From Herbaspirillum sp. AP02 (GTDB lineage Bacteria; Pseudomonadota; Gammaproteobacteria; Burkholderiales; Burkholderiaceae_D), in the NCBI RefSeq assembly GCF_015767275.1, contig NZ_JADWMY010000004.1, positions 248,001-312,000 of the forward strand: a stretch of 64,000 nucleotides of DNA, in the 5' to 3' direction. The position numbers and the translations under genes are program-made. Below are positions 1 to 64,000 of this stretch, piece after piece. Every line of letters begins with the position of its first letter. The stretch's first letter is position 1. The notes under the pieces are model-generated. The model ran no database searches. It worked only from the letters and a program-made list of their open reading frames with translations, and had not been told where the DNA came from.

Positions 1-972
1 CTGCAGCCATTCCCGCAGGTCCTGCCCTAGCGCTGCCGGCTCGTCATCGTTGAACGGTGCCAGCGTCAGACCTTGCGCATCGTCGCCACTGACCGGCGTG
101 CCCATGGCCAGATTCAGGGCCACCAGCGCCTTCTGGTACTGGCCGCTGGCACGGGCGCTCTCCAGCTCGGCCTTGGCCACAAACGTGCGGGCCTGCAGGG
201 TCTCGGGGCGCGAGCCGACGCCGCGCTGTTCACGCTTGACGGCCGTGGCCAGGACCAGGCGCGCCAGTGTTTCGCTCTGGGCACGGGCCTGCTCGCTGGC
301 CTTGCCGCTCTGGGCCTCGAAGTAAAGGCTGATGACGTTGGCCATGGCCTTCTGCAGGGTGGCGTCATGGCTGGCGGCGGCGGCTTCCAGCATGGCATCG
401 GCGGCGCGCTGGTTGGCCGCGCGCGTACCCGAGTCCAGCAGGCGCCAGGTCAGCACCGCATAGTAGTTGCGGGTGGCACGCATGCCCTCGCCCGCCGCCG
501 GGCTGGTCCAGCTCTGGCTCTGGCCGGCGCCGGCATTGATGCTGGGCAGGTAGGCCGCCCGCGCCTCGCCCACCTGGGCGGCCTGGATCTTGATGCCAGC
601 CCACGCCGCCTGGACCTGGGGATGCTGGCACAGAGCCAGATCGATGGCATCGGCCAGCGACAGCGGCTCACGCATCAGGATCGGGTCGGCGCTGCAGATC
701 AGGCGCTCCTGGTCCCCCGGCAAGGGCTTGCCATGCTCCAGCACCGGCGGTTGCGCCAGCAGCGGGTCGACCAGTGGCGTGGCCAGCTCGTCCAGCACGG
801 CCGCATGGGTACTGGGTGGCAGCATGCTGCCGGCAATGGCCAGGCTGAAGAGGACGGCGGTGAGTTCCTTGAGCAGCTTCAGGTGCCGCTCTGGTGCCAT
901 GGGCTTGGGGCGCTTCATCGGTTTCGACTGTTTCATTTGTTTCATTTGCTTGATTTTCTTCATTCGGCTCAT
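1..972 (-). CDS. TolC-family outer membrane efflux protein of a type I secretion system (3' end outside window)
   Basis: The frame is open from an ATG at 972 to the window edge (324 codons visible), so the C-terminal part is missing. An in-frame TGA lies about 30 nt upstream of 972, so the start is that ATG or one of the next few Met codons in a Lys/Met-rich lead (MSRMKKIKQMKQ). A hydrophobic signal-like segment follows at residues 37-58. The body reads as an outer membrane efflux protein: a LSLADAIDLALCQHPQ helix near residue 105, then long Ala/Gln/Glu-rich helices, as in TolC. It would form the outer membrane and periplasmic tunnel for the exporter encoded just upstream. It is the fourth gene of the minus-strand order RTX, ABC, HlyD, TolC, with an 89-nt gap after hlyD. 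The family call is firm; exact length and start are not. Confidence 0.88.
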   Translation of the reverse strand, partial: MSRMKKIKQMKQMKQSKPMKRPKPMAPERHLKLLKELTAVLFSLAIAGSMLPPSTHAAVLDELATPLVDPLLAQPPVLEHGKPLPGDQERLICSADPILMREPLSLADAIDLALCQHPQVQAAWAGIKIQAAQVGEARAAYLPSINAGAGQSQSWTSPAAGEGMRATRNYYAVLTWRLLDSGTRAANQRAADAMLEAAAASHDATLQKAMANVISLYFEAQSGKASEQARAQSETLARLVLATAVKREQRGVGSRPETLQARTFVAKAELESARASGQYQKALVALNLAMGTPVSGDDAQGLTLAPFNDDEPAALGQDLREWLQ

Positions 973-1061
973 TTGCTTAGTTCGCTTAGTTCGCGCCGTT
1001 CAGTGATCTGATACGGCTGTGGTACAGGGTCCCCGCACGGGCGGGCCGACGCCATCAACGC

Positions 1062-2405
1062 TCAACGTTCATGCAAGGCCTCCTTCTGATGGCGCAGCAG
1101 CGGCGAGAGCAGGTATTCGATGACACGTCGGCTGCCGGTCCTGATTTCCACGTTACTGGCCAGGCCCGGCGAGAGCGCCGTGCGCTGGCCGTCGATGACG
1201 ATGCTCTTGTCTTCCAGCACGATGCGCACCGAATAGACCAGACCCCGCTTCTCGTCCTGGATGGCATCGCGCGAGACATGCCGGACCTTGGCGCGCAGGG
1301 TGCCGTACTTGGTGTAGTCGTAGGCGTCCAGCTTGACTTCGGCATCCTGGCCGACCTGGACGAAGCCGACATCCTTGTTCTCCAGGAAGGCTTCGATCTC
1401 CAACTCCTTGTCTTCCGGCACGATCTGCATGAGCGGCTGCGCGGCCGGCACCACGCCGCCTACGGTATGGACGGTCAGTTGCTGCACCGTCCCGGTCACC
1501 GGCGCGGTGAGCCTGAGCAGGCGGCTGTGTTCTTCGGCACGACGCTGGTCCTGCTGCGCGGCTTCGATGATCTTCTCGGCGTCGACGCGACTGTCGTGGG
1601 CTTCCTTCTGGGTCTGCGCGATCAGCGCGGCACGCTGGTTGCGGGCGTCAGACAGTTGGCCCTGCAGATCAATGCGGGCCTGCTCCCGTTCCAGCCAGGC
1701 ATGCTGGGAGACGGTGCGGTCGGCCATCAGCGCCTGGTAGTCGCGGGCGCGCTGGGTTGCCAGGCGCAGGGCCGAGCCATAGCGCCAGACCTCGTCGTCC
1801 AGGCGCGCCAGGCGGGCACGCACCTCCTGGTACTGCCCCATCATCTGGCTGCGTACCGAGGCCCACTGCGCCGGCGACACGCCCTCCACCTTGGCCAGCT
1901 CGGGCGGATGCTGGTTCTGCACGGCCTCCATCAGGGCGGCCGCGCGCGCCGCCTGCAGCCGCGCCTGCGCCACCGCATCGGCGGCCTTGTCGCGTTCGGC
2001 ATCGCTGTTGCTGGAGTCCAGTGCGATCAAGAGATCACCCGCCTCCACGCGCTGCCCCTCGGTGACGAACAGACCCTTGACGCTGGCCAGATCGACCGAG
2101 GCGACGGTCTTCACGCGAGCGGTCGGAATGAGCTTGCCGTTGGCGCTGACGATGATGTCGATCTGGCCCACCACCGACCACACCACAGTGAAGACCACGA
2201 TGCCCACGATCAGACGCGCACTCCAGATCAGGCTGCGTGAGCCGGGGGATTCCTGCAGGGCCAGTGCGGCGGGCAGGAATTCGGCCTCCTGCCGGTTGTA
2301 GAAATCGGTGGGCAGCGTATGCCGGGCTGTCCAGTGGTGTCGAAACGCCCGTGCATAACGGCCACCCAGATCGCCCCAGGCTTGACGACGATGACGCATC
2401 TTCAT
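1062..2405 (-). CDS. HlyD-family periplasmic adaptor of type I secretion
   Basis: A 447-residue membrane fusion protein, the usual length for HlyD/PrtE. A short cytoplasmic N-terminus is followed by one membrane segment at about residues 60-80 (LIVGIVVFTVVWSVVG). Next come a lipoyl-like half motif (VEAGDLLIALD), a long coiled coil at about 130-300, the second lipoyl half and a beta-barrel region (DVGFVQVGQDAEVKLDAY). The C-terminal SRRVIEYLLSP ending is typical of HlyD adaptors. It bridges the inner-membrane ABC exporter and the TolC-like tunnel. The start ATG overlaps the stop of the ABC gene by 4 nt (ATGA), indicating translational coupling. Confidence 0.95.
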   Translation of the reverse strand: MKMRHRRQAWGDLGGRYARAFRHHWTARHTLPTDFYNRQEAEFLPAALALQESPGSRSLIWSARLIVGIVVFTVVWSVVGQIDIIVSANGKLIPTARVKTVASVDLASVKGLFVTEGQRVEAGDLLIALDSSNSDAERDKAADAVAQARLQAARAAALMEAVQNQHPPELAKVEGVSPAQWASVRSQMMGQYQEVRARLARLDDEVWRYGSALRLATQRARDYQALMADRTVSQHAWLEREQARIDLQGQLSDARNQRAALIAQTQKEAHDSRVDAEKIIEAAQQDQRRAEEHSRLLRLTAPVTGTVQQLTVHTVGGVVPAAQPLMQIVPEDKELEIEAFLENKDVGFVQVGQDAEVKLDAYDYTKYGTLRAKVRHVSRDAIQDEKRGLVYSVRIVLEDKSIVIDGQRTALSPGLASNVEIRTGSRRVIEYLLSPLLRHQKEALHER

Positions 2406-4603
2406 GCTGCGCCCTTCTCGACCACGGTCACGTCCTGGACCGGCATCGCCGCCTGGCGGCTCTGCAGTCCGTGGAGATGGGCGTAGATGCCATCGGGCCG
2501 CGCCAGCAGTTCGGCATGCGGGCCGCTTTCGGCAATGCGTCCCTGCTCCATCACGACGATGCGGTCGGCGTCGCGCACCGCCGAGAGCCGGTGCGCAATG
2601 ATCAGCACGGTGCGGCCGGCGCAGATCTGGCGCATGTTGTCCTGGATGATCTTTTCGGACTCATAGTCCAGCGCGCTGGTGGCCTCGTCGAAGATGAGGA
2701 TGCCGGGGTTGGTGATCAGGGCGCGGGCAATCGCGATGCGCTGCCGCTGACCACCAGACAGTCCACTACCCTGCTCGCCGACCACGGTGTCGTAGCCTTC
2801 GGGGAGTTCGCAGATGAAGTCATGGGCACCGGCCAGGCGGGCGGCAGCGATGATGTCCTCGATCGGGAGTGCCGGATCGGCCAGGGCGATGTTGTCGCGG
2901 ATGGAGCGGGAGAACAGCGTGCTCTCCTGCAGTACCACGCCGATCTGTCGGCGCAGCGAGGCGGTATCGATGACGGCGATGTCCTGGCCGTCCACGCTGA
3001 TGCGACCGCTGTCGCAGAGGTAGAGCCGCTGTACCAGCCGCGCCAGCGTGCTCTTGCCGGAGCCGGAACGGCCGACCACGCCGATGACTTCGCCCGGCGC
3101 GATCTCCAGCGACACCGAGTGGATCACCGGCGGGCTTTCCGGGCGATAACGGAAGGACACCTGGTCGAAGCTGATGGCCCCGCTCACCTGCGGCAGCCGG
3201 GTGCGATTGCCGCCGACCTCGGCGCGGGCGTCCAGCACATCGGCCAGCCGGCTCATGGAGATGCCGACCTGCTGGAAATCGTTCCACAGCTGCGCCATGC
3301 GCAGGATCGGCGAGGCCACCTGCCCGGCCAGCATGTTGAAGGCCACCAGCTCGCCCACGGTCAACTCGTTCTTGACCACCAGCAACGCCCCCAGCCACAT
3401 GATGCCCACGGTCACCAGCTTGCTCACCAGGGTGACGCCACCGCTGGCCAGCAGGCCGATATTGGTGCTGCCCAGGCTGGCGGCGACATAGGCGGCCAGT
3501 TGCTTGTCCCAGCGCTGCTGCCAGCGCGGTTCCACTGCCATCGACTTGACGGTGTCCATGCCGGTCAGGGTCTCCACCAGGAAGGACTGGTTCTCGGCGT
3601 TCTTGTTGAACTTGTCGTTCAGACGCGCCCGCAGCATGGGCGTGAAGACCAGCGACAACGCCAGATACAGCGGGATCGAGGCCAGCACGATCAGGCTCAG
3701 GGTCACGCTGTACCACAGCATCACGCCCAGGAAGATGAAGGAAAACACGATATCCAGCACCAGCGTCATGGCATTGCTGGTGAGGAAGGAGCGGATGTTC
3801 TCCAACTCGCGGATGCGCGCAATCGAATCGCCGGCGCGGCGCGCCTGGAAGTAGCCGATAGGCAGGCTCAGCAGATGGGCGAACAGGCGCGAACCCAGTT
3901 CGACATCGATCTTGCTGCTGGTATGGGCGAACACGGCAGTGCGGATGCCGGTCAGCGCGGCCTCGAACAGGGTCGCGGCCAGCAGCGCCACGGCAATCAC
4001 GTTGAGCGTCATCATGGCGTGATTGACCAGTACCTTGTCCATCACCACCTGGAAGAACAAGGGCGTCACCAGGCCGAGAATCTGCAGCACCAACGAGATC
4101 ACCAGCACCTCGACCAGCACCTTGCGATACTTGATCACGGCCGGGATGAACCACGAGAAATCGAAACGTGCCGATTCGCCCGCATAGCTGGCCTTGCTGG
4201 TCACCAGAATCACCCGACTTGACCACATCGATTCGAAATCGCGTCGCGCCATCACCTGTGGCGACTGCCCGGGCCGCTGGATGAGGATGCGCAGGCTGCC
4301 CCAGTCCCTGGCCTGCCCCTGCTCCAGTTTGGCGACAATGAAATATCGGCCCTGGCGGTCGATGCCGATGGCCGGCAAGGGCGTGCGTTCCAGCCGCTTG
4401 CGCTCCTGGGTGATGCAGCGCGCACTCATGCCCAGGGCGCGCGCACCCAGCAAAAGCTTGTCCAGGGTGAAGGGCTCGCGCCCGAACTGGTGCTGCAACT
4501 GCGCCGGATCGGTGGCGATGCCGTGCAGGCGCGCCATCATCATCAGGCACTGCAAACCACTGTCGTTGCCTGCCTGACCGGGATCCTTGTCGGACTGATT
4601 CAT
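2402..4603 (-). CDS. Type I secretion ABC exporter with C39-like (non-catalytic) N-terminal domain
   Basis: A 733-residue HlyB/PrtD-type half-transporter. I chose the ATG at 4603 (MNQSDKDPG), which has a GGAAA ribosome site 4-5 nt upstream; an upstream in-frame Met at 4702 would add 33 unconserved residues. Residues 1-130 are a C39-like domain. The position of the catalytic Cys in the usual D-C-G motif is Ser15 (NDSGLQCL), so it should dock substrate rather than cleave a leader. Six membrane helices span about 150-430. The ATPase domain has Walker A GRSGSGKST near 510, signature LSGGQRQR near 613, Walker B ILIFDEATSALD near 635 and an H-loop (IIAHRLS). It would export the RTX protein encoded immediately upstream. 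Confidence 0.95.
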   Translation of the reverse strand: MNQSDKDPGQAGNDSGLQCLMMMARLHGIATDPAQLQHQFGREPFTLDKLLLGARALGMSARCITQERKRLERTPLPAIGIDRQGRYFIVAKLEQGQARDWGSLRILIQRPGQSPQVMARRDFESMWSSRVILVTSKASYAGESARFDFSWFIPAVIKYRKVLVEVLVISLVLQILGLVTPLFFQVVMDKVLVNHAMMTLNVIAVALLAATLFEAALTGIRTAVFAHTSSKIDVELGSRLFAHLLSLPIGYFQARRAGDSIARIRELENIRSFLTSNAMTLVLDIVFSFIFLGVMLWYSVTLSLIVLASIPLYLALSLVFTPMLRARLNDKFNKNAENQSFLVETLTGMDTVKSMAVEPRWQQRWDKQLAAYVAASLGSTNIGLLASGGVTLVSKLVTVGIMWLGALLVVKNELTVGELVAFNMLAGQVASPILRMAQLWNDFQQVGISMSRLADVLDARAEVGGNRTRLPQVSGAISFDQVSFRYRPESPPVIHSVSLEIAPGEVIGVVGRSGSGKSTLARLVQRLYLCDSGRISVDGQDIAVIDTASLRRQIGVVLQESTLFSRSIRDNIALADPALPIEDIIAAARLAGAHDFICELPEGYDTVVGEQGSGLSGGQRQRIAIARALITNPGILIFDEATSALDYESEKIIQDNMRQICAGRTVLIIAHRLSAVRDADRIVVMEQGRIAESGPHAELLARPDGIYAHLHGLQSRQAAMPVQDVTVVEKGAA

Positions 4604-4703
4604 AAATTTCCGGGTTCTTGAATAAATACTTCGCGTGGATTGCCATCGCAATCGGCACGCACTGCCCCGCCCTGCCTGCGCGCAGGAGACGCAGGAGGTC
4701 ACC

Positions 4704-4723
4704 GCCGGGCCATCAGGCCCGGC
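4704..4723 (-). other. Strong intercistronic hairpin between the RTX and exporter genes
   Basis: A perfect 8-bp GC stem (GCCGGGCC / GGCCCGGC) with a 4-nt loop lies in the 151-nt gap between the RTX stop and the exporter start. There is no U-tract on either side, so it is not a classical terminator. In known RTX operons (hlyCA-BD) an intercistronic structure reduces exporter expression relative to the abundant substrate. The same role is inferred here, as a partial attenuator or an RNA-stabilising 3' end. Confidence 0.55.
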
Positions 4724-4754
4724 GTCGGGTACTGCTATTGCCGCTGGATCAGAC

Positions 4755-7700
4755 TCAGTGGGTGACGGTCATCAGCACCTTGTCCTGGCTGGACTGCCCG
4801 TTGGCCCAGGAGGTCTGGGTAGCGGCGGGCGGTGCGAAGCTGGCCATGGCCTGCACCAGCTTGTCGACATCGCTGTCGTAGAGGGTATTGCCGTCGGCGG
4901 TCTTGATGCGCTCGATGCGGTTGTCGGTACCGCTGGTGCCGCCCACGTACCAATCCTTCACCGTCACGCGGTCACTGCTGCCCATGACATCGATGCGCAG
5001 GTCGTTGCCGGCCTTGCTGAACCAGAGGTTGTTCTGGTTGATGTCGGTCAGTTTCAGCATGTCCACATTGCCGCTTGTCTTGTCGCTGTCGACGATGATG
5101 TCGCGGCCATCGCCCCGGCTGAACACATAGGTGTCGTTGCCGGCTTCGCCGATGAGGGTGTCGTTGCCCTTGCCACCCTTGATGAGATTGTCGCCACGAT
5201 TGCCGGTGAGGATGTTGTCCAGCTCGTTGCCGATGGCCTCCATGTCCTGGTCGCGCAACTTGATCGGATCAAGGATGTAGATCATGCTGCGGCCGACCAC
5301 ATCGGCGGCATTGCGCAACTCCGCCAGCGTGAGATAGCGACAGCCATCGGTGGACTGCCCACGTCCCGAATCGGCAATGTAGAAGCCGGCCACCTCGCCG
5401 GTGCTGGCGTCGCAGGCCACACCGGTGACGGTCACCTTGTGATTGATTTGCCCCCCCTCGATGTACTCCGGTACGCCCCACAGCTTGCCGGCATTGACCG
5501 AGAGCATCACGCCGCGCCCATCCTTGACCAACTCGGCCATGCGCTGGATGTCGAAGCCGTTGCGATTCTCCGCGCGCAGACCGAAGCTCTGGAGCATGGC
5601 CACCTGGGAGGTCTGGTTGCTGGAGCCGCGCGTGCCTTCGTCCGGGGAAGAGGTGTTGCACCAGCCGTTGGCGATGGCCTTCCTCACCACGTCGCCTTCG
5701 GTCACCGATTGATCGGCCATGATGCAGACGTTGGCCACGCTGGTCTCGCTGCAGGTACCCTTGTAACCCGGCACCTCATCGCCCTGGGAATAATCCAGCA
5801 GGTAGAAGCGGGGCGAGCCATAGGTCAGCATCTGCGTGCCATTGATGGTTTCGCGTTCCGGCTTGCTGGCATCCATGAGGGTCAGGTTTTCCAGGTTCGC
5901 ACCCAGGGTGTAGCTGATGCGGGAAACCACGGTGTCGATACCTTCGCCGGCATTTTCGATGATCTTGTCGGCGACGTTGTCGACCATGTAGGTGTCGTTG
6001 CCGCGACCGCCGATCATCGTATCCACGCCCTTGCCGCCATCCAGCACGTTGTCGCCACTGTTGCCGGTCAGCAGGTTGTCGCGGGCATTGCCGATGGCAT
6101 CGAAATTGCCGCCTTCGGTCAGGCGCAGATCTTCCACCTCGGCCATGATCTTGTAGGTGCAGGAGGCAATGACAGTGTCGTGGCCTTCGTTGGCGTTCTC
6201 GACGACGCGGTCATTGACGTTGTCGACGACGTAGATGTCGTCGCCCTTGCCGCCTAGCATGAGGTCTTCTCCGGTACCGCCATCGAGCAGGTCATTGCCC
6301 ACCCCGCCGTAGAGACTGTCCTTGCCGGCACCCCCATAGAGCAGATCGTCGCCGCCGACGTCATTGTTCGGCGAGCCATAGGCCAGCCTGGAGTCGCCAT
6401 AGAGTTCGTCGTCGCCATCGCCGCCCATGAGCAGGTCGTTCCCCTCTTCGCCGAAGAGTATGTCGTTGCCCTCGCCACCATACAGCTTGTCGTTGCCGCT
6501 TCCACCGCGCATGCGGTCATCGCCCGTGCCGCCCCACATCTGGTCGTTGCCGAAGCCGCCGTTCATGGTGTCGTTGCCGGCGCCGCCATCCATCACGTCG
6601 TCGTCAGTCTGCCCCGGCAACAGCGTCTGCTGCACGTTGCCGAAAAGCTGGTAGCCATACATGAGGTCATCGCCATCGCCCCCCGAAAGGATGTCGTTGC
6701 CCAGGCCACCGGACAGAGTGTCCTTGCCGGCCCCACCCACCAGCAGGTCATTGCCGCTGTCGCCGTCGAGGCGGTCATCGCCGTCTTCTCCGTAGAGTTT
6801 GTCGTCGCCTTCCCGCCCGAGCAGGGTGTCGTTGCCGGTACCGCCCCACATGGTGTCGTCGCTGGCGCCGCCGATGATGACATCGTCGCCACCACCACCG
6901 GCAAAACGGGTGAAGCGGGGCCGGCTGCGACGAATGCCCTCATCCAGCCCGGAGCCCCAGTCGTCGAGGTGGTCATTGCCGTCGGTGCCGATGAGCAGGC
7001 CCGGCTCACTGGCCTTGGTCTTGAGGTCGCCAGGTTTGAAGGCGACGGTGCGACCGGAGTCCAGCTTCAAGGCGTTATCGTTGTCACGCAGGCTGCGGAA
7101 GTTGCTCTCGGGGACCTCCGGCAGCTTCGGTGCGGCAGCCACCGACGTAGCCGGCAGCGCAATGGCCGCGCCCAGCGCCACGGCCGGGGTCTGCACCGCG
7201 CCCGCTCCGCCTGACTTGACCGCTTTGTGGTCGGCTTCCACCAAGGCGGGCTTGGTCGCGACTACAGTCGGCGTCACAGTCGATGTCACCGCAGGTTTCA
7301 CCACCGGCGACACCATTGGCGACTCCGGCGGCTTGACCAAGGGCGCAATCACCGGCGCAACCACGGGGGACGCCACCGGTTTGAGCGTCGGTTCAGGCGC
7401 TGGCTTGGCTAGCGGCACCAGCTTGGGTGCGGACGATGGGACAAGGCTGGACACCGGGACCGGCACGCAATCGGAAAACTCGATGATGACGCCAGGAGGA
7501 AAAGCCTGCGACAGCGGCACCACCTCCTTGGTGATGATCCATGGCTTGGTCGCGCCCTGCTTGGGCGTGGGAACGACACTCTGGACCGCTGGACAGACGC
7601 TCGCCGGCATCAACGGACATGGGCTGGCATTCATGGGCGCAGAGGCCTGCGCCGGCTTCGGCAGGGGCAGGTTCACCGGCGTGGGCAGCGGCGCACGAGC

Positions 7701-8204
7701 GATCACCGACATCGGTGCGCCCCCGGCCAGGGGCGGGGTGGCAGCTGGCTTGGCGCCGGCAGGTCGGACAACCACGATGGGCGAGTTCCGCAGGGGGCCC
7801 GGCGTCCAAGCCACCGGCAGGGAATCGGCCAGCGCCGTGCTGGTCACGCCCAGGCGAATGGTGCCGCTGCTCCACGCGGACGGACGGGCGGGCGCGGCAC
7901 CGGCTGCCGCGAACGCATGCTGCGGCTCGGCCAGCGCAAATTCGCTGGCCGCCCGCGCCGACGGTTCACGCCTGCCTGCGGGAAGCTGGCGGCTGGCCAC
8001 CCGCGGTCTGCTGTCGCTGCCGGCTGAACGTTGCCCGGCAAAGGCGCTGGTCGGCAGGATGCCGTCCAGCGCCGCACCGCCCGTGCCGTGGAAGGTCGAT
8101 GTGCTGGTCACGGGCCCGATGGCGCTCTTGCGACTGCGGGCAGACGATGGTGGCGTGGCAGATGCCAACGTACTCTTCCGATTGCTTGTGATGGTGATAG
8201 ACAT
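4755..8204 (-). CDS. Large RTX calcium-binding secreted protein with embedded papain-like/C39-like peptidase domain
   Basis: 1149 residues from the ATG at 8204, which has an AGGGA ribosome site 7 nt upstream; an ATG at 8342 would add 46 unlikely residues. The N-terminal ~350 residues are low-complexity, Pro/Ala/Val-rich and lack a Sec signal. Nonapeptide repeats (GGxGxDxLx) run at about 405-660, with a short second block at 703-741 and a third at 990-1031. Between blocks two and three sits a domain with Cys818 (GTCSETSVANV), His922 (NHKVTVTGV) and Asp945 (IADSGRG), the order of a papain/C39-like triad. The C-terminal ~115 residues end in an aliphatic tail, as in C-terminal type I secretion signals. 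It is the first gene of the secretion operon and its obvious substrate. No HlyC-type acyltransferase is adjacent, so a pore-forming toxin is not indicated. Its target is unknown. Confidence 0.88.
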   Translation of the reverse strand: MSITITSNRKSTLASATPPSSARSRKSAIGPVTSTSTFHGTGGAALDGILPTSAFAGQRSAGSDSRPRVASRQLPAGRREPSARAASEFALAEPQHAFAAAGAAPARPSAWSSGTIRLGVTSTALADSLPVAWTPGPLRNSPIVVVRPAGAKPAATPPLAGGAPMSVIARAPLPTPVNLPLPKPAQASAPMNASPCPLMPASVCPAVQSVVPTPKQGATKPWIITKEVVPLSQAFPPGVIIEFSDCVPVPVSSLVPSSAPKLVPLAKPAPEPTLKPVASPVVAPVIAPLVKPPESPMVSPVVKPAVTSTVTPTVVATKPALVEADHKAVKSGGAGAVQTPAVALGAAIALPATSVAAAPKLPEVPESNFRSLRDNDNALKLDSGRTVAFKPGDLKTKASEPGLLIGTDGNDHLDDWGSGLDEGIRRSRPRFTRFAGGGGDDVIIGGASDDTMWGGTGNDTLLGREGDDKLYGEDGDDRLDGDSGNDLLVGGAGKDTLSGGLGNDILSGGDGDDLMYGYQLFGNVQQTLLPGQTDDDVMDGGAGNDTMNGGFGNDQMWGGTGDDRMRGGSGNDKLYGGEGNDILFGEEGNDLLMGGDGDDELYGDSRLAYGSPNNDVGGDDLLYGGAGKDSLYGGVGNDLLDGGTGEDLMLGGKGDDIYVVDNVNDRVVENANEGHDTVIASCTYKIMAEVEDLRLTEGGNFDAIGNARDNLLTGNSGDNVLDGGKGVDTMIGGRGNDTYMVDNVADKIIENAGEGIDTVVSRISYTLGANLENLTLMDASKPERETINGTQMLTYGSPRFYLLDYSQGDEVPGYKGTCSETSVANVCIMADQSVTEGDVVRKAIANGWCNTSSPDEGTRGSSNQTSQVAMLQSFGLRAENRNGFDIQRMAELVKDGRGVMLSVNAGKLWGVPEYIEGGQINHKVTVTGVACDASTGEVAGFYIADSGRGQSTDGCRYLTLAELRNAADVVGRSMIYILDPIKLRDQDMEAIGNELDNILTGNRGDNLIKGGKGNDTLIGEAGNDTYVFSRGDGRDIIVDSDKTSGNVDMLKLTDINQNNLWFSKAGNDLRIDVMGSSDRVTVKDWYVGGTSGTDNRIERIKTADGNTLYDSDVDKLVQAMASFAPPAATQTSWANGQSSQDKVLMTVTH

Positions 8205-8898
8205 AATGTTTTCCCTGAGCTGTGTGACATGGAGGAGATGACACGGACGAGCTTTTCTCGCGGCCCTGGCGCGGGGGACCCACATGATCCGCAAAGACGA
8301 CGGGACGAGGTGGAAGCTCGTCCGTTTGTCTTGGTTTTTCATGCGTTGATCGTGCAGATCTGTTCATGGCCTGCTCGTATCGATCAAGCTCATTCCGAGT
8401 TTTCCAGTTTCAAAATTCTTCCTGTTTTGTCCCGCGCCCATTCAATCGAAGCTTGCTAACGGCGACAATCGCACCATGGTGATGCTTGTTCATTTACGAG
8501 AATTTGTTTATGAAGGGCTTATCGGTGCATAAATGAAGAATCCTTCATGCAAGGAAAACACGACCCTTAAAACCACTGGAATGCGGCGGGACAGACTTAT
8601 TTTTGAAATCTCTTCAGCTGAATGTTTGTGCAATTCCCGGATGAGAAAAAAACTTCATGTCATCGGCAAATTAAAAGACGTTTCCTGCATGTCTGGGGCG
8701 ATGGGCAGGATGCAGTTCTCGGCACTGCGGACGTTATCGATGACGGGGCGGCGAGGCAAGAAAGGAGGTGCGGCGCGCAATGAGGAGGGGCAGGCAATCG
8801 CGCGAAGAATGCTGCTGGCGCAATGGCAAAACAGCCCCTGGATGGCAGGAGCTGTCTTGGGGGAGACGGTCAGGCGGGCGGGAGGAATGCCGCCGATG
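8205..8898. promoter_or_regulatory. Gap of ~690 nt upstream of the RTX operon and downstream of the porin gene
   Basis: No convincing gene is seen. The part at about 8330-8700 is visibly more AT-rich than its surroundings, with many T- and A-runs, and must hold the promoter of the minus-strand secretion operon. I could not fix -35/-10 boxes. At 8533-8548 there is a perfect inverted repeat ATGAAG-AATC-CTTCAT, with another ATGAAG at about 8510. This is a plausible operator or small hairpin, nothing more certain. Confidence 0.4.
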
Positions 8899-10032
8899 TC
8901 AGAACTTGTGCCGCAGTCCCACGCGGATCACGTTCTGGCTGCTGTCATCGGACGGGGCCGAGGAGTAGGCAGCGCTGATCACACCGGGGTTGATCACGTC
9001 GCTGGCCGACTGGCGGCTGGCCATTGCATAGACATCGGTACGCGTGGAGAGGAAGTAATCCACGCCCAGGTTGAGCTGGGTGGTGCGCCCACGGGTGGCA
9101 CCCGCGCCGGCGCGTGCCAGGTCGGCGCGGTCATGGATGACGCTGGCCAGCAGGTGCAGCTTGGCGTTCAACGCATAGTTCACACCGACGTCGAACACAT
9201 TGGCCCGCGTGGCGCTGGTGATGGCAACCAGCCCGGTGCTGCCCAGGGCCTGCTGGGTCGGGCGGCGCACCTGCGACCAGGCCGCGAACAGTTTGGCCGG
9301 TCCGGCCTGGACACTGGCGCCCAGCGTAAAGGTCTTGAGCTCGGTATCGCCGGCGCTGGCCGGCACGGCGTCGGCCGCCAGGCGGCTCTGGTAATAGGCG
9401 GCACCGATGCCGGCATTGCCGTTGCGGTAGTTGGCGCCAACCCCGAAGGCCTGCCCGGCCGTGGTCTTGCCGGCGACTTCGCCAACGCCATAGAAGAGGC
9501 TGCCGCTGAAGCCACCGGACTCGGCACTGTCGAAGCGCACTGAATTGTTGGTACGGGCGCCGGTCAGGCGATCCAGGCTATTGAAATGGCCGGCCCGCAC
9601 GCCGCCACCGCCAAAGATCTGGAAGGAGCTGTATTGCTGGCCGATCTCTTCCAGGTAGTCGGTCTGGCGGCCCACGGTCAGGCTGCCGTAGCGACCGGCG
9701 AGGCCGACCACCGACTTGCGGTCGAACAGGCTGCCGGGCGTGGCCATGGCGCCGTCGTCGGCGCTGAAGCCGGTCTCCAGCTGGAAGATGGCCGACAGGC
9801 CGCCGCCCAGGTCTTCCTTGCCGCGAAAGCCGATGCGCGAGGCCATGGCGTCGCCTGAGTCGAGGCTGACCCGGCTGCTGTTGTTGGGGCCGACCTTGCT
9901 GGCATAGACCATGCTCATGTCGATGACACCGTAGACGGTGACGGTGGGGGTTTCGGCGTGGGCCGCCAGGCTGGTCTGGACCAGGGTGCAGGCGGTGACA
10001 GTGAAGGTGAAGGTGCGGAGGCGTTTTTTCAT
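8899..10032 (-). CDS. Gram-negative general porin (Burkholderiales OmpC-like, Porin_4 type)
   Basis: 377 residues starting at the ATG at 10032, chosen because it opens a canonical signal peptide (MKKRLRTFTFTVTACTLVQ... ending at an AHA site). No clear ribosome site precedes it. The mature protein begins with the hallmark TPTVTVYGVIDMSM strand. It continues with alternating amphipathic strands, GRQTDYLEE (eyelet-type region) and ends in the C-terminal Phe (VGLRHKF) needed for barrel assembly. It is expected to be a trimeric 16-strand diffusion pore. It is monocistronic on the minus strand and divergent from the Mla genes. Confidence 0.93.
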   Translation of the reverse strand: MKKRLRTFTFTVTACTLVQTSLAAHAETPTVTVYGVIDMSMVYASKVGPNNSSRVSLDSGDAMASRIGFRGKEDLGGGLSAIFQLETGFSADDGAMATPGSLFDRKSVVGLAGRYGSLTVGRQTDYLEEIGQQYSSFQIFGGGGVRAGHFNSLDRLTGARTNNSVRFDSAESGGFSGSLFYGVGEVAGKTTAGQAFGVGANYRNGNAGIGAAYYQSRLAADAVPASAGDTELKTFTLGASVQAGPAKLFAAWSQVRRPTQQALGSTGLVAITSATRANVFDVGVNYALNAKLHLLASVIHDRADLARAGAGATRGRTTQLNLGVDYFLSTRTDVYAMASRQSASDVINPGVISAAYSSAPSDDSSQNVIRVGLRHKF

Positions 10033-10361
10033 GAGGAGAAGGCGGCACGGGCCGCATGGTGCAGAAAACGTCAACGTGGCCGTGACGCCTTCCGTGGGTG
10101 GACAGGCGCGCATTGCATCGCCCTGGCAGGAAGAGCGCATGGTAGAAGCGCCACCGGCACGCGACAATTACCTCTTGGGATAGTCCTGCCGAAAGCGACG
10201 GATCAGGCCGTCGGCGTGCTGGCGCAAAGCCCCGGGTGCATGCAATACTTGGCAATCTGTCGTGTTCGATCTGTCACGCGCGCGATAAATGTAGGTAAAC
10301 TGCCGCATCCCCCTGCGTCCAACCATCCAGCTGTCTAACCATCCACCAGCGCGCGCGCCCC

Positions 10362-11513
10362 TTGAATACCGCTGATACCGCTGATACCGCTGCCACCTTC
10401 CGCCTGGAACCGACCAGCCCGCCCGTGCTGCATGTAGCGGGCGACTGGACGTTGCGTAACTATCCCGCGCTGTCGCGCCGGATCGCACAGGAACGGTCGG
10501 CCATGGGGGACGATCTGGTGCTGACGTTTTCGGCACTGACCGCCTTCGATACCGTGGGCGCCAAGATGCTGGTGGATCTGCTGGGCGTGCCCGCGGCACT
10601 GCGCCAGACCGGGGAAGACAGCGACCTGGCGCCGGCCTGGCGTGGCCTGCTGGCCGCCGTGGCCGACGCCAAGGCAATCGCCATTCCCAAACCGGCGCCG
10701 CCGCCCCAGGCCTGGATCACCGATGTGCTGGAGCGTGCCGGCATCGCCACGCTCAGCCTGCGTGCCTGCGCGCGCGGCCTGCTGGGCTTTGCCGGTTTAT
10801 CCCTGCAGACGCTGGTGGCGTCCTTCTGGCGTCCCTCGCGCTGGCGCTTCACCGCCGTGGTGGCGCAGGTCGAACAGACCGGGCTGGATGCGGTGCCCAT
10901 CGTTTCGCTGCTGACCTTCATGGTGGGCGCGGTGGTGGCCTTCCTGGGCGCCACGGTGCTGGCTGATTTCGGCGCCAGCATCTATACCGTGGATCTGGTG
11001 GCGTTTTCCTTCCTGCGCGAATTTGCGGTGCTGTTGACGGCCATCCTGATGGCCGGGCGCACCGCCAGCTCCTTTACCGCGCAGATCGGTTCCATGAAGG
11101 CCAACGAGGAAATCGACGCCATCCGCGCCCTCGGGATGGACCCGGTCAACCTGCTGGTCCTGCCGCGCATCATCGCGCTGCTGGTGTCCATGCCCATCCT
11201 GACCTTCATCGCCATGATGTCGGGCCTCCTGGGCGGCGCCATGGTGTGCGCCCTGTCGCTGGACATCAGCCCCACCATGTTCCTGTCCTTGCTGCAGCAG
11301 GACGTGGGCATCCGCCATTTCGTGCTGGGCATGGTCAAGGCGCCGCTGTTTGCCTTCGTCATCGCCATCATCGGCTGCAATGAAGGCTTCAAGGTCAGCG
11401 GCAGTGCGCAGTCGGTGGGGCAGCACACCACCTCCAGCGTGGTGCAGTCGATCTTCGTGGTGATCCTGCTGGATGCGCTGGCGGCCCTGTTCTTCATGGA
11501 GATGGGATGGTGA
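10362..11513 (+). CDS. MlaE-family lipid ABC permease with fused N-terminal STAS domain
   Basis: 383 residues. The best available start is a TTG at 10362; the next in-frame ATG falls inside the STAS domain, and no clear ribosome site is seen. Residues about 15-105 form a STAS/MlaB-like domain (VLHVAGDWTLRNYPAL, LTFSALTAFDTVGAKML). Residues 125-383 are the MlaE permease with its conserved EIDAIRALGMDP loop and C-terminal helices. It should be the inner-membrane core of a phospholipid transporter for outer membrane lipid asymmetry. The stop overlaps the next gene by 7 nt. A 9-bp unit (GATACCGCT-like, about 10366-10392) is tandemly repeated just after the start, giving TADTADTA. Confidence 0.9.
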   Translation: MNTADTADTAATFRLEPTSPPVLHVAGDWTLRNYPALSRRIAQERSAMGDDLVLTFSALTAFDTVGAKMLVDLLGVPAALRQTGEDSDLAPAWRGLLAAVADAKAIAIPKPAPPPQAWITDVLERAGIATLSLRACARGLLGFAGLSLQTLVASFWRPSRWRFTAVVAQVEQTGLDAVPIVSLLTFMVGAVVAFLGATVLADFGASIYTVDLVAFSFLREFAVLLTAILMAGRTASSFTAQIGSMKANEEIDAIRALGMDPVNLLVLPRIIALLVSMPILTFIAMMSGLLGGAMVCALSLDISPTMFLSLLQQDVGIRHFVLGMVKAPLFAFVIAIIGCNEGFKVSGSAQSVGQHTTSSVVQSIFVVILLDALAALFFMEMGW

Positions 11514-12343
11514 ACGCACCCCACGACCCCGCTCACACCGGCACGGAAAACATCATCGACGTGCGCGGCCTGCGCAACCAGTTCGGTACCCAGGTGGTGC
11601 ACGAGCAGCTGGACCTGCAGGTGCGGCGCGGCGAAATCCTCGGCGTGGTGGGCGGCTCGGGCACCGGCAAGTCGGTGCTCCTGCGCAGCATCGTCGGCCT
11701 GCAACGTCCGGCCGCCGGGCAGGTGAAGGTGTTCGGACAGGACCTGTCGGCGCTCTCCACCCAGGCGCGCTCGCGCTACGAGCGCCGCTTTGGCGTGCTG
11801 TTCCAGCAGGGTGCGCTGTTCTCCTCGCTGACGGTGCTGGAAAACATCGCCCTGCCCCTGACCGAATACGGTGGCCTCGATGCCGACCAGGCGCGGGGCG
11901 TCTCGGCCATGAAGCTGGCCCTGGCCGGCCTGCCCATTGCCGCCGGCGACAAGTTCCCGGCCGAGCTCTCGGGCGGCATGATCAAGCGCGCCGCGCTGGC
12001 GCGGGCCCTGGCGCTGGACCCGGACATCCTGTTCCTGGACGAACCCACCGCCGGCCTGGACCCGATCAGCGCCGCCGCCTTCGACCGCCTGATCCTGACC
12101 CTGCGCGACGCCCTCGGGCTGACCGTATTCCTGGTCACCCACGATCTCGACACCCTCTATGCCATCTGCGACCGCGTGGCCGTGCTGTCGGCGCGACGGG
12201 TCCTGGTGGCCGACCGCATCGAAGCGGTGGCAGCCTTCGACGATCCGTGGATACGGCAATATTTCCAGGGCCCGCGTGGACGGGCCGCCAGTGTGGCTGC
12301 GCTGCGATCGGCCGCCACCGCAACCCAGCAAGGACATCCCTGA
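11507..12343 (+). CDS. mlaF: MlaF-type ABC ATPase of the lipid transporter
   Basis: 278 residues. It carries Walker A GGSGTGKSV near 50, signature LSGGMIKRAALARAL near 155, Walker B ILFLDEPTAGLDP near 178 and a switch His (VTHDLDTLYAICDR). The LSGGM-KR signature and the DEPTAGLDPI motif are typical of MlaF/Ttg2A. It starts inside the permease gene (7-nt overlap) and its stop shares one base with the following start (TGATG), so the four genes are one coupled unit. It powers MlaE. Confidence 0.93.
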   Translation: MVNAPHDPAHTGTENIIDVRGLRNQFGTQVVHEQLDLQVRRGEILGVVGGSGTGKSVLLRSIVGLQRPAAGQVKVFGQDLSALSTQARSRYERRFGVLFQQGALFSSLTVLENIALPLTEYGGLDADQARGVSAMKLALAGLPIAAGDKFPAELSGGMIKRAALARALALDPDILFLDEPTAGLDPISAAAFDRLILTLRDALGLTVFLVTHDLDTLYAICDRVAVLSARRVLVADRIEAVAAFDDPWIRQYFQGPRGRAASVAALRSAATATQQGHP

Positions 12344-13260
12344 TGGAAACCCGCGCACATCACGTCCTCATCGGACTCTTCACCATCCTGGTCGCGCTGG
12401 CGGCGCTGCTGTTCTGCCTGTGGCTGACCAAGGTCGGCCAGGACCGCGACGTGGATTACTACACGGTGATCTTCAACGAAGCCGTCAGCGGTCTGTCCCG
12501 GGGCAGCCCGGTGCAGTACAGCGGCATCAAGGTGGGCGATGTGGTCGGCCTGAGCCTGGACCCGGCCGATCCGCGCAAGGTGCGCGCGCGCATCCGCGTG
12601 ACCGGCAAGGCACCGATCAAGGAAGACACCGGTGCCAAGCTGGCCCTGGCCGGCATCACCGGTACCGCCCTGATCCAGCTGACCAACGGCTCGCCGCAAA
12701 GCCCGCGCCTGGAGTCCAAGGATGGCAACGATCCGGTCATCATCGCCTCCCCTTCGCCGCTGACCTCGCTGCTGTCCAATGGCGAAGACCTGCTCTCCAA
12801 CGTCAATGAAGTACTGATCAATGCCAAGCAGTTCCTGGCCCCGGAAAACGCGCAGCGCCTGAACCAGACCCTGGCCCACCTGGAACAGCTGACCGGCAGC
12901 CTGGCCGCGCAGCGCGGCAATGTCGGCCAGGCCATGCAGGACCTGGCCGAGGCGGCGCGCCAGGCCAATATCGCCATGCAGTCGGCCAACCAGTTGCTGT
13001 CCACCCGGGGCAACGACGCCATGGGCAACCTGCAGAAGGCCATGAGTTCGCTGGCCGCCAGCAGCCAGCAGATCGAAACCCTGATCCAGCAGAACCAGGC
13101 GGCGCTCAACAACGGCGCCCAGGGCGTGGCCGAGATCGGCCCGGCCATCACCGAACTGCGCGGCACACTGGCCTCGGTCCGGGCCATCAGCCGCAAGCTG
13201 GAAAACAATCCCGGCGCCTACCTGCTGGGCCAAGACAATCTCCAGGAATTCCAACCATGA
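12343..13260 (+). CDS. mlaD: MlaD-type MCE-domain periplasmic lipid-binding protein
   Basis: 305 residues from the ATG at 12343 with AAGGAC upstream. It has one N-terminal membrane anchor (residues 8-27, LIGLFTILVALAALLFCLWL). An MCE domain follows at about 40-118 (VSGLSRGSPVQYSGIKVGDV, TGTALIQLTNGSP). A long helical, Gln/Ala-rich region runs from about 150 to 300, longer than in E. coli MlaD (183 aa) and closer to PqiB/YebT-like or Burkholderiales MCE proteins. It should form a ring and tunnel handing lipids to or from MlaE. It overlaps the next gene by 4 nt. Confidence 0.9.
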   Translation: METRAHHVLIGLFTILVALAALLFCLWLTKVGQDRDVDYYTVIFNEAVSGLSRGSPVQYSGIKVGDVVGLSLDPADPRKVRARIRVTGKAPIKEDTGAKLALAGITGTALIQLTNGSPQSPRLESKDGNDPVIIASPSPLTSLLSNGEDLLSNVNEVLINAKQFLAPENAQRLNQTLAHLEQLTGSLAAQRGNVGQAMQDLAEAARQANIAMQSANQLLSTRGNDAMGNLQKAMSSLAASSQQIETLIQQNQAALNNGAQGVAEIGPAITELRGTLASVRAISRKLENNPGAYLLGQDNLQEFQP

Positions 13261-13868
13261 AGACCCTGCTCCTGCGCACCGCCCTCGTGGCCGGCAGCCT
13301 GGCATTGACGGCCTGCTCCATCCTGCCCAAGGCCGACCCGCTGGCGGTGTACCGCCTGCCGGCCCCGACCGTGGCTACGCCTGCCAGCACAGGCAACAGC
13401 GCCAGCCCCTACCGGGCGCTGCGCATCGTCACGCCCAGCGCCAATCGCAGCGTCGACAGCGAACGCATCCTGGTGCTGCCCGAGGGCGACATGATCAAGT
13501 CCTATGCCGGCGTACGCTGGAGCGATCCGGCCCCGCAATTGCTGCGTGACCGCCTGCTGGAGGCCTTCCAGGCCGATGGCCGCTTCCCGCGATTGTCCGG
13601 CGACAATGCCAATATCGCGGCCGAGGTCGAGCTCAATGGCGTGCTGGGCGCCTTCCAGACCGAATATCGCAACGGTGTACCGCAGGTGGTGATCGTCTAT
13701 GACGCCCGCCTGGTCGATACCACCACCCGCCAGCAACTGGCGGCGCGCCGCTTTGCCGTGGTGCAGCCGGTGGCCGGCAGCAAGGTGCCGGAAGTGGTCA
13801 CCGCCTTCGGCGCAGCCAGCGAGCGGCTGGCGGCCGAGGTGGTGGGCTGGGCGGCTGGGGTGCGCTAA
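13257..13868 (+). CDS. ABC-type transport auxiliary lipoprotein of the MCE operon
   Basis: 203 residues with a lipoprotein signal peptide ending in a lipobox (SLALTAC, Cys about 20), so it is probably anchored to the outer membrane. The body resembles the ABC_trans_aux / PqiC-like family found at the end of MCE operons (YRLPAP, ILVLPEGDMIKSYAGVRWSDPAPQLL, ARRFAVVQPV). It likely links the MCE tunnel to the outer membrane. It starts in an ATGA overlap with mlaD and is the last gene of this operon. Confidence 0.87.
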   Translation: MKTLLLRTALVAGSLALTACSILPKADPLAVYRLPAPTVATPASTGNSASPYRALRIVTPSANRSVDSERILVLPEGDMIKSYAGVRWSDPAPQLLRDRLLEAFQADGRFPRLSGDNANIAAEVELNGVLGAFQTEYRNGVPQVVIVYDARLVDTTTRQQLAARRFAVVQPVAGSKVPEVVTAFGAASERLAAEVVGWAAGVR

Positions 13869-13990
13869 CGCGCCAGCGCCAGGTGCCGAGCATGGTTGGG
13901 GCCATGCTGGCCATTATCCAAACGTAGCATGGTCATGCCTGCGCGCCTGTGGCACGCTGGGCGCTATTTTTCTTGCAGATCGGAGACAGC

Positions 13991-14908
13991 TTGGACAAGT
14001 TGCAAGCCATGGAAACCTTCGTCGCCGTGGTCGAGAGCGGCAGCTTCGTCAGCGCGGTGGATGTCACCGGCCTTTCCAAGCCGGCCGTCTCGCGCCAGGT
14101 CTCGGAGCTGGAGCAGTTCCTGGGCATCCGCCTGCTCCACCGCACCACGCGGCGGCTGTCGCTGACCGATGAAGGGCGCGTCTATTTCGCCCGCTGCAAG
14201 GAATTGCTGGAATCGATCCAGGACGTGGAAAGCGAGGTCGGCCTCAATTCCGACCAGGCCTGCGGCCGCCTGCGCATCGGCGCGCCCCAGGATTTCGGGG
14301 TGGAGCAGCTGGCGCCGCTATGGGGCCGATTCGCCGAAGACAATCCGCTGATCACGCTCAACATCACCCTCTCGGACCGCACCATCGACCTGATCGAAGA
14401 AGGGTTCGACATGGTCATCCGCATCAGCACCCTGGGCGACAGCCGTATGGTGGCGCGGCCACTGGCGCCGGTGCGCATGATTGCCTGCGCCTCGCCGGAA
14501 TTCCTGCGCCGCCACGGCAGGCCGGAGACCCCGGCCGAGCTGCGCGAATACCCCTTCATTTCCTACAGCTACCGCGCCAACGGCGACGAATGGAGCTTCA
14601 GGCATGTGCATGGCGACACCTGCCATGTGCGCGTGCGCTCGACCGTCTACGTCAACAATGGCGTAACCTGCCGCGAGATGGCCATCGCCGGCCAGGGCAT
14701 CGCAATCCAGCCGGACTTCATCGTCAATGCCGCCATCGCCTCGGGGCAACTGGTGGAACTGTTCGAAGGCTGGAGCACCGGCGAGCAACTGGTGGTGCAT
14801 ACGCTCTACCCGACCCGCACCCACCTGCCACCCAAGGTCCAGCGCATGCGCGACTTTCTGGTGGAACAGTTCAAGGTACCGCCCTGGTGTCCCAAGCCGG
14901 CCACCTGA
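13991..14908 (+). CDS. LysR-family transcriptional regulator
   Basis: 305 residues from a TTG at 13991 preceded by GGAG at 6 nt. This gives the classic LysR opening (M)DKLQAMETFVAVVESGSF; an upstream start at 13949 would add 14 unconserved residues. A winged helix-turn-helix occupies residues about 1-60 (LSKPAVSRQVSELEQFLGIRLLHRTTRRLSLT). The effector domain spans 90-290 (GRLRIGAPQDFG, FDMVIRISTLGDSRMVARPLAPVR). It resembles the YafC/CrgA-type subgroup. It lies between the Mla operon and the convergent lrgBA pair; the target is unknown. Confidence 0.93.
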   Translation: MDKLQAMETFVAVVESGSFVSAVDVTGLSKPAVSRQVSELEQFLGIRLLHRTTRRLSLTDEGRVYFARCKELLESIQDVESEVGLNSDQACGRLRIGAPQDFGVEQLAPLWGRFAEDNPLITLNITLSDRTIDLIEEGFDMVIRISTLGDSRMVARPLAPVRMIACASPEFLRRHGRPETPAELREYPFISYSYRANGDEWSFRHVHGDTCHVRVRSTVYVNNGVTCREMAIAGQGIAIQPDFIVNAAIASGQLVELFEGWSTGEQLVVHTLYPTRTHLPPKVQRMRDFLVEQFKVPPWCPKPAT

Positions 14909-14926
14909 ATCGCTGAAGCCACGGCC

Positions 14927-15667
14927 TCAGGCGCCGATCCAGCGCAGGAACACCGGCATCGCCAGCGGCACCACGATCGCCGTGAAGACCCCATTGAGCC
15001 CCATGCCCAGGCCGGCGAACGCGCCCATCTCGGCGCTTACCTGCAGCGCCCGCGCCGTGCCGATGCCGTGCGAGGCCACGCCCAGCGCAAAGCCGCGTAC
15101 CGGATGGCTGTCGATGCGCAGGAAGTTCAGCACGTAGCGCGCCAGCACCGCCCCCAGGATGCCGGTGCAGATCACCAGCACGGCGGTCAGCGAAGGCAGG
15201 CCGCCGAAGCGTTCCGAAATCGCCATGGCTATCGGCGTGGTAGCCGACTTGGGCGCCAGCGACGCCATGATCTGCGGCGAAGCGCCCATGGCATAGGCAA
15301 TGCCCACCGCCGACACCACCGCCGTGATCGACCCCGCCGCCAGGCCCAGCAGCAGCGGCACGGCAGCATGACGCAGCTTGCTCCATTGCTTGTAGAGCGG
15401 CATAGCCAGCGCCACCGTGGCCGGGCCGAGCATGAAGTGCACGAACTGCGCGCCTTCGAAGTAGGTCTTGTAGGGGGTGCCGGTCACGGTCAGGATGCTC
15501 ACCACGATGGCAATGGCGATCAGCACCGGATTGGCCAGCGGGTTGAAACCGAGCCGGCGATACACCCACAGCGCCACCAGATAGGCCACCAGCGTGGTGG
15601 TCAGCCCCAGCAGCGGCGAGGCGGCGAGATAGACCCAGATGTCGGTCAGACGTGCCAGGCCGTGCAT
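14927..15667 (-). CDS. lrgB: LrgB/CidB-family membrane protein (YohK-like)
   Basis: 246 residues, strongly hydrophobic with about seven membrane helices. It has the family signatures NPVLIAIAIVV, MLGPATVALAMPLYKQW and SHGIGTARALQ near 190. LrgB works with LrgA in export of small carboxylates or in control of murein hydrolase activity, depending on species. Its start shares one base with the lrgA stop (TGATG), so the two are translationally coupled. Confidence 0.93.
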   Translation of the reverse strand: MHGLARLTDIWVYLAASPLLGLTTTLVAYLVALWVYRRLGFNPLANPVLIAIAIVVSILTVTGTPYKTYFEGAQFVHFMLGPATVALAMPLYKQWSKLRHAAVPLLLGLAAGSITAVVSAVGIAYAMGASPQIMASLAPKSATTPIAMAISERFGGLPSLTAVLVICTGILGAVLARYVLNFLRIDSHPVRGFALGVASHGIGTARALQVSAEMGAFAGLGMGLNGVFTAIVVPLAMPVFLRWIGA

Positions 15668-16074
15668 CAGTGCGACTCCTGGCCGGCGTCGGGCGTTGTC
15701 GGTTGATCTGACGAGTCAGGCGGACCGGACTTGCCAAGCCAGTTCATGGCCGCCTGCGTCACCAGCGCACCCACGGCGATGGCCAGTACCGTGCTGGCCA
15801 CCAGCGCCACCACGATGGCCGGCAGGTCGGCCTTGAGCTGGCCGGCGGCGGCGATCACGCCCACCCCGGCCGGGACGAACAGCAATGACAGGTGCTGCAG
15901 GATGCCCCAGGAAGTGGGCTCCATCAGCTCAGCCAGGCGCGGTGATGACAGGAAGGCCAGCAGCAACAGCAGCATGCCGATCACCGGGCCGGGGATAGGC
16001 AGGCCAAGCAGCTGGGCGACGCCTTCTCCCAGGCACTGGAAGACGAGGAGGAGTGCGAGCGAAGTCAGGTTCAT
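15667..16074 (-). CDS. lrgA: LrgA/CidA-family holin-like membrane protein (YohJ-like)
   Basis: 135 residues with four predicted membrane helices. I chose the ATG at 16074 (MNLTSLALLLVFQCLGE), because the 20 residues before it from an upstream Met at 16134 are polar and unlike the family. The signature region QLLGLPIPGPVIGMLLLLL is clear. It is the first gene of the lrgAB pair. The C-terminal tail is polar and probably cytoplasmic. Its role is tied to LrgB: a holin-like or carboxylate channel component. Confidence 0.9.
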   Translation of the reverse strand: MNLTSLALLLVFQCLGEGVAQLLGLPIPGPVIGMLLLLLAFLSSPRLAELMEPTSWGILQHLSLLFVPAGVGVIAAAGQLKADLPAIVVALVASTVLAIAVGALVTQAAMNWLGKSGPPDSSDQPTTPDAGQESH

Positions 16075-16197
16075 GGCGGGCTCTTTGGCAGGGACGTGGC
16101 CTGCGCGATCAGGAAAGGACGACATCAGGGGCAAGCCGTGATTGTGCCATCAGGCGGGCCATTTGATGCAAGCCCGTCTGCTGTACCTGCTGCCTGC

Positions 16198-16989
16198 TCA
16201 TCCCGCCAGCGCCACCAGCCCCGCACAGAACAGCAGCGCCGACACGATGCGCTGGAACCATGACGGTGACAGCAGGCCATAGAGCCGTTCCCCCACCAGC
16301 ACACCGGCCGCGAAGGCCGGCACCAGCCAGGCCGTCAGCGCCAGTTGCGGCAGACCCACCTGTCCGTCCCAGGCCAGGATCATGGCCGCGCCGAAGAACA
16401 GCACCATGAAGTAGGCCAGCAGGTTGGCGCGCAGGAGTGCGGCCTGCTCATGTGCCTGCTCATGTGCCTGCCCGTGATCGGCCGCTTGCGGTATCGCTCC
16501 TGCCTCAGCGCGCCGGATGCCATTGAAGTAGTACACCGCCGCCACCCCGCCGATCCCGCACAGCGCCGTCATCAGTCCCGATACCGCGCCGGCCGCCAGC
16601 GTCGGCGTGGCGCCGCCCCCATGGCGCCAGCGCCAGCCCAGCACGTGCAAGGCGGTCACCGCCAGCACGCACAGGCCGATGAGGCGATGCATGTCGGGCA
16701 GGCTGCCGCTGGCGATCAGGCGCACCCCCGCCGCAGTGCAGGCCAGTGCGATGGCCGCCAGTGGCAACACGGTAGGCCAGTGGGCCTGACGGACCCAGCC
16801 GCGCCAGCCCTGCAGCGACGCCGCGCAGTTGACCAGCACGATCAGGGCCGCCGCCTCTGAGGACGGCAGCGCCAGGCCGAACAGCGGCGCCATGACCAGC
16901 GCCCCGCCAAAGCCGGTCACGCCCTTGGTGAGACCGGCCAGCAGGCTGACCGCCATGAGGCCGGCGACCAGCGACAGGGAGGCGCTCAT
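16198..16989 (-). CDS. TauE/SafE-family membrane permease (sulfite/anion exporter family)
   Basis: 263 residues from the ATG at 16989, with GAGGTG 6 nt upstream; an alternative at 17049 adds a non-hydrophobic lead. About eight membrane segments are present, with the TauE family opening LAGLTKGVTGFGGALVMAPLF and an internal GAVSGLMTALCGIGGVAAVYYF repeat half. TauE members have been linked to sulfite/sulfoacetate export in taurine degraders. Together with the neighbouring taurine-type importer this suggests sulfite efflux, but the family is broad. A His-rich tandem (QAHEQAHE) interrupts a loop near residue 176. Confidence 0.85.
   Translation of the reverse strand: MSASLSLVAGLMAVSLLAGLTKGVTGFGGALVMAPLFGLALPSSEAAALIVLVNCAASLQGWRGWVRQAHWPTVLPLAAIALACTAAGVRLIASGSLPDMHRLIGLCVLAVTALHVLGWRWRHGGGATPTLAAGAVSGLMTALCGIGGVAAVYYFNGIRRAEAGAIPQAADHGQAHEQAHEQAALLRANLLAYFMVLFFGAAMILAWDGQVGLPQLALTAWLVPAFAAGVLVGERLYGLLSPSWFQRIVSALLFCAGLVALAG
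16443..16478. repeat. 12-bp in-frame tandem repeat inside the TauE/SafE gene
   Basis: Two perfect copies of a 12-bp unit (CCTGCTCATGTG) at 16443-16454 and 16455-16466 are followed by a degenerate third. On the coding strand this encodes QAHE repeats in a cytoplasmic or periplasmic loop. Copy-number change would keep the frame. Confidence 0.75.
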
Positions 16990-17418
16990 GCGGCCACCTC
17001 GGGATGGCACACGCGGCAAGAAGAAGGGATAAGTCGGGACATGGCGCAATCATTGCATCGGCACCGGCTGGACCATAAGACCAGCGAGACCTTTCCATGG
17101 AGCCAGCCACGACAGCACCGCAGGTGGGCAAGGCGCACAAAAATGGCGCGAAAGCGGTGCCGCTTTCTGCCCGCCGCACCACGCCCAAGCCGCGCAGCCT
17201 GCGGTGGCGCGGTTGTGCGCCGGGTCGTCACTGCCACAACGCACCCGGACCAGGCATGGTTGCGCTGGTCCAATCGAAAGCCTGCTGTGGCTCCATCGGC
17301 TGGCGCACTTTCTGCGTCACAGTAGGCGTGTTGCCAACACCGAAACGGGCAACCGCGTGCCAGCCACGGGCCGCGTTCCTTGCTCACATCGCCACATCAC
17401 GATAACGAGGGGTTCTCC
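16990..17418 (+). promoter_or_regulatory. Control region of the taurine-type operon with CTGGWCC boxes
   Basis: A 429-nt gap without a convincing gene. Three CTGGWCC boxes stand out. One lies in CTGGACC-N6-CCAG at 17068-17084. A perfect inverted pair GGACCAG-N11-CTGGTCC occupies 17247-17271. MocR-family regulators, including TauR of Rhodobacter, are known to bind CTGGAC-like repeats, and the MocR gene of this locus is the last gene of the same operon. These are therefore candidate operators. The tauA ribosome site is GAGGGG, 6 nt before its ATG. Promoter boxes were not resolved. Confidence 0.5.
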
Positions 17419-18459
17419 ATGAAAGCATTCGCACTGCGTCCTACCCTGACCGGCCTGCTGGCCGGCGTCTGCCTGCTCTCCGCCGTCAGCGTCAGTTCCC
17501 TGGCCCTGGCCGCCGACAAGGAAGTCACCATCGCCTACCAGGACATGATGGTCCCCTGGCGCTACGCCCAGCAGCTCGACGAAGCCGCCAAGGAGACCGG
17601 CTACAAGGTCAACTACCGCAAGTTCGGCGGTGGCGGCGACGTCATCCGCGCCATGGCCTCGGGCAACGTGCAGATCGGTGAAGCCGGTTCCAGCCCGGTG
17701 GCGGCCGGCCTGTCGCAGGGCCTGCCGATCCAGCTGTTCTGGATCCTGGACAACATCAACGACGCCGAGGCCATGGTGGCCCGCAACGGAGCCGGCATCA
17801 GCTCGGTGGCACAGCTCAAGGGCAAGCGCCTGGGCGTGCCCTTCGTCTCCACCAGCCACTTCCATGCGCTCATGGCGATCAAGCAGGCCGGCCTGTCGGC
17901 GGCCGACGTGAAGGTGCTCAACATGCGTCCGCCCGAGATCGCAGCGGCCTGGGAGCGCGGCGACATCGATGCTGCCTTCGTCTGGAACCCGGTGCTGGCC
18001 AAGATCAGCGCCAGTGGCACGGTGGTGACCAGCTCCGGCAAGATCGCCGCCCAGACCGGCATCGCCACCTTCGACGGCTTCGTGGTCAACCGCGACTGGG
18101 CCAAGGAGCATGAGAAGTTCATGATCAGCTTCACCCGCATGCTGGCCAAGTACGACGCCATGTATCGCGCCAACCCGGGTCAATGGACCGGCGACACCGC
18201 GCAGGGCAAGGCGGTGGCAGCCATCTCCGGTGGCGAGCCGGGCGAGGTGGCGGCAGCACTGAAGCTCTACCAGTTCCCGACGCCGGCCGAACAGGCTTCC
18301 ACCAAGTGGCTCTCGGGCGGCAAGGATGCCGGTGCCGTCAAGTCGCTGCAGGCCACGGCCGAGTTCCTGAAGGAACAGAAGACCCTGCAGGCCATCCTGC
18401 CGGATTACTCGGTGGGCGTGACCGACCAGTACGTCAAGGCCATCGCGGCCGGCAAGTAA
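17419..18459 (+). CDS. tauA: Taurine/sulfonate ABC transporter, periplasmic binding protein
   Basis: 346 residues from the ATG at 17419 (MKAFALRP) with a good ribosome site; the ORF opens 13 codons earlier without support. It has a Sec signal peptide ending at ALAADKE. The body is TauA/SsuA-like: VTIAYQDMMVPWRYAQQLDEAAKE, an EAGSSPVAAGLSQGLPIQLFWI stretch near 90-110, and the GKRLGVPFVSTSHFHALMAIKQ and AAFVWNPVLAKI motifs seen in TauA. It delivers taurine or a related sulfonate to TauBC. It is the first gene of the four-gene unit tauABC-mocR. Confidence 0.88.
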   Translation: MKAFALRPTLTGLLAGVCLLSAVSVSSLALAADKEVTIAYQDMMVPWRYAQQLDEAAKETGYKVNYRKFGGGGDVIRAMASGNVQIGEAGSSPVAAGLSQGLPIQLFWILDNINDAEAMVARNGAGISSVAQLKGKRLGVPFVSTSHFHALMAIKQAGLSAADVKVLNMRPPEIAAAWERGDIDAAFVWNPVLAKISASGTVVTSSGKIAAQTGIATFDGFVVNRDWAKEHEKFMISFTRMLAKYDAMYRANPGQWTGDTAQGKAVAAISGGEPGEVAAALKLYQFPTPAEQASTKWLSGGKDAGAVKSLQATAEFLKEQKTLQAILPDYSVGVTDQYVKAIAAGK

Positions 18460-18507
18460 GGTCGTCGTCCCTTCCCTTTTTCACCCATTCATCCTTGGAG
18501 CGCGAGC

Positions 18508-19293
18508 ATGCTTGAAATCGACCAGGTCTCGATCGAATACCCGGCCCGCAAGGGGCCGCCCAGCCTGGCGCTGGACCAGGTCTCGCTGTCCATCCCGGCT
18601 GGCGAGTTCGTGGTGGCGCTGGGGGCCTCCGGCTGCGGCAAGACCACCCTGCTCAATACCATTGCCGGCTTCATCCCGCCCACGCGGGGCGAAATCCGGC
18701 TGGCCGGCGAGGCGGTGGACGGTCCCGGTTCGGATCGCGGCGTGGTGTTCCAGAAGCATGCGCTGATGCCCTGGATGAATGTGGTGGAAAACGTCGAATT
18801 CGGCCTCAAGCTGCGCAAGATGCCGTTGCACGAGCGGCGCCGCATCGCCCTCGAATGTCTCAACAAGGTGGGCCTGCTGTCCTCGGCCCACAAGCAGGTC
18901 TATGAACTGTCGGGCGGCATGCAGCAGCGCGTGGGGGTGGCGCGCGCCATCGCCTCCTCGCCCTCGGTGATGTTGCTGGACGAACCGCTGGGCGCGCTCG
19001 ACGCCTTCACCCGCGAAGCCATCCAGGAACTGCTGCTGGACCTCTGGAACGAATCCCAGGGGGTGTTCTTCTTCATCACCCACGATGTGGAGGAAGCCCT
19101 GTTCCTGGCCACCCGCCTGATCGTGATGGCGCCCAGCCCGGGCCGCGTGGTGCATGACCTGAGCATGCCCTTCGCCCGCCGCTACCTGGCCACCCGCGAT
19201 GCCCGCGGCACCAAGGCCGATCCTGAATTCATCGCCGCCCGCGAACGCGTGCTGGCGCTGGTCCACCAAACCTCGTCGACCGGGATGCACTGA
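18508..19293 (+). CDS. tauB: Taurine/sulfonate ABC transporter ATPase
   Basis: 261 residues. It has Walker [10 protein letters not shown] near 43, Q-loop [13 protein letters not shown], signature [15 protein letters not shown] near 140, Walker [13 protein letters not shown] near 160 and switch [14 protein letters not shown]. The MPWMNV and [14 protein letters not shown] motifs are typical of TauB/SsuB. GGAG precedes the ATG at 6 nt. The stop shares one base with the permease start. Confidence 0.92.
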
Positions 19294-20204
19294 TGAACAG
19301 CACCACCGCCACCGCCGTCACCAAGCCGGCGCAGGAGACCACCATGCCCCCCTCTACCCGCCCTGCGGCCACCGCATCCGCCCAGGCCACTGCCCCGCGC
19401 CGTCGCCGGCGCCCGCGCAACTATGGCGCCCCGGGCCAGGGCAGCACCTGGCTGATCAGCACCCTCACCCTGGTGGCCTTGCTGCTGCTATGGTGGATCG
19501 CCACCGGCCTGCACTGGATCAAGCCGCTGTTCCTGCCCACCCCGCAGGCCACCCTGGATGCGCTGATGGGCGCCCTGCACGGCCAGACCCAGGGCGACAC
19601 GCCGCTGGCGCAACACGTGCTCATCAGCCTGAGCCGGGTGATGGCAGCCTTCCTGCTGGCAGTGGTCACGGCCGTGCCGGTGGGCCTGGCCATGGGCACC
19701 TCGCGCCTGGTACGCGGCATCGCCGACCCGATCATCGAGTTCTATCGGCCGCTGCCGCCGCTGGCCTACCTGCCGCTGATCGTGATCTGGCTGGGTATCG
19801 ATGAAAGCGCCAAGGTCACGCTGATCTACCTGGCCTGCTTCGCCCCGCTGGCGATGGCTTCCAAGGCCGGCGTGCGCTCGGTGGCGATCGAACAGATCAA
19901 TGCGGCGCGCTCGCTGGGTGCGAGCAACTGGCAGGTGATCCGCATGGTGGTGTTTCCGGCGGCACTGCCGGAAATCCTGACCGGCATGCGCATCGCCGTG
20001 GGCTTCGGCTGGACCACCCTGGTGGCGGCCGAGATGGTGGCGGCCACCGCCGGCATCGGGCAGATGGTGCTCAATGCCTCCAACTTCCTGCGTACCGACA
20101 TCGTGATCATGGGCATCATCGTCATCGGCGTGCTGGCCTACCTGATCGACCTGCTCATGCGCAAGATGGAAGAAAAGCTGATTCCGTGGAAGGGCAAGAT
20201 GTGA
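19293..20204 (+). CDS. tauC: Taurine/sulfonate ABC transporter permease
   Basis: 303 residues. A hydrophilic, Ala/Thr/Arg-rich N-terminus of about 50 residues precedes six membrane helices. The BPD_transp_1 core includes the EAA loop (AARSLGASNWQVIRMVVFPAALPEILTGMRIAVGFGWTTLVAAEM), which places it in the TauC/SsuC group. The start shares a base with tauB, and the stop overlaps the MocR gene by 4 nt (GTGA). Confidence 0.92.
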   Translation: MNSTTATAVTKPAQETTMPPSTRPAATASAQATAPRRRRRPRNYGAPGQGSTWLISTLTLVALLLLWWIATGLHWIKPLFLPTPQATLDALMGALHGQTQGDTPLAQHVLISLSRVMAAFLLAVVTAVPVGLAMGTSRLVRGIADPIIEFYRPLPPLAYLPLIVIWLGIDESAKVTLIYLACFAPLAMASKAGVRSVAIEQINAARSLGASNWQVIRMVVFPAALPEILTGMRIAVGFGWTTLVAAEMVAATAGIGQMVLNASNFLRTDIVIMGIIVIGVLAYLIDLLMRKMEEKLIPWKGKM

Positions 20205-21784
20205 AACCCGCACAGCCGGCTGCTGGCACGCTTCCTGCGACAACGCAGGCTTTGGGACAGCGGAGCAAAGGCGTGCGTGACCACCAGGCCCATCAGGTGA
20301 TGTGGCGACAGATCTTTCCTGAGCCGGAGCGCCAGGGCAGTACCCTGCAGAGCCAGTTGCGGGTGTGCTTCGTCGATGCCGTGCTGGACGGGCGACTGGC
20401 GCCCGGCATGCGCCTGCCCTCCAGCCGCGAACTGGCCGACATGCTGGCCATTTCACGCAATACCGTGGTGCTGGTCTATGAAAAGCTGGCCGAGGACGGT
20501 TACCTGGAAAACCGTCCGCGCAACGGCTACTACGTCAGCGAGCGCTACCTGCATCACCACCGGCCGGTGCAGACCGCGCCCGACCATCCCCGCCGTGACG
20601 CACCGCAGGGGGTGGACTGGCAGGCGCGCATGCAGGCTGAGCCTGCCGGCATCAAATGGCTGGACAAGCCGGAAGACTGGCAGCGCCATCGCTATCCCTT
20701 CCTGTATGGCCAGTTCGATCCCAGCCTGTTCCCCATCGCCGACTGGCGTGAGTGCAGCCGCCAGGCGCTGGACGTGAGCTCGATCCGGGGCTGGGCGCCG
20801 GATGCCATCGACCACGACAATGCCTCCCTGGTGGACCAGTTGATCAAGCGCGTGCTGCCCCGGCGCGGCATCGCGGCGCGCCGGGACGAGGTACTGCTGA
20901 CAGTGGGGGCGCAACAGGCCCTGTACCTGGTGAGCGAACTGCTGACGCCGCCCGGCTCCACCGTGGCGGTGGAAGACCCGGGCTACATGGATGCCCGCAA
21001 CATCTTCCTGCGCCGGGGTGCGCAACTGGTGGGGCTGGAGGTGGACCGCGATGGCGTGCTGCCCGATCCGGCGGTGCTGGCCCGGGCCAGCATGCTGTAT
21101 TGCACACCCAGCCACCAGTGCCCGACCGGTATCACGCTCTCCACCGAGCGGCGGCTGGCCTTGCTGGAATGGGCGCGCACCCATGATGGTGTGATCATCG
21201 AAGACGACTACGACGCCGAGATGCAATACGTCGGCAAGCCCTCCCCGGCCCTGAAGGCCATCGACCACGAGCGCCGGGTGATCTACATCGGCAGCCTGTC
21301 CAAGACGCTCTCGCCGGGCCTGCGCATCGGCTACATCGTGGCACCGGCGGAGGTGGTGGTGCGGCTGCGCGCCTTGCGACGGCTGATGATCCGCCACCCG
21401 GCCACCAACAACCAGCTGGCGGCGGCGCTGTTCATCTCGCACGGCCATTACGACCGCTTCCTGCATCTGATGCGCGATGAACTGGCGCGGCGGGCGGGCC
21501 TACTCATCGACGCCGTACGCACGCATCTGCCGATGATGGATTTCACGCCACCGGATGGCGGCTCTGCCTTGTGGGGTCGCTTTGCGCCGGAGATCGATAC
21601 CCGGCTGCTGCGGCAGGCGGCCTTCGAGCAAGGCATCCTGGTGGAATCGGGCGAGGCCTTCTGGCTGGCCGAGCCGGGCATGGTCAATGGACTGCGGCTG
21701 GGGTTTTCATCGATCCAGGCCGAACGCATCGCACCCGGGATTGCGGCGCTGGCGGCCCTGGTGCCGCACTGCCGCCTGCGCTGA
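20201..21784 (+). CDS. MocR-family regulator (GntR HTH fused to PLP aminotransferase domain), TauR-like
   Basis: 527 residues from a GTG at 20201 that overlaps the tauC stop (GTGA); GTG codons at 20186 and 20272 are alternatives. Residues about 45-115 form a GntR winged helix (SSRELADMLAISRNTVVLVYEKLAEDGYLENRPRNGYYVS). Residues 170-525 are a fold-type I aminotransferase with the PLP lysine in GSLSKTLSPGLRIGY. MocR proteins sense PLP-linked amino compounds; TauR activates taurine genes in Rhodobacter. Being co-transcribed with tauABC suggests autoregulated control of this locus. The specific effector is inferred. Confidence 0.9.
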   Translation: MKPAQPAAGTLPATTQALGQRSKGVRDHQAHQVMWRQIFPEPERQGSTLQSQLRVCFVDAVLDGRLAPGMRLPSSRELADMLAISRNTVVLVYEKLAEDGYLENRPRNGYYVSERYLHHHRPVQTAPDHPRRDAPQGVDWQARMQAEPAGIKWLDKPEDWQRHRYPFLYGQFDPSLFPIADWRECSRQALDVSSIRGWAPDAIDHDNASLVDQLIKRVLPRRGIAARRDEVLLTVGAQQALYLVSELLTPPGSTVAVEDPGYMDARNIFLRRGAQLVGLEVDRDGVLPDPAVLARASMLYCTPSHQCPTGITLSTERRLALLEWARTHDGVIIEDDYDAEMQYVGKPSPALKAIDHERRVIYIGSLSKTLSPGLRIGYIVAPAEVVVRLRALRRLMIRHPATNNQLAAALFISHGHYDRFLHLMRDELARRAGLLIDAVRTHLPMMDFTPPDGGSALWGRFAPEIDTRLLRQAAFEQGILVESGEAFWLAEPGMVNGLRLGFSSIQAERIAPGIAALAALVPHCRLR

Positions 21785-21865
21785 GGGACGCTCTCCAGCA
21801 GCGTCTTGCAGCCGTGCAGGGCGCCACGCGCCCGGCCCTGCCTTTACCTCTCCCCCGGCCTGTGC

Positions 21866-23296
21866 CTACAGGATTTCGTCACGCAACCAGTACCAGCGAT
21901 AGAGCATGCTCTGCCCCAGCCGGCGGAAGGGCGCGGCCCACTCGCCCTGGCGCGGGAAGGGCAAGGCGCTGTCGTAGATGGGCAGGTCGATTTCCGGCCC
22001 ACGCAGGCCGGCCACGCGTTCGGCCATGCGGCGCCCGGCATGGGCCGAGAAGGACACGCCGTTGCCGCCATAGCCCAGGGCGTAGTAGATGCTCTGCGCC
22101 GGATCGGGCTGCACCACGCGCGGCATCATGTCGTGGCTGACGTCGACCCAGCCCCACCAGGAGTGATCGATCTGGATCCCCTTGAGGGCGGGAAACTTGC
22201 GGGCCAGCCCGTCGACCAGCAGGCGGTAATGGCTCTCCTGATGCGCAGCGGCCCCACTGATGGCGCTGCGGCTGCCGATCTGCACCCGACGGTCCGGCAG
22301 CAGGCGGTAGTAGAAGCGCAACGTACGGGTATCGGTGATGGCCTGATGGGTCAGGAAATTGGTGGCCTGCAGCTCCGCATCGGTGAGCGGGCGCGTGACG
22401 ATGGAATTGGACAGCACCGGGAACACGCGATTCTTCAGCAGCGGCGTCAGGCCCTGCAAGCCATAGGCGCCGGTGGCCACCGCCACCGCGCGCGCTCGCA
22501 CCACCCCACCGGGGGTGCGCAGGTGATGGACCCCGTTGCGCGTTTCCCACCCCGTCACCGGGCTGGAGGGATGCACCCGGGCGCCCAGTGCGCGGGCCAT
22601 CTTCATGTAGCCGAAGGCCAGCTTCAGCGGATGCACGCAGATGCCCACCGGCTCATGCATGGCACCGGCCGCCTCCTGGTCGCCGCACCACTCGCGCCGC
22701 ACTTCGTCACCAGTCAGGATGCGGGTGTCGTAGCCGAAACGGCTGCGCATGACCTCGGCTTCGTTGCGCAGGAAGTCCATCTTCTTGGGCCGATGGGCGG
22801 TGTAGAGATGGCCGCCAGGCTGGGGATCGCAATCGATTTCCTCGGTGAGCTGGCGGAAGGTCTCGAAGCCGTTGCGGATTTCCTCGTCCAGCTTCAGCGC
22901 GGTCGGCAAACCCCAGCGGGCGATCCATTGCGAGCGGTACAGGCGACCGCTGGCGTTCTGCCCCTGTCCGCCATTGCGGCTGGTGCAACCCCACGCGACC
23001 TGGTTGGCTTCCAGCACGGTGGCGCGGATGCCATGCTCGCGTGCCAGGAACAAGGCCGTGGCCAGGCCGGTGAAGCCGGAGCCGATGATGACCACGTCGG
23101 CATCGGTGTCGCCCGTGATGGGGCCATCGTCCGGCGGTGGCTCACCGGCGCTGGCGACCCAGTAGGTCGGCGCGTACTGCATGTTGTGGCCGGGCGAGCG
23201 CGAGACCAGCGGATCGAAGGCGGGATCGTAGGGCGTGGCGGGGGCGCGGGGATCGGAAGCGGCAGCGCCGACTTCGGCGCGGGACAGGCTGTTCAT
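21866..23296 (-). CDS. FAD-dependent amine oxidoreductase, candidate taurine dehydrogenase large subunit (TauY-like)
   Basis: 476 residues from the ATG at 23296 (MNSLSRAEVG). The same frame is open another 117 codons upstream, but that stretch overlaps the next gene and reads as low-complexity shadow. A DAO-type FAD domain begins with DVVIIGSGFTGLATALFLA near 70 and continues with CTSRNGGQGQNASG. A C-terminal ALGYGGNGVSFSAHAGRRMAE motif is typical of PuuB/DadA-like amine oxidases. It lies convergent to tauABC-mocR, with a SnoaL-like gene just upstream. That matches the tauXY pairing known from taurine-deaminating bacteria. It could instead oxidise another amine such as a gamma-glutamyl-polyamine. 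Confidence 0.75.
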   Translation of the reverse strand: MNSLSRAEVGAAASDPRAPATPYDPAFDPLVSRSPGHNMQYAPTYWVASAGEPPPDDGPITGDTDADVVIIGSGFTGLATALFLAREHGIRATVLEANQVAWGCTSRNGGQGQNASGRLYRSQWIARWGLPTALKLDEEIRNGFETFRQLTEEIDCDPQPGGHLYTAHRPKKMDFLRNEAEVMRSRFGYDTRILTGDEVRREWCGDQEAAGAMHEPVGICVHPLKLAFGYMKMARALGARVHPSSPVTGWETRNGVHHLRTPGGVVRARAVAVATGAYGLQGLTPLLKNRVFPVLSNSIVTRPLTDAELQATNFLTHQAITDTRTLRFYYRLLPDRRVQIGSRSAISGAAAHQESHYRLLVDGLARKFPALKGIQIDHSWWGWVDVSHDMMPRVVQPDPAQSIYYALGYGGNGVSFSAHAGRRMAERVAGLRGPEIDLPIYDSALPFPRQGEWAAPFRRLGQSMLYRWYWLRDEIL

Positions 23297-23357
23297 GGCA
23301 GTGGCCTTGGTAGCGGTGGACGGGCGGCGCAGAGTGGGTGGCAGAACGGATGGAAAA

Positions 23358-23771
23358 TCAGGCCGGCCTGACCGTGCGGTTCTTGCGGAAGACGTTCTTC
23401 TGCAGGATCTTGCCGTCGCGGAAGATGAACAGATCGACACCGTCGGCCTCGATGGGCGAGCCATCGGCGGCGGTGCCGGTGAAGGTCCATTCGGAGACGC
23501 CGCGCTCACCGGACACCCAATGGCGACCATTGCGCCACTGCGCATCGGGCACGGCGATCCAGGCCGAAGCAAAGGCCTTGGCAACCGCCTCATGGCCGGC
23601 ATGGCGGGTGCCGTGGGCATCGTGCCCGGCGGCAGTGAGGAATTCACAGTCGGGATGCATGTAGCTCATGAGGGCAGCGATGTCGTGGCGGTTCCAGGCA
23701 TCGGAGAAGGCCTGCAGGGTTTCCACCGTCACGGCCGGTGCGGTGCTGAGCGAATGGGATGGCGAGGACAT
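23358..23771 (-). CDS. SnoaL-like (NTF2-fold) small protein, candidate TauX-type partner
   Basis: 137 residues from the ATG at 23771, with GGAG 5 nt upstream. It has an NTF2/SnoaL fold signature: VETLQAFSDAWNRHDIAALMSYMHPDCEF near 15-43 and GTAADGSPIEADGVDLFIFRDGKI near 100. It precedes the FAD oxidoreductase by 61 nt on the same strand, so both are probably one transcript. The small subunit of taurine dehydrogenase (TauX) is, to my recollection, of this fold; the functional link is inferred from context. On its own the family is too general to assign a reaction. Confidence 0.72.
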   Translation of the reverse strand: MSSPSHSLSTAPAVTVETLQAFSDAWNRHDIAALMSYMHPDCEFLTAAGHDAHGTRHAGHEAVAKAFASAWIAVPDAQWRNGRHWVSGERGVSEWTFTGTAADGSPIEADGVDLFIFRDGKILQKNVFRKNRTVRPA

Positions 23772-24006
23772 GCGAACTCCATGGGATACCTGATACAGGC
23801 GAATACGGCACAGCCTACTGGAGCCTGGCCTGAGGGCCATAGAGCCAGCGGAGGCTTTTGATCAGGCCAGGCCGGCCGGCGATGGAGCCAGCCGATCCGC
23901 TGTGGGCAGGATGACGCCTTCTGCACCGTGCCTGACGTTTTCTGCACCATGGGCGGCAGGCGTGGACTCTACGATGAGCGCTCTTCAACCCCTGTGGAGC
24001 ATACGC

Positions 24007-24573
24007 ATGACCCATTCCAAACACCTGGCCGCCACCCTGGCCACCAGCGCTGCCCTGACGCTTTCCGCACTGTCGGCCCAGGCCGCCGATTTCACCGTGA
24101 CCAGCAAGGACATCCAGGAAGGCCAGACCCTGAGCAACGCCCAGGTCTTCCAGGGCTTCGGCTGCAGCGGCCTGAACCGGTCGCCGCAATTGTCCTGGTC
24201 GGGCGCGCCGGCCGGCACCAAGAGCTTTGCCGTCACCGTCTATGATCCCGATGCACCGACGGGCAGTGGTTGGTGGCACTGGATGGTATTCAACATCCCC
24301 GCCTCGGTGACCAGCCTGCCGGGCGGGATCACGGCCGAGGGCAAGGGCTTGCCGGCAGGTGCCATCCAGGGCCGCACCGACTACGGCAGCAGCAGCTTCG
24401 GTGGCGCCTGCCCGCCGGAAGGCGACAAGCCGCACCGTTACCAATTCGTGGTCTGGGCCTTGAAAACCGACAAGTTGCCGCTGGATGCACAAGCCAGCGG
24501 TGCTATGCTCGGCTTCATGCTCAATGCCTCGGTGCTCGGCCAGGCCCGACTGACCGCCCACTACGGACGCTGA
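24007..24573 (+). CDS. YbhB/YbcL-family (PEBP, Raf-kinase-inhibitor-like) secreted protein
   Basis: 188 residues from the ATG at 24007, which opens a Sec signal peptide (residues 1-24, ending LSAQAAD). The PEBP domain is clear: RSPQLSWSGAPAGTKSFAVTVYDPDAP, the WWHWMVFNIPA strand, GRTDYGSSSFGGACPPEGDKPHRYQFVVWAL. The DPDAP and PP-G--PHRY motifs form the ligand pocket of the family. It is probably periplasmic; its role is unknown, as for most bacterial members. An AraC regulator follows 31 nt downstream on the same strand. Confidence 0.9.
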   Translation: MTHSKHLAATLATSAALTLSALSAQAADFTVTSKDIQEGQTLSNAQVFQGFGCSGLNRSPQLSWSGAPAGTKSFAVTVYDPDAPTGSGWWHWMVFNIPASVTSLPGGITAEGKGLPAGAIQGRTDYGSSSFGGACPPEGDKPHRYQFVVWALKTDKLPLDAQASGAMLGFMLNASVLGQARLTAHYGR

Positions 24574-24604
24574 CTCCGACGCTGATTTCAACCCCCATCC
24601 CCGC

Positions 24605-25435
24605 ATGCAAAACGATCTCGCCATCCTGCCCTTCGCGCATGGCCCCGCGCCGACCCTGACCCGCATCCGCGCCCGCCAGGAGCAGAAGCTGCGCCAGGTC
24701 TTCATCGGACTGGCCAGCATCTGCCACGTGCGGCAGGGGCGCAAGCGGGTGCAATGGGGCAGCCGCCATCTGCAATGCGGTCAGGATGTATTGCTGCTGA
24801 TCGCCCCCGGCACGCAGATGAATGTCGCCAACCTGCCCCGGGGTGGCGAATACGCGGCCGACATGGTCTCGCTGCCGTCCTCGCTGCTGGAGCGCTTCCG
24901 CCTGCACTATCCGGGCCAGGGCGCAAGGGGCTTACGAAGCAGTGAAGCGGCGGCGCTGGTCAGCGTGCAGCAGGACGCCGACATCCTGCGTGCCTGGCGC
25001 TATCTGCTTGACTGCATCCGCGATGACGCAGCGGCCGACCTGCAGTGCCAGGCCGCCGAAGGCCTGTTGCTGGCGCTCAGTCTGCGTGGGACGATGGGTG
25101 GTCTGTTGCGCGAACGGGGCGACGCGATCAGCCAGCGCATCGAACAGCATCTGCTGATGCTGGCCCCGGAGCAGCGCAGCCTGGAACAGGTGGCCGAGGC
25201 CTTCCACTGCAGCGTGTCGACCCTGCGGCGCCGCCTGGCACGCGAGCAGACCGGTTTTCGCGAACTGCTGGACAAGGTGCAGCTGGGCCAGGCGCTGGAA
25301 CAACTGCAGGCCTCGTCCTTGCCGATTGCCGATATCGCCGCCTCCTGCGGCTACGATTCGGCCTCGCGTTTTGCGATCCGCTTTCGCCAGCATTACGGGC
25401 TGAGCCCCAGTGAATTGCGGCAGACCCTGCCGTGA
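24605..25435 (+). CDS. AraC-family transcriptional regulator
   Basis: 276 residues. The N-terminal part is a small sensing domain with cupin-like spacing (ICHVRQGRKRVQWGSRHLQCGQDVLLLIAPGT). The C-terminal about 100 residues carry two helix-turn-helix units: LEQVAEAFHCSVSTLRRRLAREQTGF and PIADIAASCGYDSASRFAIRFRQHYGLSPSELR. The start ATG at 24605 is only 31 nt after the PEBP gene, so co-expression is likely. The target is unknown. Confidence 0.9.
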   Translation: MQNDLAILPFAHGPAPTLTRIRARQEQKLRQVFIGLASICHVRQGRKRVQWGSRHLQCGQDVLLLIAPGTQMNVANLPRGGEYAADMVSLPSSLLERFRLHYPGQGARGLRSSEAAALVSVQQDADILRAWRYLLDCIRDDAAADLQCQAAEGLLLALSLRGTMGGLLRERGDAISQRIEQHLLMLAPEQRSLEQVAEAFHCSVSTLRRRLAREQTGFRELLDKVQLGQALEQLQASSLPIADIAASCGYDSASRFAIRFRQHYGLSPSELRQTLP

Positions 25436-25600
25436 CGGTGAGCTGGCGCCACCCAGCTCAACAACATGCACCGTCATCCCGGTACGAAAGCACCGACAAG
25501 CGGTTGAAGTGACGTCCGACTGTGGGAAACGGGAGCGAAGCCTAGTATGGCTTCAACGGCTCGCGACAGCGGGACGCCCCCAAAACTCAAGGAGATACGC

Positions 25601-25987
25601 ATGTCATCCAAACCGACTCTGAAATTCCTCGGCACCGCCCTGATCGTTGCCGCCTTCAGCACTGGCGCCATGGCGCAGACTTCGGGCGGCGCTGCCGGCT
25701 CCGGTTCGGCCGGCTCCGGCGCCACCGGTGCGCAGACCACCCCGGGTAGCGGCAACAGCGGCGCCTCCGATGCGGGCAGTTCCTCCAGCAAGAGCAAGAC
25801 CATGCGCAACCACAACAAGTCCGACAAGAGCAGCACCAAGTCCCGTTCGGGTAACAACCCGAATGCCACCGAGATGAAGGATGGTCCCATGGGCACCTCC
25901 CCCGGCGGTAATGGCGGCACGGGCGGCGGTTCCGGTGCGGGTGGTGCCGGCGGCTCGGGTGCGGGCGCTGGCGGCTCCGGTTCCTGA
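25601..25987 (+). CDS. Small secreted Gly/Ser-rich protein of unknown function
   Basis: 128 residues from the ATG at 25601 with an excellent AAGGAG site 7 nt upstream. A Sec signal peptide (residues 1-24, ending GAMAQ) leads into a low-complexity mature protein: Gly/Ser/Ala-rich at both ends and a basic Lys/Ser/Asn/Thr segment in the middle (SSSKSKTMRNHNKSDKSSTKSRSG). No domain is recognised. Similar proteins are common in Burkholderiales, often under stress promoters. A two-hairpin structure ending in a terminator follows about 80 nt downstream and may be its 3' UTR. Confidence 0.75.
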   Translation: MSSKPTLKFLGTALIVAAFSTGAMAQTSGGAAGSGSAGSGATGAQTTPGSGNSGASDAGSSSSKSKTMRNHNKSDKSSTKSRSGNNPNATEMKDGPMGTSPGGNGGTGGGSGAGGAGGSGAGAGGSGS

Positions 25988-26068
25988 TCTGTCGCGACAG
26001 TCTTTCCTGACATGACCCGACCTGCCAGGTCGCTCAGCGGGATTTGACTAGTTTGCACGTTTGAGCGC

Positions 26069-26137
26069 GGCATGGCGTAGCCTCCGTTCCTTCCCGCCAT
26101 GCCTGATTTGCCCCGTCGATCCTGACGGGGCTTTTTT
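26069..26137 (+). ncRNA. Candidate small RNA or 3'-UTR element: CU-rich-loop hairpin plus terminator hairpin
   Basis: A perfect 9-bp stem (GGCATGGCG 26069-26077 with CGCCATGCC 26095-26103) closes a 17-nt loop UAGCCUCCGUUCCUUCC. The loop contains CCUCC, an anti-Shine-Dalgarno-like sequence. Six nt later a strong intrinsic terminator begins. C/U-rich exposed loops followed by a Rho-independent terminator are the usual design of trans-acting sRNAs. No own promoter is clear, so processing from the transcript of the Gly-rich protein gene is the simplest model. Confidence 0.5.
26110..26137 (+). terminator. Rho-independent terminator
   Basis: The 8-bp stem GCCCCGTC / GACGGGGC (26110-26117, 26124-26131) with a 6-nt loop is followed directly by six T. 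It ends the transcript of the Gly-rich protein gene or candidate sRNA. Confidence 0.9.
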
Positions 26138-26245
26138 ATGCACGTTCGTCCGGCTCTGAGTGCAGGAACCAGCAAGGTGCAAGGGTACAATGGCGGGCTG
26201 TAACCACCCGTATTGCAACCTTCTCCCCCCGCCCCAACCGCGCCC

Positions 26246-26737
26246 ATGACTGACCACTACGAAGTCTTCTACCGTCTCTGCTTTGCCATGCTGATCGGCT
26301 GCATCATCGGCATCGACCGCAACCTGCGTGGCAAGCCCACCGGCATGAAGACGCTGGGTCTGGTGGCCCTGGGCTCGGCGCTGGTGACGATGGCGGCGAT
26401 GGATTTCTCCTTCAGTGCCGACGACCATTATCGTGACGCCGTCAGCCGCGCCATCCAGGGCGTGATCACCGGTATCGGCTTCCTTGGGGCCGGCGTCATC
26501 ATCCATGAGCAACGCAGCGAGAAAGTCCGGGGCCTGACCACGGCGGCCTCGATCTGGGTGACGGCCGCAGTGGGCATCGTCTGCGGCGGTGGCTGGTGGC
26601 GCGTGGCCCTGATGGCGACGGCCCTGATCCTGTTGCTGTTCGTGGTGGGCCGGCCGCTGGAGCAGTTCCTGCACCGCCAGTGGCTGCGCAAGAGCGACGA
26701 TGAACGGGCCGACATCGCCGCCCGCGAAGAAGACTGA
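26246..26737 (+). CDS. MgtC/SapB-family membrane protein
   Basis: 163 residues from the ATG at 26246; a TTG at 26213 would add 11 residues, and neither has a clear ribosome site. Four to five membrane helices are present. The family motifs are GCIIGIDRNLRGKPTGMKTLGLVALGSAL and the conserved GVITGIGFLGAGVIIHEQRSEKVRGLTTAASIWVTAAVGI block. MgtC-like proteins modulate Mg2+ limitation responses and the F-ATPase in pathogens; the short form lacking the C-terminal ACT-like domain, as here, is of unclear function. The next gene starts 12 nt downstream. Confidence 0.92.
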   Translation: MTDHYEVFYRLCFAMLIGCIIGIDRNLRGKPTGMKTLGLVALGSALVTMAAMDFSFSADDHYRDAVSRAIQGVITGIGFLGAGVIIHEQRSEKVRGLTTAASIWVTAAVGIVCGGGWWRVALMATALILLLFVVGRPLEQFLHRQWLRKSDDERADIAAREED

Positions 26738-26749
26738 ACACCGCCGACG

Positions 26750-27067
26750 ATGAAGACCCTGCTGCTCTATCTCTGCACCGCCGTGGCGGAAATCGTCGGC
26801 TGCTACCTGCCCTATCTGTGGCTCAAGCAGGACCGCTCGGCCTGGCTGCTGTTGCCAGCCGCGCTGAGCCTGGCCCTGTTCGCCTGGCTGCTGACCCTGC
26901 ATGACGCCGCCTCCGGGCGGGTCTATGCGGCCTATGGCGGGGTCTACATTGCCGTAGCCGTGGTCTGGCTGTGGGCGGTGGACGGCATCCGGCCCTCGGC
27001 CTGGGATTGCGCGGGCGTGGCCGTGGCACTGGCCGGCATGGGCATCATCGCCTTCCAGCCGCGCTGA
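26750..27067 (+). CDS. YnfA-family (UPF0060) small membrane transporter
   Basis: 105 residues with four membrane helices, matching the family's usual length of about 108. It has the conserved features [35 protein letters not shown] and [20 protein letters not shown]. YnfA resembles SMR-type transporters, and efflux of cationic compounds has been reported in Shigella. It probably shares a transcript with the MgtC-like gene 12 nt upstream. Confidence 0.93.
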
Positions 27068-27118
27068 ACACCGGCCATGGCCGGGCGGCAACATGCCGGC
27101 ACACCGGATGTGACGCCC

Positions 27119-27135
27119 TGCACCCTCACGATGCA
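27119..27135 (+). promoter_or_regulatory. NtrC-like enhancer site upstream of the nitrate operon
   Basis: TGCACC-N5-GATGCA matches 11 of 12 positions of the NtrC dyad (TGCACC-N5-GGTGCA). A weaker copy, TGCACC-N5-CGCGCA, follows at 27137-27153. Both lie about 130-165 nt upstream of the -24 element of the sigma-54 promoter, a normal enhancer distance. Confidence 0.7.
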
Positions 27136-27282
27136 CTGCACCACGAACGCGCAGCTTGCACTGCAATACATCACGCAATGATATATATCGGGGCCAGCCG
27201 TCAGCTCTGCAGTGGCGCCCTGCTCTTCCTCTTCCCGCCGCAAACCCGCATCGCACGGGCGCCCCGCCCGATTCCCACGGTC

Positions 27283-27298
27283 TGGCACGACCTTTGCT
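27283..27298 (+). promoter_or_regulatory. Sigma-54 (RpoN) promoter of the nas operon
   Basis: TGGCACG-N4-TTGCT is a perfect match to the -24/-12 consensus, with GG and GC correctly spaced (12 nt from the second G to the C). It predicts a transcript start near 27309, two nt before the first leader hairpin. Confidence 0.88.
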
Positions 27299-27310
27299 CA
27301 TAAGAGCCCA

Positions 27311-27356
27311 GGATCAAGGACGATCCCCCAATTCGATGCCGATCTAACGATGGATC
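27311..27356 (+). promoter_or_regulatory. ANTAR-target leader RNA: two hexaloop hairpins
   Basis: Hairpin 1 is GGATC-AAGGAC-GATCC (27311-27326). Hairpin 2 is GATCT-AACGAT-GGATC (27341-27356, closing U-G pair). Both have six-nt loops with A at position 1 and G at position 4. This is the published signature of RNAs bound by ANTAR-domain antiterminators such as NasR and EutV. They start right at the predicted transcript start and precede a terminator. The cognate protein is very probably the NIT-ANTAR protein encoded at 49935-51233. Confidence 0.85.
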
Positions 27357-27375
27357 TGCAAGACACACGGACAAT

Positions 27376-27431
27376 GGCGTCCGCTAGAACCGAGCCCACA
27401 GCTTGGTTCCAGCGGGCGCCTTTTTGTTTTT
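27376..27431 (+). terminator. Leader terminator (attenuator) of the nas operon
   Basis: A 16-position stem pairs 27376-27391 with 27405-27420 with a single mismatch and closes a 13-nt loop. It is followed by TTTTTGTTTTT (27421-27431). It stands 12 nt before the transporter start codon, so it must be bypassed for expression. With the two ANTAR hairpins upstream it forms a nitrate-responsive attenuator. Confidence 0.9.
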
Positions 27432-27443
27432 ACAGGACCCGAG

Positions 27444-28751
27444 ATGAGCAAATCCAATCGTATCGAGCTGTTTTCCCTGCGCACGCCGCAGATGCGCGCC
27501 TTCCACCTGACCTGGATGGCGTTCTTCGTCTGCTTCTTCGCCTGGTTCGCCTGCGCGCCGCTGATGCCGGTGATCAAGGGTGAATTCCATCTCACGCCCG
27601 GCCAGATCGCCAACATCAATATCGCCGCCGTGGCCGTGACCATCCTGGTGCGCCTGGTCATCGGCCCCATGTGCGACCGCTTCGGCCCGCGCAAGACCTA
27701 TACCGGCCTGCTGCTGGCCGGCGCCGTGCCGGTCATCGGCGTGGCCTTTGCACAGAGCTACGAGAGCTTCCTGTTCTTCCGCCTGCTGATCGGTGCGGTC
27801 GGTGCCAGCTTCGTGATCACCCAGTACCACACCTCGGTGATGTTCGCCCCCAATGTGGTCGGTACCGCCAACGCGGCCACGGCTGGTTGGGGCAATGCCG
27901 GCGGTGGCGTAGCACAAGGCCTCATGCCGCTGCTGATGGCGGCCGTGCTGATGCTGGGCGTTTCGCAAGCCTGGGGCTGGCGCGTGGCGCTGCTGGTGCC
28001 GGGCGTGCTGATGCTGATCATGGCGGCGCTCTACTGGCGCTTTACGCAAGACTGCCCGGAAGGCAACTATGACGACCTGCGCGCAGCCGGCGTGACCATC
28101 GAAAGCGGCAAGCGCGGCGGTTGGGCCAGCTTCCGCGCTGCCGCCGCCAACTACCGCGTGTGGATGCTCTTCATCACCTACGGCGCCTGCTTCGGCGTGG
28201 AAATCTTCATCCACAACATCGCTGCCATCTATTACGTGGAGCACTTCCAGCTGTCGCTGGAATCGGCCGGCATCGCCGCCGCCAGCTTTGGCCTGCTGGC
28301 GCTGTTCGCCCGCGCCCTGGGTGGTTTCATCTCGGACAAGGTAGCCCTCGCGGGCGGCCTGAACCGCCGCGCCACTCTGCTGTTCGTGATGATGCTGGGC
28401 GAAGGCCTGGGCCTGCTGTGGTTCGCCCACGCCGGCAGCGTCGCAGCGGCCATCTTCGCCATGCTGTGCTTCGGCCTGTTCACCCACATGGCCTGCGGCG
28501 CCACCTATGCGCTGGTGCCCTTCATCGACCGCAAGGCCCTGGGCGGGGTGGCCGGCATCATCGGCGCCGGCGGCAACGTGGGCGCGGTGCTGGCGGGCTT
28601 CCTGATGAAGGGCCTGGGCAATACCCAGCAGACCCTGTCGGCGCTGGGCGTGCTGGTGACCGTGTCGGCACTGTGCGCCGTGGCCATCCGTTTCACTGCC
28701 TCGGACAAGAACGGCGAAGCCGTCCTGGCCGACAGCAAAGTTGCAGCCTGA
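27444..28751 (+). CDS. narK: Nitrate/nitrite MFS transporter (NarK/NasA family)
   Basis: 435 residues with twelve membrane helices. It has the nitrate/nitrite porter signatures: RLVIGPMCDRFGPRKTYTGLLL, TANAATAGWGNAGGGVAQGLMPLL (first nitrate signature, about 145-170), GVEIFIHNIAAIYYVEHF and GVAGIIGAGGNVGAVLAGFL (second signature, about 365-385). It opens the assimilatory operon and should bring nitrate in. AGGA lies 6-7 nt before the ATG. The gene is preceded by the leader attenuator and followed after 11 nt by nirB. Confidence 0.93.
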   Translation: MSKSNRIELFSLRTPQMRAFHLTWMAFFVCFFAWFACAPLMPVIKGEFHLTPGQIANINIAAVAVTILVRLVIGPMCDRFGPRKTYTGLLLAGAVPVIGVAFAQSYESFLFFRLLIGAVGASFVITQYHTSVMFAPNVVGTANAATAGWGNAGGGVAQGLMPLLMAAVLMLGVSQAWGWRVALLVPGVLMLIMAALYWRFTQDCPEGNYDDLRAAGVTIESGKRGGWASFRAAAANYRVWMLFITYGACFGVEIFIHNIAAIYYVEHFQLSLESAGIAAASFGLLALFARALGGFISDKVALAGGLNRRATLLFVMMLGEGLGLLWFAHAGSVAAAIFAMLCFGLFTHMACGATYALVPFIDRKALGGVAGIIGAGGNVGAVLAGFLMKGLGNTQQTLSALGVLVTVSALCAVAIRFTASDKNGEAVLADSKVAA

Positions 28752-28762
28752 GGAGATAAGCC

Positions 28763-31336
28763 ATGAAGATCATCGTCATCGGCCACGGCATGGTCGGCCA
28801 CAAGTTCCTGGAAAGCCTGGCCGAGAGCGGCGCCGGCGAACTGCAGGTCACCATCCTGTGTGAAGAACCGCGCCCGGCCTACGACCGCGTGCACCTCTCC
28901 GAATTTTTCGCCGGCAAGAGCGCCGACGACCTGTCGCTGGTGGCGCCGGGCTTCTTCGATGCTGGCCGCAGCGCGGTGCAGTTCGACCTCAAGCTCAACG
29001 CCAAGGCACAGCAGATCGACCTGGAGCGCAAGCAGGTGCTGGTCAATGTAGCCGGCGTGGAAGAAATGCTGGCCTATGACAAGCTGGTGCTGGCCACCGG
29101 CTCCTATCCCTTCGTGCCGACGGTGGCCGGCAACCAGCGCAAGGACTGCTTCGTCTATCGCACCATCGAAGACCTGGAAGCCATGCTGGAATGCGGCAGC
29201 CGCTCCACCTCCGGGGTGGTCATCGGCGGCGGCCTGCTGGGCCTGGAATGCGCCAAGGCCCTGCGCGACCTCAAGCTGGAAACCCACGTGGTCGAATTCG
29301 CCCCGCGCCTGATGGCGGTGCAGGTGGACGAAAGCGGCGGCCGCGTGCTGCGCCAGAAGATCGAGGAACTGGGCGTGACCGCCCATACGCAAAAGAACAC
29401 GGTCGAAATCGTCGATGGCAAGCAGCACACCCATCGCATGAACTTCGAAGATGGCTCGCACCTGGAAACCGACATGATCGTCTTCTCCGCCGGCATCCGC
29501 CCGCGTGACGAACTGGCGCGCCAGGCCGGACTGAAGGTGGGCGACCGGGGCGGCATCGTCATCGACAACTGCTGCCTGACCTCCGACCCGGCGGTCTACG
29601 CCATCGGCGAATGCGCGCTGTGGAACGGCAAGATCTTCGGCCTGGTCGCGCCGGGCTACGACATGGCCCGCACCGCCGCCAAGCACCTGCTGTCACACCG
29701 CGACGACGCCATCGACGTGCCGCAATTCAACGGCGCCGACATGAGCACCAAGCTCAAGCTGATGGGCGTGGACGTGGCCAGCATCGGCGACGCCCATGGC
29801 AAGGAAGCCGGCAGCCGCTCCTACCAGTTCACCGACGAACGCCGCCAGATCTACAAGAAGATCGTGGTCTCCGAATCCGGCAAGCACCTGCTGGGTGCGG
29901 TGATGGTGGGCGATGCCGCCGAATACGGCACGCTGTTGCAGATGATGCTGAACAAGATCGAACTGCCGGAGGCGCCGGAATTCCTGATCCTGCCGCAGTC
30001 CGACGGCAAGGCCAAGCCCGGCCTGGGCGTGGATGCGCTGCCGGAGTCGGCGCAGATCTGCTCCTGCAACAATGTCTCCAAGGGCCAGCTGTGCGCTGCT
30101 GTCGCTTCTGGCGTGACCAATATCGGTGATCTGAAGGCTTGCACCAAGGCAGGCACGGCCTGCGGCGGTTGCGTGCCATTGGTGACCCAGGTCATGAAGG
30201 CGGAAATGAAGAAACAGGGGATGGCGGTCAATAACCACGTCTGCGAGCACTTCCCCTATTCGCGCCAGGAAATCCACCATCTGGTGCGCGTGGGCCAGAT
30301 CAGGAGCTTCGACGAACTGCTGGCCAAGCACGGTCGCGGCCTCGGTTGCGACGTCTGCAAGCCCATGGTGGCCAATGTGCTGGCCTCGCTGTGGAACGAC
30401 TTCGTGCTCAAGAAGGAGCATGCCAGCCTGCAGGATTCCAACGACTACTTCCTGGGCAACATCCAGAAGGATGGCACCTACTCGGTGGTGCCGCGCATGG
30501 CCGGTGGCGAAGTCACCCCCGACGGCCTGATCGCGGTCGGCCAGATCGCCAAGAAATACGGCCTCTACACCAAGATCACCGGCGGCCAGCGGGTGGACCT
30601 GTTCGGCGCCCGCGTGGACCAGTTGCCCGATATCTGGGAAGAACTGATCGCCGCCGGCTTCGAGACCGGCCATGCCTACGGCAAGTCGCTGCGCACCGTC
30701 AAATCCTGCGTGGGCTCGACCTGGTGCCGCTATGGCGTGGGCGACAGCGTGGGCTTCGCGGTGCGCCTGGAAAACCGCTACAAGGGCCTGCGTTCGCCGC
30801 ACAAGATCAAGTTCGGCGTCTCCGGCTGCACCCGTGAATGTGCCGAGGCGCAGGGCAAGGACGTGGGCATCATCGCCACCGACAAGGGCTGGAACCTCTA
30901 CGTCTGCGGCAACGGCGGCATGAAGCCGCGCCATGCCGAACTGATCGCCTCCGATCTCGACGAAGCCACCCTGACCCGCTATGTGGACCGCTTCCTCATG
31001 TTCTACGTGCGCACCGCCGACCGCCTGCAACGCACCAGCACCTGGCGCGAGAACCTCGAAGGCGGCCTGGACTACCTCAAGAGCGTGGTCCTTGATGACA
31101 AGCTGGGCATCGCCGCCGAACTGGAAAGCGAGATGCAGCACGTGGTCGACACCTACGAATGCGAATGGAAGAAGGCCGTCACCGATCCGGAAACCCGCAA
31201 GCGCTTCCGCCACTTCGTCAACAGCAAGGCCGCCGATGGCAACATCCGCTTCGTCGAGGAACGCGGCCAGATCCGCCCGGCGACCGTAGCGGAAAAGAAG
31301 TTGTTCGACATCCCCGTCGTCGTCGAAACGGTCTGA
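28763..31336 (+). CDS. nirB: Assimilatory nitrite reductase (NADH), large subunit
   Basis: 857 residues, typical NirB length. Order: NAD(P)H/FAD domain (IVIGHGMVGHKFLESL at 4-20, a second Rossmann VVIGGGLLGLECAKAL near 150), then a BFD-like [2Fe-2S] domain (CSCNNVSKG..., ACTKAGTACGGCVP, about 433-473), then the sirohaem/[4Fe-4S] ferredoxin-type reductase module. Cluster cysteines are in SCVGSTWCRYG near 650 and VSGCTRECAE near 685. It reduces nitrite to ammonium in the cytoplasm. GAGGAG precedes the start; NirD follows after 15 nt. Confidence 0.97.
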   Translation: MKIIVIGHGMVGHKFLESLAESGAGELQVTILCEEPRPAYDRVHLSEFFAGKSADDLSLVAPGFFDAGRSAVQFDLKLNAKAQQIDLERKQVLVNVAGVEEMLAYDKLVLATGSYPFVPTVAGNQRKDCFVYRTIEDLEAMLECGSRSTSGVVIGGGLLGLECAKALRDLKLETHVVEFAPRLMAVQVDESGGRVLRQKIEELGVTAHTQKNTVEIVDGKQHTHRMNFEDGSHLETDMIVFSAGIRPRDELARQAGLKVGDRGGIVIDNCCLTSDPAVYAIGECALWNGKIFGLVAPGYDMARTAAKHLLSHRDDAIDVPQFNGADMSTKLKLMGVDVASIGDAHGKEAGSRSYQFTDERRQIYKKIVVSESGKHLLGAVMVGDAAEYGTLLQMMLNKIELPEAPEFLILPQSDGKAKPGLGVDALPESAQICSCNNVSKGQLCAAVASGVTNIGDLKACTKAGTACGGCVPLVTQVMKAEMKKQGMAVNNHVCEHFPYSRQEIHHLVRVGQIRSFDELLAKHGRGLGCDVCKPMVANVLASLWNDFVLKKEHASLQDSNDYFLGNIQKDGTYSVVPRMAGGEVTPDGLIAVGQIAKKYGLYTKITGGQRVDLFGARVDQLPDIWEELIAAGFETGHAYGKSLRTVKSCVGSTWCRYGVGDSVGFAVRLENRYKGLRSPHKIKFGVSGCTRECAEAQGKDVGIIATDKGWNLYVCGNGGMKPRHAELIASDLDEATLTRYVDRFLMFYVRTADRLQRTSTWRENLEGGLDYLKSVVLDDKLGIAAELESEMQHVVDTYECEWKKAVTDPETRKRFRHFVNSKAADGNIRFVEERGQIRPATVAEKKLFDIPVVVETV

Positions 31337-31351
31337 ACCAAGGAGCCAAGC

Positions 31352-31714
31352 ATGCACAGCGACCAGCAAATCCAGCACTGGACCCCGATCTGCGACCTGG
31401 GCGAGATCGTCCCCAATACCGGCGTGGCTGCCCTGATCGGCGGCCAGCAGGTGGCGATCTTCCACGTCATCGACCATAGCGCGGGCCAGGCGCAGGCACG
31501 CGTCTTCGCCATCGGCAACTACGACCCCAACGCCGACGCCGCCGTGCTCTCGCGCGGCCTGGTGGGCAACCTGGGCGAACGTATCGTGGTGGCCTCGCCG
31601 ATCTACAAGCATCACTTCGACCTGACCACCGGCGAATGCCTGGAAGAACCCGCCCACTCGGTACCCGCCTGGCCGGCGCGCATCGAGCAGGGCAAGGTCT
31701 GGATCGGGGCCTGA
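31352..31714 (+). CDS. nirD: Assimilatory nitrite reductase, small subunit
   Basis: 120 residues with a Rieske-like fold but without the Rieske Cys/His pairs, as is normal for NirD. Motifs include VCDLGEI-type opening, GGQQVAIFHV, FAIGNYDPNADAAVLSRGLVG and SPIYKHHFDLTTGECLEEP. It pairs with NirB. AAGGAG lies 6 nt before the ATG. The stop is directly followed by the next start (one base between). Confidence 0.96.
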   Translation: MHSDQQIQHWTPICDLGEIVPNTGVAALIGGQQVAIFHVIDHSAGQAQARVFAIGNYDPNADAAVLSRGLVGNLGERIVVASPIYKHHFDLTTGECLEEPAHSVPAWPARIEQGKVWIGA

Positions 31715-31715
31715 G

Positions 31716-32957
31716 ATGGAGACCGGGGCCGACAAGCGTGCCGCCAAACCATCGCTGGTAGTCATCGGCAATGGCATGGCCGGCATGCGCACCGTGGAAG
31801 AACTGCTCAAGCTGGCGCCGGACCTGTACGACATCACCGTCTTCGGCGCCGAGCCGCACGGCAACTACAACCGCATCATGCTCTCGCCGGTCCTGGCCGG
31901 GGACAAGAGCATCGATGACATCATGCTCAACCCCCGCGCCTGGTACGACGACAACGGCATCACCCTGCACGCGGGCGACCCGGTGATCCACATCGACCGC
32001 CGCCAACGTACCGTGCATGCACGCTCCGGCCTGGCAGTGAAATACGACCGCCTGCTGCTGGCCACCGGCTCCACGCCCTTCATCATCCCGGTGCCGGGCC
32101 ATCAATTGCCGGGCGTGATCGCCTTTCGCGACATCCAGGACGTCGACACCATGCTGGAAGCGGCCCGCACCCACCGGCATGCGGTGGTCATCGGCGGTGG
32201 CCTGCTGGGGCTGGAAGCGGCCAATGGCCTGATGCGCCAGGGCATGGAGGTGACCGTGGTCCACGTCACCGACGCCCTGATGAACCAGCAACTGGACAAG
32301 CCCGCTGCCGCCCTGCTCAAGAAGGCGCTGGAAGACCGTGGCCTGCGCTTCCTGCTCAATGCCCATACCGAGGAAATCGTCGGCCCGGACCGCGTGACCG
32401 CCCTGCGCTTCAAGGATGGCAGCAGCATCCCGGCCGACCTGGTAGTGATGACCGCCGGCGTGCGCCCCAATATCGCCCTGGCCAAGGCCGCCGGCCTGCA
32501 CTGCGAACGCGCCATCATCGTCGACGATACCCTGCAGACCTACGACCCGCGCGTCTATGCCGTGGGCGAATGCGTGCAGCACCGCAAGGCCACCTTCGGC
32601 CTGGTGGCGCCGATCTGGGACCAGGCCCGCGTCTGCGGTGCGCACCTGGCCGGCGCCGGCCATCGTCGCTACGTGCAGCAGGCCACCGCCACCAAGCTCA
32701 AGGTGACCGGGGTGGACCTGTATTCGGCCGGTGACTTCATCGGCGGCGAGGATACCGAAGACCTGGTGGTACGCGACCCGCGTCGCGGCATCTACAAGCG
32801 GCTGGTGCTGCGCGGTACGCGCCTGGTGGGCGCGGTGCTGTATGGCGACGTCAAGGACGGGCCGTGGTATTTCGACCTGATCCAGAGTGGCCGCGACATC
32901 AGCGCCTTCCGCCGCGAACTGCCCTTCGGCCAGGCCATGTGCCAGCAAGCCGCCTAG
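31716..32957 (+). CDS. FAD-dependent NAD(P)H oxidoreductase, electron donor to nitrate reductase
   Basis: 413 residues of the rubredoxin-reductase/NirB-N-terminal type. It has LVVIGNGMAGMRTVEELLK at 10-28, GNYNRIMLSPVLAG, LLLATGSTPFIIPVPGH, a second Rossmann VVIGGGLLGLEAANGL near 155, and the FAD-binding VYAVGECVQHRKATFGLVAPIWDQA near 275. It lacks the BFD [2Fe-2S] domain of Klebsiella NasC; such a domain is instead at the end of the nitrate reductase encoded next. It is therefore the likely NADH-oxidising partner, passing electrons to that domain. It sits 16 nt upstream of nasA. Confidence 0.85.
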   Translation: METGADKRAAKPSLVVIGNGMAGMRTVEELLKLAPDLYDITVFGAEPHGNYNRIMLSPVLAGDKSIDDIMLNPRAWYDDNGITLHAGDPVIHIDRRQRTVHARSGLAVKYDRLLLATGSTPFIIPVPGHQLPGVIAFRDIQDVDTMLEAARTHRHAVVIGGGLLGLEAANGLMRQGMEVTVVHVTDALMNQQLDKPAAALLKKALEDRGLRFLLNAHTEEIVGPDRVTALRFKDGSSIPADLVVMTAGVRPNIALAKAAGLHCERAIIVDDTLQTYDPRVYAVGECVQHRKATFGLVAPIWDQARVCGAHLAGAGHRRYVQQATATKLKVTGVDLYSAGDFIGGEDTEDLVVRDPRRGIYKRLVLRGTRLVGAVLYGDVKDGPWYFDLIQSGRDISAFRRELPFGQAMCQQAA

Positions 32958-32973
32958 CTCCAAAGGAAACTTC

Positions 32974-35754
32974 ATGAATCTCTCCCAGACCCCGCTCGCC
33001 CTGGCCGTGACGACAACCCGCACCACCTGCCCCTATTGCGGCGTGGGCTGCGGCGTGACGGCATCGCTGAAAGAGGACGGCAGCCTGGGCATCAAGGGCG
33101 ACGAGCAGCACCCCGCCAACCTCGGCCGCCTGTGCGTGAAGGGCTCGGCCCTGGGCGAGACCGTCGATCTCGATGGCCGCCTGCTGCACCCGCAGCGCCG
33201 CAACGCCCAGGGCGAACTGGAGCAGGTGTCCTGGGACGATGCCCTGGACGAAGTCGCCGGCAAGTTCGCCGCCATCATCGCCGAACACGGGCCGGATGCG
33301 GTAGCCCTGTATGTCTCCGGGCAGTTGCTGACCGAGGACTACTACATCGCCAACAAGCTCATGAAGGGCTATATCGGCAGCGCCAACATCGACACCAATT
33401 CGCGTCTGTGCATGTCCTCGGCCGTGGCCGGCCACAAGCGCGCCTTCGGCGAAGATCTGGTGCCGATCTGCTACGAAGACCTGGAACTGGCCGACCTGGT
33501 GGTGCTGGTGGGATCGAACGCTGCCTGGTGCCACCCCATCCTGTTCCAGCGCATCGCCCGCCTGAAGGAAACCCGCCCCGCGATGCGCCTGATCGTCATC
33601 GACCCGCGCCGCACCGCCACCTGCGAACTGGCTGACCTGCACCTGCCGATCAAGGCCGGCACCGATGTCTGGCTGTTCAACGGCCTGATGAGTTACCTGG
33701 CCCATCGCGGCCTGCGCAACAACACCTTCATCGGCGCCCATACCAACGGCTTCGACGATGCCCTGGCGGTGGCCGACGCCGACTGCGCCGATCCCGCCAC
33801 CGTCGCACGCATCTGCAAGGTGGACCTGCAGGACCTGCTGGCCTTCTACCAGGCCTTTGCCGACACCGACAAGGTCGTCACCGGTTTCTCGATGGGCGTG
33901 AACCAGTCGTCCGCCGGTACCGACAAGGTCAACAGCATCATCAACTGCCACCTCGCCACCGGCCGCATCGGCAAGCCCGGCATGGGACCGTTTTCCATCA
34001 CCGGCCAGCCCAACGCCATGGGCGGACGCGAAGTCGGCGGCCTGGCCAACATGCTGGCGGCCCACATGGACCTGGAGCAGCCGCTGCACCGCGAGATCGT
34101 GCAAGACTTCTGGCAATCCCCGCGCATCGCCGACCAACCCGGTCTGAAGGCGGTGGACATGTTCCGCGCCATCGAGGACGGCCGCATCAAGGCGGTGTGG
34201 ATCATGGCCACCAACCCCATGGTGAGCCTGCCCGACGCCGACCTGGTGCAACGCGCCCTGCAGAAATGCGAACTGGTGGTGGCCTCGGACGTGGTCACCC
34301 AGACCGACACCAATGCCTTCGCCCACCTGCTGCTGCCGGCCCTGGCCTGGGGCGAGAAGGATGGCACGGTCACCAATTCCGAACGCCGCATCTCGCGCCA
34401 GCGCGCCTTCCTGAGCGCCCCCGGCGAAGCGCGCGGCGACTGGCACACCCTGTGCGAGGTGGCGCAGCGCATGGGCTTCGAGGGTTTCGACTTCGACGGC
34501 CCGCATGCCATCTTCGACGAACACGCCCGCCTGTCGGCCTATCGCAATGGCGAGGCCGACGTTGAGACTGAACCGGGCAAAGTGCGCCGCGTCTTCAACC
34601 TGGCCGGCCTGACCGGCCTGGAGCGCAGCGGCTACGACACCCTGGCACCGATCCAGTGGCCGGTGCAGCGCCTGTCCGATGGCAGCGTGGCCGGCACGGC
34701 GCGGGTGCTGCAGGACTACCGATTCAGTACCGCCGACGGCCGTGCGCGTTTTGTGCCGACCGCGCCGCGCAGCCCGCTGCATGCCGCCTGCGAAGACTAC
34801 CCGCTGATCCTCAACACCGGCCGCGTGCGCGACCACTGGCACACCATGACGCGCACCGGCAAATCGGCCACCCTGGGCAGCCACATCGCCGAATCCTTCA
34901 TCGACATCCATCCCCAGGACGCCCTGCTCTACGGCCTGCGCGAAGGCGGTCTGGCGCGCATCAGCAGCCGCTGGGGCGCCATGGTGGCGCGGGTGCAGCA
35001 CGGCGGCGGCATCCCGCGTGGCGCGGTCTTCGTGCCCATCCACTGGAACAGCCAGTCGGCCTCGGACGCCCGCGTGGGCGCGGTGGTCAACCCGGTGGTC
35101 GACCCGGTCTCGGGCGAGCCCGAGTTCAAGCACACGCCGGTGGCCATCGAAGAATTCCGCGTCGGCTGGCACGGCTTCATCCTCACCCGCCATACGCTGG
35201 CACTGGACGACATCACCCACTGGACCCGCGTGCAGGGCCGCGACTTCCTGCGCTATGAGCTGGCCGGCCGCAACCAGATCAACGACCACACCGCCTGGGC
35301 GCGCAGCCTGCTGGGCGTGCGCGACGACGACGCCGACTGGCTGGAATATGAAGACCTGAGTGACGGCAGCTATCGTGCCGTGCATGTGGTGGATGACCGC
35401 ATCGACATGTGCCTGTTCATGTCCGCCCGCCCCGACCTGCCCTCGCGCTCCTGGCTGGCCGGCCTGTTCGCCAAGGACAAGCTGGAAGAAGCTGACCGCG
35501 TCGGCCTGCTGGTGGGCCAGCCCATCGAAAAAGGCGCCGACACCGGCCCCACCGTCTGCTCCTGCTTTGGCGTGGGCCGCAACACCATCTGCGACGCCAT
35601 CAAGAAGCAGGGCCTGGAAGAGGTCAGCCAGGTCACGGCCTGCCTGAAGGCCGGCGGCAACTGCGGCTCCTGCGTGCCAGAGATCAAGAAACTACTGGTG
35701 GAAATCAAGCTGCAGAAAGTGGCCGAAGCCCGGGAGGGAGCGGCGGTTTCCTGA
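32974..35754 (+). CDS. nasA: Assimilatory nitrate reductase catalytic subunit (Mo-bisMGD) with C-terminal [2Fe-2S] domain
   Basis: 926 residues from the ATG at 32974, with AAAGGAAA upstream; the ORF is open 29 codons earlier, inside the previous gene. The [4Fe-4S] ligands are C19, C22, C26 (TTCPYCGVGCGV) and the Cys near 53 (GRLCVKGSAL). The bis-MGD domains follow (SRLCMSSAVAGHKRAFG, LLPALAWGEKDGTVTNSERRIS, NTGRVRDHWHTMTRTGKS, GAVFVPIHWN). A BFD-like [2Fe-2S] domain lies at about 862-898 (VCSCFGVGRN..., ACLKAGGNCGSCVP). It is cytoplasmic and lacks a Tat signal, as expected of an assimilatory enzyme. It is the last gene of the operon. Confidence 0.96.
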   Translation: MNLSQTPLALAVTTTRTTCPYCGVGCGVTASLKEDGSLGIKGDEQHPANLGRLCVKGSALGETVDLDGRLLHPQRRNAQGELEQVSWDDALDEVAGKFAAIIAEHGPDAVALYVSGQLLTEDYYIANKLMKGYIGSANIDTNSRLCMSSAVAGHKRAFGEDLVPICYEDLELADLVVLVGSNAAWCHPILFQRIARLKETRPAMRLIVIDPRRTATCELADLHLPIKAGTDVWLFNGLMSYLAHRGLRNNTFIGAHTNGFDDALAVADADCADPATVARICKVDLQDLLAFYQAFADTDKVVTGFSMGVNQSSAGTDKVNSIINCHLATGRIGKPGMGPFSITGQPNAMGGREVGGLANMLAAHMDLEQPLHREIVQDFWQSPRIADQPGLKAVDMFRAIEDGRIKAVWIMATNPMVSLPDADLVQRALQKCELVVASDVVTQTDTNAFAHLLLPALAWGEKDGTVTNSERRISRQRAFLSAPGEARGDWHTLCEVAQRMGFEGFDFDGPHAIFDEHARLSAYRNGEADVETEPGKVRRVFNLAGLTGLERSGYDTLAPIQWPVQRLSDGSVAGTARVLQDYRFSTADGRARFVPTAPRSPLHAACEDYPLILNTGRVRDHWHTMTRTGKSATLGSHIAESFIDIHPQDALLYGLREGGLARISSRWGAMVARVQHGGGIPRGAVFVPIHWNSQSASDARVGAVVNPVVDPVSGEPEFKHTPVAIEEFRVGWHGFILTRHTLALDDITHWTRVQGRDFLRYELAGRNQINDHTAWARSLLGVRDDDADWLEYEDLSDGSYRAVHVVDDRIDMCLFMSARPDLPSRSWLAGLFAKDKLEEADRVGLLVGQPIEKGADTGPTVCSCFGVGRNTICDAIKKQGLEEVSQVTACLKAGGNCGSCVPEIKKLLVEIKLQKVAEAREGAAVS

Positions 35755-35782
35755 TTGTTTTTAAGCTTGCTTGCAATCGTTG

Positions 35783-35812
35783 TTGACCGTTCGCGAAAGA
35801 TGCTGCTATTAT
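35783..35812 (+). promoter_or_regulatory. Sigma-70-type promoter for tRNA-Pro
   Basis: TTGACC (35783-35788), an 18-nt spacer and TATTAT (35807-35812) place a transcript start a few bases before the tRNA at 35822. The match is good for a stable RNA promoter. Confidence 0.7.
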
Positions 35813-35821
35813 CTCGCTTCT

Positions 35822-35898
35822 CGGAGTGTAGCGCAGCCCGGTAGCGCACCTGGTTTGGGACCAGGGGGTCCAAGGTTCGAATCCTTGTACTCCGACCA
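35822..35898 (+). tRNA. tRNA-Pro (UGG anticodon)
   Basis: A 77-nt cloverleaf including an encoded CCA. The acceptor CGGAGTG pairs with TACTCCG (one G-U). The anticodon stem CCTGG/CCAGG closes the loop TTTGGGA, giving anticodon TGG for CCA codons. The T-arm contains GGTTCGAATCC. Confidence 0.97.
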
Positions 35899-35905
35899 CA
35901 CTTGA

Positions 35906-35933
35906 AAAACGGGCTGTTTTTACAGCCCGTTTT
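35906..35933 (+). terminator. Terminator after tRNA-Pro (probably bidirectional)
   Basis: AAAACGGGCTG pairs with CAGCCCGTTTT across a 6-nt T-rich loop and is followed by further T-rich sequence. The A/T flanks make it usable on both strands. Confidence 0.85.
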
Positions 35934-36010
35934 CCTTTTCTGGCTCGCTGGTGGAATTGCGGTGACGCACTGATGCAGTAGCGCCCGCCCTTCCCGCCGG
36001 CCACGCCGAA

Positions 36011-36087
36011 CTGCCCTTAGCTCAACTGGATAGAGCAATGGCCTTCTAAGCCATAGGTCGGGGGTTCGAGTCCCTCAGGGCAGGCCA
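36011..36087 (+). tRNA. tRNA-Arg (UCU anticodon)
   Basis: 77 nt with encoded CCA. Acceptor CTGCCCT pairs with AGGGCAG. The anticodon stem ATGGC/GCCAT closes the loop CTTCTAA, giving anticodon TCT (reads AGA/AGG). The T-arm has GGTTCGAGTCC. It follows tRNA-Pro by 112 nt. I saw no duplicated 3' end nearby that would mark an integrated element. Confidence 0.97.
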
Positions 36088-36259
36088 TATCTTTGGCACA
36101 TTTCCATTGCACATCAAGCACTTAGTGATTCGTCAGGCGAGATACATTCGCCACGATGACGCCTCCGTATTACACATCTGCCACAGCAAAACTGCACAAC
36201 CAGGAACCGCCCCTCCTCCGGGACACTGGTGCTGAGGCACGTGCATGGGCGGCCACGGC

Positions 36260-36285
36260 AAAAAAAAGACGACCCGCAGGTCGTC
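36260..36285 (-). terminator. Rho-independent terminator for the secreted-protein gene
   Basis: The perfect 7-bp stem GACGACC / GGTCGTC with a 4-nt loop is followed, on the minus strand, by eight T. It lies 65 nt after the stop of the gene at 36350-36736. Confidence 0.9.
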
Positions 36286-36349
36286 GTTTTCTCGTGGCAT
36301 TTGCTGCCGGTGCCGCCGGACTATACGGGGCCGTGCCGTCGATCAGGAA

Positions 36350-36736
36350 TCAGTTGCTCAATGCCCACTTGCCTGCATCGTTCTTGCAATAGCGCAATTT
36401 CAGTGGCTCGGTCCCGCGCTTGCTGCTGACCACCAGGTCCACCTTGGCGCAGGGCTTGGTGCCTTGCTCGAAGGTCGGCGTGATCTTGGCCGTGGTGGAG
36501 GGCTTTGGGCCATCGGTCCACTGCGAGGTCTTGCCGCTCACGCCTGCATCCAGCGACGTCGTGATGGCGGCATAGAGGGAGTTGATCTGTTCCTTCTGCA
36601 GATCGGCCACGGCGGTATTGGCGAAGAAGTCCAGGTTCGCCTGCGCGTGCGCCTGATGGCTCAGGGCGGCGCAGATCAGCCCAGCTTGGGCGACCAGCTT
36701 CAGGAAGCGGAAGCGGGAGTGAGTAGGCTTGTTCAT
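36350..36736 (-). CDS. Small secreted protein of unknown function, surface-antigen-like
   Basis: 128 residues from the ATG at 36736 (MNKPTHSRFRFLK), which starts a Sec signal peptide ending near residue 30 (HQAHAQ). The mature part (about 98 residues) has two Cys that could form a disulfide (KPCAKVDL and LRYCKNDAGKW). It has the alternating pattern of a small beta sandwich, reminiscent of the C-terminal domain of 17-kDa surface antigen-like proteins. That resemblance is weak. It is monocistronic with its own terminator. Confidence 0.75.
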   Translation of the reverse strand: MNKPTHSRFRFLKLVAQAGLICAALSHQAHAQANLDFFANTAVADLQKEQINSLYAAITTSLDAGVSGKTSQWTDGPKPSTTAKITPTFEQGTKPCAKVDLVVSSKRGTEPLKLRYCKNDAGKWALSN

Positions 36737-37010
36737 GGCTTGCTCGTTTCTCGAAATCGGGAGGTGAATGGCGCCGTCCGCCATCAGGGGATGGGGAGCG
36801 ACGTTCCAGACCGTGTTTATACCAGATGTCATGGCGCCTCCAAACTGGCGCTTGCAAGGTAAAGCTCCCGCTTTTCCCGCTTTGTGCTGTGCCCCGGCTC
36901 GTCATAATGCGCCAGACTGGGCATGCGTCGTACGCGTCTCAGACCTGCCGCACAGCGCCGGCACAAATGATTGCAGCGATGCATTTCCAATACAAATACA
37001 AGGGGTAGCG

Positions 37011-38255
37011 ATGAAGTCATGCCTGATGCGTACCAGCATGGTGCTGGGAATACTGAGCGCCGTGTTGTCCATCCTGCCTGCGCCGGCGGGGGCACAGAGC
37101 CCTGCCACAACGGCCGTACAGGCGGTGGCGTCCGGCGTGCGTGTCCAACTGATTGGCCGCTGGGATGTCGACAAGCTCAATACCATTCTGCAAAAGGACA
37201 CGCCGGCCTTCTCCGGCGTTCCCGTCACCTACTCGCCCGCGCGCAACGCCGTGCTGCTGTATCGGGTGATCTATCCCTCAGTGATCCCGGAGCGCGGCAA
37301 CCAGCCCATCCTGGCTTCCGGCCTGCTGGCCCTGCCTGATACCCCGGCCAAGTCCTACCCGCTGGTCTCCTACCAGCATGGCACGGTGTATGGGCGCCAG
37401 CAGGTGCCGTCCTTCCCCGAGCAATCGCCTGAAACGCAATTGATGATTGCCCAGTTTGCCGGCCAGGGCTATGCACTCATCGGCGCGGATTATTTCGGCA
37501 TGGGTATTTCCGGCGAGCCGGAGGGCTACATGGTCAAGGGCAGCCATCAGCAAGCCACCTATGACATGCTGCTGGCCGCGCGCAGCGTGCTGGCCAGCAT
37601 GGGCGTGCGCGAGGACAAGCTGTTTCTTTCAGGCTGGTCCCAGGGCGGTTTCGTGACCATGGCCTTCCTGGAAAAGCTGGAAGCGGCCGGCATCAAGGTC
37701 GATGCAGCCACCACCGCCAGTGCACCGCTGGATGTCTTCGCGCTGCTCGAAGGTTTTCTCACCTATCCCCGTCCCAATGATGCGGACTGGCTCAACAGCA
37801 TCGTGATCCTGTCGGCCTTCGCCTTCGAAAACTATTACGGCGTACCTGGTCTGGCACGCTCGGTGCTCAACGACGCCTCCTACGAGGTCGCACAGAAAGC
37901 CTACAATCGCCAGCCCTTCAACGTGGCCGACATCCCCACCGACCTGCACAAGCTGATGCGGCCGGAATATTTCGATCCGCAATACTTCGCCCGATCCGCC
38001 TATGGTCGCCTGATCGCGACCACCCAGGCCTATCGCTGGGTGATCCGCTCCGATGTGCGCAATTACTATGGCGAATCGGATGAAGCCATCACCCCCGGCG
38101 TGGGCCGCATGGCGATGGCGTATGCACAGGCCATGGGTGCCGGCAATCCGCATGTGCAGGCAGTGTCCACCGGACCGACCACGCATCGCGGGACCTTTGC
38201 CACGGCCGTGCCCTCCTGGAAACGCTGGTTCGATGACAAGGTGGCGGGCAAGTAA
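37011..38255 (+). CDS. Secreted alpha/beta hydrolase (secretory-lipase/prolyl-oligopeptidase-like)
   Basis: 414 residues from the ATG at 37011 with AAGGGG upstream; the reading frame is open 81 codons further 5' without support. A signal peptide covers residues 1-30 (ending PAGAQ). The alpha/beta hydrolase core shows LVSYQHGTVYGRQQ (oxyanion region), ALIGADYFGMG and the nucleophile elbow GWSQGGF near 210. A late His is in THRGTFA near 390. Length and architecture match fungal-type secretory lipases (LIP) and related bacterial esterases. Substrate unknown. Confidence 0.82.
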   Translation: MKSCLMRTSMVLGILSAVLSILPAPAGAQSPATTAVQAVASGVRVQLIGRWDVDKLNTILQKDTPAFSGVPVTYSPARNAVLLYRVIYPSVIPERGNQPILASGLLALPDTPAKSYPLVSYQHGTVYGRQQVPSFPEQSPETQLMIAQFAGQGYALIGADYFGMGISGEPEGYMVKGSHQQATYDMLLAARSVLASMGVREDKLFLSGWSQGGFVTMAFLEKLEAAGIKVDAATTASAPLDVFALLEGFLTYPRPNDADWLNSIVILSAFAFENYYGVPGLARSVLNDASYEVAQKAYNRQPFNVADIPTDLHKLMRPEYFDPQYFARSAYGRLIATTQAYRWVIRSDVRNYYGESDEAITPGVGRMAMAYAQAMGAGNPHVQAVSTGPTTHRGTFATAVPSWKRWFDDKVAGK

Positions 38256-38521
38256 GGAGTCGGCCTGGCGGCGCATGCCGGGCCACTCAACGACTGACTT
38301 TTGCTGATGCAATTGGGGCAGCCGTGTTGTTCGGCGCCATCGTTGATCCTCGTTGGTTCTGGATCTGCCATGGTGAGGGCGATACGGCGAGCCGGGACGC
38401 AGCGCCCCCGTCAGCTAAAGACTACGGCTCCGGCAAGGCATTCAGTCCGGCGACAGCAATGCGCCGTACCCATCAGCGAGTGACCGTCGCATCAGACGGT
38501 ATCGGTCAACGATGCTTCCCA

Positions 38522-38764
38522 TCAGGGAAACGTCAACTCCAACCCAAACATTTTCGCGACGTCATACGTCACTACCCCCAACCCCACCAGCAGCACCAAA
38601 AAGATCGCAATCACCGTCACCGCTCCCCGCAGTACGACGCGCATCTCCTTGCCTTTTTCCTTTTCTTTCTTCCCTTGGTCGTAGTGCCATTTGATGGCGT
38701 AGAACATGCCCGTGCAAAGCACGACGAGCTTGAAGACGACGAAGACGATAGGGACCCAATCCAT
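38522..38764 (-). CDS. Small two-helix membrane protein, hypothetical
   Basis: 80 residues from the ATG at 38764 (MDWVPIVFVVFKLV), with GGAAAA about 10 nt upstream. There are two membrane helices, at about 4-22 and 48-68 (VTVIAIFLVLLVGLGVVTY). They are separated by a highly charged loop (QGKKEKEKGKEMR). The 38256-38521 stretch on its 3' side holds no other gene I can support. A strong minus-strand terminator lies just upstream of this gene, so it must have its own promoter in the short gap. It has no recognised family. Confidence 0.5.
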   Translation of the reverse strand: MDWVPIVFVVFKLVVLCTGMFYAIKWHYDQGKKEKEKGKEMRVVLRGAVTVIAIFLVLLVGLGVVTYDVAKMFGLELTFP

Positions 38765-38793
38765 GATGCGTGTTTTCCAGTTGCGGGCAGTGA

Positions 38794-38835
38794 CGAAAAA
38801 AGCCGATAGCGCTGCAGTTGCCTGAGCGCTATCGG
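38794..38835 (-). terminator. Minus-strand intrinsic terminator upstream of the small membrane protein gene
   Basis: The perfect 11-bp stem CCGATAGCGCT / AGCGCTATCGG (38803-38813, 38825-38835) with an 11-nt loop is followed on the minus strand by CTTTTTT. No protein gene that it would end is evident on the minus strand upstream, so it may end a non-coding transcript containing the 24-bp hairpin at 38906-38958. Confidence 0.8.
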
Positions 38836-38905
38836 ATACCACCACAGTCAAAACCCTTGTTGATGGGGCGCCCTCCACTGCGGCGCCAGCCTTGAATCCG
38901 AAGTC

Positions 38906-38958
38906 GGGCCTGTTCCCACTCAATCTGCGAGATGCGCAGATTGAGTGGGAACAGGCCC
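38906..38958. repeat. 24-bp perfect inverted repeat (long hairpin), 5-nt loop
   Basis: 38906-38929 and 38935-38958 are exact reverse complements, starting GGGCCTGTTCCCACTCAATC, with loop AGATG. Nothing follows that looks like a U-tract on either strand. The surrounding 38765-39290 gap of about 525 nt has no convincing protein gene. Open possibilities are a structured RNA, a remnant of a mobile or REP-like element, or a protein-binding palindrome. Confidence 0.85.
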
Positions 38959-39290
38959 CAGCACAGGTGTGTCACTGTCCCGGTAACACTTGTTTTTAGC
39001 CATTCTAACCAGCTAGCGTCCATACATCCAGAAGACAAGATCCATACAAGATCGTGATCCAGCCCCGATGCCCGGATTCAGCGCCCTTCCCCCTGCCCTG
39101 TGCAGGCCAGCCAGCAGGATAGCAAAGTGACCGACAGCGTGTCTGCCTGCATGCCGCCATGCAGACAGGACGGCCGCACCCATTCCCGCCATTTGTCGTT
39201 AGGAAAATAAAAGGAAATAGTCCTGATCCCCGCCCCTCGCTAGACTCCCGCAGAGGCAGGCCGGCTGCTCCCTCACCCAGGGCTGCCCGC

Positions 39291-39953
39291 TCAATCCTGC
39301 GGCACCCAGGTGTGGGTTCCCGGCAGGTCGGACTGGAACTGCTCCAGCACCCTGATCTCGACCGGCTTGGGGGTATTGTCGCCCTGCCCCTGGATCTTCA
39401 CGATGTCCTGCGGACAGGCTGAAAAAGCGACGAAGCAATCCATCTCCGCGCGCAGGGTGATGAAGTCGCCCGGCTTGGTCACCGTGGGCAGGGTCTTGAG
39501 GGTGATGCCGTCGGGCTGGACGCGGATGTTCATGAAGATGTTGAACGAGGCCAGGTTGGGCCGTGGCGGGGTCACGCCCAGTTCGAACATGCCCTCGAAC
39601 ATGTTGTCGCAGCAATTGCGGTGGTAGTGCTGCACGCCCAGCAATTCGTAGCGGCGGCGGTCGCAGGCGGCCATGAAGGTGTCATGCACGCCCGGCGTGG
39701 CATCCTCCACCACGGTGAGGATGGGGTGGCGCTGGTTGGTCACGAAGCTGTCGCCGAGCACCGGGTTGAGCCGCTGGTTCCAGACGCGGGTGGTCTCCAT
39801 GCACATGTATTCGGCCAGGTCGTAGGCATTCCATGCCCAGCAGTCGACCACCTGGGTGCCGTGCGTGTTGATGACGCGCACGGCCTGCCCGGCCTGCAGT
39901 CGCACGGCCTTGCCGTGGCCGGCGGGAACGGTAATGGAAGCGGGAGAAGTCAT
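39291..39953 (-). CDS. DUF1989 / urea-carboxylase-associated family protein (paralogue 1 of the ABC cluster)
   Basis: 220 residues from the ATG at 39953, overlapping the ATPase stop by 4 nt. DUF1989 proteins include the two subunits of carboxyguanidine deiminase and share a cyclic-amidohydrolase-like barrel with probable metal ligands. Visible conserved residues are His90-Asp91 (PGVHDTF), Cys97, the Cys-Asp-Asn set at 115-117 (NCCDNMFE) and Cys180 in CPQ. All candidate ligands are present, so it should be a catalytically complete type. It is the last gene of a seven-gene minus-strand unit with an amino-acid-type importer, suggesting hydrolysis of an imported amidine/ureido compound. The substrate is unknown. 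Confidence 0.82.
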   Translation of the reverse strand: MTSPASITVPAGHGKAVRLQAGQAVRVINTHGTQVVDCWAWNAYDLAEYMCMETTRVWNQRLNPVLGDSFVTNQRHPILTVVEDATPGVHDTFMAACDRRRYELLGVQHYHRNCCDNMFEGMFELGVTPPRPNLASFNIFMNIRVQPDGITLKTLPTVTKPGDFITLRAEMDCFVAFSACPQDIVKIQGQGDNTPKPVEIRVLEQFQSDLPGTHTWVPQD

Positions 39954-40765
39954 GATGTCGGGGTTCCTGGGTTGAAGCGTTGAAGAAACTGGCGCAGCCG
40001 CGCCGAAGACGGTTGATCGATCACCTGCGCAGGCGGCCCCATCTCGACGATCCTGCCGCCGTCCATGAAGACCACCACGTCGGCCACGTCGCGCGCAAAG
40101 GCCACCTCGTGCGTGACCACGATCATGGTGGTCTGGGCGGCCGCCAGGGCGCGCATCACGGCCAGCACCTCGCCGACCAGCTCGGGGTCGAGGGCCGAGG
40201 TGGGTTCGTCGAAAAGAATCACCTCCGGCGCCATCGCCAGCATGCGGGCGATGCCTACCCGTTGCTGTTGCCCGCCCGACAGCGCGGCCGGCATCGCTGT
40301 GTGCTTGCCGGCCAGGCCGACCTTGCGCAGTGCTTCGGCGGCGATGTCGCTGGCCTTCAGGCGCGGAATGCCCTTGACCGAGATCAGGCCTTCCATGACG
40401 TTGTCGATCACGCTCATGTGTGGCCACAGGTTGAAGCTCTGGAACACCATGCCGATGCGGCTGCGCTGGGCACGGATCTCGCGCGCGGGACGGGGCTGCA
40501 GTCGCTGGTGCGGCCCTTCCCGCATGCCCACGCGCTCATCGCCGATCCAGACCTCGCCGGCGTCGGGCGGCGCCAGCCAGTTCAGGCAGCGCAGCAGGGT
40601 CGACTTCCCCGATCCGGAGGGACCGAGGATGCAGACCACCTTGCCGCGCTCGATATCGAGGCTGACGCCGTCGAGGATGCGTTGCGGGCCGAAGGACTTG
40701 ACGATGTTGCGAACGCGCAGGGCGATCGCGCCACCGGAGGGGGAATTCGGTTCGGTCGGGTTCAT
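39950..40765 (-). CDS. Polar-amino-acid-type ABC transporter ATPase
   Basis: 271 residues from the ATG at 40765 (MNPTEPNSP). Walker A GPSGSGKST near 55, signature LSGGQQQRVGIARML near 165, Walker B VILFDEPTSALDPELV near 183 and switch VTHEVAFARDVADVV. The LSGGQQQRVGIAR and DEPTSALDPELVGEVL motifs place it in the HisP/GlnQ group. Overlaps of 4 nt with both neighbours show coupling. Partners are the permeases at 40762-42157 and the binding protein at 43473-44306. Confidence 0.93.
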   Translation of the reverse strand: MNPTEPNSPSGGAIALRVRNIVKSFGPQRILDGVSLDIERGKVVCILGPSGSGKSTLLRCLNWLAPPDAGEVWIGDERVGMREGPHQRLQPRPAREIRAQRSRIGMVFQSFNLWPHMSVIDNVMEGLISVKGIPRLKASDIAAEALRKVGLAGKHTAMPAALSGGQQQRVGIARMLAMAPEVILFDEPTSALDPELVGEVLAVMRALAAAQTTMIVVTHEVAFARDVADVVVFMDGGRIVEMGPPAQVIDQPSSARLRQFLQRFNPGTPTS

Positions 40766-41466
40766 GGCGTGCGAGCGGATGAGGAGGATGAAATGCCATG
40801 GGACTGGACGCCATGGGCGATGGCAATGCGCTGCTCCCAGCGTCGCGTCAGCGCATGCAGCAAGCCGGTGGCGGCCCAGTACACCAGGGCCACCATGCAA
40901 TAGACTTCCAGCGGCGCATAGGTCTCGGCTACCACGCTCTTGGCGGCGAACATGAATTCATGCACCGAGATCACCGACAGCAATGCGGAATCCTTGAACA
41001 GGCCGATACCCAGACCGGTCAGGGTCGGCAGCAGCAGGGGCAAGGCCTGGGGCGCCACGATCCGGCGTGCGATGGCCAGCGGCGGCATGCCGATGGCGAC
41101 CGCCGCTTCCACCGTGCCCCGGGGCAGGCCGTCGATGGCGGCCTGGATCACCTGGGCGATGTAGGGCGCGTAATAGATGGCCAGCGTCAACACCCCCACC
41201 AGCGGCGCCGGCAGCAGCAGGCCGAAGTCGGGCAGTACGTAGAAGCTCACATAGAGCAGCACCAGCAAGGGCAAGGCCAGGGTGACGGCGATATAGGCAT
41301 CGATGAGCACGGCCAGCGGCCGCGGTCCCATGCGTCGCAACACCACCAGCACGATGCCCAGCAGGCAGGCCAGCACGGCACTGCTTGCGCACAGCCAGAA
41401 GGTGTCCACCAGACCGCCCAGCAGGGCCGGGACGTGCGGGCGCAGGATACCGGGATCGAAGGCCAT
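40762..41466 (-). CDS. Polar-amino-acid-type ABC transporter permease 1
   Basis: 234 residues with five membrane helices of the HisM/HisQ family. The conserved cytoplasmic loop reads EAAVAIGMPPLAIARRIVAPQALPLLLPTL near 135-165. The C-terminus overlaps the ATPase start by 4 nt. It forms a heterodimeric channel with permease 2, encoded one base upstream. Confidence 0.92.
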   Translation of the reverse strand: MAFDPGILRPHVPALLGGLVDTFWLCASSAVLACLLGIVLVVLRRMGPRPLAVLIDAYIAVTLALPLLVLLYVSFYVLPDFGLLLPAPLVGVLTLAIYYAPYIAQVIQAAIDGLPRGTVEAAVAIGMPPLAIARRIVAPQALPLLLPTLTGLGIGLFKDSALLSVISVHEFMFAAKSVVAETYAPLEVYCMVALVYWAATGLLHALTRRWEQRIAIAHGVQSHGISSSSSARTP

Positions 41467-41467
41467 G

Positions 41468-42157
41468 TCAGCTTCTCCCCGGAGTGGCAGGGCTGGTCAG
41501 TCGGGTCTGCCCGGACCGCGGCACCCGGCTCAGGTGCTTGCCCAGTGCCAGGACCGGCAGCACGACGGCGAGATAGCCGATGCTCACGATCAGCATGATC
41601 TGGGACGAGGTATAGGTGCGGGCAATCACCATCTGCCCGGCGTAGGTCAGCTCGGTCACGGCCACCACCGAGGCCAGCGGCGTGGTCTTGAGCAGGATCG
41701 TGAATTCATTGACCAGCGCCGGGATGCTGGCCTTGAGCACCTGCGGCATCACGATGCGCGTGGCGATGCGCCAGGGCGCCATGCCCAGCGCAGTGGCGGC
41801 CTCGATCTGGCCGCGAGCGACGACGCGCAGGTTGCCGCGCAGGATTTCAGCGGTGTAGGCGCCGCTGTTGAGGCCCAGCGTCAACGCCGCCGCCAGCAGC
41901 GGATGACCGCCCAGCCCGATCAGTGGCAGCGAGAAGAACACCAGGAACAACTGCACCAGCGCGGGCGTGCCGCGCATGAAACTGATGTAGAGCCGCACCA
42001 GCCAGCGCAGCGGAGCCAGCGGCGCCAGTTGCAGGGCCAGCGCCAGGTGACCCCAGGCCAGACTGCCGATGGCACCCAGCACGGTGAGTGAGACCGTCAT
42101 CATCCAGCCGTCGAGCAGCGCGGGAAAACTCTGGATCACCTGGGGACTAAACCACAT
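41468..42157 (-). CDS. Polar-amino-acid-type ABC transporter permease 2
   Basis: 229 residues, HisQ/HisM family. It has the YISFMRGTPALVQLFLVFF opening motif and the loop EAATALGMAPWRIATRIVMPQVLKASIPAL near 135-165. It begins 16 nt after the DUF1989 gene at 42174. The interleaving of permease and DUF1989 genes argues that transport and hydrolysis act on one substrate. Confidence 0.92.
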   Translation of the reverse strand: MWFSPQVIQSFPALLDGWMMTVSLTVLGAIGSLAWGHLALALQLAPLAPLRWLVRLYISFMRGTPALVQLFLVFFSLPLIGLGGHPLLAAALTLGLNSGAYTAEILRGNLRVVARGQIEAATALGMAPWRIATRIVMPQVLKASIPALVNEFTILLKTTPLASVVAVTELTYAGQMVIARTYTSSQIMLIVSIGYLAVVLPVLALGKHLSRVPRSGQTRLTSPATPGRS

Positions 42158-42173
42158 GCGCGCGCTCCGTTGC

Positions 42174-42809
42174 CTACAGGGCGTTCAGTTCTTCGGCGGT
42201 GGCCACTTCCAGCGCCCCCGGTCGGTCGTTGCCGGGCACGCCGGTACAACAGGCCGAGACCACGAAGACCATGTCGGCCACCACCCGGCAGGCGATGAAG
42301 TCGCCGGCCCGGGTGCGACTGGGCAAGGGAATGATACGGCCCTGCTGGTCCAGATCGACATGCATGAAGAGATTGATCGGGTCGGGCAGGCGCGGCGGCG
42401 TCAGGCCCTGCTCCTGGATGACGGCCGAGACCGACTCCACGCAGCCGGTCTGGCCGGCATAGCCGTTGGCGGCCAGCCAGGCGGTGGTGGAAGCCGGCAT
42501 GAGCAGGTCGTGCGTGCCGACGCTGTCCTTGCCCAGCACCATCAGCGCGCGACGTCGGTTGCTGACGATGCGCATGCCCGCCTGCAGGACATAGGAATTG
42601 CTGAAGACGCGGGTATGGTGCACCGACATGAAGATGTCAGGCTGGGCGCGATCGAAGGCGAACAGCATGGCGGTGGCGCCGTCCTCGCACGCTTCGATGC
42701 GCAGGATCTGGCCGGCCTTGACGTCGATGGCGCGGCTTTCGCCGGCCGGCACCACCAGGCGCGCGGGTGGCAGAGGCTGGCGGGGCGGGGTTTCTTTGAG
42801 CAGCAGCAT
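42174..42809 (-). CDS. DUF1989 family protein lacking part of the conserved residue set (paralogue 2)
   Basis: 211 residues. The fold signatures are kept (VPAGESRAIDVKAGQILRI, INLFMHVDLDQ, AGDFIACRVVADMVFVVSAC). His100-Asp101 is present (GTHDLL). The Cys expected six residues after the Asp is Ser107, and the C-x-D-N set reads C123-V-E125-S126. The CPQ motif is replaced by ACCTG (Cys187). It is the most divergent of the three and may be a structural or regulatory partner of a neighbouring paralogue, as in two-subunit carboxyguanidine deiminase. It lies 5 nt downstream of the third paralogue. Confidence 0.78.
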   Translation of the reverse strand: MLLLKETPPRQPLPPARLVVPAGESRAIDVKAGQILRIEACEDGATAMLFAFDRAQPDIFMSVHHTRVFSNSYVLQAGMRIVSNRRRALMVLGKDSVGTHDLLMPASTTAWLAANGYAGQTGCVESVSAVIQEQGLTPPRLPDPINLFMHVDLDQQGRIIPLPSRTRAGDFIACRVVADMVFVVSACCTGVPGNDRPGALEVATAEELNAL

Positions 42810-42814
42810 GATGG

Positions 42815-43450
42815 TCAGTCGGTGGACGCCGCGGCACGGCGGTGCGGATCGGCGTCATGGATGGAAATGCCAATATCGGTGACCCGCAGGCCGTTGCCGG
42901 GAATGATGTCCTGCGGGCAGGACGAGACGGCGCAGAGCAGGTCTTCCAGCACCTCGAAGGTGATGTGATCCCCCGGCTTGCTGGTCGGGTCGGTGACCTG
43001 CATGCGGCGGTCCGGGGTGACCGGGCCGTTCTGGAAGAGATTGAAGGGCTCCGGCACGTCGAACTTGGACAGGCCGTGCAGCGCCAGGCCTTCGTGCATG
43101 TTGTCCAGGCAATTGCGGTGACCGATCACGTTGAAGTCGACCGTGAAACGGGTATCGTCGCAGGCCGGAACATTGGCATCATGCACGCCGACGGTGTCGG
43201 CCACCACGCGCAGCAGCGGCCGGTCCAGCGAGGAGTACAGATGGTCGCCGACGTCGAAGAAGATCGACTGCAGCCTGCGGCGGGTATGCGTGGGCGAGAG
43301 TTTCTCGCTCTTGTCACCGGCGACGACGGCCACGAAATCGGCCGCCTGCTGACCCTCGACATCGGTGATGGTGAGGAACTGGCCGGCCTTGACTTCAAAG
43401 GTCCGGCCATGACCGGCGGGGACGGTCAGGGAGTGGGTGTGGTTACACAT
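42815..43450 (-). CDS. DUF1989 / urea-carboxylase-associated family protein (paralogue 3)
   Basis: 211 residues from the ATG at 43450 (MCNHTHSLTVPAGHG); the frame is open 35 codons earlier, into the binding-protein gene. The full residue set is present: His90-Asp91 (VGVHDAN), Cys97, Cys114/Asp116/Asn117 (HRNCLDNMHEG), Cys178 in CPQ, followed by a DIIPGNG tail typical of the family. It closely parallels the first paralogue in spacing, so the two are probably recent duplicates. It follows the binding-protein gene by 22 nt. Confidence 0.82.
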   Translation of the reverse strand: MCNHTHSLTVPAGHGRTFEVKAGQFLTITDVEGQQAADFVAVVAGDKSEKLSPTHTRRRLQSIFFDVGDHLYSSLDRPLLRVVADTVGVHDANVPACDDTRFTVDFNVIGHRNCLDNMHEGLALHGLSKFDVPEPFNLFQNGPVTPDRRMQVTDPTSKPGDHITFEVLEDLLCAVSSCPQDIIPGNGLRVTDIGISIHDADPHRRAAASTD

Positions 43451-43472
43451 GCTGGCAGGTCGTATTGGGCGC

Positions 43473-44306
43473 TTATTTGGCGGGAATGAAATCGGCATCG
43501 GGCGTGGCGAAGGTGACGCCCAGGTATTGCTGCTGCAGGCGGGCCAGTTCGCCACTTTTCTTCATGGCCAGGATCTGGTCGCTGACGGCCTTGTTCAGGC
43601 GCGTATCTTCCGGACGGGTGGCCAGGGCGATCCACTGCGAGGGGCCCAGTTCGCCGGTGATCTTCATCTTGCCGGGGTGCTGCTTGATGACGTCGGCCAG
43701 CACGGTCAGGTCATCGAAGACGAAGTCGGCGCGGCGGGTCATGAGGGCGGCCACGGTCTGGTCAACGCTATCGACGCTGAGCAGGGTGATCGGCGCCAGC
43801 CCCTTGGCCTTGAGCGTGTTGTTGAACTGCTTGAGGATGCCCTCGGGCGCGCTGCCGGTCTTGACCGCCCCGGTCAGGCCGGCCAGCGATTCCGGCGTGG
43901 GCTTGGCGGGAATCTTGGTGAAGTCATCGCGCACCAGGGGGCCGTTGACGGTCTTGCCGGTCGGCACCACGTAGGCGATGCGCTTGGCGCGTTCGGCCGT
44001 CACGTTCAATGCCGAGCCTTCCATGTCGAAGGAACCTGACAACAGGCCGGGAATGATGCCGCTGAAGGCCATGCGCTGGTATTCGATCTTCACGCCCAGG
44101 CTCCTGGCCACCGCCGCCAGCACGGCCGGGTGGTAGCCCACGATGGCGTTGGAGGCATCGGTGTATTCATAGGGCGCGAAGGTCGGATCGATGGCAACGA
44201 TCATCTTGCCACGGCTCTTGATGTCGTCCAGCGTGTCGGCATGGGCGGCGACGCTGCAGAACAGCAGTGCGGAAAGCAGATAGCGGGACAGACGTGGTGC
44301 GGACAT
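43473..44306 (-). CDS. Periplasmic binding protein of the polar-amino-acid-type ABC importer
   Basis: 277 residues from the ATG at 44306, with AGGAG 6 nt upstream; an earlier Met at 44378 lacks support. A signal peptide ends near residue 23 (SVAAHADTL). SBP_bac_3 features include MIVAIDPTFAPYEYTD, a RMAFSGIIPGLLSGSFDM strand and a C-terminal LARLQQQYLGV. The usual ligand Arg/Asp pattern of amino-acid binders is only partly visible, so ligand identity cannot be read. It is the first gene of the DUF1989 cluster and faces the RpiR gene across a palindrome-rich gap. Confidence 0.9.
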   Translation of the reverse strand: MSAPRLSRYLLSALLFCSVAAHADTLDDIKSRGKMIVAIDPTFAPYEYTDASNAIVGYHPAVLAAVARSLGVKIEYQRMAFSGIIPGLLSGSFDMEGSALNVTAERAKRIAYVVPTGKTVNGPLVRDDFTKIPAKPTPESLAGLTGAVKTGSAPEGILKQFNNTLKAKGLAPITLLSVDSVDQTVAALMTRRADFVFDDLTVLADVIKQHPGKMKITGELGPSQWIALATRPEDTRLNKAVSDQILAMKKSGELARLQQQYLGVTFATPDADFIPAK

Positions 44307-44378
44307 GAGCGGCTCCTGGAGGTTGAGGGACGATGGGATCGCACAGGCGATCCGGGCAAGCACGATCATGCAATGCAT

Positions 44379-44472
44379 GTTTCATGCCAATCAATCTTGA
44401 AACTCTAGTTTCCTACGGGGAATGCCATGAAACACCAGATTCAACCAGGAAAAATCTGAAATATCTGTTTCA
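44379..44472. promoter_or_regulatory. Palindrome-rich operator region between the ABC/DUF1989 operon and the RpiR gene
   Basis: The 299-nt divergent gap holds four GTTTCA/TGAAAC half sites: 44379-44384, the perfect palindrome GAAACT-CT-AGTTTC at 44399-44412, TGAAAC at 44428-44433 and GTTTCA at 44467-44472. The last two face each other across 33 nt. A cluster like this beside a regulator gene is a probable RpiR operator controlling both directions. No other element is apparent in the gap. Confidence 0.6.
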
Positions 44473-44605
44473 CGACTGCACCGGGGACGTACAATGCCTC
44501 TCGTTCCATGGCAGCACCGGTCCGCACAGGACAGGTGCGCCGCACCGCACTGGAATGATTCTTGCACCAACCCGCACCATCCCAGACCAGGCCGTCCAGA
44601 CAACC

Positions 44606-45487
44606 ATGGCAAGCATTCCCAGCAAGAAAAACAAGGCCTCGGCCTCCATCGAAAGCCGCATCGCGGCGCTGTACGAACAGCTTTCCGGAATCGACCAGCG
44701 GCTGGCCGATATCATCCTCAGCGCACCGGGTCAGCTGGCCATGCAGACGGCCACCGAGTTGGCCGAAAGCGCGCAGGTGTCCAAGGCCACCGCCACCCGC
44801 TTTTTCCAGAAACTTGGCTATGCGTCCTACGACGATGCCCGGGAAGACGCGCGCGCGGCATTGATGGGAGGGTCGCCCCTGTATCTGCAGAAGCGCGGAG
44901 AGAAGGAAGCCCGAAGCGGGCTCGGCGCCACCATCGAGGCGCACCTGAACCATGAAGTCGCCAACCTGGCCAATACCTACCGCTCGCTGGACCCGCAGGT
45001 CCTGACCGATGCGGTCAATGGCATTGCCAATGCGCAGCGCGTGGCGATCATCGGTTATCGCCATAGCCATACGATCGCGCAGATGATCCGGCGCGAACTG
45101 ATCCAGGTGCGCAGCAATGTGCTGGTGCTGCCGGCACCAGGGGATACGCTGGCCGAGTACCTGGGCGACCTGGGCGAGCGCGACATGGCCATTGTGATCG
45201 GTCTGCGCCGCCGGGTGCCGGCGATCTCACTGGCGATGGACGCCCTGGCCGAGGCCGGCGTGAAGACCCTGTACGTGTCCGATGTGATTGCCGGCAAGCC
45301 GGCCCGGCGTGCCGACTGGGTGATCCGCTGCCATACCGATGGCATGATGCTGTTCGACAGCGTGGTGGCCGTCTCCGCGATGATCAACCTGATCTGTTCG
45401 CTGACGGCCGAACGGCTGCGCGAACGCGGCAATGGCCACCTGCAGCGGGTGGAGGTGCTGCACCAGAAGTTGAAGGAACTGGAATGA
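44606..45487 (+). CDS. RpiR/MurR-family transcriptional regulator
   Basis: 293 residues from the ATG at 44606 (MASIPSKKNKAS). A long open stretch upstream is AT-richer leader and not part of the family. An RpiR helix-turn-helix occupies about 15-85 (LADIILSAPGQLAMQTATELAESAQVSKATATRFFQKLGY). A SIS domain spans 125-275 (RVAIIGYRHSHTIAQMIRREL, KTLYVSDVIAGKPARRADWVIRC). SIS domains usually bind phosphosugars, but RpiR members near ABC importers often regulate other catabolic genes. It is divergent from the DUF1989 operon and is the likely controller. Confidence 0.92.
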   Translation: MASIPSKKNKASASIESRIAALYEQLSGIDQRLADIILSAPGQLAMQTATELAESAQVSKATATRFFQKLGYASYDDAREDARAALMGGSPLYLQKRGEKEARSGLGATIEAHLNHEVANLANTYRSLDPQVLTDAVNGIANAQRVAIIGYRHSHTIAQMIRRELIQVRSNVLVLPAPGDTLAEYLGDLGERDMAIVIGLRRRVPAISLAMDALAEAGVKTLYVSDVIAGKPARRADWVIRCHTDGMMLFDSVVAVSAMINLICSLTAERLRERGNGHLQRVEVLHQKLKELE

Positions 45488-45550
45488 CGCGACCGGCCTG
45501 AGCGGCCGTCCGCCATCCACCCTGCCCCTCCCCCGCCTTCCGTCCTGGCG

Positions 45551-45958
45551 TCAGGGATGCAGCGACAGTCCCTTGGTGGCCTTGTCCACCGCCTTCTTGC
45601 CACCGCGCAGGGCCAATCCCACCAGATTCATGGATGCCGGGTCTTCTGCCAGAAAGACCTCGCGATTGGCGTCGTCATGGCCGGTGGAGAACATCGCCTG
45701 CACATAGGGGGCGACGATCAGCTCACGCTCCAGGCCGATGCGATGGGCTGCCTGCAGCCCCTGCAGGTCGGCCTCGAAGATCAGGATGGGTTGGCCGCAC
45801 AGAGCGGTGTAGTGCTTCCCGGCGGCATCGACATAGGGCGTGCCCAGAGCTTGCGGCGCGGCGGCGACGATGCCGGTGGCCAGGAATGCGGTGACGTTCA
45901 GGCGTTGCCACACGGGCAGGTCATTGCGCACCAGGATGGCGATTTTGGTATCGAACAT
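45551..45958 (-). CDS. DUF2000-family protein
   Basis: 135 residues from the ATG at 45958 (MFDTKIAILVRNDLPVWQRLNVTAFLATGI). The remainder has YVDAAGKHYTALCGQPILIFEADLQGLQAAHRIG and ends MNLVGLALRGGKKAVDKATKGLSLHP. This is the length and pattern of DUF2000, whose structure resembles peptidyl-tRNA hydrolase 2; no function is established. It converges on the RpiR gene. The next upstream gene (AraC) ends 54 nt away on the same strand. Confidence 0.85.
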   Translation of the reverse strand: MFDTKIAILVRNDLPVWQRLNVTAFLATGIVAAAPQALGTPYVDAAGKHYTALCGQPILIFEADLQGLQAAHRIGLERELIVAPYVQAMFSTGHDDANREVFLAEDPASMNLVGLALRGGKKAVDKATKGLSLHP

Positions 45959-46011
45959 GCGGTCTTCCCGATCAGAATTCAGAGCATTCCATCTTAGGAA
46001 GCCGCCACGTT

Positions 46012-46860
46012 TCACTCTAGAACGTTTGTGCATACGCGCCGGTAAGCGGCCGGGGTGATGCGATAGGCGCGCCGGAACCAGCGGCCCAGGTGGCTCTGGT
46101 CGGCAAAGCCGGCATCGGCCGCGACCTGGGCCGGGTCATGGCCGGCCGCCAGGAGGCTGCGCGCCTGGCGCAGGCGCAATTGCACCAGATACGCATGCGG
46201 GGTGCGACCGAAGGCCTGGCTGAACTGGCGGCTCAGGCGGAACCGGTCCATCCCTGAACAGGCGACCAGATCATCCAGGCCCAGATCGTCGGCGAAACGC
46301 GCATGCATCAGATCGCGCACCCGTTGCAGCGCCGGGGAAGGCGGCTCGCTCCTGCGGGCCACGCTGTCATCAAACTGGCCGGAGAGCAAGACCAGCATGC
46401 GGTCCAGCGCCAGGTCGCGGGCCAGTTTGCCCTCGCGCTGGTGCAAGGCCAGGAAGGCCCGGTGGATGGCCCCGGCAAGCTGGGCGTCGTCGTGCAGGGT
46501 CTGGCGGAAGGCGGCGAAGCGGGTCATCGCGGGCAGGCGCAGGTGGTCGGTCATCCTGTCCAGCCAGCGCGTGGGCAGGTAGAGCATGGCGTAGGTAAAG
46601 CCGCTTTCATGGGGCGCGTGACCGTCGTGCAGGGCACCGGGTTCGATCAGGATGGACTTGCCGGGGGTGCTGACGTGCAGGGCCGTGCCACAGCGAAAGC
46701 GCTGCACGCCCTGCAGGGTCACGCCGACCAGCATCTCGTCATGGTCGTGCGGATCGTAGGCATGGCCGGAGAAATGGGCGCCGATGCTCTCGATGCCGCT
46801 GTCCTCGTCGCGCTGCAGCCTGATCCATTCCTGGGCGGGGGTGGGAGAAAGAATGTCCAT
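46012..46860 (-). CDS. AraC-family transcriptional regulator with cupin-type N-terminus
   Basis: 282 residues. An AraC-binding cupin domain at about 20-150 has the DPHDHDEMLVGVTLQGVQRF metal-type motif and IEPGALHDGHA. The C-terminal DNA-binding domain shows LGLDDLVACSGMDRFRLSRQFSQAFGRTPHAYLVQLRLRQARSLL and a second HTH (DPAQVAADAGFADQSHLGRWFRRAYRITPAAYRR). Family members next to small DUF2000 or LysE-type genes are common; the target is probably a neighbour. Confidence 0.93.
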   Translation of the reverse strand: MDILSPTPAQEWIRLQRDEDSGIESIGAHFSGHAYDPHDHDEMLVGVTLQGVQRFRCGTALHVSTPGKSILIEPGALHDGHAPHESGFTYAMLYLPTRWLDRMTDHLRLPAMTRFAAFRQTLHDDAQLAGAIHRAFLALHQREGKLARDLALDRMLVLLSGQFDDSVARRSEPPSPALQRVRDLMHARFADDLGLDDLVACSGMDRFRLSRQFSQAFGRTPHAYLVQLRLRQARSLLAAGHDPAQVAADAGFADQSHLGRWFRRAYRITPAAYRRVCTNVLE

Positions 46861-47115
46861 GACGGGATTCTAGCCGGAGGCGACATTCCGGTGGTCCTCC
46901 CCACAGCCCTCTGGCATATTTCCTGCTAGACGGGAAATGTTGCAAGCACGCAGCACGACCGCATCCAGCAGTCGCTGCGCCGCAACAAATCAATTACCAT
47001 GCGCCCTTGCGGCGACGGTCGACGACAGAAGACAGAAGACAGTCGCAATGCAATGGTGGTGCCAGCTTACCCGCTGGCCTGTCCATTGCCGTAACGCGTT
47101 CGTTATCCACGATTG

Positions 47116-47838
47116 ATGATTGGTATTGCCATGACGACTTCTACTGCCGGCTCTTCGTCTGCCTCCCCTGCCCCCGTGGCACCCGCTTCTTCCTCGTCTT
47201 CCTCGTCCCTGCCCCGCCCGCGCGAGCGCGCTGCAGGACTTCCCCAGGTGCGCCATAACTGGATCGACAACCTGCAGGGCCAACTGTTCGGGGTGGTGAT
47301 GATCGCCTTCGGCATGTCCATGCTGCACAGTCTCGGGCTCATCATCGGCCAGGTGGCCGGTGTGGCCTTCCTGGTCAGCTATGCCACCGGGGTCAGCTTC
47401 GGTACGGCCTTTGCGCTGATCAACCTGCCCTTCTACCTGCTGGCGGCCCTGCGCATGGGTGCGGCCTTCACCTGGCGCACGCTGGCGGCGGTGACCGCCG
47501 TGTCGGTGCTGACCAATATCGCCGGCAACTACATCAGCTACAGCCACCTCGATCCGCTGGTGGGTGCGGTGCTGGCGGGCCTGTGCGTGGGCATCGGGCT
47601 GATCGGCCTGTTCCGCCACCAGGCCAGCTGCGGCGGCATGAGCATCCTGGCCAGCTACCTGCAGGAGCGCACCGGTTTCAAGGCCGGCTGGCTACTGATG
47701 GGCTTCGACCTGGTGCTGTTCGCCACGGCGGCCTGCTTCATGCCGGCCGACCGCGTGCTCTATTCCCTGGTGGGAGCCATCGTCATGAACCTGTTCGTGG
47801 CCTGGAACCACCGTTACGAGTGGTATATCGCCCGCTGA
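47116..47838 (+). CDS. YitT-family membrane protein
   Basis: 240 residues from the ATG at 47116; the ATG at 47131 is equally possible, and no clear ribosome site is seen for either. A Ser/Pro-rich soluble N-terminus of about 45 residues is followed by five to six membrane helices: WIDNLQGQLFGVVMIAFGMSML, GLIIGQVAGVAFLVSYATG, GAVLAGLCVGIGLIGLFRHQASCGGMSILA. The HQASCGGMSILASYLQ block is characteristic of the family. Function unknown. The ~250-nt divergent gap to the AraC gene at 46860 shows no resolved promoter. Confidence 0.87.
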   Translation: MIGIAMTTSTAGSSSASPAPVAPASSSSSSSLPRPRERAAGLPQVRHNWIDNLQGQLFGVVMIAFGMSMLHSLGLIIGQVAGVAFLVSYATGVSFGTAFALINLPFYLLAALRMGAAFTWRTLAAVTAVSVLTNIAGNYISYSHLDPLVGAVLAGLCVGIGLIGLFRHQASCGGMSILASYLQERTGFKAGWLLMGFDLVLFATAACFMPADRVLYSLVGAIVMNLFVAWNHRYEWYIAR

Positions 47839-47854
47839 ACCGTAGCCTGCAGGA

Positions 47855-48838
47855 TCAATGCGAGGACACGAACTGCGCATCCGCAAAGCCGGGCGGCAGG
47901 GCAAAGCTCTCGCGCAGGCGCCGGCATTCGGCCAGCGGGGTGGCGCCAAAGAGGCGCTTGAACTCGCGGCTGAACTGGCTGGTGCTGACATAACCCACCG
48001 CGTGGGCGGCCGCCTCGGCCGTCATCTCTTCACGCACCATCAGCAGACGCGCCTGATGCAGGCGGATCGACTTCAGGTACTGCATCGGCGAGGCCTGGGT
48101 GATTTCCTTGAAATGCACGTAGAAACTGGGCGCGCTCATGCCGGCCTCGGCCGCCAGCTGCATCACGCCCAGGTCCTGCGCATAGTCGGTGTGGATGCGC
48201 CGCAGCACCCGTCCGATCTTGCCGAAATGGCCGCGCATGGCCAGGGCGTTGCGTAGCGCCTCGCCCTGGGCGCCGGTGAGCACCCGATAGTAGATTTCGC
48301 GCAGTAGCGCGGTACCGAGGATGGCGGCCTCCTGCGGTTGCGCCATCGCTTCCAGAAAACGCAGCAGGCTGCCCTGCAAGGCTTGCTCCATGGGCGAGGA
48401 CATCATGCTGCGCGCCGCCTGCACGGCGGGTGCGCCCTGGCGGTCGATCTGCAGCGCCAGCTCGGCGGCCAGCGTGAAGTCCAGGTGCAGGTACAGGGCC
48501 AGCAAGGGCCGTCGCGGCGTGGCATCGGTCTCCATGGTGAAGGGCACCGGCACCGAGACGGCCAGGTAGTGCTGCTCGTCGTAGAGATACAGCTCCCCGC
48601 CGAAATAACCGCGCTTGCGCCCCTGGCAGACGATCACGATGCCCGGGTCGTAGAGCACCGGCGTGCGCGCCAGCGGGCCATCGGCGCGCAGCACGCGCAC
48701 GCTCTCCATGGGCGTGAGGTGATAGCCCTCGGTGGGTGCCATGTCCTGCAGCAGCTGGATGATGCGCTGCTGTACAGGGGCTTGCAGGGTGGGCTTGGCT
48801 GTACGCACGGCAGTCTCGTGTTTCATAGTTTCAGGCAA
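47855..48838 (-). CDS. AraC-family regulator (AraC_N type), likely controller of the adjacent SDR gene
   Basis: 327 residues. The N-terminal AraC_N domain is recognisable (VLYDPGIVIVCQGRKRGYFGGELYLYDEQHYLAVSVPVPF). The C-terminal region has two helix-turn-helix motifs: LGVMQLAAEAGMSAPSFYVHFKEITQASPMQYLKSIRLHQARLLM and AAHAVGYVSTSQFSREFKRLFG. It is divergently transcribed from the SDR gene with about 80 nt between starts, a common arrangement in which this type controls its neighbour. Confidence 0.93.
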   Translation of the reverse strand: MPETMKHETAVRTAKPTLQAPVQQRIIQLLQDMAPTEGYHLTPMESVRVLRADGPLARTPVLYDPGIVIVCQGRKRGYFGGELYLYDEQHYLAVSVPVPFTMETDATPRRPLLALYLHLDFTLAAELALQIDRQGAPAVQAARSMMSSPMEQALQGSLLRFLEAMAQPQEAAILGTALLREIYYRVLTGAQGEALRNALAMRGHFGKIGRVLRRIHTDYAQDLGVMQLAAEAGMSAPSFYVHFKEITQASPMQYLKSIRLHQARLLMVREEMTAEAAAHAVGYVSTSQFSREFKRLFGATPLAECRRLRESFALPPGFADAQFVSSH

Positions 48839-48917
48839 GAAAAACAGGTAATTACGGCTTAATGATTCGGTGATGCCTGACTATTATGCACTCCCCTACT
48901 TCACCTGGAGAAGCATG

Positions 48918-49751
48918 ATGTCCTTGCAGAAAACCTTGCTCATCACCGGCATCAGCAGCGGCTTCGGCCGGGCGCTGGCCATTGCCGCCCTGGATGCCGG
49001 CCACTGCGTGGTCGGTACCGCACGCCACGCACAGGCGGTGGCCGACTTCGAGGCCCTGGCGCCGGGCCGCGCCTGGTGCCACGTACTGGACGTCACTGAT
49101 ACCGACGCCATCGCGCCCATGGTCAGCGCGGCCGAAGCGCAGAGCGGCGGCATCGACGTGCTGGTCAACAATGCCGGCTATGGGCACGAAGGCGTGATGG
49201 AAGAATCGCCGCTGGCGGATATGCGCCGCCAGTTCGAGGTCAATGTCTTCGGCGCAGTGGCGATGATGAAGGCGGTGCTGCCCTTCATGCGCGCGCGCCG
49301 CCGCGGCCACCTGATCAACATCACCTCCATGGGCGGGCATATCACCATGCCGGGGATCAGCTACTACTGCGGCAGCAAGTTCGCGCTGGAGGGTATCTCG
49401 GCCTCTCTAGGCCAGGAGCTAAAGGCGCTGGGCATCGCCGTCACGGCAGTGGCGCCGGGCTCGTTCCGCACCGATTGGGCGGGTCGGTCGATGGCGCGCT
49501 CGCCGCGCACCATCAGCGACTATGATGCCCTCTTCGATCCGGTGCGCAAGGCCCGCGAAGACAAGCACGGCAAGCAATTGGGGGACCCGGCGAAGGCAGC
49601 GCAGGCGATGCTGGCCCTGATCGCCATGCCGCAGCCACCGGCCCATCTGCTGCTGGGCAGCGATGCGCTGCAACTGGTGCGCGCCGGCCTGGCCGCACTG
49701 GAACAGGAAATCCTGGCCCATGAAGCGCTGAGCCGTTCCACCGATGGTTGA
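48918..49751 (+). CDS. Short-chain dehydrogenase/reductase (SDR), classical type
   Basis: 277 residues from the second of two adjacent ATGs (48918), which has GGAG 7 nt upstream. Cofactor motif TGISSGFGRALA near 9-20, NNAGYG near 85, catalytic Ser in NITSMGG, Tyr-x3-Lys in YYCGSKFALEG near 155. A PGSFRTDW motif follows. The TG-SSG-G pattern fits the classical SDR subgroup often annotated as oxidoreductase/SDR; cofactor preference is not clear from the first strand. Substrate unknown; probably regulated by the divergent AraC. Confidence 0.93.
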   Translation: MSLQKTLLITGISSGFGRALAIAALDAGHCVVGTARHAQAVADFEALAPGRAWCHVLDVTDTDAIAPMVSAAEAQSGGIDVLVNNAGYGHEGVMEESPLADMRRQFEVNVFGAVAMMKAVLPFMRARRRGHLINITSMGGHITMPGISYYCGSKFALEGISASLGQELKALGIAVTAVAPGSFRTDWAGRSMARSPRTISDYDALFDPVRKAREDKHGKQLGDPAKAAQAMLALIAMPQPPAHLLLGSDALQLVRAGLAALEQEILAHEALSRSTDG

Positions 49752-49934
49752 GCCGCCACCGTGCGGCAACTAGAGGGCCCGTGCTCATCGCCGCCGGGAG
49801 ATCGCATGAGGGCAGTATCGACAACGCAGGGCCGGGCAGCGTCGGGCCACGACGTCCCGGACATGCCGCGGGTGTTCAGGTAGGCAGGCTATCCTTTACA
49901 ATCGCGGCATCGCCGGTCATTGCACGAATATTGC

Positions 49935-51233
49935 ATGTCCTTGCGGCTGTCCGCTCCCTCCTTTCCTGCGCCCATGAGCAACGTCCTCAACTACCTGATC
50001 ACTGCCCGCCGCTGCGAAGTGGAAGAACTGCAACGCCTCGCCCGCACCTGCCAGCTGGTGCTGACGGTGGGCAAACTGATCCACTGCCTGCAGCAGGAAC
50101 GCGGCATTTCCAATATCTACCTGGGCTCGCGCGGTGAGCGTGATGCCCTGGTGTGGCGCGAGCGCGTGGCCGCCAGCGAGGCGGCGCAACAGGAGTTTGC
50201 CTCCTGGCTGGAGGCCACCGAACATGACAACGCGCTTTCCAACGGCGCCCGCCTCTATACCCGCATCGCCTTCGCCTTGCACGCCCTGGACGGCCTGCCG
50301 CGCCTGCGCGCCGACGTGGCGGCCCTGGCCTGTTCACCGGCAGCGAGCTACGAGCGCTTCAAGACGCTGGTGGGGGCGCTGCTGGCGCTGGTGTTCGAAG
50401 CCGCCGACGTCGCCGTGGATCCGCAGATCTCGCGCCTGCTGGTGGCGCTGTTCAACCTGATGCAAGGCAAGGAATTCGCCGGCCGCGAGCGCGCCGGAGG
50501 CGCCGCGGCCTTTGCCATGGGCAAGATCACGCGCGAACAGGAACAAAGCATCGAATACCAGATCGAGATGCAGGAGCAGGCGCTGCGCCGTTTCGAGTCC
50601 TTCGCCGAGGGTTTCCGCAACGAGTGGACGGCGATGCAGGCCACGCTGCCGCTGGCCGAGCTGGAGCGACTGCGCCGCAAGCTGCTGACCTCGCACGAGC
50701 GGCCGCTGGATTCCGATATGGCCGATGCATGGTACCAGTGCTGCTCCACCCGCATCGATGGCCTGCATCAGGTCGAGATTCACCTGGCGCAATACGTGCA
50801 GGCGCAATGCCGCGCCAAGATCATCGAACTGCAGAAGGAGCTGGACGATCAGGGCCAGTGGTTCAGCCAGGAAGAGGCGCTCGATCCGCTGGCCCCCCTG
50901 GCGACCTTCTCCTCCAGCCTGGATGGCGGGCACCTGAGCGGCGGCCCCATGGATGCCGGGGTCGGGCCGCACCTGACACAATCCATCGTCGATCTGCTGC
51001 GGGCGCAGTCCGAACGGCTGCAGAACCTGACCCAGGAGCTGGCTACCGTGCGCGAGAGCCTGGAAGAGCGCAAGCTCATCGAGCGCGCCAAGGGCGTGCT
51101 GATGATGAAGCAGGGGCTCAATGAAGAAAACGCCTATCGCCTCCTGCGCAAGCATGCGATGAACCAGAACCGGCGCATCGCCGAAGTGGCCCAGGCCATC
51201 CTGTCGCTGACGGAAATCCTGCCGGACGCCTGA
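49935..51233 (+). CDS. nasR: Nitrate-responsive antiterminator with NIT and ANTAR domains (NasR-like)
   Basis: 432 residues from the ATG at 49935; ATG 49974 and TTG 49920 are alternatives without clear ribosome sites. The N-terminal NIT domain spans about 35-270: TCQLVLTVGKLIHCLQQERGISNIYLGSRG in its first helix bundle and FNLMQGKEFAGRERAGGAAAF, the nitrate-binding type sequence. The C-terminal ANTAR domain spans about 365-425 (RESLEERKLIERAKGVLMMKQGLNEENAYRLLRKHAMNQNRRIAEVAQAIL). When nitrate binds, NasR grips hexaloop hairpins in leader RNA and prevents termination. The only such leader seen here is at 27311-27356, before the nas operon 22 kb upstream. Confidence 0.92.
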   Translation: MSLRLSAPSFPAPMSNVLNYLITARRCEVEELQRLARTCQLVLTVGKLIHCLQQERGISNIYLGSRGERDALVWRERVAASEAAQQEFASWLEATEHDNALSNGARLYTRIAFALHALDGLPRLRADVAALACSPAASYERFKTLVGALLALVFEAADVAVDPQISRLLVALFNLMQGKEFAGRERAGGAAAFAMGKITREQEQSIEYQIEMQEQALRRFESFAEGFRNEWTAMQATLPLAELERLRRKLLTSHERPLDSDMADAWYQCCSTRIDGLHQVEIHLAQYVQAQCRAKIIELQKELDDQGQWFSQEEALDPLAPLATFSSSLDGGHLSGGPMDAGVGPHLTQSIVDLLRAQSERLQNLTQELATVRESLEERKLIERAKGVLMMKQGLNEENAYRLLRKHAMNQNRRIAEVAQAILSLTEILPDA

Positions 51234-51253
51234 GCCCGACGCCGGTCAGAGCG

Positions 51254-54200
51254 TCAGCAAGCGGCCGCCTGTGCGGTCTCTTCCATGACCAGTACACACT
51301 GCCCGGCGCGCACCGGGCTGCCGGGCTGCACGCGCACCTCGGCGACGATGCCGCCAGCGGGCGCGGCAATACTGATTTCCATCTTCATCGATTCGAGGAT
51401 CATCAACAGTTCACCCTGCTCCACCCGCTGCCCCGGACTGACCTTGACCTGCCACAGGTTGCCGGCAATCGGCGCATCCACCGCCAGTTGTCCGGGCTGC
51501 AGGGGCTGTCCCTGGTCAGTACTCGCAGCAGCGTCCTCGATGGCGAAGTCGGCCTGGCCACTGGCGATCCAGCGCTCACGCTCGGCGTCGAAGGCGGCCT
51601 GCTGGTGTCGACGGAAGGCCGCGATGCCCTCGGCCTCCTGCTCCAGGAAGTCCGCATAGTCGGCCAGGTTCAGGCTGGTCTCCTCGATCTGCAGATCGAA
51701 GCGGCCCAGCGGGAAGTCACGGCGTATCGTCTGCAACTCCTGGGCTGTCACCGGATAGAAGCGGATCTGATCGAAGAAGCGCAGCAGCCAGGGCTTGCCA
51801 CGGAAGGCGGCGACCTCGCGGTAACGATTCCACATCTGCAGGGTGCGACCGACGAACTGATAGCCACCCGGCCCTTCCATCCCGTAGATGCATAGATAGG
51901 CGCCGCCGATGCCGACCGAGTTCTCTGCGGTCCAGGTGCGGGCGGGGTTGTATTTGGTGGTGACCAAGCGATGGCGCGGGTCCAGCGGCGTGGCCACCGG
52001 CGCGCCGAGGTAGACATCGCCCAGGCCCATGACCAGGTAGCTGGCGTCGAAGACGGTTTCGCGCACCGCCCCGATGTCCTTGAGGTCATTGATGCGACGG
52101 ATGAATTCCAGGTTGCTGGGACACCACGGCGCATCCTTGCGCACGGTGGTCATGTATTTCTCGATGGCCAACTGGCAGGCCGGATCGTCCCACGACAAGG
52201 GCAGATGCACGATACGCGACGGGACTGCCAGGTTTTGGCGGACGCAGACGGCATCCCATAATCCTGCGATGGTATCGAGCAAGCGCTGCAGCGGCAGCGC
52301 TTCGGGCTGGTAGTGCAGCTGCAGGGAACGGATGCCGGGGGTGAGGTCGATCACGCCGGGCAGCGCCTGCTCCTCCAGGGCCGCGATGAGCGCATGGACG
52401 CGGAAGCGCAGCACCAGGTCCAGCTGCGGGCTGCCGACCTCCAACAGCAGATTGGTGTCACCCGACAGCCGTGCCACCAGACGCCGGTCATCGCGCCCAA
52501 GGTCGAGCACGATGGGGGACGACAACGCAGCCGGTGCCCAGTCAATGGCCGTCGGTGCCAGGCTGTCGACGGCCTGCTGACCGGCCAATGCGATACGACG
52601 CGCGGTGCTCACCTCCACCGGGACGAAGCGTAACCTGTCGCCGGCCTTGAGCTGGCCGAGTTGCCACAGGTCGGCCTCGATCACGGTGACCGGGCAAACG
52701 AAACCGCCCAGGCTGGGCCCGTCCGGACCAAGGATGACCGGCATGTCGCCGGTGAAATCCACCGCGCCCACGGCATAGGGATTGTCGTGGATGTTGGAAG
52801 GATGCAGCCCGGCCTCGCCGCCGCTGTCACGAACCCATTCCGGCGTTGGGCCGATCAGGCGCACGCCGGTGCGGCTGGAATTGAAATGCACTTCCCACTC
52901 GGTGGCAAAGAAGGTATCGATGTAGGCTGGCGTGAAATATTCCGGAGCGCCATGGGGACCATAGATCACCCGCAGATGACGTACCTCAGCGAGCGCCGGA
53001 TACAAGCCCTGCGGGAGTACCTGCCCGGCCTCCGAATCCGTGCATGGCGCCAGGTGCAGGATGTCGCCCGTGGCCAGCGCCCGTCCGCCGTGGCCGCCGA
53101 ACTGACCCAGCGTGAAGGTACTGCGGCTACCCAGGTAGGCCGGCAGCTGCACCCCGCCCCGCACGGCCAGATAGCTGCGTGCACCGGTACCGCTGATGAC
53201 TCCCAGCTTGAGCGTGCTGCCGGCGGCGATGGACAGGGTCGTGTCCATCGCCTGCGCCACGCCGTCGATCTGCAGCGCAATACGGGCGCCGGTCACGGCG
53301 ATCACGGCGGCGGTATTGAAGCGCAGTGTGGGCCCGCTCATCGTCATCTCCAGCGCCGCCGCATCGGAGGCGTTACCCAGCAGGCGATTGGCCAGCCGCA
53401 ATGCGCGATCATCCATCGGTCCCGAGGGCGGCACGCCGACGGCCCAGTAGCCGATGCGCCCGGGATAGTCCTGTACCGTGGTCTGGGTTCCAGGTGCCAG
53501 CACTTCCACCGTGTCGGCCCGATAGACCAGCTGCTCCAGGCAGCGTGTCCACGGCTGGCCGCTGGCGAAGGGGACGTCGGCCAGGATCTGGCGCAGATAA
53601 TGCTGGTTGGTCTGCACCCCGTAGAGCCCGGTCTGTCCCAGCGCCGCATCCAGGGCTAGGCGCGCGGCATCGCGCGTGGGTTGCCAGCTGATCAGCTTGG
53701 CGATCATGGGATCGAAATAAGGCGCGATTTCGCAGCCGGCCTCGACCCAGGTATCGATGCGCAGGGCGCGGCCGTCGGTGGGCGGGAACGCCACTGCCGT
53801 CAGCAGGCCCGGGCAAGGCTGGAACTGGCGGCCCGGATCTTCCGCATACAGGCGGGCCTGGATGGCATGACCGCTGGGCTGCAGGGTGGCGGCCAGTTGC
53901 GTCAGGGGCGGCAGGTCGCCGGCGGCCAGCTCGATCATCCAGCGCACCAGATCCACGCCCCATACCTGTTCGGTGACGCCATGCTCGACCTGCAGTCGGG
54001 TGTTCACTTCGAGGAAGTAGAACTGGCCGGCCTGGCTGTCGTAGACGAATTCCACGGTCCCGGCACTGCGATAGGACACCGCCCGCGCCAGCTTGATGGC
54101 GGCCGCGCACAGCGCTTCGGCCATGCCCTGCGGCAGGTTGGGGGCGGGTGTTTCTTCCAGCACCTTCTGGTTGCGTCGTTGCACGGAACAGTCGCGCACC

Positions 54201-54871
54201 CCCAGGGCGATCACCTCGCCACGACCGTCGCCGAAGACCTGCACTTCCAGATGGCGGGCACGTTCGATGTATTTCTCGATGAAGACGCCAGCGTCGCTGA
54301 AATTGTTCTGTCCGAGACGGCGCACCGACTCAAAAGCGTCGCCCAGTTCATCATCGCTGCGGCAGACGCGCATGCCGATGCCCCCACCCCCTGCAGTGCT
54401 CTTGAGCATGACCGGATAACCCACGCGGGCGGCCGCCTGGAGGGCGGTGTCCAGATTGTCCAGCAGGTCCGTGCCTTCCAGCATCGGTAGGCCCTGCTCG
54501 CGCGCCAGCGCACGGGCGGTGTGTTTCAGGCCGAAGATGCGCAGCTGTTGCGGGGTGGGACCGACGAAGGCAATCCCGGCGGCTTCGCAGGCTTCGGCAA
54601 AGGCGGCATTCTCGGACAGGAAGCCATAGCCGGGATGGATGGCCTGGGCACCGCTGTCGCGGGCGGCGGCCAGGATCTTGTCGACAGCCAGATAGGTCTG
54701 CGCTGCCGCGCCTTCGCCCAGGGAAATGGCGTGGTCGGCCTGCAATACGTGCAGGCTGCCGATATCGGATTCCGAATAGACGCACACTCCGGTGACGTCA
54801 AGCGCGCGCAAGGTACGCAGGATGCGGCAGGCAATGGCGCCGCGATTGGCGATGAGCAGATGATCGAACAT
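51254..54871 (-). CDS. Biotin-dependent guanidine/urea carboxylase
   Basis: 1205 residues, the full length of bacterial urea carboxylase. Order: biotin carboxylase with ATP-grasp (MFDHLLIANRGAIACRI; KSTAGGGGIGMRVC near 155-170; FYFLEVNTRLQVEHGVTE near 285-302), carboxyltransferase AHS2 part (VQDYPGRIGYWAVGVPPSGPMDDRAL, from about 465), AHS1 part (about 800-1060), and a biotinyl domain with Lys1163 in ESMKM. Enzymes of this family linked to guanidine-I riboswitches and two DUF1989 subunits were shown to be guanidine carboxylases. The operon here starts with such a riboswitch, so guanidine is the likelier substrate. No allophanate hydrolase gene follows; the operon ends against nasR. Confidence 0.93.
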   Translation of the reverse strand: MFDHLLIANRGAIACRILRTLRALDVTGVCVYSESDIGSLHVLQADHAISLGEGAAAQTYLAVDKILAAARDSGAQAIHPGYGFLSENAAFAEACEAAGIAFVGPTPQQLRIFGLKHTARALAREQGLPMLEGTDLLDNLDTALQAAARVGYPVMLKSTAGGGGIGMRVCRSDDELGDAFESVRRLGQNNFSDAGVFIEKYIERARHLEVQVFGDGRGEVIALGVRDCSVQRRNQKVLEETPAPNLPQGMAEALCAAAIKLARAVSYRSAGTVEFVYDSQAGQFYFLEVNTRLQVEHGVTEQVWGVDLVRWMIELAAGDLPPLTQLAATLQPSGHAIQARLYAEDPGRQFQPCPGLLTAVAFPPTDGRALRIDTWVEAGCEIAPYFDPMIAKLISWQPTRDAARLALDAALGQTGLYGVQTNQHYLRQILADVPFASGQPWTRCLEQLVYRADTVEVLAPGTQTTVQDYPGRIGYWAVGVPPSGPMDDRALRLANRLLGNASDAAALEMTMSGPTLRFNTAAVIAVTGARIALQIDGVAQAMDTTLSIAAGSTLKLGVISGTGARSYLAVRGGVQLPAYLGSRSTFTLGQFGGHGGRALATGDILHLAPCTDSEAGQVLPQGLYPALAEVRHLRVIYGPHGAPEYFTPAYIDTFFATEWEVHFNSSRTGVRLIGPTPEWVRDSGGEAGLHPSNIHDNPYAVGAVDFTGDMPVILGPDGPSLGGFVCPVTVIEADLWQLGQLKAGDRLRFVPVEVSTARRIALAGQQAVDSLAPTAIDWAPAALSSPIVLDLGRDDRRLVARLSGDTNLLLEVGSPQLDLVLRFRVHALIAALEEQALPGVIDLTPGIRSLQLHYQPEALPLQRLLDTIAGLWDAVCVRQNLAVPSRIVHLPLSWDDPACQLAIEKYMTTVRKDAPWCPSNLEFIRRINDLKDIGAVRETVFDASYLVMGLGDVYLGAPVATPLDPRHRLVTTKYNPARTWTAENSVGIGGAYLCIYGMEGPGGYQFVGRTLQMWNRYREVAAFRGKPWLLRFFDQIRFYPVTAQELQTIRRDFPLGRFDLQIEETSLNLADYADFLEQEAEGIAAFRRHQQAAFDAERERWIASGQADFAIEDAAASTDQGQPLQPGQLAVDAPIAGNLWQVKVSPGQRVEQGELLMILESMKMEISIAAPAGGIVAEVRVQPGSPVRAGQCVLVMEETAQAAAC

Positions 54872-54917
54872 TCAGGTGGCCTTGAAATCCGGGTCGTCCC
54901 GTGAATCGAAAAACCGG

Positions 54918-54954
54918 CTCGCGGTCGTCCGCGAGGGGTGCAGGTCGGCCTGCA
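54918..54954 (-). other. Twin GC hairpins in the gap before the carboxylase gene
   Basis: Two perfect adjacent hairpins: CTCGCGG-TCGT-CCGCGAG (54918-54935) and TGCAGG-TCGG-CCTGCA (54939-54954). They occupy the 101-nt gap between the DUF1989 gene and the carboxylase and have no U-tract. They may mark an RNA-processing or stability boundary that tunes the carboxylase level. Confidence 0.5.
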
Positions 54955-54972
54955 AAGGACGTGGCGCGAGGA

Positions 54973-55608
54973 TCAGTCCCAGACCAGCACTTCGGCTGCG
55001 GTCGGATTCCAGCCATTGCAGGGATTGTTCAACTGCGGGCAGTTGGAAATGAGCACGATCAGGTCTTGCGCGGCCAGCAGTTCCACGTACTTGCCGGGGG
55101 CCGAGATGCCGTCCTCGAAGGTCAGCCCACCCTCGGGGGTGACGGGGACGTTCATGAAGAAATTGATGTTGGCGCCAATGTCGCGCTTGTTCAATCGGCC
55201 ATCATGCAGACAGGCGCACAGGAAGTTATCGCGGCAGCTGTGCATATAGCGCTTTTCCAGTGCATAGCGCACGGTATTGCTCTCCTGGGCACAGGCGCCC
55301 CCGAGGGTGTCGTGACAGCCACAGGTATCGGCCACGATGGTGGCCAGCGGACGCCCCAGATTGGAATACAGCACGCTGCCGGCCCCCAGATAGGCACGCT
55401 GCTGGCGGCGCAGGGTACGCTGCGGATCGTAGCGTTCGCGTGGATTGGCGGCGCTGTAGAACAAGGTGTCGATGGCCTGGTTGCCTTCCAGGTCGAGCAG
55501 GCGCAGGGTCTGGCCGGCCCTGAGGTTGAACAGGTAGGGTTCGCCGGCCGGGATCACGTGGCGGAACACCGCTTGCTCGGGCGCGAGCTGGCTTTCGATG
55601 ATGTGCAT
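54973..55608 (-). CDS. DUF1989 protein of the guanidine operon (carboxyguanidine deiminase subunit, UAAP-type)
   Basis: 211 residues. Residues shared with the family: His99-Asp100 (CGCHDTL), Cys106 (GGACAQ), Cys125/Asp127/Asn128 (HSCRDNFL) and Cys190 in NCPQLNNPCNGWNPT. The NNPCNG-NPT ending is the mark of one of the two urea-amidolyase-associated proteins. In the characterised pathway a two-subunit DUF1989 enzyme removes ammonia from carboxyguanidine to give allophanate. This is the subunit with the full Cys/His set. It starts 15 nt after the partner gene and precedes the carboxylase. Confidence 0.88.
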   Translation of the reverse strand: MHIIESQLAPEQAVFRHVIPAGEPYLFNLRAGQTLRLLDLEGNQAIDTLFYSAANPRERYDPQRTLRRQQRAYLGAGSVLYSNLGRPLATIVADTCGCHDTLGGACAQESNTVRYALEKRYMHSCRDNFLCACLHDGRLNKRDIGANINFFMNVPVTPEGGLTFEDGISAPGKYVELLAAQDLIVLISNCPQLNNPCNGWNPTAAEVLVWD

Positions 55609-55623
55609 GGAATCCTCCAGGTC

Positions 55624-56355
55624 TTAGAGATAGAAGCGTTCGGTATTGTGGAAGGCGCGCTCGTTCTCCGGACGAGAGCGGCGGCAGCCGCTGGTGCCGT
55701 CGTCGCCCTGCGCCTGCGTCCATTGCAGTTGCACCGGACGCGGTGCGTAGCGGGGATCGGGGTCCATCGGATGTTGCAGGGCGGTCAGGATGATCAGGGT
55801 GTCCATCGGCGCGGCCAGTTCGATGGCGTCGCCGGCCCGGGAGTTGCCCGGCACGAAGGCCAGGCCGCCTTCGGCATCCACGCTCACGCGCGAAAACAGG
55901 TTCACCACCATCAGCAGGTCTTGCAGGTCGAGGTTCCATTTCCCCATTTCGACCAGCAGGTTATCGACGCCATTGCGATAAAAGCCGTTGCGCAATTCCT
56001 GATAACGGCCCTGACCATATTTCTCGCGCACTTCCTCGGCATTGAGTACACCGCCGAAACTGTCATGCCAGCCGCAGGTGTCCTCGGTGATAGCGGCCAG
56101 CACGCGGCCCATGTCGGAATACAGGCAGTGGCCGGCACGCAGCCGCGCGGTATGCTGGCCTTTCAGGGTATCGGGCAGGTTCAGACGCTCGCTGGGCTGG
56201 TGGGCGTTGAGCATCATCATGCTGACGTTGGCCCCGCCTTCGATGTCGGTGATGCGCAGCGACTGGCCGCGCTTGAGGATGAAGGAAGTATGGCCTCCCC
56301 CCGGTAGCCGTTCTTCGTAGAGACTGGCCTGGATGGCCAAGGGATTCGTGCTCAT
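55624..56355 (-). CDS. DUF1989 protein of the guanidine operon (partner subunit lacking the Cys set)
   Basis: 243 residues. It keeps His97-Asp98 (CGWHDSF) and Asp131-Asn132 (NGVDNLL). Leu104 and Val130-region residues replace the Cys found in its partner, and there is no CPQ motif (ALQHPMDPDPRY instead). The long insertion VLNAEEVREKYGQGRYQELRNGFY is typical of the UAAP1-type. A hetero-oligomer with the 54973-55608 product is the expected carboxyguanidine deiminase. It begins one base after the stop of the ATPase gene upstream. Confidence 0.87.
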   Translation of the reverse strand: MSTNPLAIQASLYEERLPGGGHTSFILKRGQSLRITDIEGGANVSMMMLNAHQPSERLNLPDTLKGQHTARLRAGHCLYSDMGRVLAAITEDTCGWHDSFGGVLNAEEVREKYGQGRYQELRNGFYRNGVDNLLVEMGKWNLDLQDLLMVVNLFSRVSVDAEGGLAFVPGNSRAGDAIELAAPMDTLIILTALQHPMDPDPRYAPRPVQLQWTQAQGDDGTSGCRRSRPENERAFHNTERFYL

Positions 56356-56356
56356 G

Positions 56357-57133
56357 TCAGATTTCCTTTGCAGAGAGAAGACCGGTCAGCTTGCCGGCCT
56401 GTTCACGGGCTCGCGCCTCGTTGAGGGCGATGTCATAGGTGATGTGGGCGCCATAGGCTTGCGGGTATTGCGGGTCAACGCGTACCTTGTCGAATACCAG
56501 CAGGCGGGTACCCAGGCTGAACCCTTCGGAAAGGTCATGCGTGACCATGAAGACGGTCAGGCCGCTGTCGCGCCATAGATCGAGCAACAGCGTATGCATT
56601 TCCTTGCGGATGCCGGGATCGAGCGCGCCGAAGGGTTCGTCCAGCAATAGCACGCGTGGGCGCGCAATGAGGGCCTGCGCGATGGCCAGACGCTGCTGCA
56701 TGCCGCCCGAGAGACTGGCGGGATACAACTGCAGTGCATGGCCCAGCCCAACCCGGTGCAGCAGCTGCGCTGCGGCGTCACGCGCCCGGCGCCTGGATCC
56801 GCCAAACAGGCGGCCGAACAGCGGTGCGCGGGGCAACTCCAGGCCGATGACCACGTTGTCCAGCACGCTGAGGTGCGGAAACACCGAATAGCGCTGGAAC
56901 ACCACGCCGCGCGTGGCATCGGGTTCGGCCGGGAAGGGCTGGCCCTGCAACAGCAACTGCCCCTTGCTGGGCCGCTCCTGACCCAGCAGCAGGCGCAGGA
57001 AGGTGGACTTGCCGCAACCGGAGGCCCCCACCAGGGTACAGAACTGGCCCTCCTCCACCCGCAGATTCAGCCGTTCCAGCACCACGTTGGCGCCATATTG
57101 TTGCCAGACGTTGCGAATCTCGATATAGCTCAT
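56357..57133 (-). CDS. ABC transporter ATPase of the guanidine operon (nitrate/sulfonate/taurine type)
   Basis: 258 residues. Walker A GASGCGKST near 37, signature [16 protein letters not shown] near 140, Walker B VLLLDEPFGALDPGIRKEM near 162 and switch VTHDLSEGFSLGTR. It is of the SsuB/TauB/NrtD group. It overlaps the permease stop by 4 nt. It should energise uptake of guanidine with the permease next to it and the binding protein encoded divergently at 59064. Confidence 0.93.
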   Translation of the reverse strand: MSYIEIRNVWQQYGANVVLERLNLRVEEGQFCTLVGASGCGKSTFLRLLLGQERPSKGQLLLQGQPFPAEPDATRGVVFQRYSVFPHLSVLDNVVIGLELPRAPLFGRLFGGSRRRARDAAAQLLHRVGLGHALQLYPASLSGGMQQRLAIAQALIARPRVLLLDEPFGALDPGIRKEMHTLLLDLWRDSGLTVFMVTHDLSEGFSLGTRLLVFDKVRVDPQYPQAYGAHITYDIALNEARAREQAGKLTGLLSAKEI

Positions 57134-57945
57134 GCGCGACCTCCTTCGGCCCAGGGGAAGAAGCGGCGGTGCACCGCGCGCAGCAGCCAGTCCATCAACC
57201 AGGCCAGCAAGGTGATCCAGACCACATAGGGCAGGATGATGTCCATGGCGAGATAGCGACGCACCAGGAAGATCCGGTAACCCAGACCGGCGGTGGCGGA
57301 GATCGCTTCAGCCGAGATCAGGAACAGCCAGGCCGACCCCAGCGACAGCCGCAGCGACACCAGCAGGCGCGCCAGCATCTGCGGCAGTGCCACGCGCAGC
57401 ACCAGGGTCCAGCTATTGGCGCCCAGCGTCTGGGCCTTGATCAGCAATTCGGGTGGAATGGCGCGCCCGGTGTGCTCCAGGTCCCGTGCCAGCAAGGGCG
57501 TGACACCGATCACGATGAGCATGACCTTGGACAATTCATCCAGCCCCAGCACGATGAACAGGATCGGCAGGATGGCCAGGGGCGGCACCATCGAGATCAC
57601 CGTCAACAGCGGTGACAGGCCGGCCCGCAAGACCGGGAAAACACCGTTGGCGATACCCATCACCAACCCGATCAGCGCAGCGATGCCCAGACCGATGAAG
57701 ACCCGCTGCAGGCTGGCCAGGGTGTCGACCCAGAACAGGTAGTCACCGGTGCGCGGATCTTCCATGAAAGCCATATGCCGGATGGCGTCGACCATCTGCG
57801 CGGCACTGGGCAAGAGCTTGTCGCTGGGATTGTCGGCCAGGCGCGCGGCCGAGCCGAAGGCGTACAGCAGCACCAGGATGAGCAAGGGCAGCAGTGTGAG
57901 CAGCCACTGCCCGGCGCGGCCGGGCTGACGGTTCAGGAAACGCAT
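57130..57945 (-). CDS. ABC transporter permease of the guanidine operon
   Basis: 271 residues from the ATG at 57945, with GGGAGG 6-7 nt upstream; the frame is open 41 codons further into the leader. Six membrane helices, SsuC/TauC family. The cytoplasmic loop reads AQTLGANSWTLVLRVALPQMLARLLVSLRLSLGSAWLFLISAE. It is the first substantial gene after the guanidine-I riboswitch, so the importer and the enzymes are switched together by the ligand. Confidence 0.93.
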   Translation of the reverse strand: MRFLNRQPGRAGQWLLTLLPLLILVLLYAFGSAARLADNPSDKLLPSAAQMVDAIRHMAFMEDPRTGDYLFWVDTLASLQRVFIGLGIAALIGLVMGIANGVFPVLRAGLSPLLTVISMVPPLAILPILFIVLGLDELSKVMLIVIGVTPLLARDLEHTGRAIPPELLIKAQTLGANSWTLVLRVALPQMLARLLVSLRLSLGSAWLFLISAEAISATAGLGYRIFLVRRYLAMDIILPYVVWITLLAWLMDWLLRAVHRRFFPWAEGGRA

Positions 57946-58042
57946 GGCGCGCCTCCCTGAGGCAGAAAGGAATGCAGCGAAGACGCTGAATGGTGAGGCC
58001 TGGGGACGCGAACAGCGATCACGGGAAACTCCGGTCGGGGTT

Positions 58043-58096
58043 GAACAAAAGCAGGAGCAGCGCGGCACCTGAGGTGCAACTCTCTCCCGGGCTTTT
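58043..58096 (-). terminator. Probable expression-platform terminator of the minus-strand riboswitch
   Basis: The aptamer's 3' arm (AAAAGCCCGGGAG) can pair instead with CTCC-GCTTTT about 35 nt downstream, around an inner GCACC/GGTGC hairpin. U-rich TTTTGTT follows. The pairing has a small bulge and is weaker than that of the sister riboswitch, but has the same logic: ligand binding frees the transcript. Confidence 0.6.
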
Positions 58097-58178
58097 GTCC
58101 CGCCGTGTAACCTCGACCGAGGTCGCCGGCTCTCGGACCAGTCATCTGCCTGCGGCAGACCGGAACCCTAGCCAGCTA
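58081..58178 (-). ncRNA. Guanidine-I (ykkC) riboswitch controlling the guanidine operon
   Basis: Reading the minus strand, the three invariant blocks appear in order: CTAGGGTTCCGG, CTGGTCCGAGAGC and ACGGCGGGACAAAAGCCCGG followed by GAGA. The P1b and P2 helices are easily drawn. It begins about 230 nt before the permease start and should turn on the transporter and carboxylase genes when guanidine accumulates. Confidence 0.96.
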
Positions 58179-58220
58179 TTTGAACTTCCTGGTGCAGCCG
58201 CTCAACGTTGCGAGATCAGA

Positions 58221-58280
58221 TTACAGATCCTGGATCATCGATGCGCTGCCCTGCGTTGCAGGGATTTCAGCAAATTCCAT
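58221..58280 (-). CDS. Very short ORF (19 aa) upstream of the guanidine riboswitch
   Basis: Encodes MEFAEIPATQGSASMIQDL. An ideal AGGAGG lies 7 nt before its ATG. A second overlapping 16-codon frame starts at 58285 (MVWNLLKSLQRRAAHR) and shares a base with the stop of the 61-aa ORF. The ribosome site overlaps the end of that ORF, suggesting coupling. It ends about 40 nt before the aptamer. It could be a leader peptide or chance; there is no homology to judge by. Confidence 0.3.
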   Translation of the reverse strand: MEFAEIPATQGSASMIQDL

Positions 58281-58284
58281 ACCA

Positions 58285-58470
58285 TCACCTCCTGCGCATG
58301 GCGTTCTGGCGGGGCTGCCACAGCAGCCTGACACCCAGCAGCAGGGCCTCGATCAACAGCAGCGAAGTATGCATGCGGCCACACAGCCGGGATGCCTCCA
58401 GGGCGTCGGCAGAAAAGGCGAAGGAAGTAATGGATGGTGCGGATGGTGCGGAGGGTGCGGTTCTGGACAT
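58285..58470 (-). CDS. Small hypothetical protein (61 aa) upstream of the guanidine riboswitch
   Basis: From the ATG at 58470 with AGGAG 6 nt upstream. It has an APSAPSAPS tandem made by a 9-bp repeat (58432-58458), one hydrophobic helix (SLLLIEALLLGVRLLW, about 36-51) and a basic tail (RQNAMRRR). It lies between a candidate minus-strand sigma-54 promoter (58597-58612) and the riboswitch, so it would be on the same transcript as the guanidine genes. Family unknown; whether it is translated is unproven. Confidence 0.4.
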   Translation of the reverse strand: MSRTAPSAPSAPSITSFAFSADALEASRLCGRMHTSLLLIEALLLGVRLLWQPRQNAMRRR

Positions 58471-58596
58471 GGTGTTCTCCTGCGAGCATGGCCTGGCCGT
58501 CCAGGATGGTTGTCGAAGCCCGTGGCCTAACATCGCCTTGCCGTGCTCCAACCCAAGTCGTCTTGGCTCGCCCTATGCGAGAACGACAATCTTGTA

Positions 58597-58612
58597 TGCA
58601 AGTTCCAGGCCA
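58597..58612 (-). promoter_or_regulatory. Candidate sigma-54 promoter for the minus-strand guanidine transcript
   Basis: Minus strand TGGCCTG-N4-TTGCA keeps the essential GG and GC at 12-nt spacing but deviates at two of the seven -24 positions. Predicted start near 58586, about 115 nt before the 61-aa ORF. Confidence 0.45.
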
Positions 58613-58716
58613 CCCGGCGCCGGGAATCGTATGCGCCGCAAACCCGCGCCACAGCCGGAGGCAAGCCAGAACGGCCAGCGTCTCGCCCAGGGCAGGTACA
58701 AGCGTGGTGCAAGGCG

Positions 58717-58731
58717 GCACCGATTTGGCGC
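58717..58731. promoter_or_regulatory. NtrC-like dyad between the two guanidine promoters
   Basis: GCACC-N5-GGCGC (58717-58731), plus an overlapping inverted pair GGTGC-N6-GCACC (58706-58721), resemble the NtrC half site TGCACC. The site lies roughly 105-120 nt from the -24 elements on both sides, suiting an enhancer that serves both divergent promoters. Confidence 0.45.
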
Positions 58732-58832
58732 GTGCGCGAAGCGCCATCCCGGCCCATGCCGGAGGCGTGCATCTGGATTTTTTGCACGCGCTATTAATAG
58801 CGAAAAAGTGCAGCAATGGTAGTGCCGATGAT

Positions 58833-58848
58833 TGGCACGAACCTTGCT
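58833..58848 (+). promoter_or_regulatory. Sigma-54 promoter for the guanidine-binding-protein gene
   Basis: TGGCACG-N4-TTGCT is a full match to the -24/-12 consensus, identical in type to the nas promoter at 27283. The predicted start near 58859 is about 45 nt before the second riboswitch. Confidence 0.87.
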
Positions 58849-58904
58849 GAAAAGCGAGCGGGAGCCGGCGAGTCCGGTCTTGAGTAGGCACAATTTGCAA
58901 TGGA

Positions 58905-58995
58905 CAGCTAGGGTTCCGGTTCGCACTGGCGAATGTCTGGTCCGAGAGCAGTCGACCTCGCAAGGGGTTACACGGCGGGAGAAAAGCCCGGGAGA
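58905..58995 (+). ncRNA. Second guanidine-I (ykkC) riboswitch, upstream of the binding-protein gene
   Basis: CTAGGGTTCCGG, CTGGTCCGAGAGC and ACGGCGGGAGAAAAGCCCGG followed by GAGA occur in order on the plus strand. It differs from the minus-strand copy in the helix sequences and one linker base, so it is not a recent perfect duplication. It controls the gene at 59064 through the terminator that overlaps its 3' arm. Confidence 0.97.
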
Positions 58996-59035
58996 TGACG
59001 CGTTCGCAGGACCGCGCCGCTCCCGGGCTTTTTTT
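58984..59035 (+). terminator. Expression-platform terminator of the plus-strand riboswitch
   Basis: AAGCCCGGGAG (58984-58994, the aptamer 3' arm) pairs perfectly over 11 bp with CTCCCGGGCTT (59020-59030), followed by an uninterrupted T-run to 59035. Aptamer and terminator are mutually exclusive: a textbook ligand-ON switch. Confidence 0.93.
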
Positions 59036-59063
59036 CCAATAAACCCTTCGAGGACCCTACGCC

Positions 59064-60140
59064 GTGTACAACATCTCCCGACTCCTTGGTGGCGCCGCCA
59101 TCGCCCTGGCCGCCTTCGCAGGCGCGCTCTCGCCGGCCCACGCCGCCCCCCGCACCGACTTCAAGGTCTGTACCTCCATCTACGCCGGCTGGATGCCGTG
59201 GGGCGAGGCGCAGGCCCAGGGCATCCTGGCCAAGTGGGGCAAGAAATACGGCATCAACATCAGCGCCGTGCAATTGAACGACTACGTCGAATCGATCAAC
59301 CAGTACACCGCGGGCAAGTTCGACGGCTGCACCATGACCAACATGGACGCGCTGACCATTCCCGCCGCCGGCGGCGTGGACAGCACCGCATTGATCGTGG
59401 GCGACTATTCCAACGGCAACGATGGCATCGTGCTCAAGGGGAAGAACAGGAAGCTGGCCGACATCAAGGGCCAGTCGGTGCAGCTGGTGGAGTTCTCGGT
59501 ATCGCACTATCTGCTGGCACGGGCGCTGGAAAGCGCCGGTCTGCGCGAGCGTGATGTCAAGGTGGTCAACACCAGCGACGCCGACATCAGCGCCGCCTTC
59601 GCGACCCCGGCGGTGACCAGCACGGTGACCTGGAACCCCATGCTCTCGGCCATCGCTGCCTCGCCCGAGGTATCCCTGGTCTACACGTCCAAGCAGTTGC
59701 CCGGCGAGATCATGGACCTGATGGTGGTCAACACCAAGACCCTGCAGGACAACCCGGCCTTCGGCAAGGCCTTGACCGGTGCCTGGTACGAGATGATGGC
59801 CATCATGACCGCCAAGGATGAGCGCGCCACCCGCGCACTGGGCGCCATGGGCAAGGCTTCCGGCACTGACCTGGCAGGCTTCCAGGCACAGTTGGCCGCC
59901 ACCGCCATGTTCTACCAACCCAAGGCCGCACTGGAGTTCGCCACCAAGAAGGAACTGCCGACCATCATGGGCCGCATCGCCAAGTTCAGCTTCGACCACG
60001 GCATCCTCGGGCCCAACGTCAAGAGCGCCGACGGCATCGGCATCGCCTTCGACGGCAACGTCGTGATCGGCGACAAGAAGAACGTCAAGCTGCGCTTCGA
60101 CCCGACCTACATGAAGATGGCGGCGGACGGAAAACTGTAG
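59064..60140 (+). CDS. Periplasmic binding protein of the guanidine ABC importer (NMT1/TauA-like)
   Basis: 358 residues from a GTG at 59064, with GAGG upstream. A Sec signal peptide ends near residue 28 (SPAHAAPR). The body is of the SsuA/TauA/ThiY class: FKVCTSIYAGWMPWGEAQAQGIL, YTAGKFDGCTMTNMDALTIPAAGG, LVEFSVSHYLLARALE, STVTWNPMLSAI. It stands alone behind its own riboswitch, while its permease and ATPase are in the divergent operon. Guanidine as ligand is inferred from the riboswitches; binding residues cannot be assigned by eye. Confidence 0.88.
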   Translation: MYNISRLLGGAAIALAAFAGALSPAHAAPRTDFKVCTSIYAGWMPWGEAQAQGILAKWGKKYGINISAVQLNDYVESINQYTAGKFDGCTMTNMDALTIPAAGGVDSTALIVGDYSNGNDGIVLKGKNRKLADIKGQSVQLVEFSVSHYLLARALESAGLRERDVKVVNTSDADISAAFATPAVTSTVTWNPMLSAIAASPEVSLVYTSKQLPGEIMDLMVVNTKTLQDNPAFGKALTGAWYEMMAIMTAKDERATRALGAMGKASGTDLAGFQAQLAATAMFYQPKAALEFATKKELPTIMGRIAKFSFDHGILGPNVKSADGIGIAFDGNVVIGDKKNVKLRFDPTYMKMAADGKL

Positions 60141-60296
60141 TTCCTGACTGCAGTTTTTCGCGCGCGCCAGCACCACCCTCACCTGCAATCCCCTCTGCGC
60201 GGGGCCGGCAACGGCCCCGTCGGACCCTGCTCGTGCTTTGCGTTCAGTACTTTCACTGCTTTCACATTTGCCCTGCCCACACCAACGGAGAGAACC

Positions 60297-61244
60297 TTGA
60301 CTAACTACATCCCTTCCCTGTCGCGCCTGTCCTGCCTTGGCGCCAGTGTCGCTACGGTCGCTACGGTCGCTGCCCTGCTGACCGCCCCCCCTGTCCTGGC
60401 GGAGGATGCGCCCGCCGCCAATCCCGCCACCCCTGCTGGTCCCTGGACCATCACCAAGCACATCGACCTGGCCTCGCGCTATGTACTGCGCGGTGTCACC
60501 ACCACCTATGGCAATGGCCAGCCGCTGGGCAATGCAGGTGCCGACGCCCCTGAGTCAGACCAGGCGGCGCTGCAATGGGGCATCGATTTCGTCCACACCA
60601 GTGGCTGGAGCTTCGGTTACTGGGCCTCCACCATCAACTATTCGTACAAGCAGCTGGGCAATTCCTACAGCGACCGCAGCATCACCGCGTTCCAGAAACC
60701 GCGCTCGGTAGAAAACGACTTCTACTTCGCCTATGCCGGCAACATCATGGGTGATCTCGGCTACATCCTGGGCATGACCGGCTACTACTATGCCAACGGG
60801 ACGCACGCCAATGCCCTGGAAACCAAGGCGGGCCTGACCTGGGGCGCGCTCTCCTTCAATGCGCAGACCCTGCTCAACGACGTGGTCTGGGGCAACAAGG
60901 GCGACACCTACTGGACCCTGGTCTACACCAAGCCGCTACCGTATGACATCACGTTCACCGGCACTCTGGGCGCCTACACCTACAAGCGCGAGGGCAAGTA
61001 CCTGGGGACCCGTGACACCGCCACCGGCACCGCCTGCGCCGCGGGCGAAGCCTTCGTCGTCAACGGCTGCTTCGCCGGCAACGGCCCCAGCAGCGGCGGC
61101 CTGCGCCACCTGACCCTGGGATTGTCGGCACCGTTCCCGGATTCGTCGCTGAGCTGGTCGCTGCAGGCCATCCTGGGAGGCTATAACCGCTTCGACGTCA
61201 AGCAGGGCAACCAACTGGTGGGCATGCTGAGCTGGGGCTTCTGA
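60297..61244 (+). CDS. TorF-family putative outer membrane porin
   Basis: 315 residues from a TTG at 60297, with GGAGAG 5-6 nt upstream. The signal peptide contains a VATVATVA run made by a 9-bp tandem repeat (60348-60371) and ends near PPVLAED. The mature part matches the TorF/TIGR02001 type: ITKHIDLASRYVLRGVTTTYGNGQP, QWGIDFVHTSGWSFGYWAST, repeated Tyr-rich strands, and a C-terminal Phe (MLSWGF). It follows the binding-protein gene by 156 nt with no terminator seen between, so it may share the guanidine-controlled transcript and supply the outer membrane pore. Confidence 0.85.
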   Translation: MTNYIPSLSRLSCLGASVATVATVAALLTAPPVLAEDAPAANPATPAGPWTITKHIDLASRYVLRGVTTTYGNGQPLGNAGADAPESDQAALQWGIDFVHTSGWSFGYWASTINYSYKQLGNSYSDRSITAFQKPRSVENDFYFAYAGNIMGDLGYILGMTGYYYANGTHANALETKAGLTWGALSFNAQTLLNDVVWGNKGDTYWTLVYTKPLPYDITFTGTLGAYTYKREGKYLGTRDTATGTACAAGEAFVVNGCFAGNGPSSGGLRHLTLGLSAPFPDSSLSWSLQAILGGYNRFDVKQGNQLVGMLSWGF

Positions 61245-61396
61245 TACCAACACGTCCTGGTAGGCGCAAGCCACCGGGACGTCACCACACGCTGTAGGAA
61301 GCGTCAGACTTTTCCGACATCAAAAGCGCAGACTCACTGATCCCCATCCTGCGCGCAAGCGCGCATCATGGCTCAGCCGTATGCACGGCGACTGGC

Positions 61397-61432
61397 CGTC
61401 TGTCAGCTCGTCTGTCAGCTCGTCTGTCAGCC
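61397..61432. repeat. 12-bp tandem repeat, three copies, in the gap before the gluconate-dehydrogenase genes
   Basis: CGTCTGTCAGCT is repeated at 61397, 61409 and 61421 (the last copy differs in its final base). It lies 58-93 nt before the start codon at 61490, within a likely promoter/leader region. Confidence 0.8.
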
Positions 61433-61489
61433 CGTATGCCTGTGTCGCCTGTGTTGATACGGCCCCGATTTCCCACACGGAAACGCGCC

Positions 61490-62200
61490 ATGAAAAAAAT
61501 AAGCATCTCCGCCAATCGCCGCCACTTCCTGCGCGGCGCCTTGACTGCCGCGCCGGCTGCCGCGCTGGCGCTGACCACCGGCAGCCTCACCGTCGCTGCC
61601 CAGGGCCAGTCGGCCCAGTCCGGCGACAACACACCCTACAAACCCAGCTTCTTCAATCAGGATGAATTCGCCCTGCTCAGTGCCCTGGCCGAGGTGCTCA
61701 TCCCGGCCGATGAAAACGGCCCGGGTGCGCTGGAGGCGGGCGTGCCCGAATTCATCGACGCCCAGATGAACACGCCCTACGGCCAGGGACAGCTGTGGTA
61801 CATGCAAGGGCCGTTCACGCCGGATGCACCGGCCGAGTTCGGTTACCAGCTGCCCTATCCGCCGCGTGAGCTGTACAAGAAGGGCCTGGCCGAGTTCGAC
61901 GCCGCCATCAAGCAGCAATACGGCCAGGGCTATGTCGGGCTGAGCCAGCAGCAACGTGAAAAGATGATGGGCGAGTTCGAGAAGGGCAATGTGAATATGG
62001 CCAGCATTCCCCCTGCGGCCTTGTTCAACCAGTTGCTGCAGAACGTGCACGAAGGCTATTTCTGCGACCCCGTCGATGGCGGCAACAAGGGCATGGCCGC
62101 ATGGAAGATGATCGGCTTTCCCGGTGCCCGCGCCGACTACTACGACTGGGTGGACCAGTACGGCCGCATCTATCCGCTGCCGCCGGTCTCGCGCGGCTGA
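61490..62200 (+). CDS. Gluconate 2-dehydrogenase-type subunit 3 (Tat-exported gamma subunit)
   Basis: 236 residues from the ATG at 61490 (MKKISISANRRHFLRG). The twin-arginine motif NRRHFLRG and a hydrophobic Ala-rich stretch form a Tat signal. The mature domain is of the Gluconate_2-dh3 family: FFNQDEFALLSALAEVLIPADENGPGALEAGVPEFIDAQM, a tail with VHEGYFCDP and GFPGARADYYDWVDQYGR. It escorts the FAD subunit, encoded 55 nt downstream, through the Tat pathway in a periplasmic membrane-bound dehydrogenase feeding electrons to cytochrome c. Confidence 0.92.
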   Translation: MKKISISANRRHFLRGALTAAPAAALALTTGSLTVAAQGQSAQSGDNTPYKPSFFNQDEFALLSALAEVLIPADENGPGALEAGVPEFIDAQMNTPYGQGQLWYMQGPFTPDAPAEFGYQLPYPPRELYKKGLAEFDAAIKQQYGQGYVGLSQQQREKMMGEFEKGNVNMASIPPAALFNQLLQNVHEGYFCDPVDGGNKGMAAWKMIGFPGARADYYDWVDQYGRIYPLPPVSRG

Positions 62201-62255
62201 CGCCGCCTCCTCCCCTCAGCCCCTTCTGCCCCAACCTCCCTGGAAGCACAAGCAC

Positions 62256-64000
62256 ATGGCCAACAAGAACATGAAAGCAGTCGACGTCGTCATCGTCGGC
62301 TTCGGCTGGACCGGTGCCATCATGGCCAAGGAAATGACCGAGGCCGGCCAGAGCGTGGTGGCGCTGGAACGCGGTGTCTATCGCGATACCTATCCCGATG
62401 GCGCCTATCCCAAGACCATCAATGAGCTGGACTACCAGCAGCGCTTCAAGCTGTTCCAGAACCTCAACAAATCCTCCTTCACCTTCCGCCGCAAGACGGC
62501 CGACAGCGCCATCCCCTATCGCCAGATCGCCATGTTCAAGCCGGGCGAAGGTGTGGGCGGTGCTGGGCTGCACTGGTCGGGCTGCCACTGGCGCATCCTG
62601 CCGGAAGAACTGCGCATGCGCAGCCATTACGAAGAGCGCTACGGCAAGAACTTCATTCCCAAGGACATGAACCTGCAGGACTGGGGCGTGAGCTACGAAG
62701 AACTGGAACCGTATTTCGACTTCGCCGAAAAAATGATGGGGACGTCCGGCAGCGCGTATCGGGTCAAGGGCCGGGTGGTGGACAACAACGGCAACCCCTT
62801 CGAGGCCGATCGTTCGGATGCCTTCCCGCTACCGGCCCAGAAGGAGCAATACCAGGCGGCCCTGTTTCGCAAGGCGGCGCAGCAGGCGGGTTTCCATCCC
62901 TTCACCCTGCCCTCGGCCAATGCCTCGGCGCCCTATGTGAACCAATATGGCTGCCAGATGGGGCCTTGCACCTTCTGCGGCTATTGCTCGGGCTATGCCT
63001 GCTACAACTATTCCAAGGCTTCGCCCAACGTCAACATCATGCCGGCGCTGCGTCAGAGCAAGCTGTTCGAACTGCGCAGCCAGTGCAATGTGCTGCGCAT
63101 CGAACTCGACAGCACCCGCAAGAAGGCCACCGGCGTGACCTACATCGATATCAACGGCGACACCGTGTTCCAGCCCGCCAATATCGTCATTGCCAGTACC
63201 TTTGCCTACAACAATGCGCGACTGTTCCTGCTCTCGGGCATCGGCAAGCCGTATGACCCGGTTTCCAATACCGGCGTGGTGGGCCGCAATATCGCCTTCC
63301 AGATGATGTCCACCATCAATGCCTTCTTCGCGCCGGGCAAGAACATCAATGGCTTCATCGGGGCCGGTGGCAATGGCGTGGCGGTGGATGACTTCAACGG
63401 CGACCACATGGACCACGGCCCGCTGGGATTCGTGGGCGGTTCGCCGATCTGGAGCAATCCGGCCGGAGCCAAGCCGATCTCGGGGATTGCCGTGCCGCCC
63501 GGCACGCCCAAGTGGGGCCACGCCTGGAAGCAGGCGGTCAAGGACAGCTATCTGAACACCATGTCCTTCGACGTGCATGGCGCCAACATGGTGTATCGGG
63601 ACGTCTATGTCGATCTCGATCCGAACTACAAGGACGCCTTTGGCCAGCCGCTGCTGCGCTTTACCTTCGACTGGAAGGACAACGACATCCGCATGAGCCG
63701 CTACGTCACTGATCAGGCGGTCAAGATCGCGCATGAGCTGAAGGCGCGCGAGATCAAGGTCACGGTCAAGGATTTCGGCGCGGCACCAGACCTGCGCAGC
63801 TACCAGACCACCCACTGGGCCGGTGGCGTGGCCATGGGCAATGACCCGTCCACCAGCGTGGTGAACCGCTACCTGCAGAGCTGGGACGTGCACAACGTGT
63901 TTGCGGTCGGCTCGGGCGTGTTCGCCCAGGGCATCGGCTACAACCCGACCGGGGCAGCGGTGGCATTGACCTACTGGTCGGCCCGCGCCATCCGCGAGCA
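62256..64000 (+). CDS. GMC oxidoreductase, membrane-bound gluconate-type dehydrogenase FAD subunit (3' end outside window)
   Basis: 581 codons are visible from the ATG at 62256; the frame is open to the window edge, and the family is about 590-600 aa, so little is missing. FAD motif VVIVGFGWTGAIMAKEM at 11-27, GGAGLHWSGCHWR near 100, a Cys-rich stretch GCQMGPCTFCGYCSGYAC near 230-247, and the C-terminal catalytic-side AVGSGVFAQGIGYNPTGAAVALTYW. It oxidises a sugar acid or polyol in the periplasm. A cytochrome c subunit gene normally follows and would lie beyond the right edge. Confidence 0.93.
   Translation, partial: MANKNMKAVDVVIVGFGWTGAIMAKEMTEAGQSVVALERGVYRDTYPDGAYPKTINELDYQQRFKLFQNLNKSSFTFRRKTADSAIPYRQIAMFKPGEGVGGAGLHWSGCHWRILPEELRMRSHYEERYGKNFIPKDMNLQDWGVSYEELEPYFDFAEKMMGTSGSAYRVKGRVVDNNGNPFEADRSDAFPLPAQKEQYQAALFRKAAQQAGFHPFTLPSANASAPYVNQYGCQMGPCTFCGYCSGYACYNYSKASPNVNIMPALRQSKLFELRSQCNVLRIELDSTRKKATGVTYIDINGDTVFQPANIVIASTFAYNNARLFLLSGIGKPYDPVSNTGVVGRNIAFQMMSTINAFFAPGKNINGFIGAGGNGVAVDDFNGDHMDHGPLGFVGGSPIWSNPAGAKPISGIAVPPGTPKWGHAWKQAVKDSYLNTMSFDVHGANMVYRDVYVDLDPNYKDAFGQPLLRFTFDWKDNDIRMSRYVTDQAVKIAHELKAREIKVTVKDFGAAPDLRSYQTTHWAGGVAMGNDPSTSVVNRYLQSWDVHNVFAVGSGVFAQGIGYNPTGAAVALTYWSARAIRE

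Follow-up and report, generated by a model that had tools for sequence, protein, structure and literature searches.

An eight-gene locus in Herbaspirillum sp. AP02 raises the question of what three DUF1989 proteins do beside an amino-acid-type importer. The locus occupies positions 39291-45487 of the window, the whole 64,000-nucleotide stretch of DNA analysed here, and its neighbouring genes encode a substrate-binding protein (SBP), DUF1989-A, -B and -C, two permeases, an ATPase and an RpiR-type regulator. Pfam matches and coordinates bear out the gene inventory of the initial annotation for all eight genes. The reverse strand carries the SBP gene (43473-44306, SBP_bac_3), DUF1989-A (42815-43450; PF09347, 174 bits), the degenerate DUF1989-B (42174-42809; 116 bits), permease 1 (41468-42157; BPD_transp_1), permease 2 (40762-41466; BPD_transp_1), the ATPase gene (39950-40765; ABC_tran) and DUF1989-C (39291-39953; 151 bits), with all three DUF1989 proteins passing the Pfam gathering cut-off of 27 bits. 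The divergent RpiR/MurR-type regulator gene lies on the forward strand (44606-45487) and its product exceeds the cut-offs for HTH_6 (39.6 bits) and SIS (31.1 bits). Start codons were chosen by us; for the SBP gene, visual inspection of the signal peptide (MSAPRL...) guided the choice. The genes had been described as coupled by overlaps, which is true of only two of the six junctions: permease 2/ATPase and ATPase/DUF1989-C overlap by 4 bases, and the remaining four are separated by 1 to 22 bases.

A survey of the importer-DUF1989x3-RpiR arrangement revealed the same gene order at 52 of the 54 loci retrieved with protein A, the other two (L044 and L048) being cut by contig ends, and the cluster therefore did not arise by chance. 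The ATPase gene is absent from the unit in gammaproteobacteria. Counts of 52 to 55 given here include a few non-independent rows, since L037 and L067 are one contig, L042 (H. frisingense) hardly differs from the window and L053 and L054 share one genome. The unit is rare, with protein A present in 3/195, 1/399 and 3/198 genomes of three samples. Many hosts belong to genera which we take to be plant-associated, so plants may be what supplies the compound handled as a source of nitrogen.

The region ahead of the SBP gene contains several candidate regulatory elements. Pattern searches located two palindromes, putative RpiR operator 1 (GAAAT-N4-GTTTC, 44458-44471) and operator 2 (GAAAC-N4-GTTTC, 44399-44412), and these two sites in 64 kb compare with 0.04 expected. 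Operator-like palindromes (GAAAY-N4-RTTTC) occur in 54/54 upstream regions at a density of 3.41 per kb versus 0.11. Reading on the reverse strand, a sigma54-type -24/-12 element, TGGCATGAAACATGCA, is found at 44374-44389 and agrees at 10 of 12 positions. Such an element, called at a match of at least 9/12 positions and at +50 to +95 of the operator, recurs at this position with respect to operator 1 in 47 of 49 beta- and gammaproteobacterial regions (Burkholderiales 15/17, Pseudomonas 4/4, Enterobacterales 27/27, Vibrio 1/1; control 1.3-2%). It is absent from this place in the four alphaproteobacterial regions, two of which carry one on the opposite side. NtrC-type sites are present at a conserved place in 14/17 Burkholderiales regions, with two sites in 11 of them (control 0.6%), and in just 3/27 enterobacterial and 0/4 Pseudomonas regions. 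The window's own unit has a single NtrC-type site, GCAC-N7-GTGC, at the position conserved in Burkholderiales (44524-44538); this pattern is weak by itself, occurring 3 times in the window versus 4.06 expected by chance. L044, where the SBP gene is missing, was excluded from all promoter counts and the duplicate L067 also from the placement count of the sigma54 and NtrC elements. Taken together, these elements suggest joint control of the unit by NtrC/sigma54 and RpiR.

The importer is of the amino-acid type (family 3), combining an SBP_bac_3 protein, two permeases above the TIGR01726 cut-off (92 and 64 bits versus 42) and an ABC ATPase whose best NCBIfam matches, TcyN, EhuA and GlnQ, all remain under cut-off. 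The SBP displays the alpha-amino-acid pocket signature R106 and D199 together with D40, all kept in 53/53 unit SBPs (L044 and L074 left out). Judged by its residues, this Arg/Asp pocket suits every alpha-amino acid, even an ordinary one.

The initial annotation had credited DUF1989 with one established role. According to the consulted sections of its report, the trimethylamine-N-oxide demethylase Tdm provides a second, since it is a DUF1989 metalloenzyme whose chemistry is unlike that of carboxyguanidine deiminase (PMC12560246; NF053776). Its metal site is given there as D198, C263, H276, C279, C343 and D346 (M. silvestris numbering; PMC12560246). All six residues are found in DUF1989-A (D39, C98, H112, C115, C179 and D182, counted from the Ser preceding the start Met) and in DUF1989-C (D37, C97, H111, C114, C180 and D183), in 55/55 proteins each, and both are putative zinc-type metal enzymes. 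In DUF1989-B the first Asp and first Cys are gone in 55/55 proteins, the His in 54/55 and the last Asp in 51/55. The idea of three equal DUF1989 enzymes fails because B misses up to four of the six metal-site residues; B is probably a non-catalytic partner of A. In an analysis using 134 of 242 rows, A, B and C (19 rows each) come out as clades of their own in 100% of the bootstrap replicates (support 100/99, 100/100 and 100/98, respectively). The predicted structures of A and C (mean pLDDT 76 and 79) add only that both are modelled with the DUF1989 fold, nearest to 3SIY for A (TM 0.76) and to 3ORU for C (TM 0.81, 39% identity).

An allantoicase gene directly follows DUF1989-C in 12 of 52 unit loci, and the two linked allantoicases tested both exceed the TIGR02961 cut-off. 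The earlier statement that no hydrolase accompanies the unit holds in the window, whose unit contains neither allantoicase nor allantoate amidohydrolase, and does not extend to these 12 loci. Linked allantoicases from Burkholderiaceae and Pseudomonas fall in separate clades of a 35-row tree built entirely from unit-bearing genomes, a two-place picture that a wider sample could alter. Allantoicase was thus apparently recruited behind C twice, and a single ancestral linked copy is not supported, as the linked copies sit at two places in the tree. Genome searches of 50 unit hosts (L044 and L048 left out) found no allantoicase in 37, the window's genome among them; the enzyme is therefore optional and was rejected as a required part of the unit. 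Ureidoglycolate lyase is absent from 31/50. Urease or urea/guanidine carboxylase is encoded in 49/50, and the carboxylase in 27/27 enterobacterial unit genomes (one in two pieces) versus 61/198 in the family sample, a contrast exaggerated by kinship and by the reduced genomes among those of the background. An M20 carbamoylase is present in 22/23 tested unit genomes, including G959 with its unlinked allantoicase; this was not counted as evidence because the family is common and the figure has no background rate. In the window's genome the best matches to the allantoinase AllB are under cut-off and the two stretches read contain no canonical ureide operon. By eye, a ureidoglycolate-lyase-like gene of this genome sits with an amidase gene and a peptide-type importer.

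Further context is provided by relatives of DUF1989-C, some of which adjoin arginase-family and M20 carbamoylase genes plus amino-acid importers. One such arginase is nearest to 3-guanidinopropionase and one such M20 protein to N-carbamoyl hydrolases. Twelve further C-like neighbourhoods contain arginase or M20 in 4 cases, amidases with a flavin reductase in 1 and no marker in 7. Among 13 annotated plasmid neighbourhoods, hand-picked among the matches listed, 7 instead feature an amidase gene together with one of deacetylase fold; of the stretches fetched, two came without annotation and three represent Tdm-like or fused DUF1989 proteins. Type III clusters may be purine operons, although for PuuE their deacetylases score no more than 74 and 65 bits out of 425. 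Apparent domain fusions among C-like proteins were discarded as a lead, since each long frame read was just an upstream extension.

We consider it about an even chance (probability roughly 0.5) that the unit serves nitrogen-controlled uptake and breakdown of a ureido or guanidino compound resembling an alpha-amino acid. Gene order, conservation, site residues, promoter elements and the linked allantoicases with their tree are observed; substrate class, A-B pairing, control and reactions are what we infer. The ureido/guanidino assignment is based on the nitrogen-control elements, the allantoicase that apparently joined twice and the guanidinopropionase- and carbamoylase-like neighbours of some C relatives. 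Under nitrogen shortage, NtrC and sigma54 would start transcription ahead of the SBP gene, with RpiR on the GAAAY-N4-RTTTC operators adding substrate control. The importer would bring in the compound, and DUF1989-A, paired with the degenerate subunit B, and DUF1989-C would cleave its C-N bonds in two steps. Products would pass to urea breakdown and in some hosts may also reach the allantoate level, where allantoicase joined the operon. The initial annotation is partly supported as a whole: a conserved, catabolic-looking unit for an imported nitrogen-rich, probably ureido or guanidino compound is upheld, and the direct hydrolysis without carboxylation that it proposed would be a candidate chemistry.

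A rather unlikely possibility is that the imported compound is allantoate itself and that A-B and C act as C-N lyases of the aminal and hemiaminal type, A-B freeing urea from allantoate and C splitting ureidoglycolate into glyoxylate and urea. Allantoicase, where present, would double the first step. Its recruitment to the slot behind C, apparently on two occasions, speaks for this reading. A and C also share the His and Asp of Tdm, an enzyme that sets formaldehyde free from an amine compound in the consulted sections of its report (PMC12560246), and outlets for urea exist in nearly all hosts (49/50, as above). In addition, the 27 enterobacterial hosts contain neither allantoicase nor ureidoglycolate lyase, so that A-B and C would supply both activities. 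However, the conserved Asp at the amino site of the SBP, together with D40, is odd for an anion lacking an ammonium group. All ten linked-allantoicase genomes searched, moreover, keep other allantoicase copies and ureidoglycolate lyase, and A-B and C would therefore be redundant there.

It is improbable that the unit is an ordinary amino-acid importer under nitrogen control whose DUF1989 proteins bind, sense or store, as the ordinary amino-acid type of importer and SBP and the degenerate state of B would allow, given the complete metal site of A and C in 55/55 sequences, the allantoicase at 12 loci and the arginase or carbamoylase genes adjoining some C relatives. Equally doubtful is a Tdm-like reaction in which A and C act on an N-methyl, N-hydroxymethyl or N-oxide substrate carrying an amino-acid head and set free formaldehyde or a different aldehyde. 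A and C match Tdm at the six site residues, two of which, the His and last Asp, are replaced by other letters in 20/20 cgdA-type proteins, and the Tdm profile NF053776 is the best NCBIfam profile for A, B and C, although scores of 147, 62 and 98 bits, over the DUF1989 part only, are far under its full-length cut-off of 1100. However, the unit proteins have no GcvT domain and no GcvT gene was seen in the unit. The same six residues are kept in C relatives from ureido/guanidino-type clusters and therefore do not single out Tdm chemistry, which also leaves the allantoicase unexplained.

There is a slim chance that what enters through the importer is a guanidino counterpart of allantoate, for example the compound formed when the ring of guanidinohydantoin (iminoallantoin) opens, and that A-B and C deiminate it to allantoate without carboxylation as stand-alone guanidino-to-ureido deiminases. 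Guanidinohydantoin arises on oxidation of guanine. With allantoate as the product, allantoicase would have been added behind A-B and C twice for that reason, and such a substrate would suit an SBP pocket of the zwitterion type and agree with the CgdAB precedent and with the dihydropyrimidinase-type gene that adjoins one unit. If true, this would constitute a salvage route for oxidised guanine, of which we found no description in the literature on guanidinohydantoin with deiminase.

The window also contains a guanidine-carboxylase operon at 51254-58068, about 6 kb from the unit, with guanidine-I and guanidine-II riboswitches and its own DUF1989 pair. The genome thus encodes five DUF1989 proteins, all inside the window, and the initial claim that there is no carboxylase is right for the unit and wrong for the window. 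The two proteins of this operon pass the UAAP cut-offs (318 and 311 bits). It is extremely improbable that A, B and C are spare CgdAB subunits for this pathway, with which they share superfamily and window, since they reach at best 77 and 125 bits versus 206 and 285 for UAAP1 (TIGR03425) and UAAP2 (TIGR03424), fall outside both carboxyguanidine-deiminase clades, differ from cgdA-type proteins at the His and last Asp in A and C and have no riboswitch match at gathering scores ahead of their unit; cut-offs, tree position and site residues likewise ruled them out as carboxyguanidine-deiminase paralogues.

The DUF1989 family is widespread and its members are likely metal enzymes. In the parts consulted, the literature gives them no more than two types of reaction, namely carboxyguanidine deimination and demethylation of TMAO, and the unit adds two unassigned candidate enzymes. 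Titles and abstract openings among the matches listed for DUF1989, carboxyguanidine deiminase, urea-carboxylase-associated proteins, UAAP, Tdm, guanidinohydantoin deimination, allantoate/RpiR and allantoin use in Herbaspirillum do not describe it, and we found none linking DUF1989 with allantoicase. By independent lines, the unit would tie DUF1989 to allantoate-level and guanidino chemistry. As a compact, regulated and scattered operon it leaves its substrate open to direct screening, and the His/Asp difference that sets A, C and Tdm apart from cgdA-type proteins offers a testable division of the family.

Compared with known systems, the unit resembles ureide breakdown in the allantoicase found behind C at 12 loci and differs from it in the window's genome, where allantoicase is absent; to our knowledge, neither its importer nor its DUF1989 proteins belong to the ureide pathway. 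Besides Tdm, the solved structures nearest to the unit proteins by sequence are those of the DUF1989 proteins 3ORU/3SIY (TM1040_0329) and 3DI4 (SPO0365), which are also nearest by fold. With CgdAB the unit shares the DUF1989 family, a probable role in nitrogen supply and an intact next to a degenerate DUF1989 protein, if A indeed pairs with B. In contrast to CgdAB, it has neither carboxylase nor riboswitch match, forms separate clades, scores far under the UAAP cut-offs and, at the two positions where the cgdA-type protein mostly has Met and Leu, carries His and Asp in A and C. Tdm has the six site residues in common with A and C and is much larger, at about 760-790 residues that include a GcvT domain and, at the N terminus, a DUF1989-like domain, whereas the unit proteins are stand-alone and 211-220 residues long. 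The C-like clusters likewise combine an amino-acid importer with a DUF1989 protein that shares a larger clade with C. They differ in their regulators, which are of the LysR or HTH-cupin kind, in the single DUF1989 gene of the stretches read and in an SBP with Ser in place of the amino-binding Asp of the unit SBP (6/6).

The eight genes at window 39291-45487 form a real unit, as the initial annotation had held, and their families were confirmed with Pfam and NCBIfam. The minus strand carries seven genes, encoding in sequence the substrate-binding protein (SBP), DUF1989-A, DUF1989-B, two permeases (P1 and P2), the ATPase and DUF1989-C, and an RpiR-type regulator gene lies divergently on the plus strand. 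The P2/ATPase and ATPase/C junctions are 4-base overlaps and the remaining junctions are spaced by 1 to 22 bases. All five DUF1989 genes of the host genome are found inside the window. No description of the unit was found in the literature searched. Just beyond it, at window 45551-46033, lies a gene encoding a DUF2000 protein (PF09391, 144 bits), adjoining a regulator that is AraC-like by eye.

Searching genome contigs with a protein A alignment, we identified 54 loci, 52 of which contain the unit with identical gene order, L044 and L048 among them being cut by contig ends; L094 and L095 represent other DUF1989 proteins. Hosts include Herbaspirillum, Paraburkholderia, Caballeronia, Robbsia, Collimonas, Pseudomonas, Pantoea, Rahnella, Kosakonia, Erwinia, Enterobacter, Vibrio, Devosia and Aureimonas, and the unit is also present on a Palleronia plasmid. 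Importer and DUF1989 genes keep a constant order among unit loci, while the regulator gene is mobile: it can be divergent, lie in line upstream or follow C. All 32 gammaproteobacterial loci (L058-L066, L068-L088, L092 and L093) are devoid of an ATPase gene between P2 and C, and their importer may borrow an ATPase from elsewhere. The unit is rare: protein A has strong matches in 3 of the 195 family-sample genomes, including the window's own genome, in 3 of 198 genomes of an enterobacterial family sample (E up to 1e-60) and in one of 399 genomes of the order sample, again the window's own (E up to 1e-38). Any DUF1989 match is found in 36 of the 195 family genomes. Paraburkholderia xenovorans LB400 carries two whole-unit copies (L053 and L054), one on chromosome 2 and the other on chromosome 3, both accompanied by an allantoicase gene. 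In two Caballeronia loci (L055:7043-11111 and L056:13629-17697), the region directly behind the unit encodes a second SBP as well as a fourth DUF1989 protein, about 284 residues long; by eye, it also contains a gene resembling a permease-ATPase fusion and, as read in L055, a GntR-like gene. On the Palleronia plasmid (L038:430-7502), the unit is preceded by genes for a second amino-acid SBP, two permeases, an aldehyde dehydrogenase and a molybdopterin oxidoreductase. Another amino-acid importer, whose ATPase is 51% identical to that of the window, is located just upstream of the RpiR gene in Rouxiella (L080:4872-7138), and a few ATPase-less gammaproteobacterial loci contain only distant ATPases.

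The palindrome GAAAY-N4-RTTTC, a putative RpiR operator, is present in 54/54 upstream regions at a density of 3.41 per kb, compared with 0.11 per kb in the loci overall, and the two copies upstream of the window's unit are the only ones in its 64 kb. Sigma54-type elements, defined by a match to at least 9 of the 12 consensus positions, follow the first palindrome at a distance of 50 to 95 bases on its downstream side; this arrangement is found in 15 of 17 Burkholderiales, 4/4 Pseudomonas, 27/27 Enterobacterales and 1/1 Vibrio regions; random stretches of the same loci contain such an element in 1.3 to 2% of cases. None of four alphaproteobacteria has the element at this position, and two of them carry a perfect one on the palindrome's opposite side. 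Burkholderiales regions have NtrC-type sites at about -95 and -66, 14 of 17 with one or more and 11 with two (control 0.6%); such sites are present in just 3 of 27 Enterobacterales and in none of the four Pseudomonas upstream regions. The window possesses a single NtrC-type site, which is weak evidence by itself. Overall, we read the unit as being probably under nitrogen control combined with substrate control by RpiR. Enterobacterial loci such as L068, L071 and L083 contain a second palindrome, GGCGC-N5-GCGCC, about 97-117 bases before the operator, in the stretch where Burkholderiales have NtrC-type sites.

In a DUF1989 tree built from 134 of 242 sequences, A, B and C are each recovered as a clade with 100% bootstrap and fall outside both carboxyguanidine-deiminase clades; C is nested in a larger clade that also contains relatives found in other gene clusters, and the deeper branching of the tree is unsure owing to long branches. 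The nearest solved structures are 3ORU/3SIY, the trimethylamine-N-oxide demethylase Tdm and 3DI4. All six site residues reported for Tdm (PMC12560246) are present in A and C (55/55 sequences). In contrast, all 55 B sequences lack the first Asp and first Cys, 54 lack the His and 51 lack the last Asp, with the other two Cys mostly retained. UAAP2-type proteins of guanidine operons retain the Asp and three Cys (20/20), with Met (19) or Gln at the His position and Leu (19) or Ile at the last Asp position. By this residue comparison, A and C have a Tdm-like site, and A with B, as a putative pair, is similar to CgdAB. The initial annotation had treated the three proteins as equal enzymes of a family with a single role; B is short of up to four of the six residues that A and C keep, and Tdm (PMC12560246) is also a DUF1989 protein, so neither statement holds.

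Among 13 annotated plasmid neighbourhoods of C relatives, six have M20 carbamoylase and/or arginase-family genes next to those of an amino-acid importer, and seven contain an amidase and a deacetylase-fold gene. Of 12 further C-like loci, three of them short stretches, four contain arginase and/or M20 genes, one contains amidases and seven have none of the marker genes sought. One arginase near a C relative is closest to 3-guanidinopropionase (360 bits) and one M20 protein is closest to N-carbamoyl hydrolases. In an Oxalobacteraceae MAG, the unit adjoins a dihydropyrimidinase gene, an M20 deacylase gene and an amidase gene truncated where the stretch ends. The seven DUF1989 loci in which an amidase gene accompanies one of polysaccharide-deacetylase fold (L040, L111, L112, L114, L115, L118 and L152) range from Rhizobium to Nocardia; most include a flavin reductase gene or an OYE-like one, and the transporters vary.

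The best reading of these sequence comparisons is that the unit mediates nitrogen-controlled uptake and breakdown of a ureido or guanidino, amino-acid-like compound. The importer would supply this compound, A-B and C would degrade it in two steps, and the products would feed in at the level of urea and, in some hosts, of allantoate. The compound class guessed in the initial annotation was plausible. The pocket Arg and Asp are present in 53/53 unit SBPs and presumably hold the carboxylate and the amino group, respectively, as in other such proteins. SBPs of six single-DUF1989 clusters share the Arg but carry Ser instead of Asp (6/6). Urease (21) or urea/guanidine carboxylase (45, 44 over the cut-off) is encoded in 49 of 50 unit genomes; the carboxylase is found in 27/27 enterobacterial unit genomes (in one as two pieces) versus 61/198 in the family sample, a contrast inflated by kinship and reduced genomes.

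Allantoicase genes directly follow C in 12 of 52 unit loci; measured to the aligned start, the gap is 33 to 50 bases in 11 and smaller in the other. The linked allantoicases form two separate clades, one inside Burkholderiaceae and another inside Pseudomonas allantoicases, indicating that the slot behind C was apparently filled twice. Unlinked copies are also present in all ten linked genomes searched. As 37 of 50 unit genomes, including that of the window, contain no allantoicase, the enzyme is an addition rather than part of the core. The main rival explanation, import of allantoate itself, draws on this twofold recruitment, but the SBP pocket speaks against it and A-B and C would be redundant in allantoicase-bearing hosts. 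Tdm-like dealkylation by the DUF1989 proteins, two of which carry the corresponding residues, and a non-enzymatic role for these proteins are less likely.

The two DUF1989 genes of the window outside the unit pass the NCBIfam cut-offs for UAAP1 and UAAP2 and are part of a guanidine carboxylase operon (window 51254-58068). This operon is preceded by a guanidine-I riboswitch (58082-58182), its carboxylase gene by a guanidine-II riboswitch (54889-54936) and an SBP gene at 59064-60140 by a second guanidine-I riboswitch; within the region 51254-60140, this SBP gene is encoded on the strand opposite to the operon. By eye, the gene separating the two DUF1989 operons (window 49920-51233) looks like one for a regulator that combines nitrate-sensing and ANTAR-type parts. 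Riboswitches and cgdA/B are arranged as in the published V. boliviensis operon (PMC12508155). CgdAB, the carboxyguanidine deiminase (UAAP1/UAAP2) of such operons, consists of an intact and a degenerate DUF1989 protein, an arrangement that the putative pair of A with B resembles.
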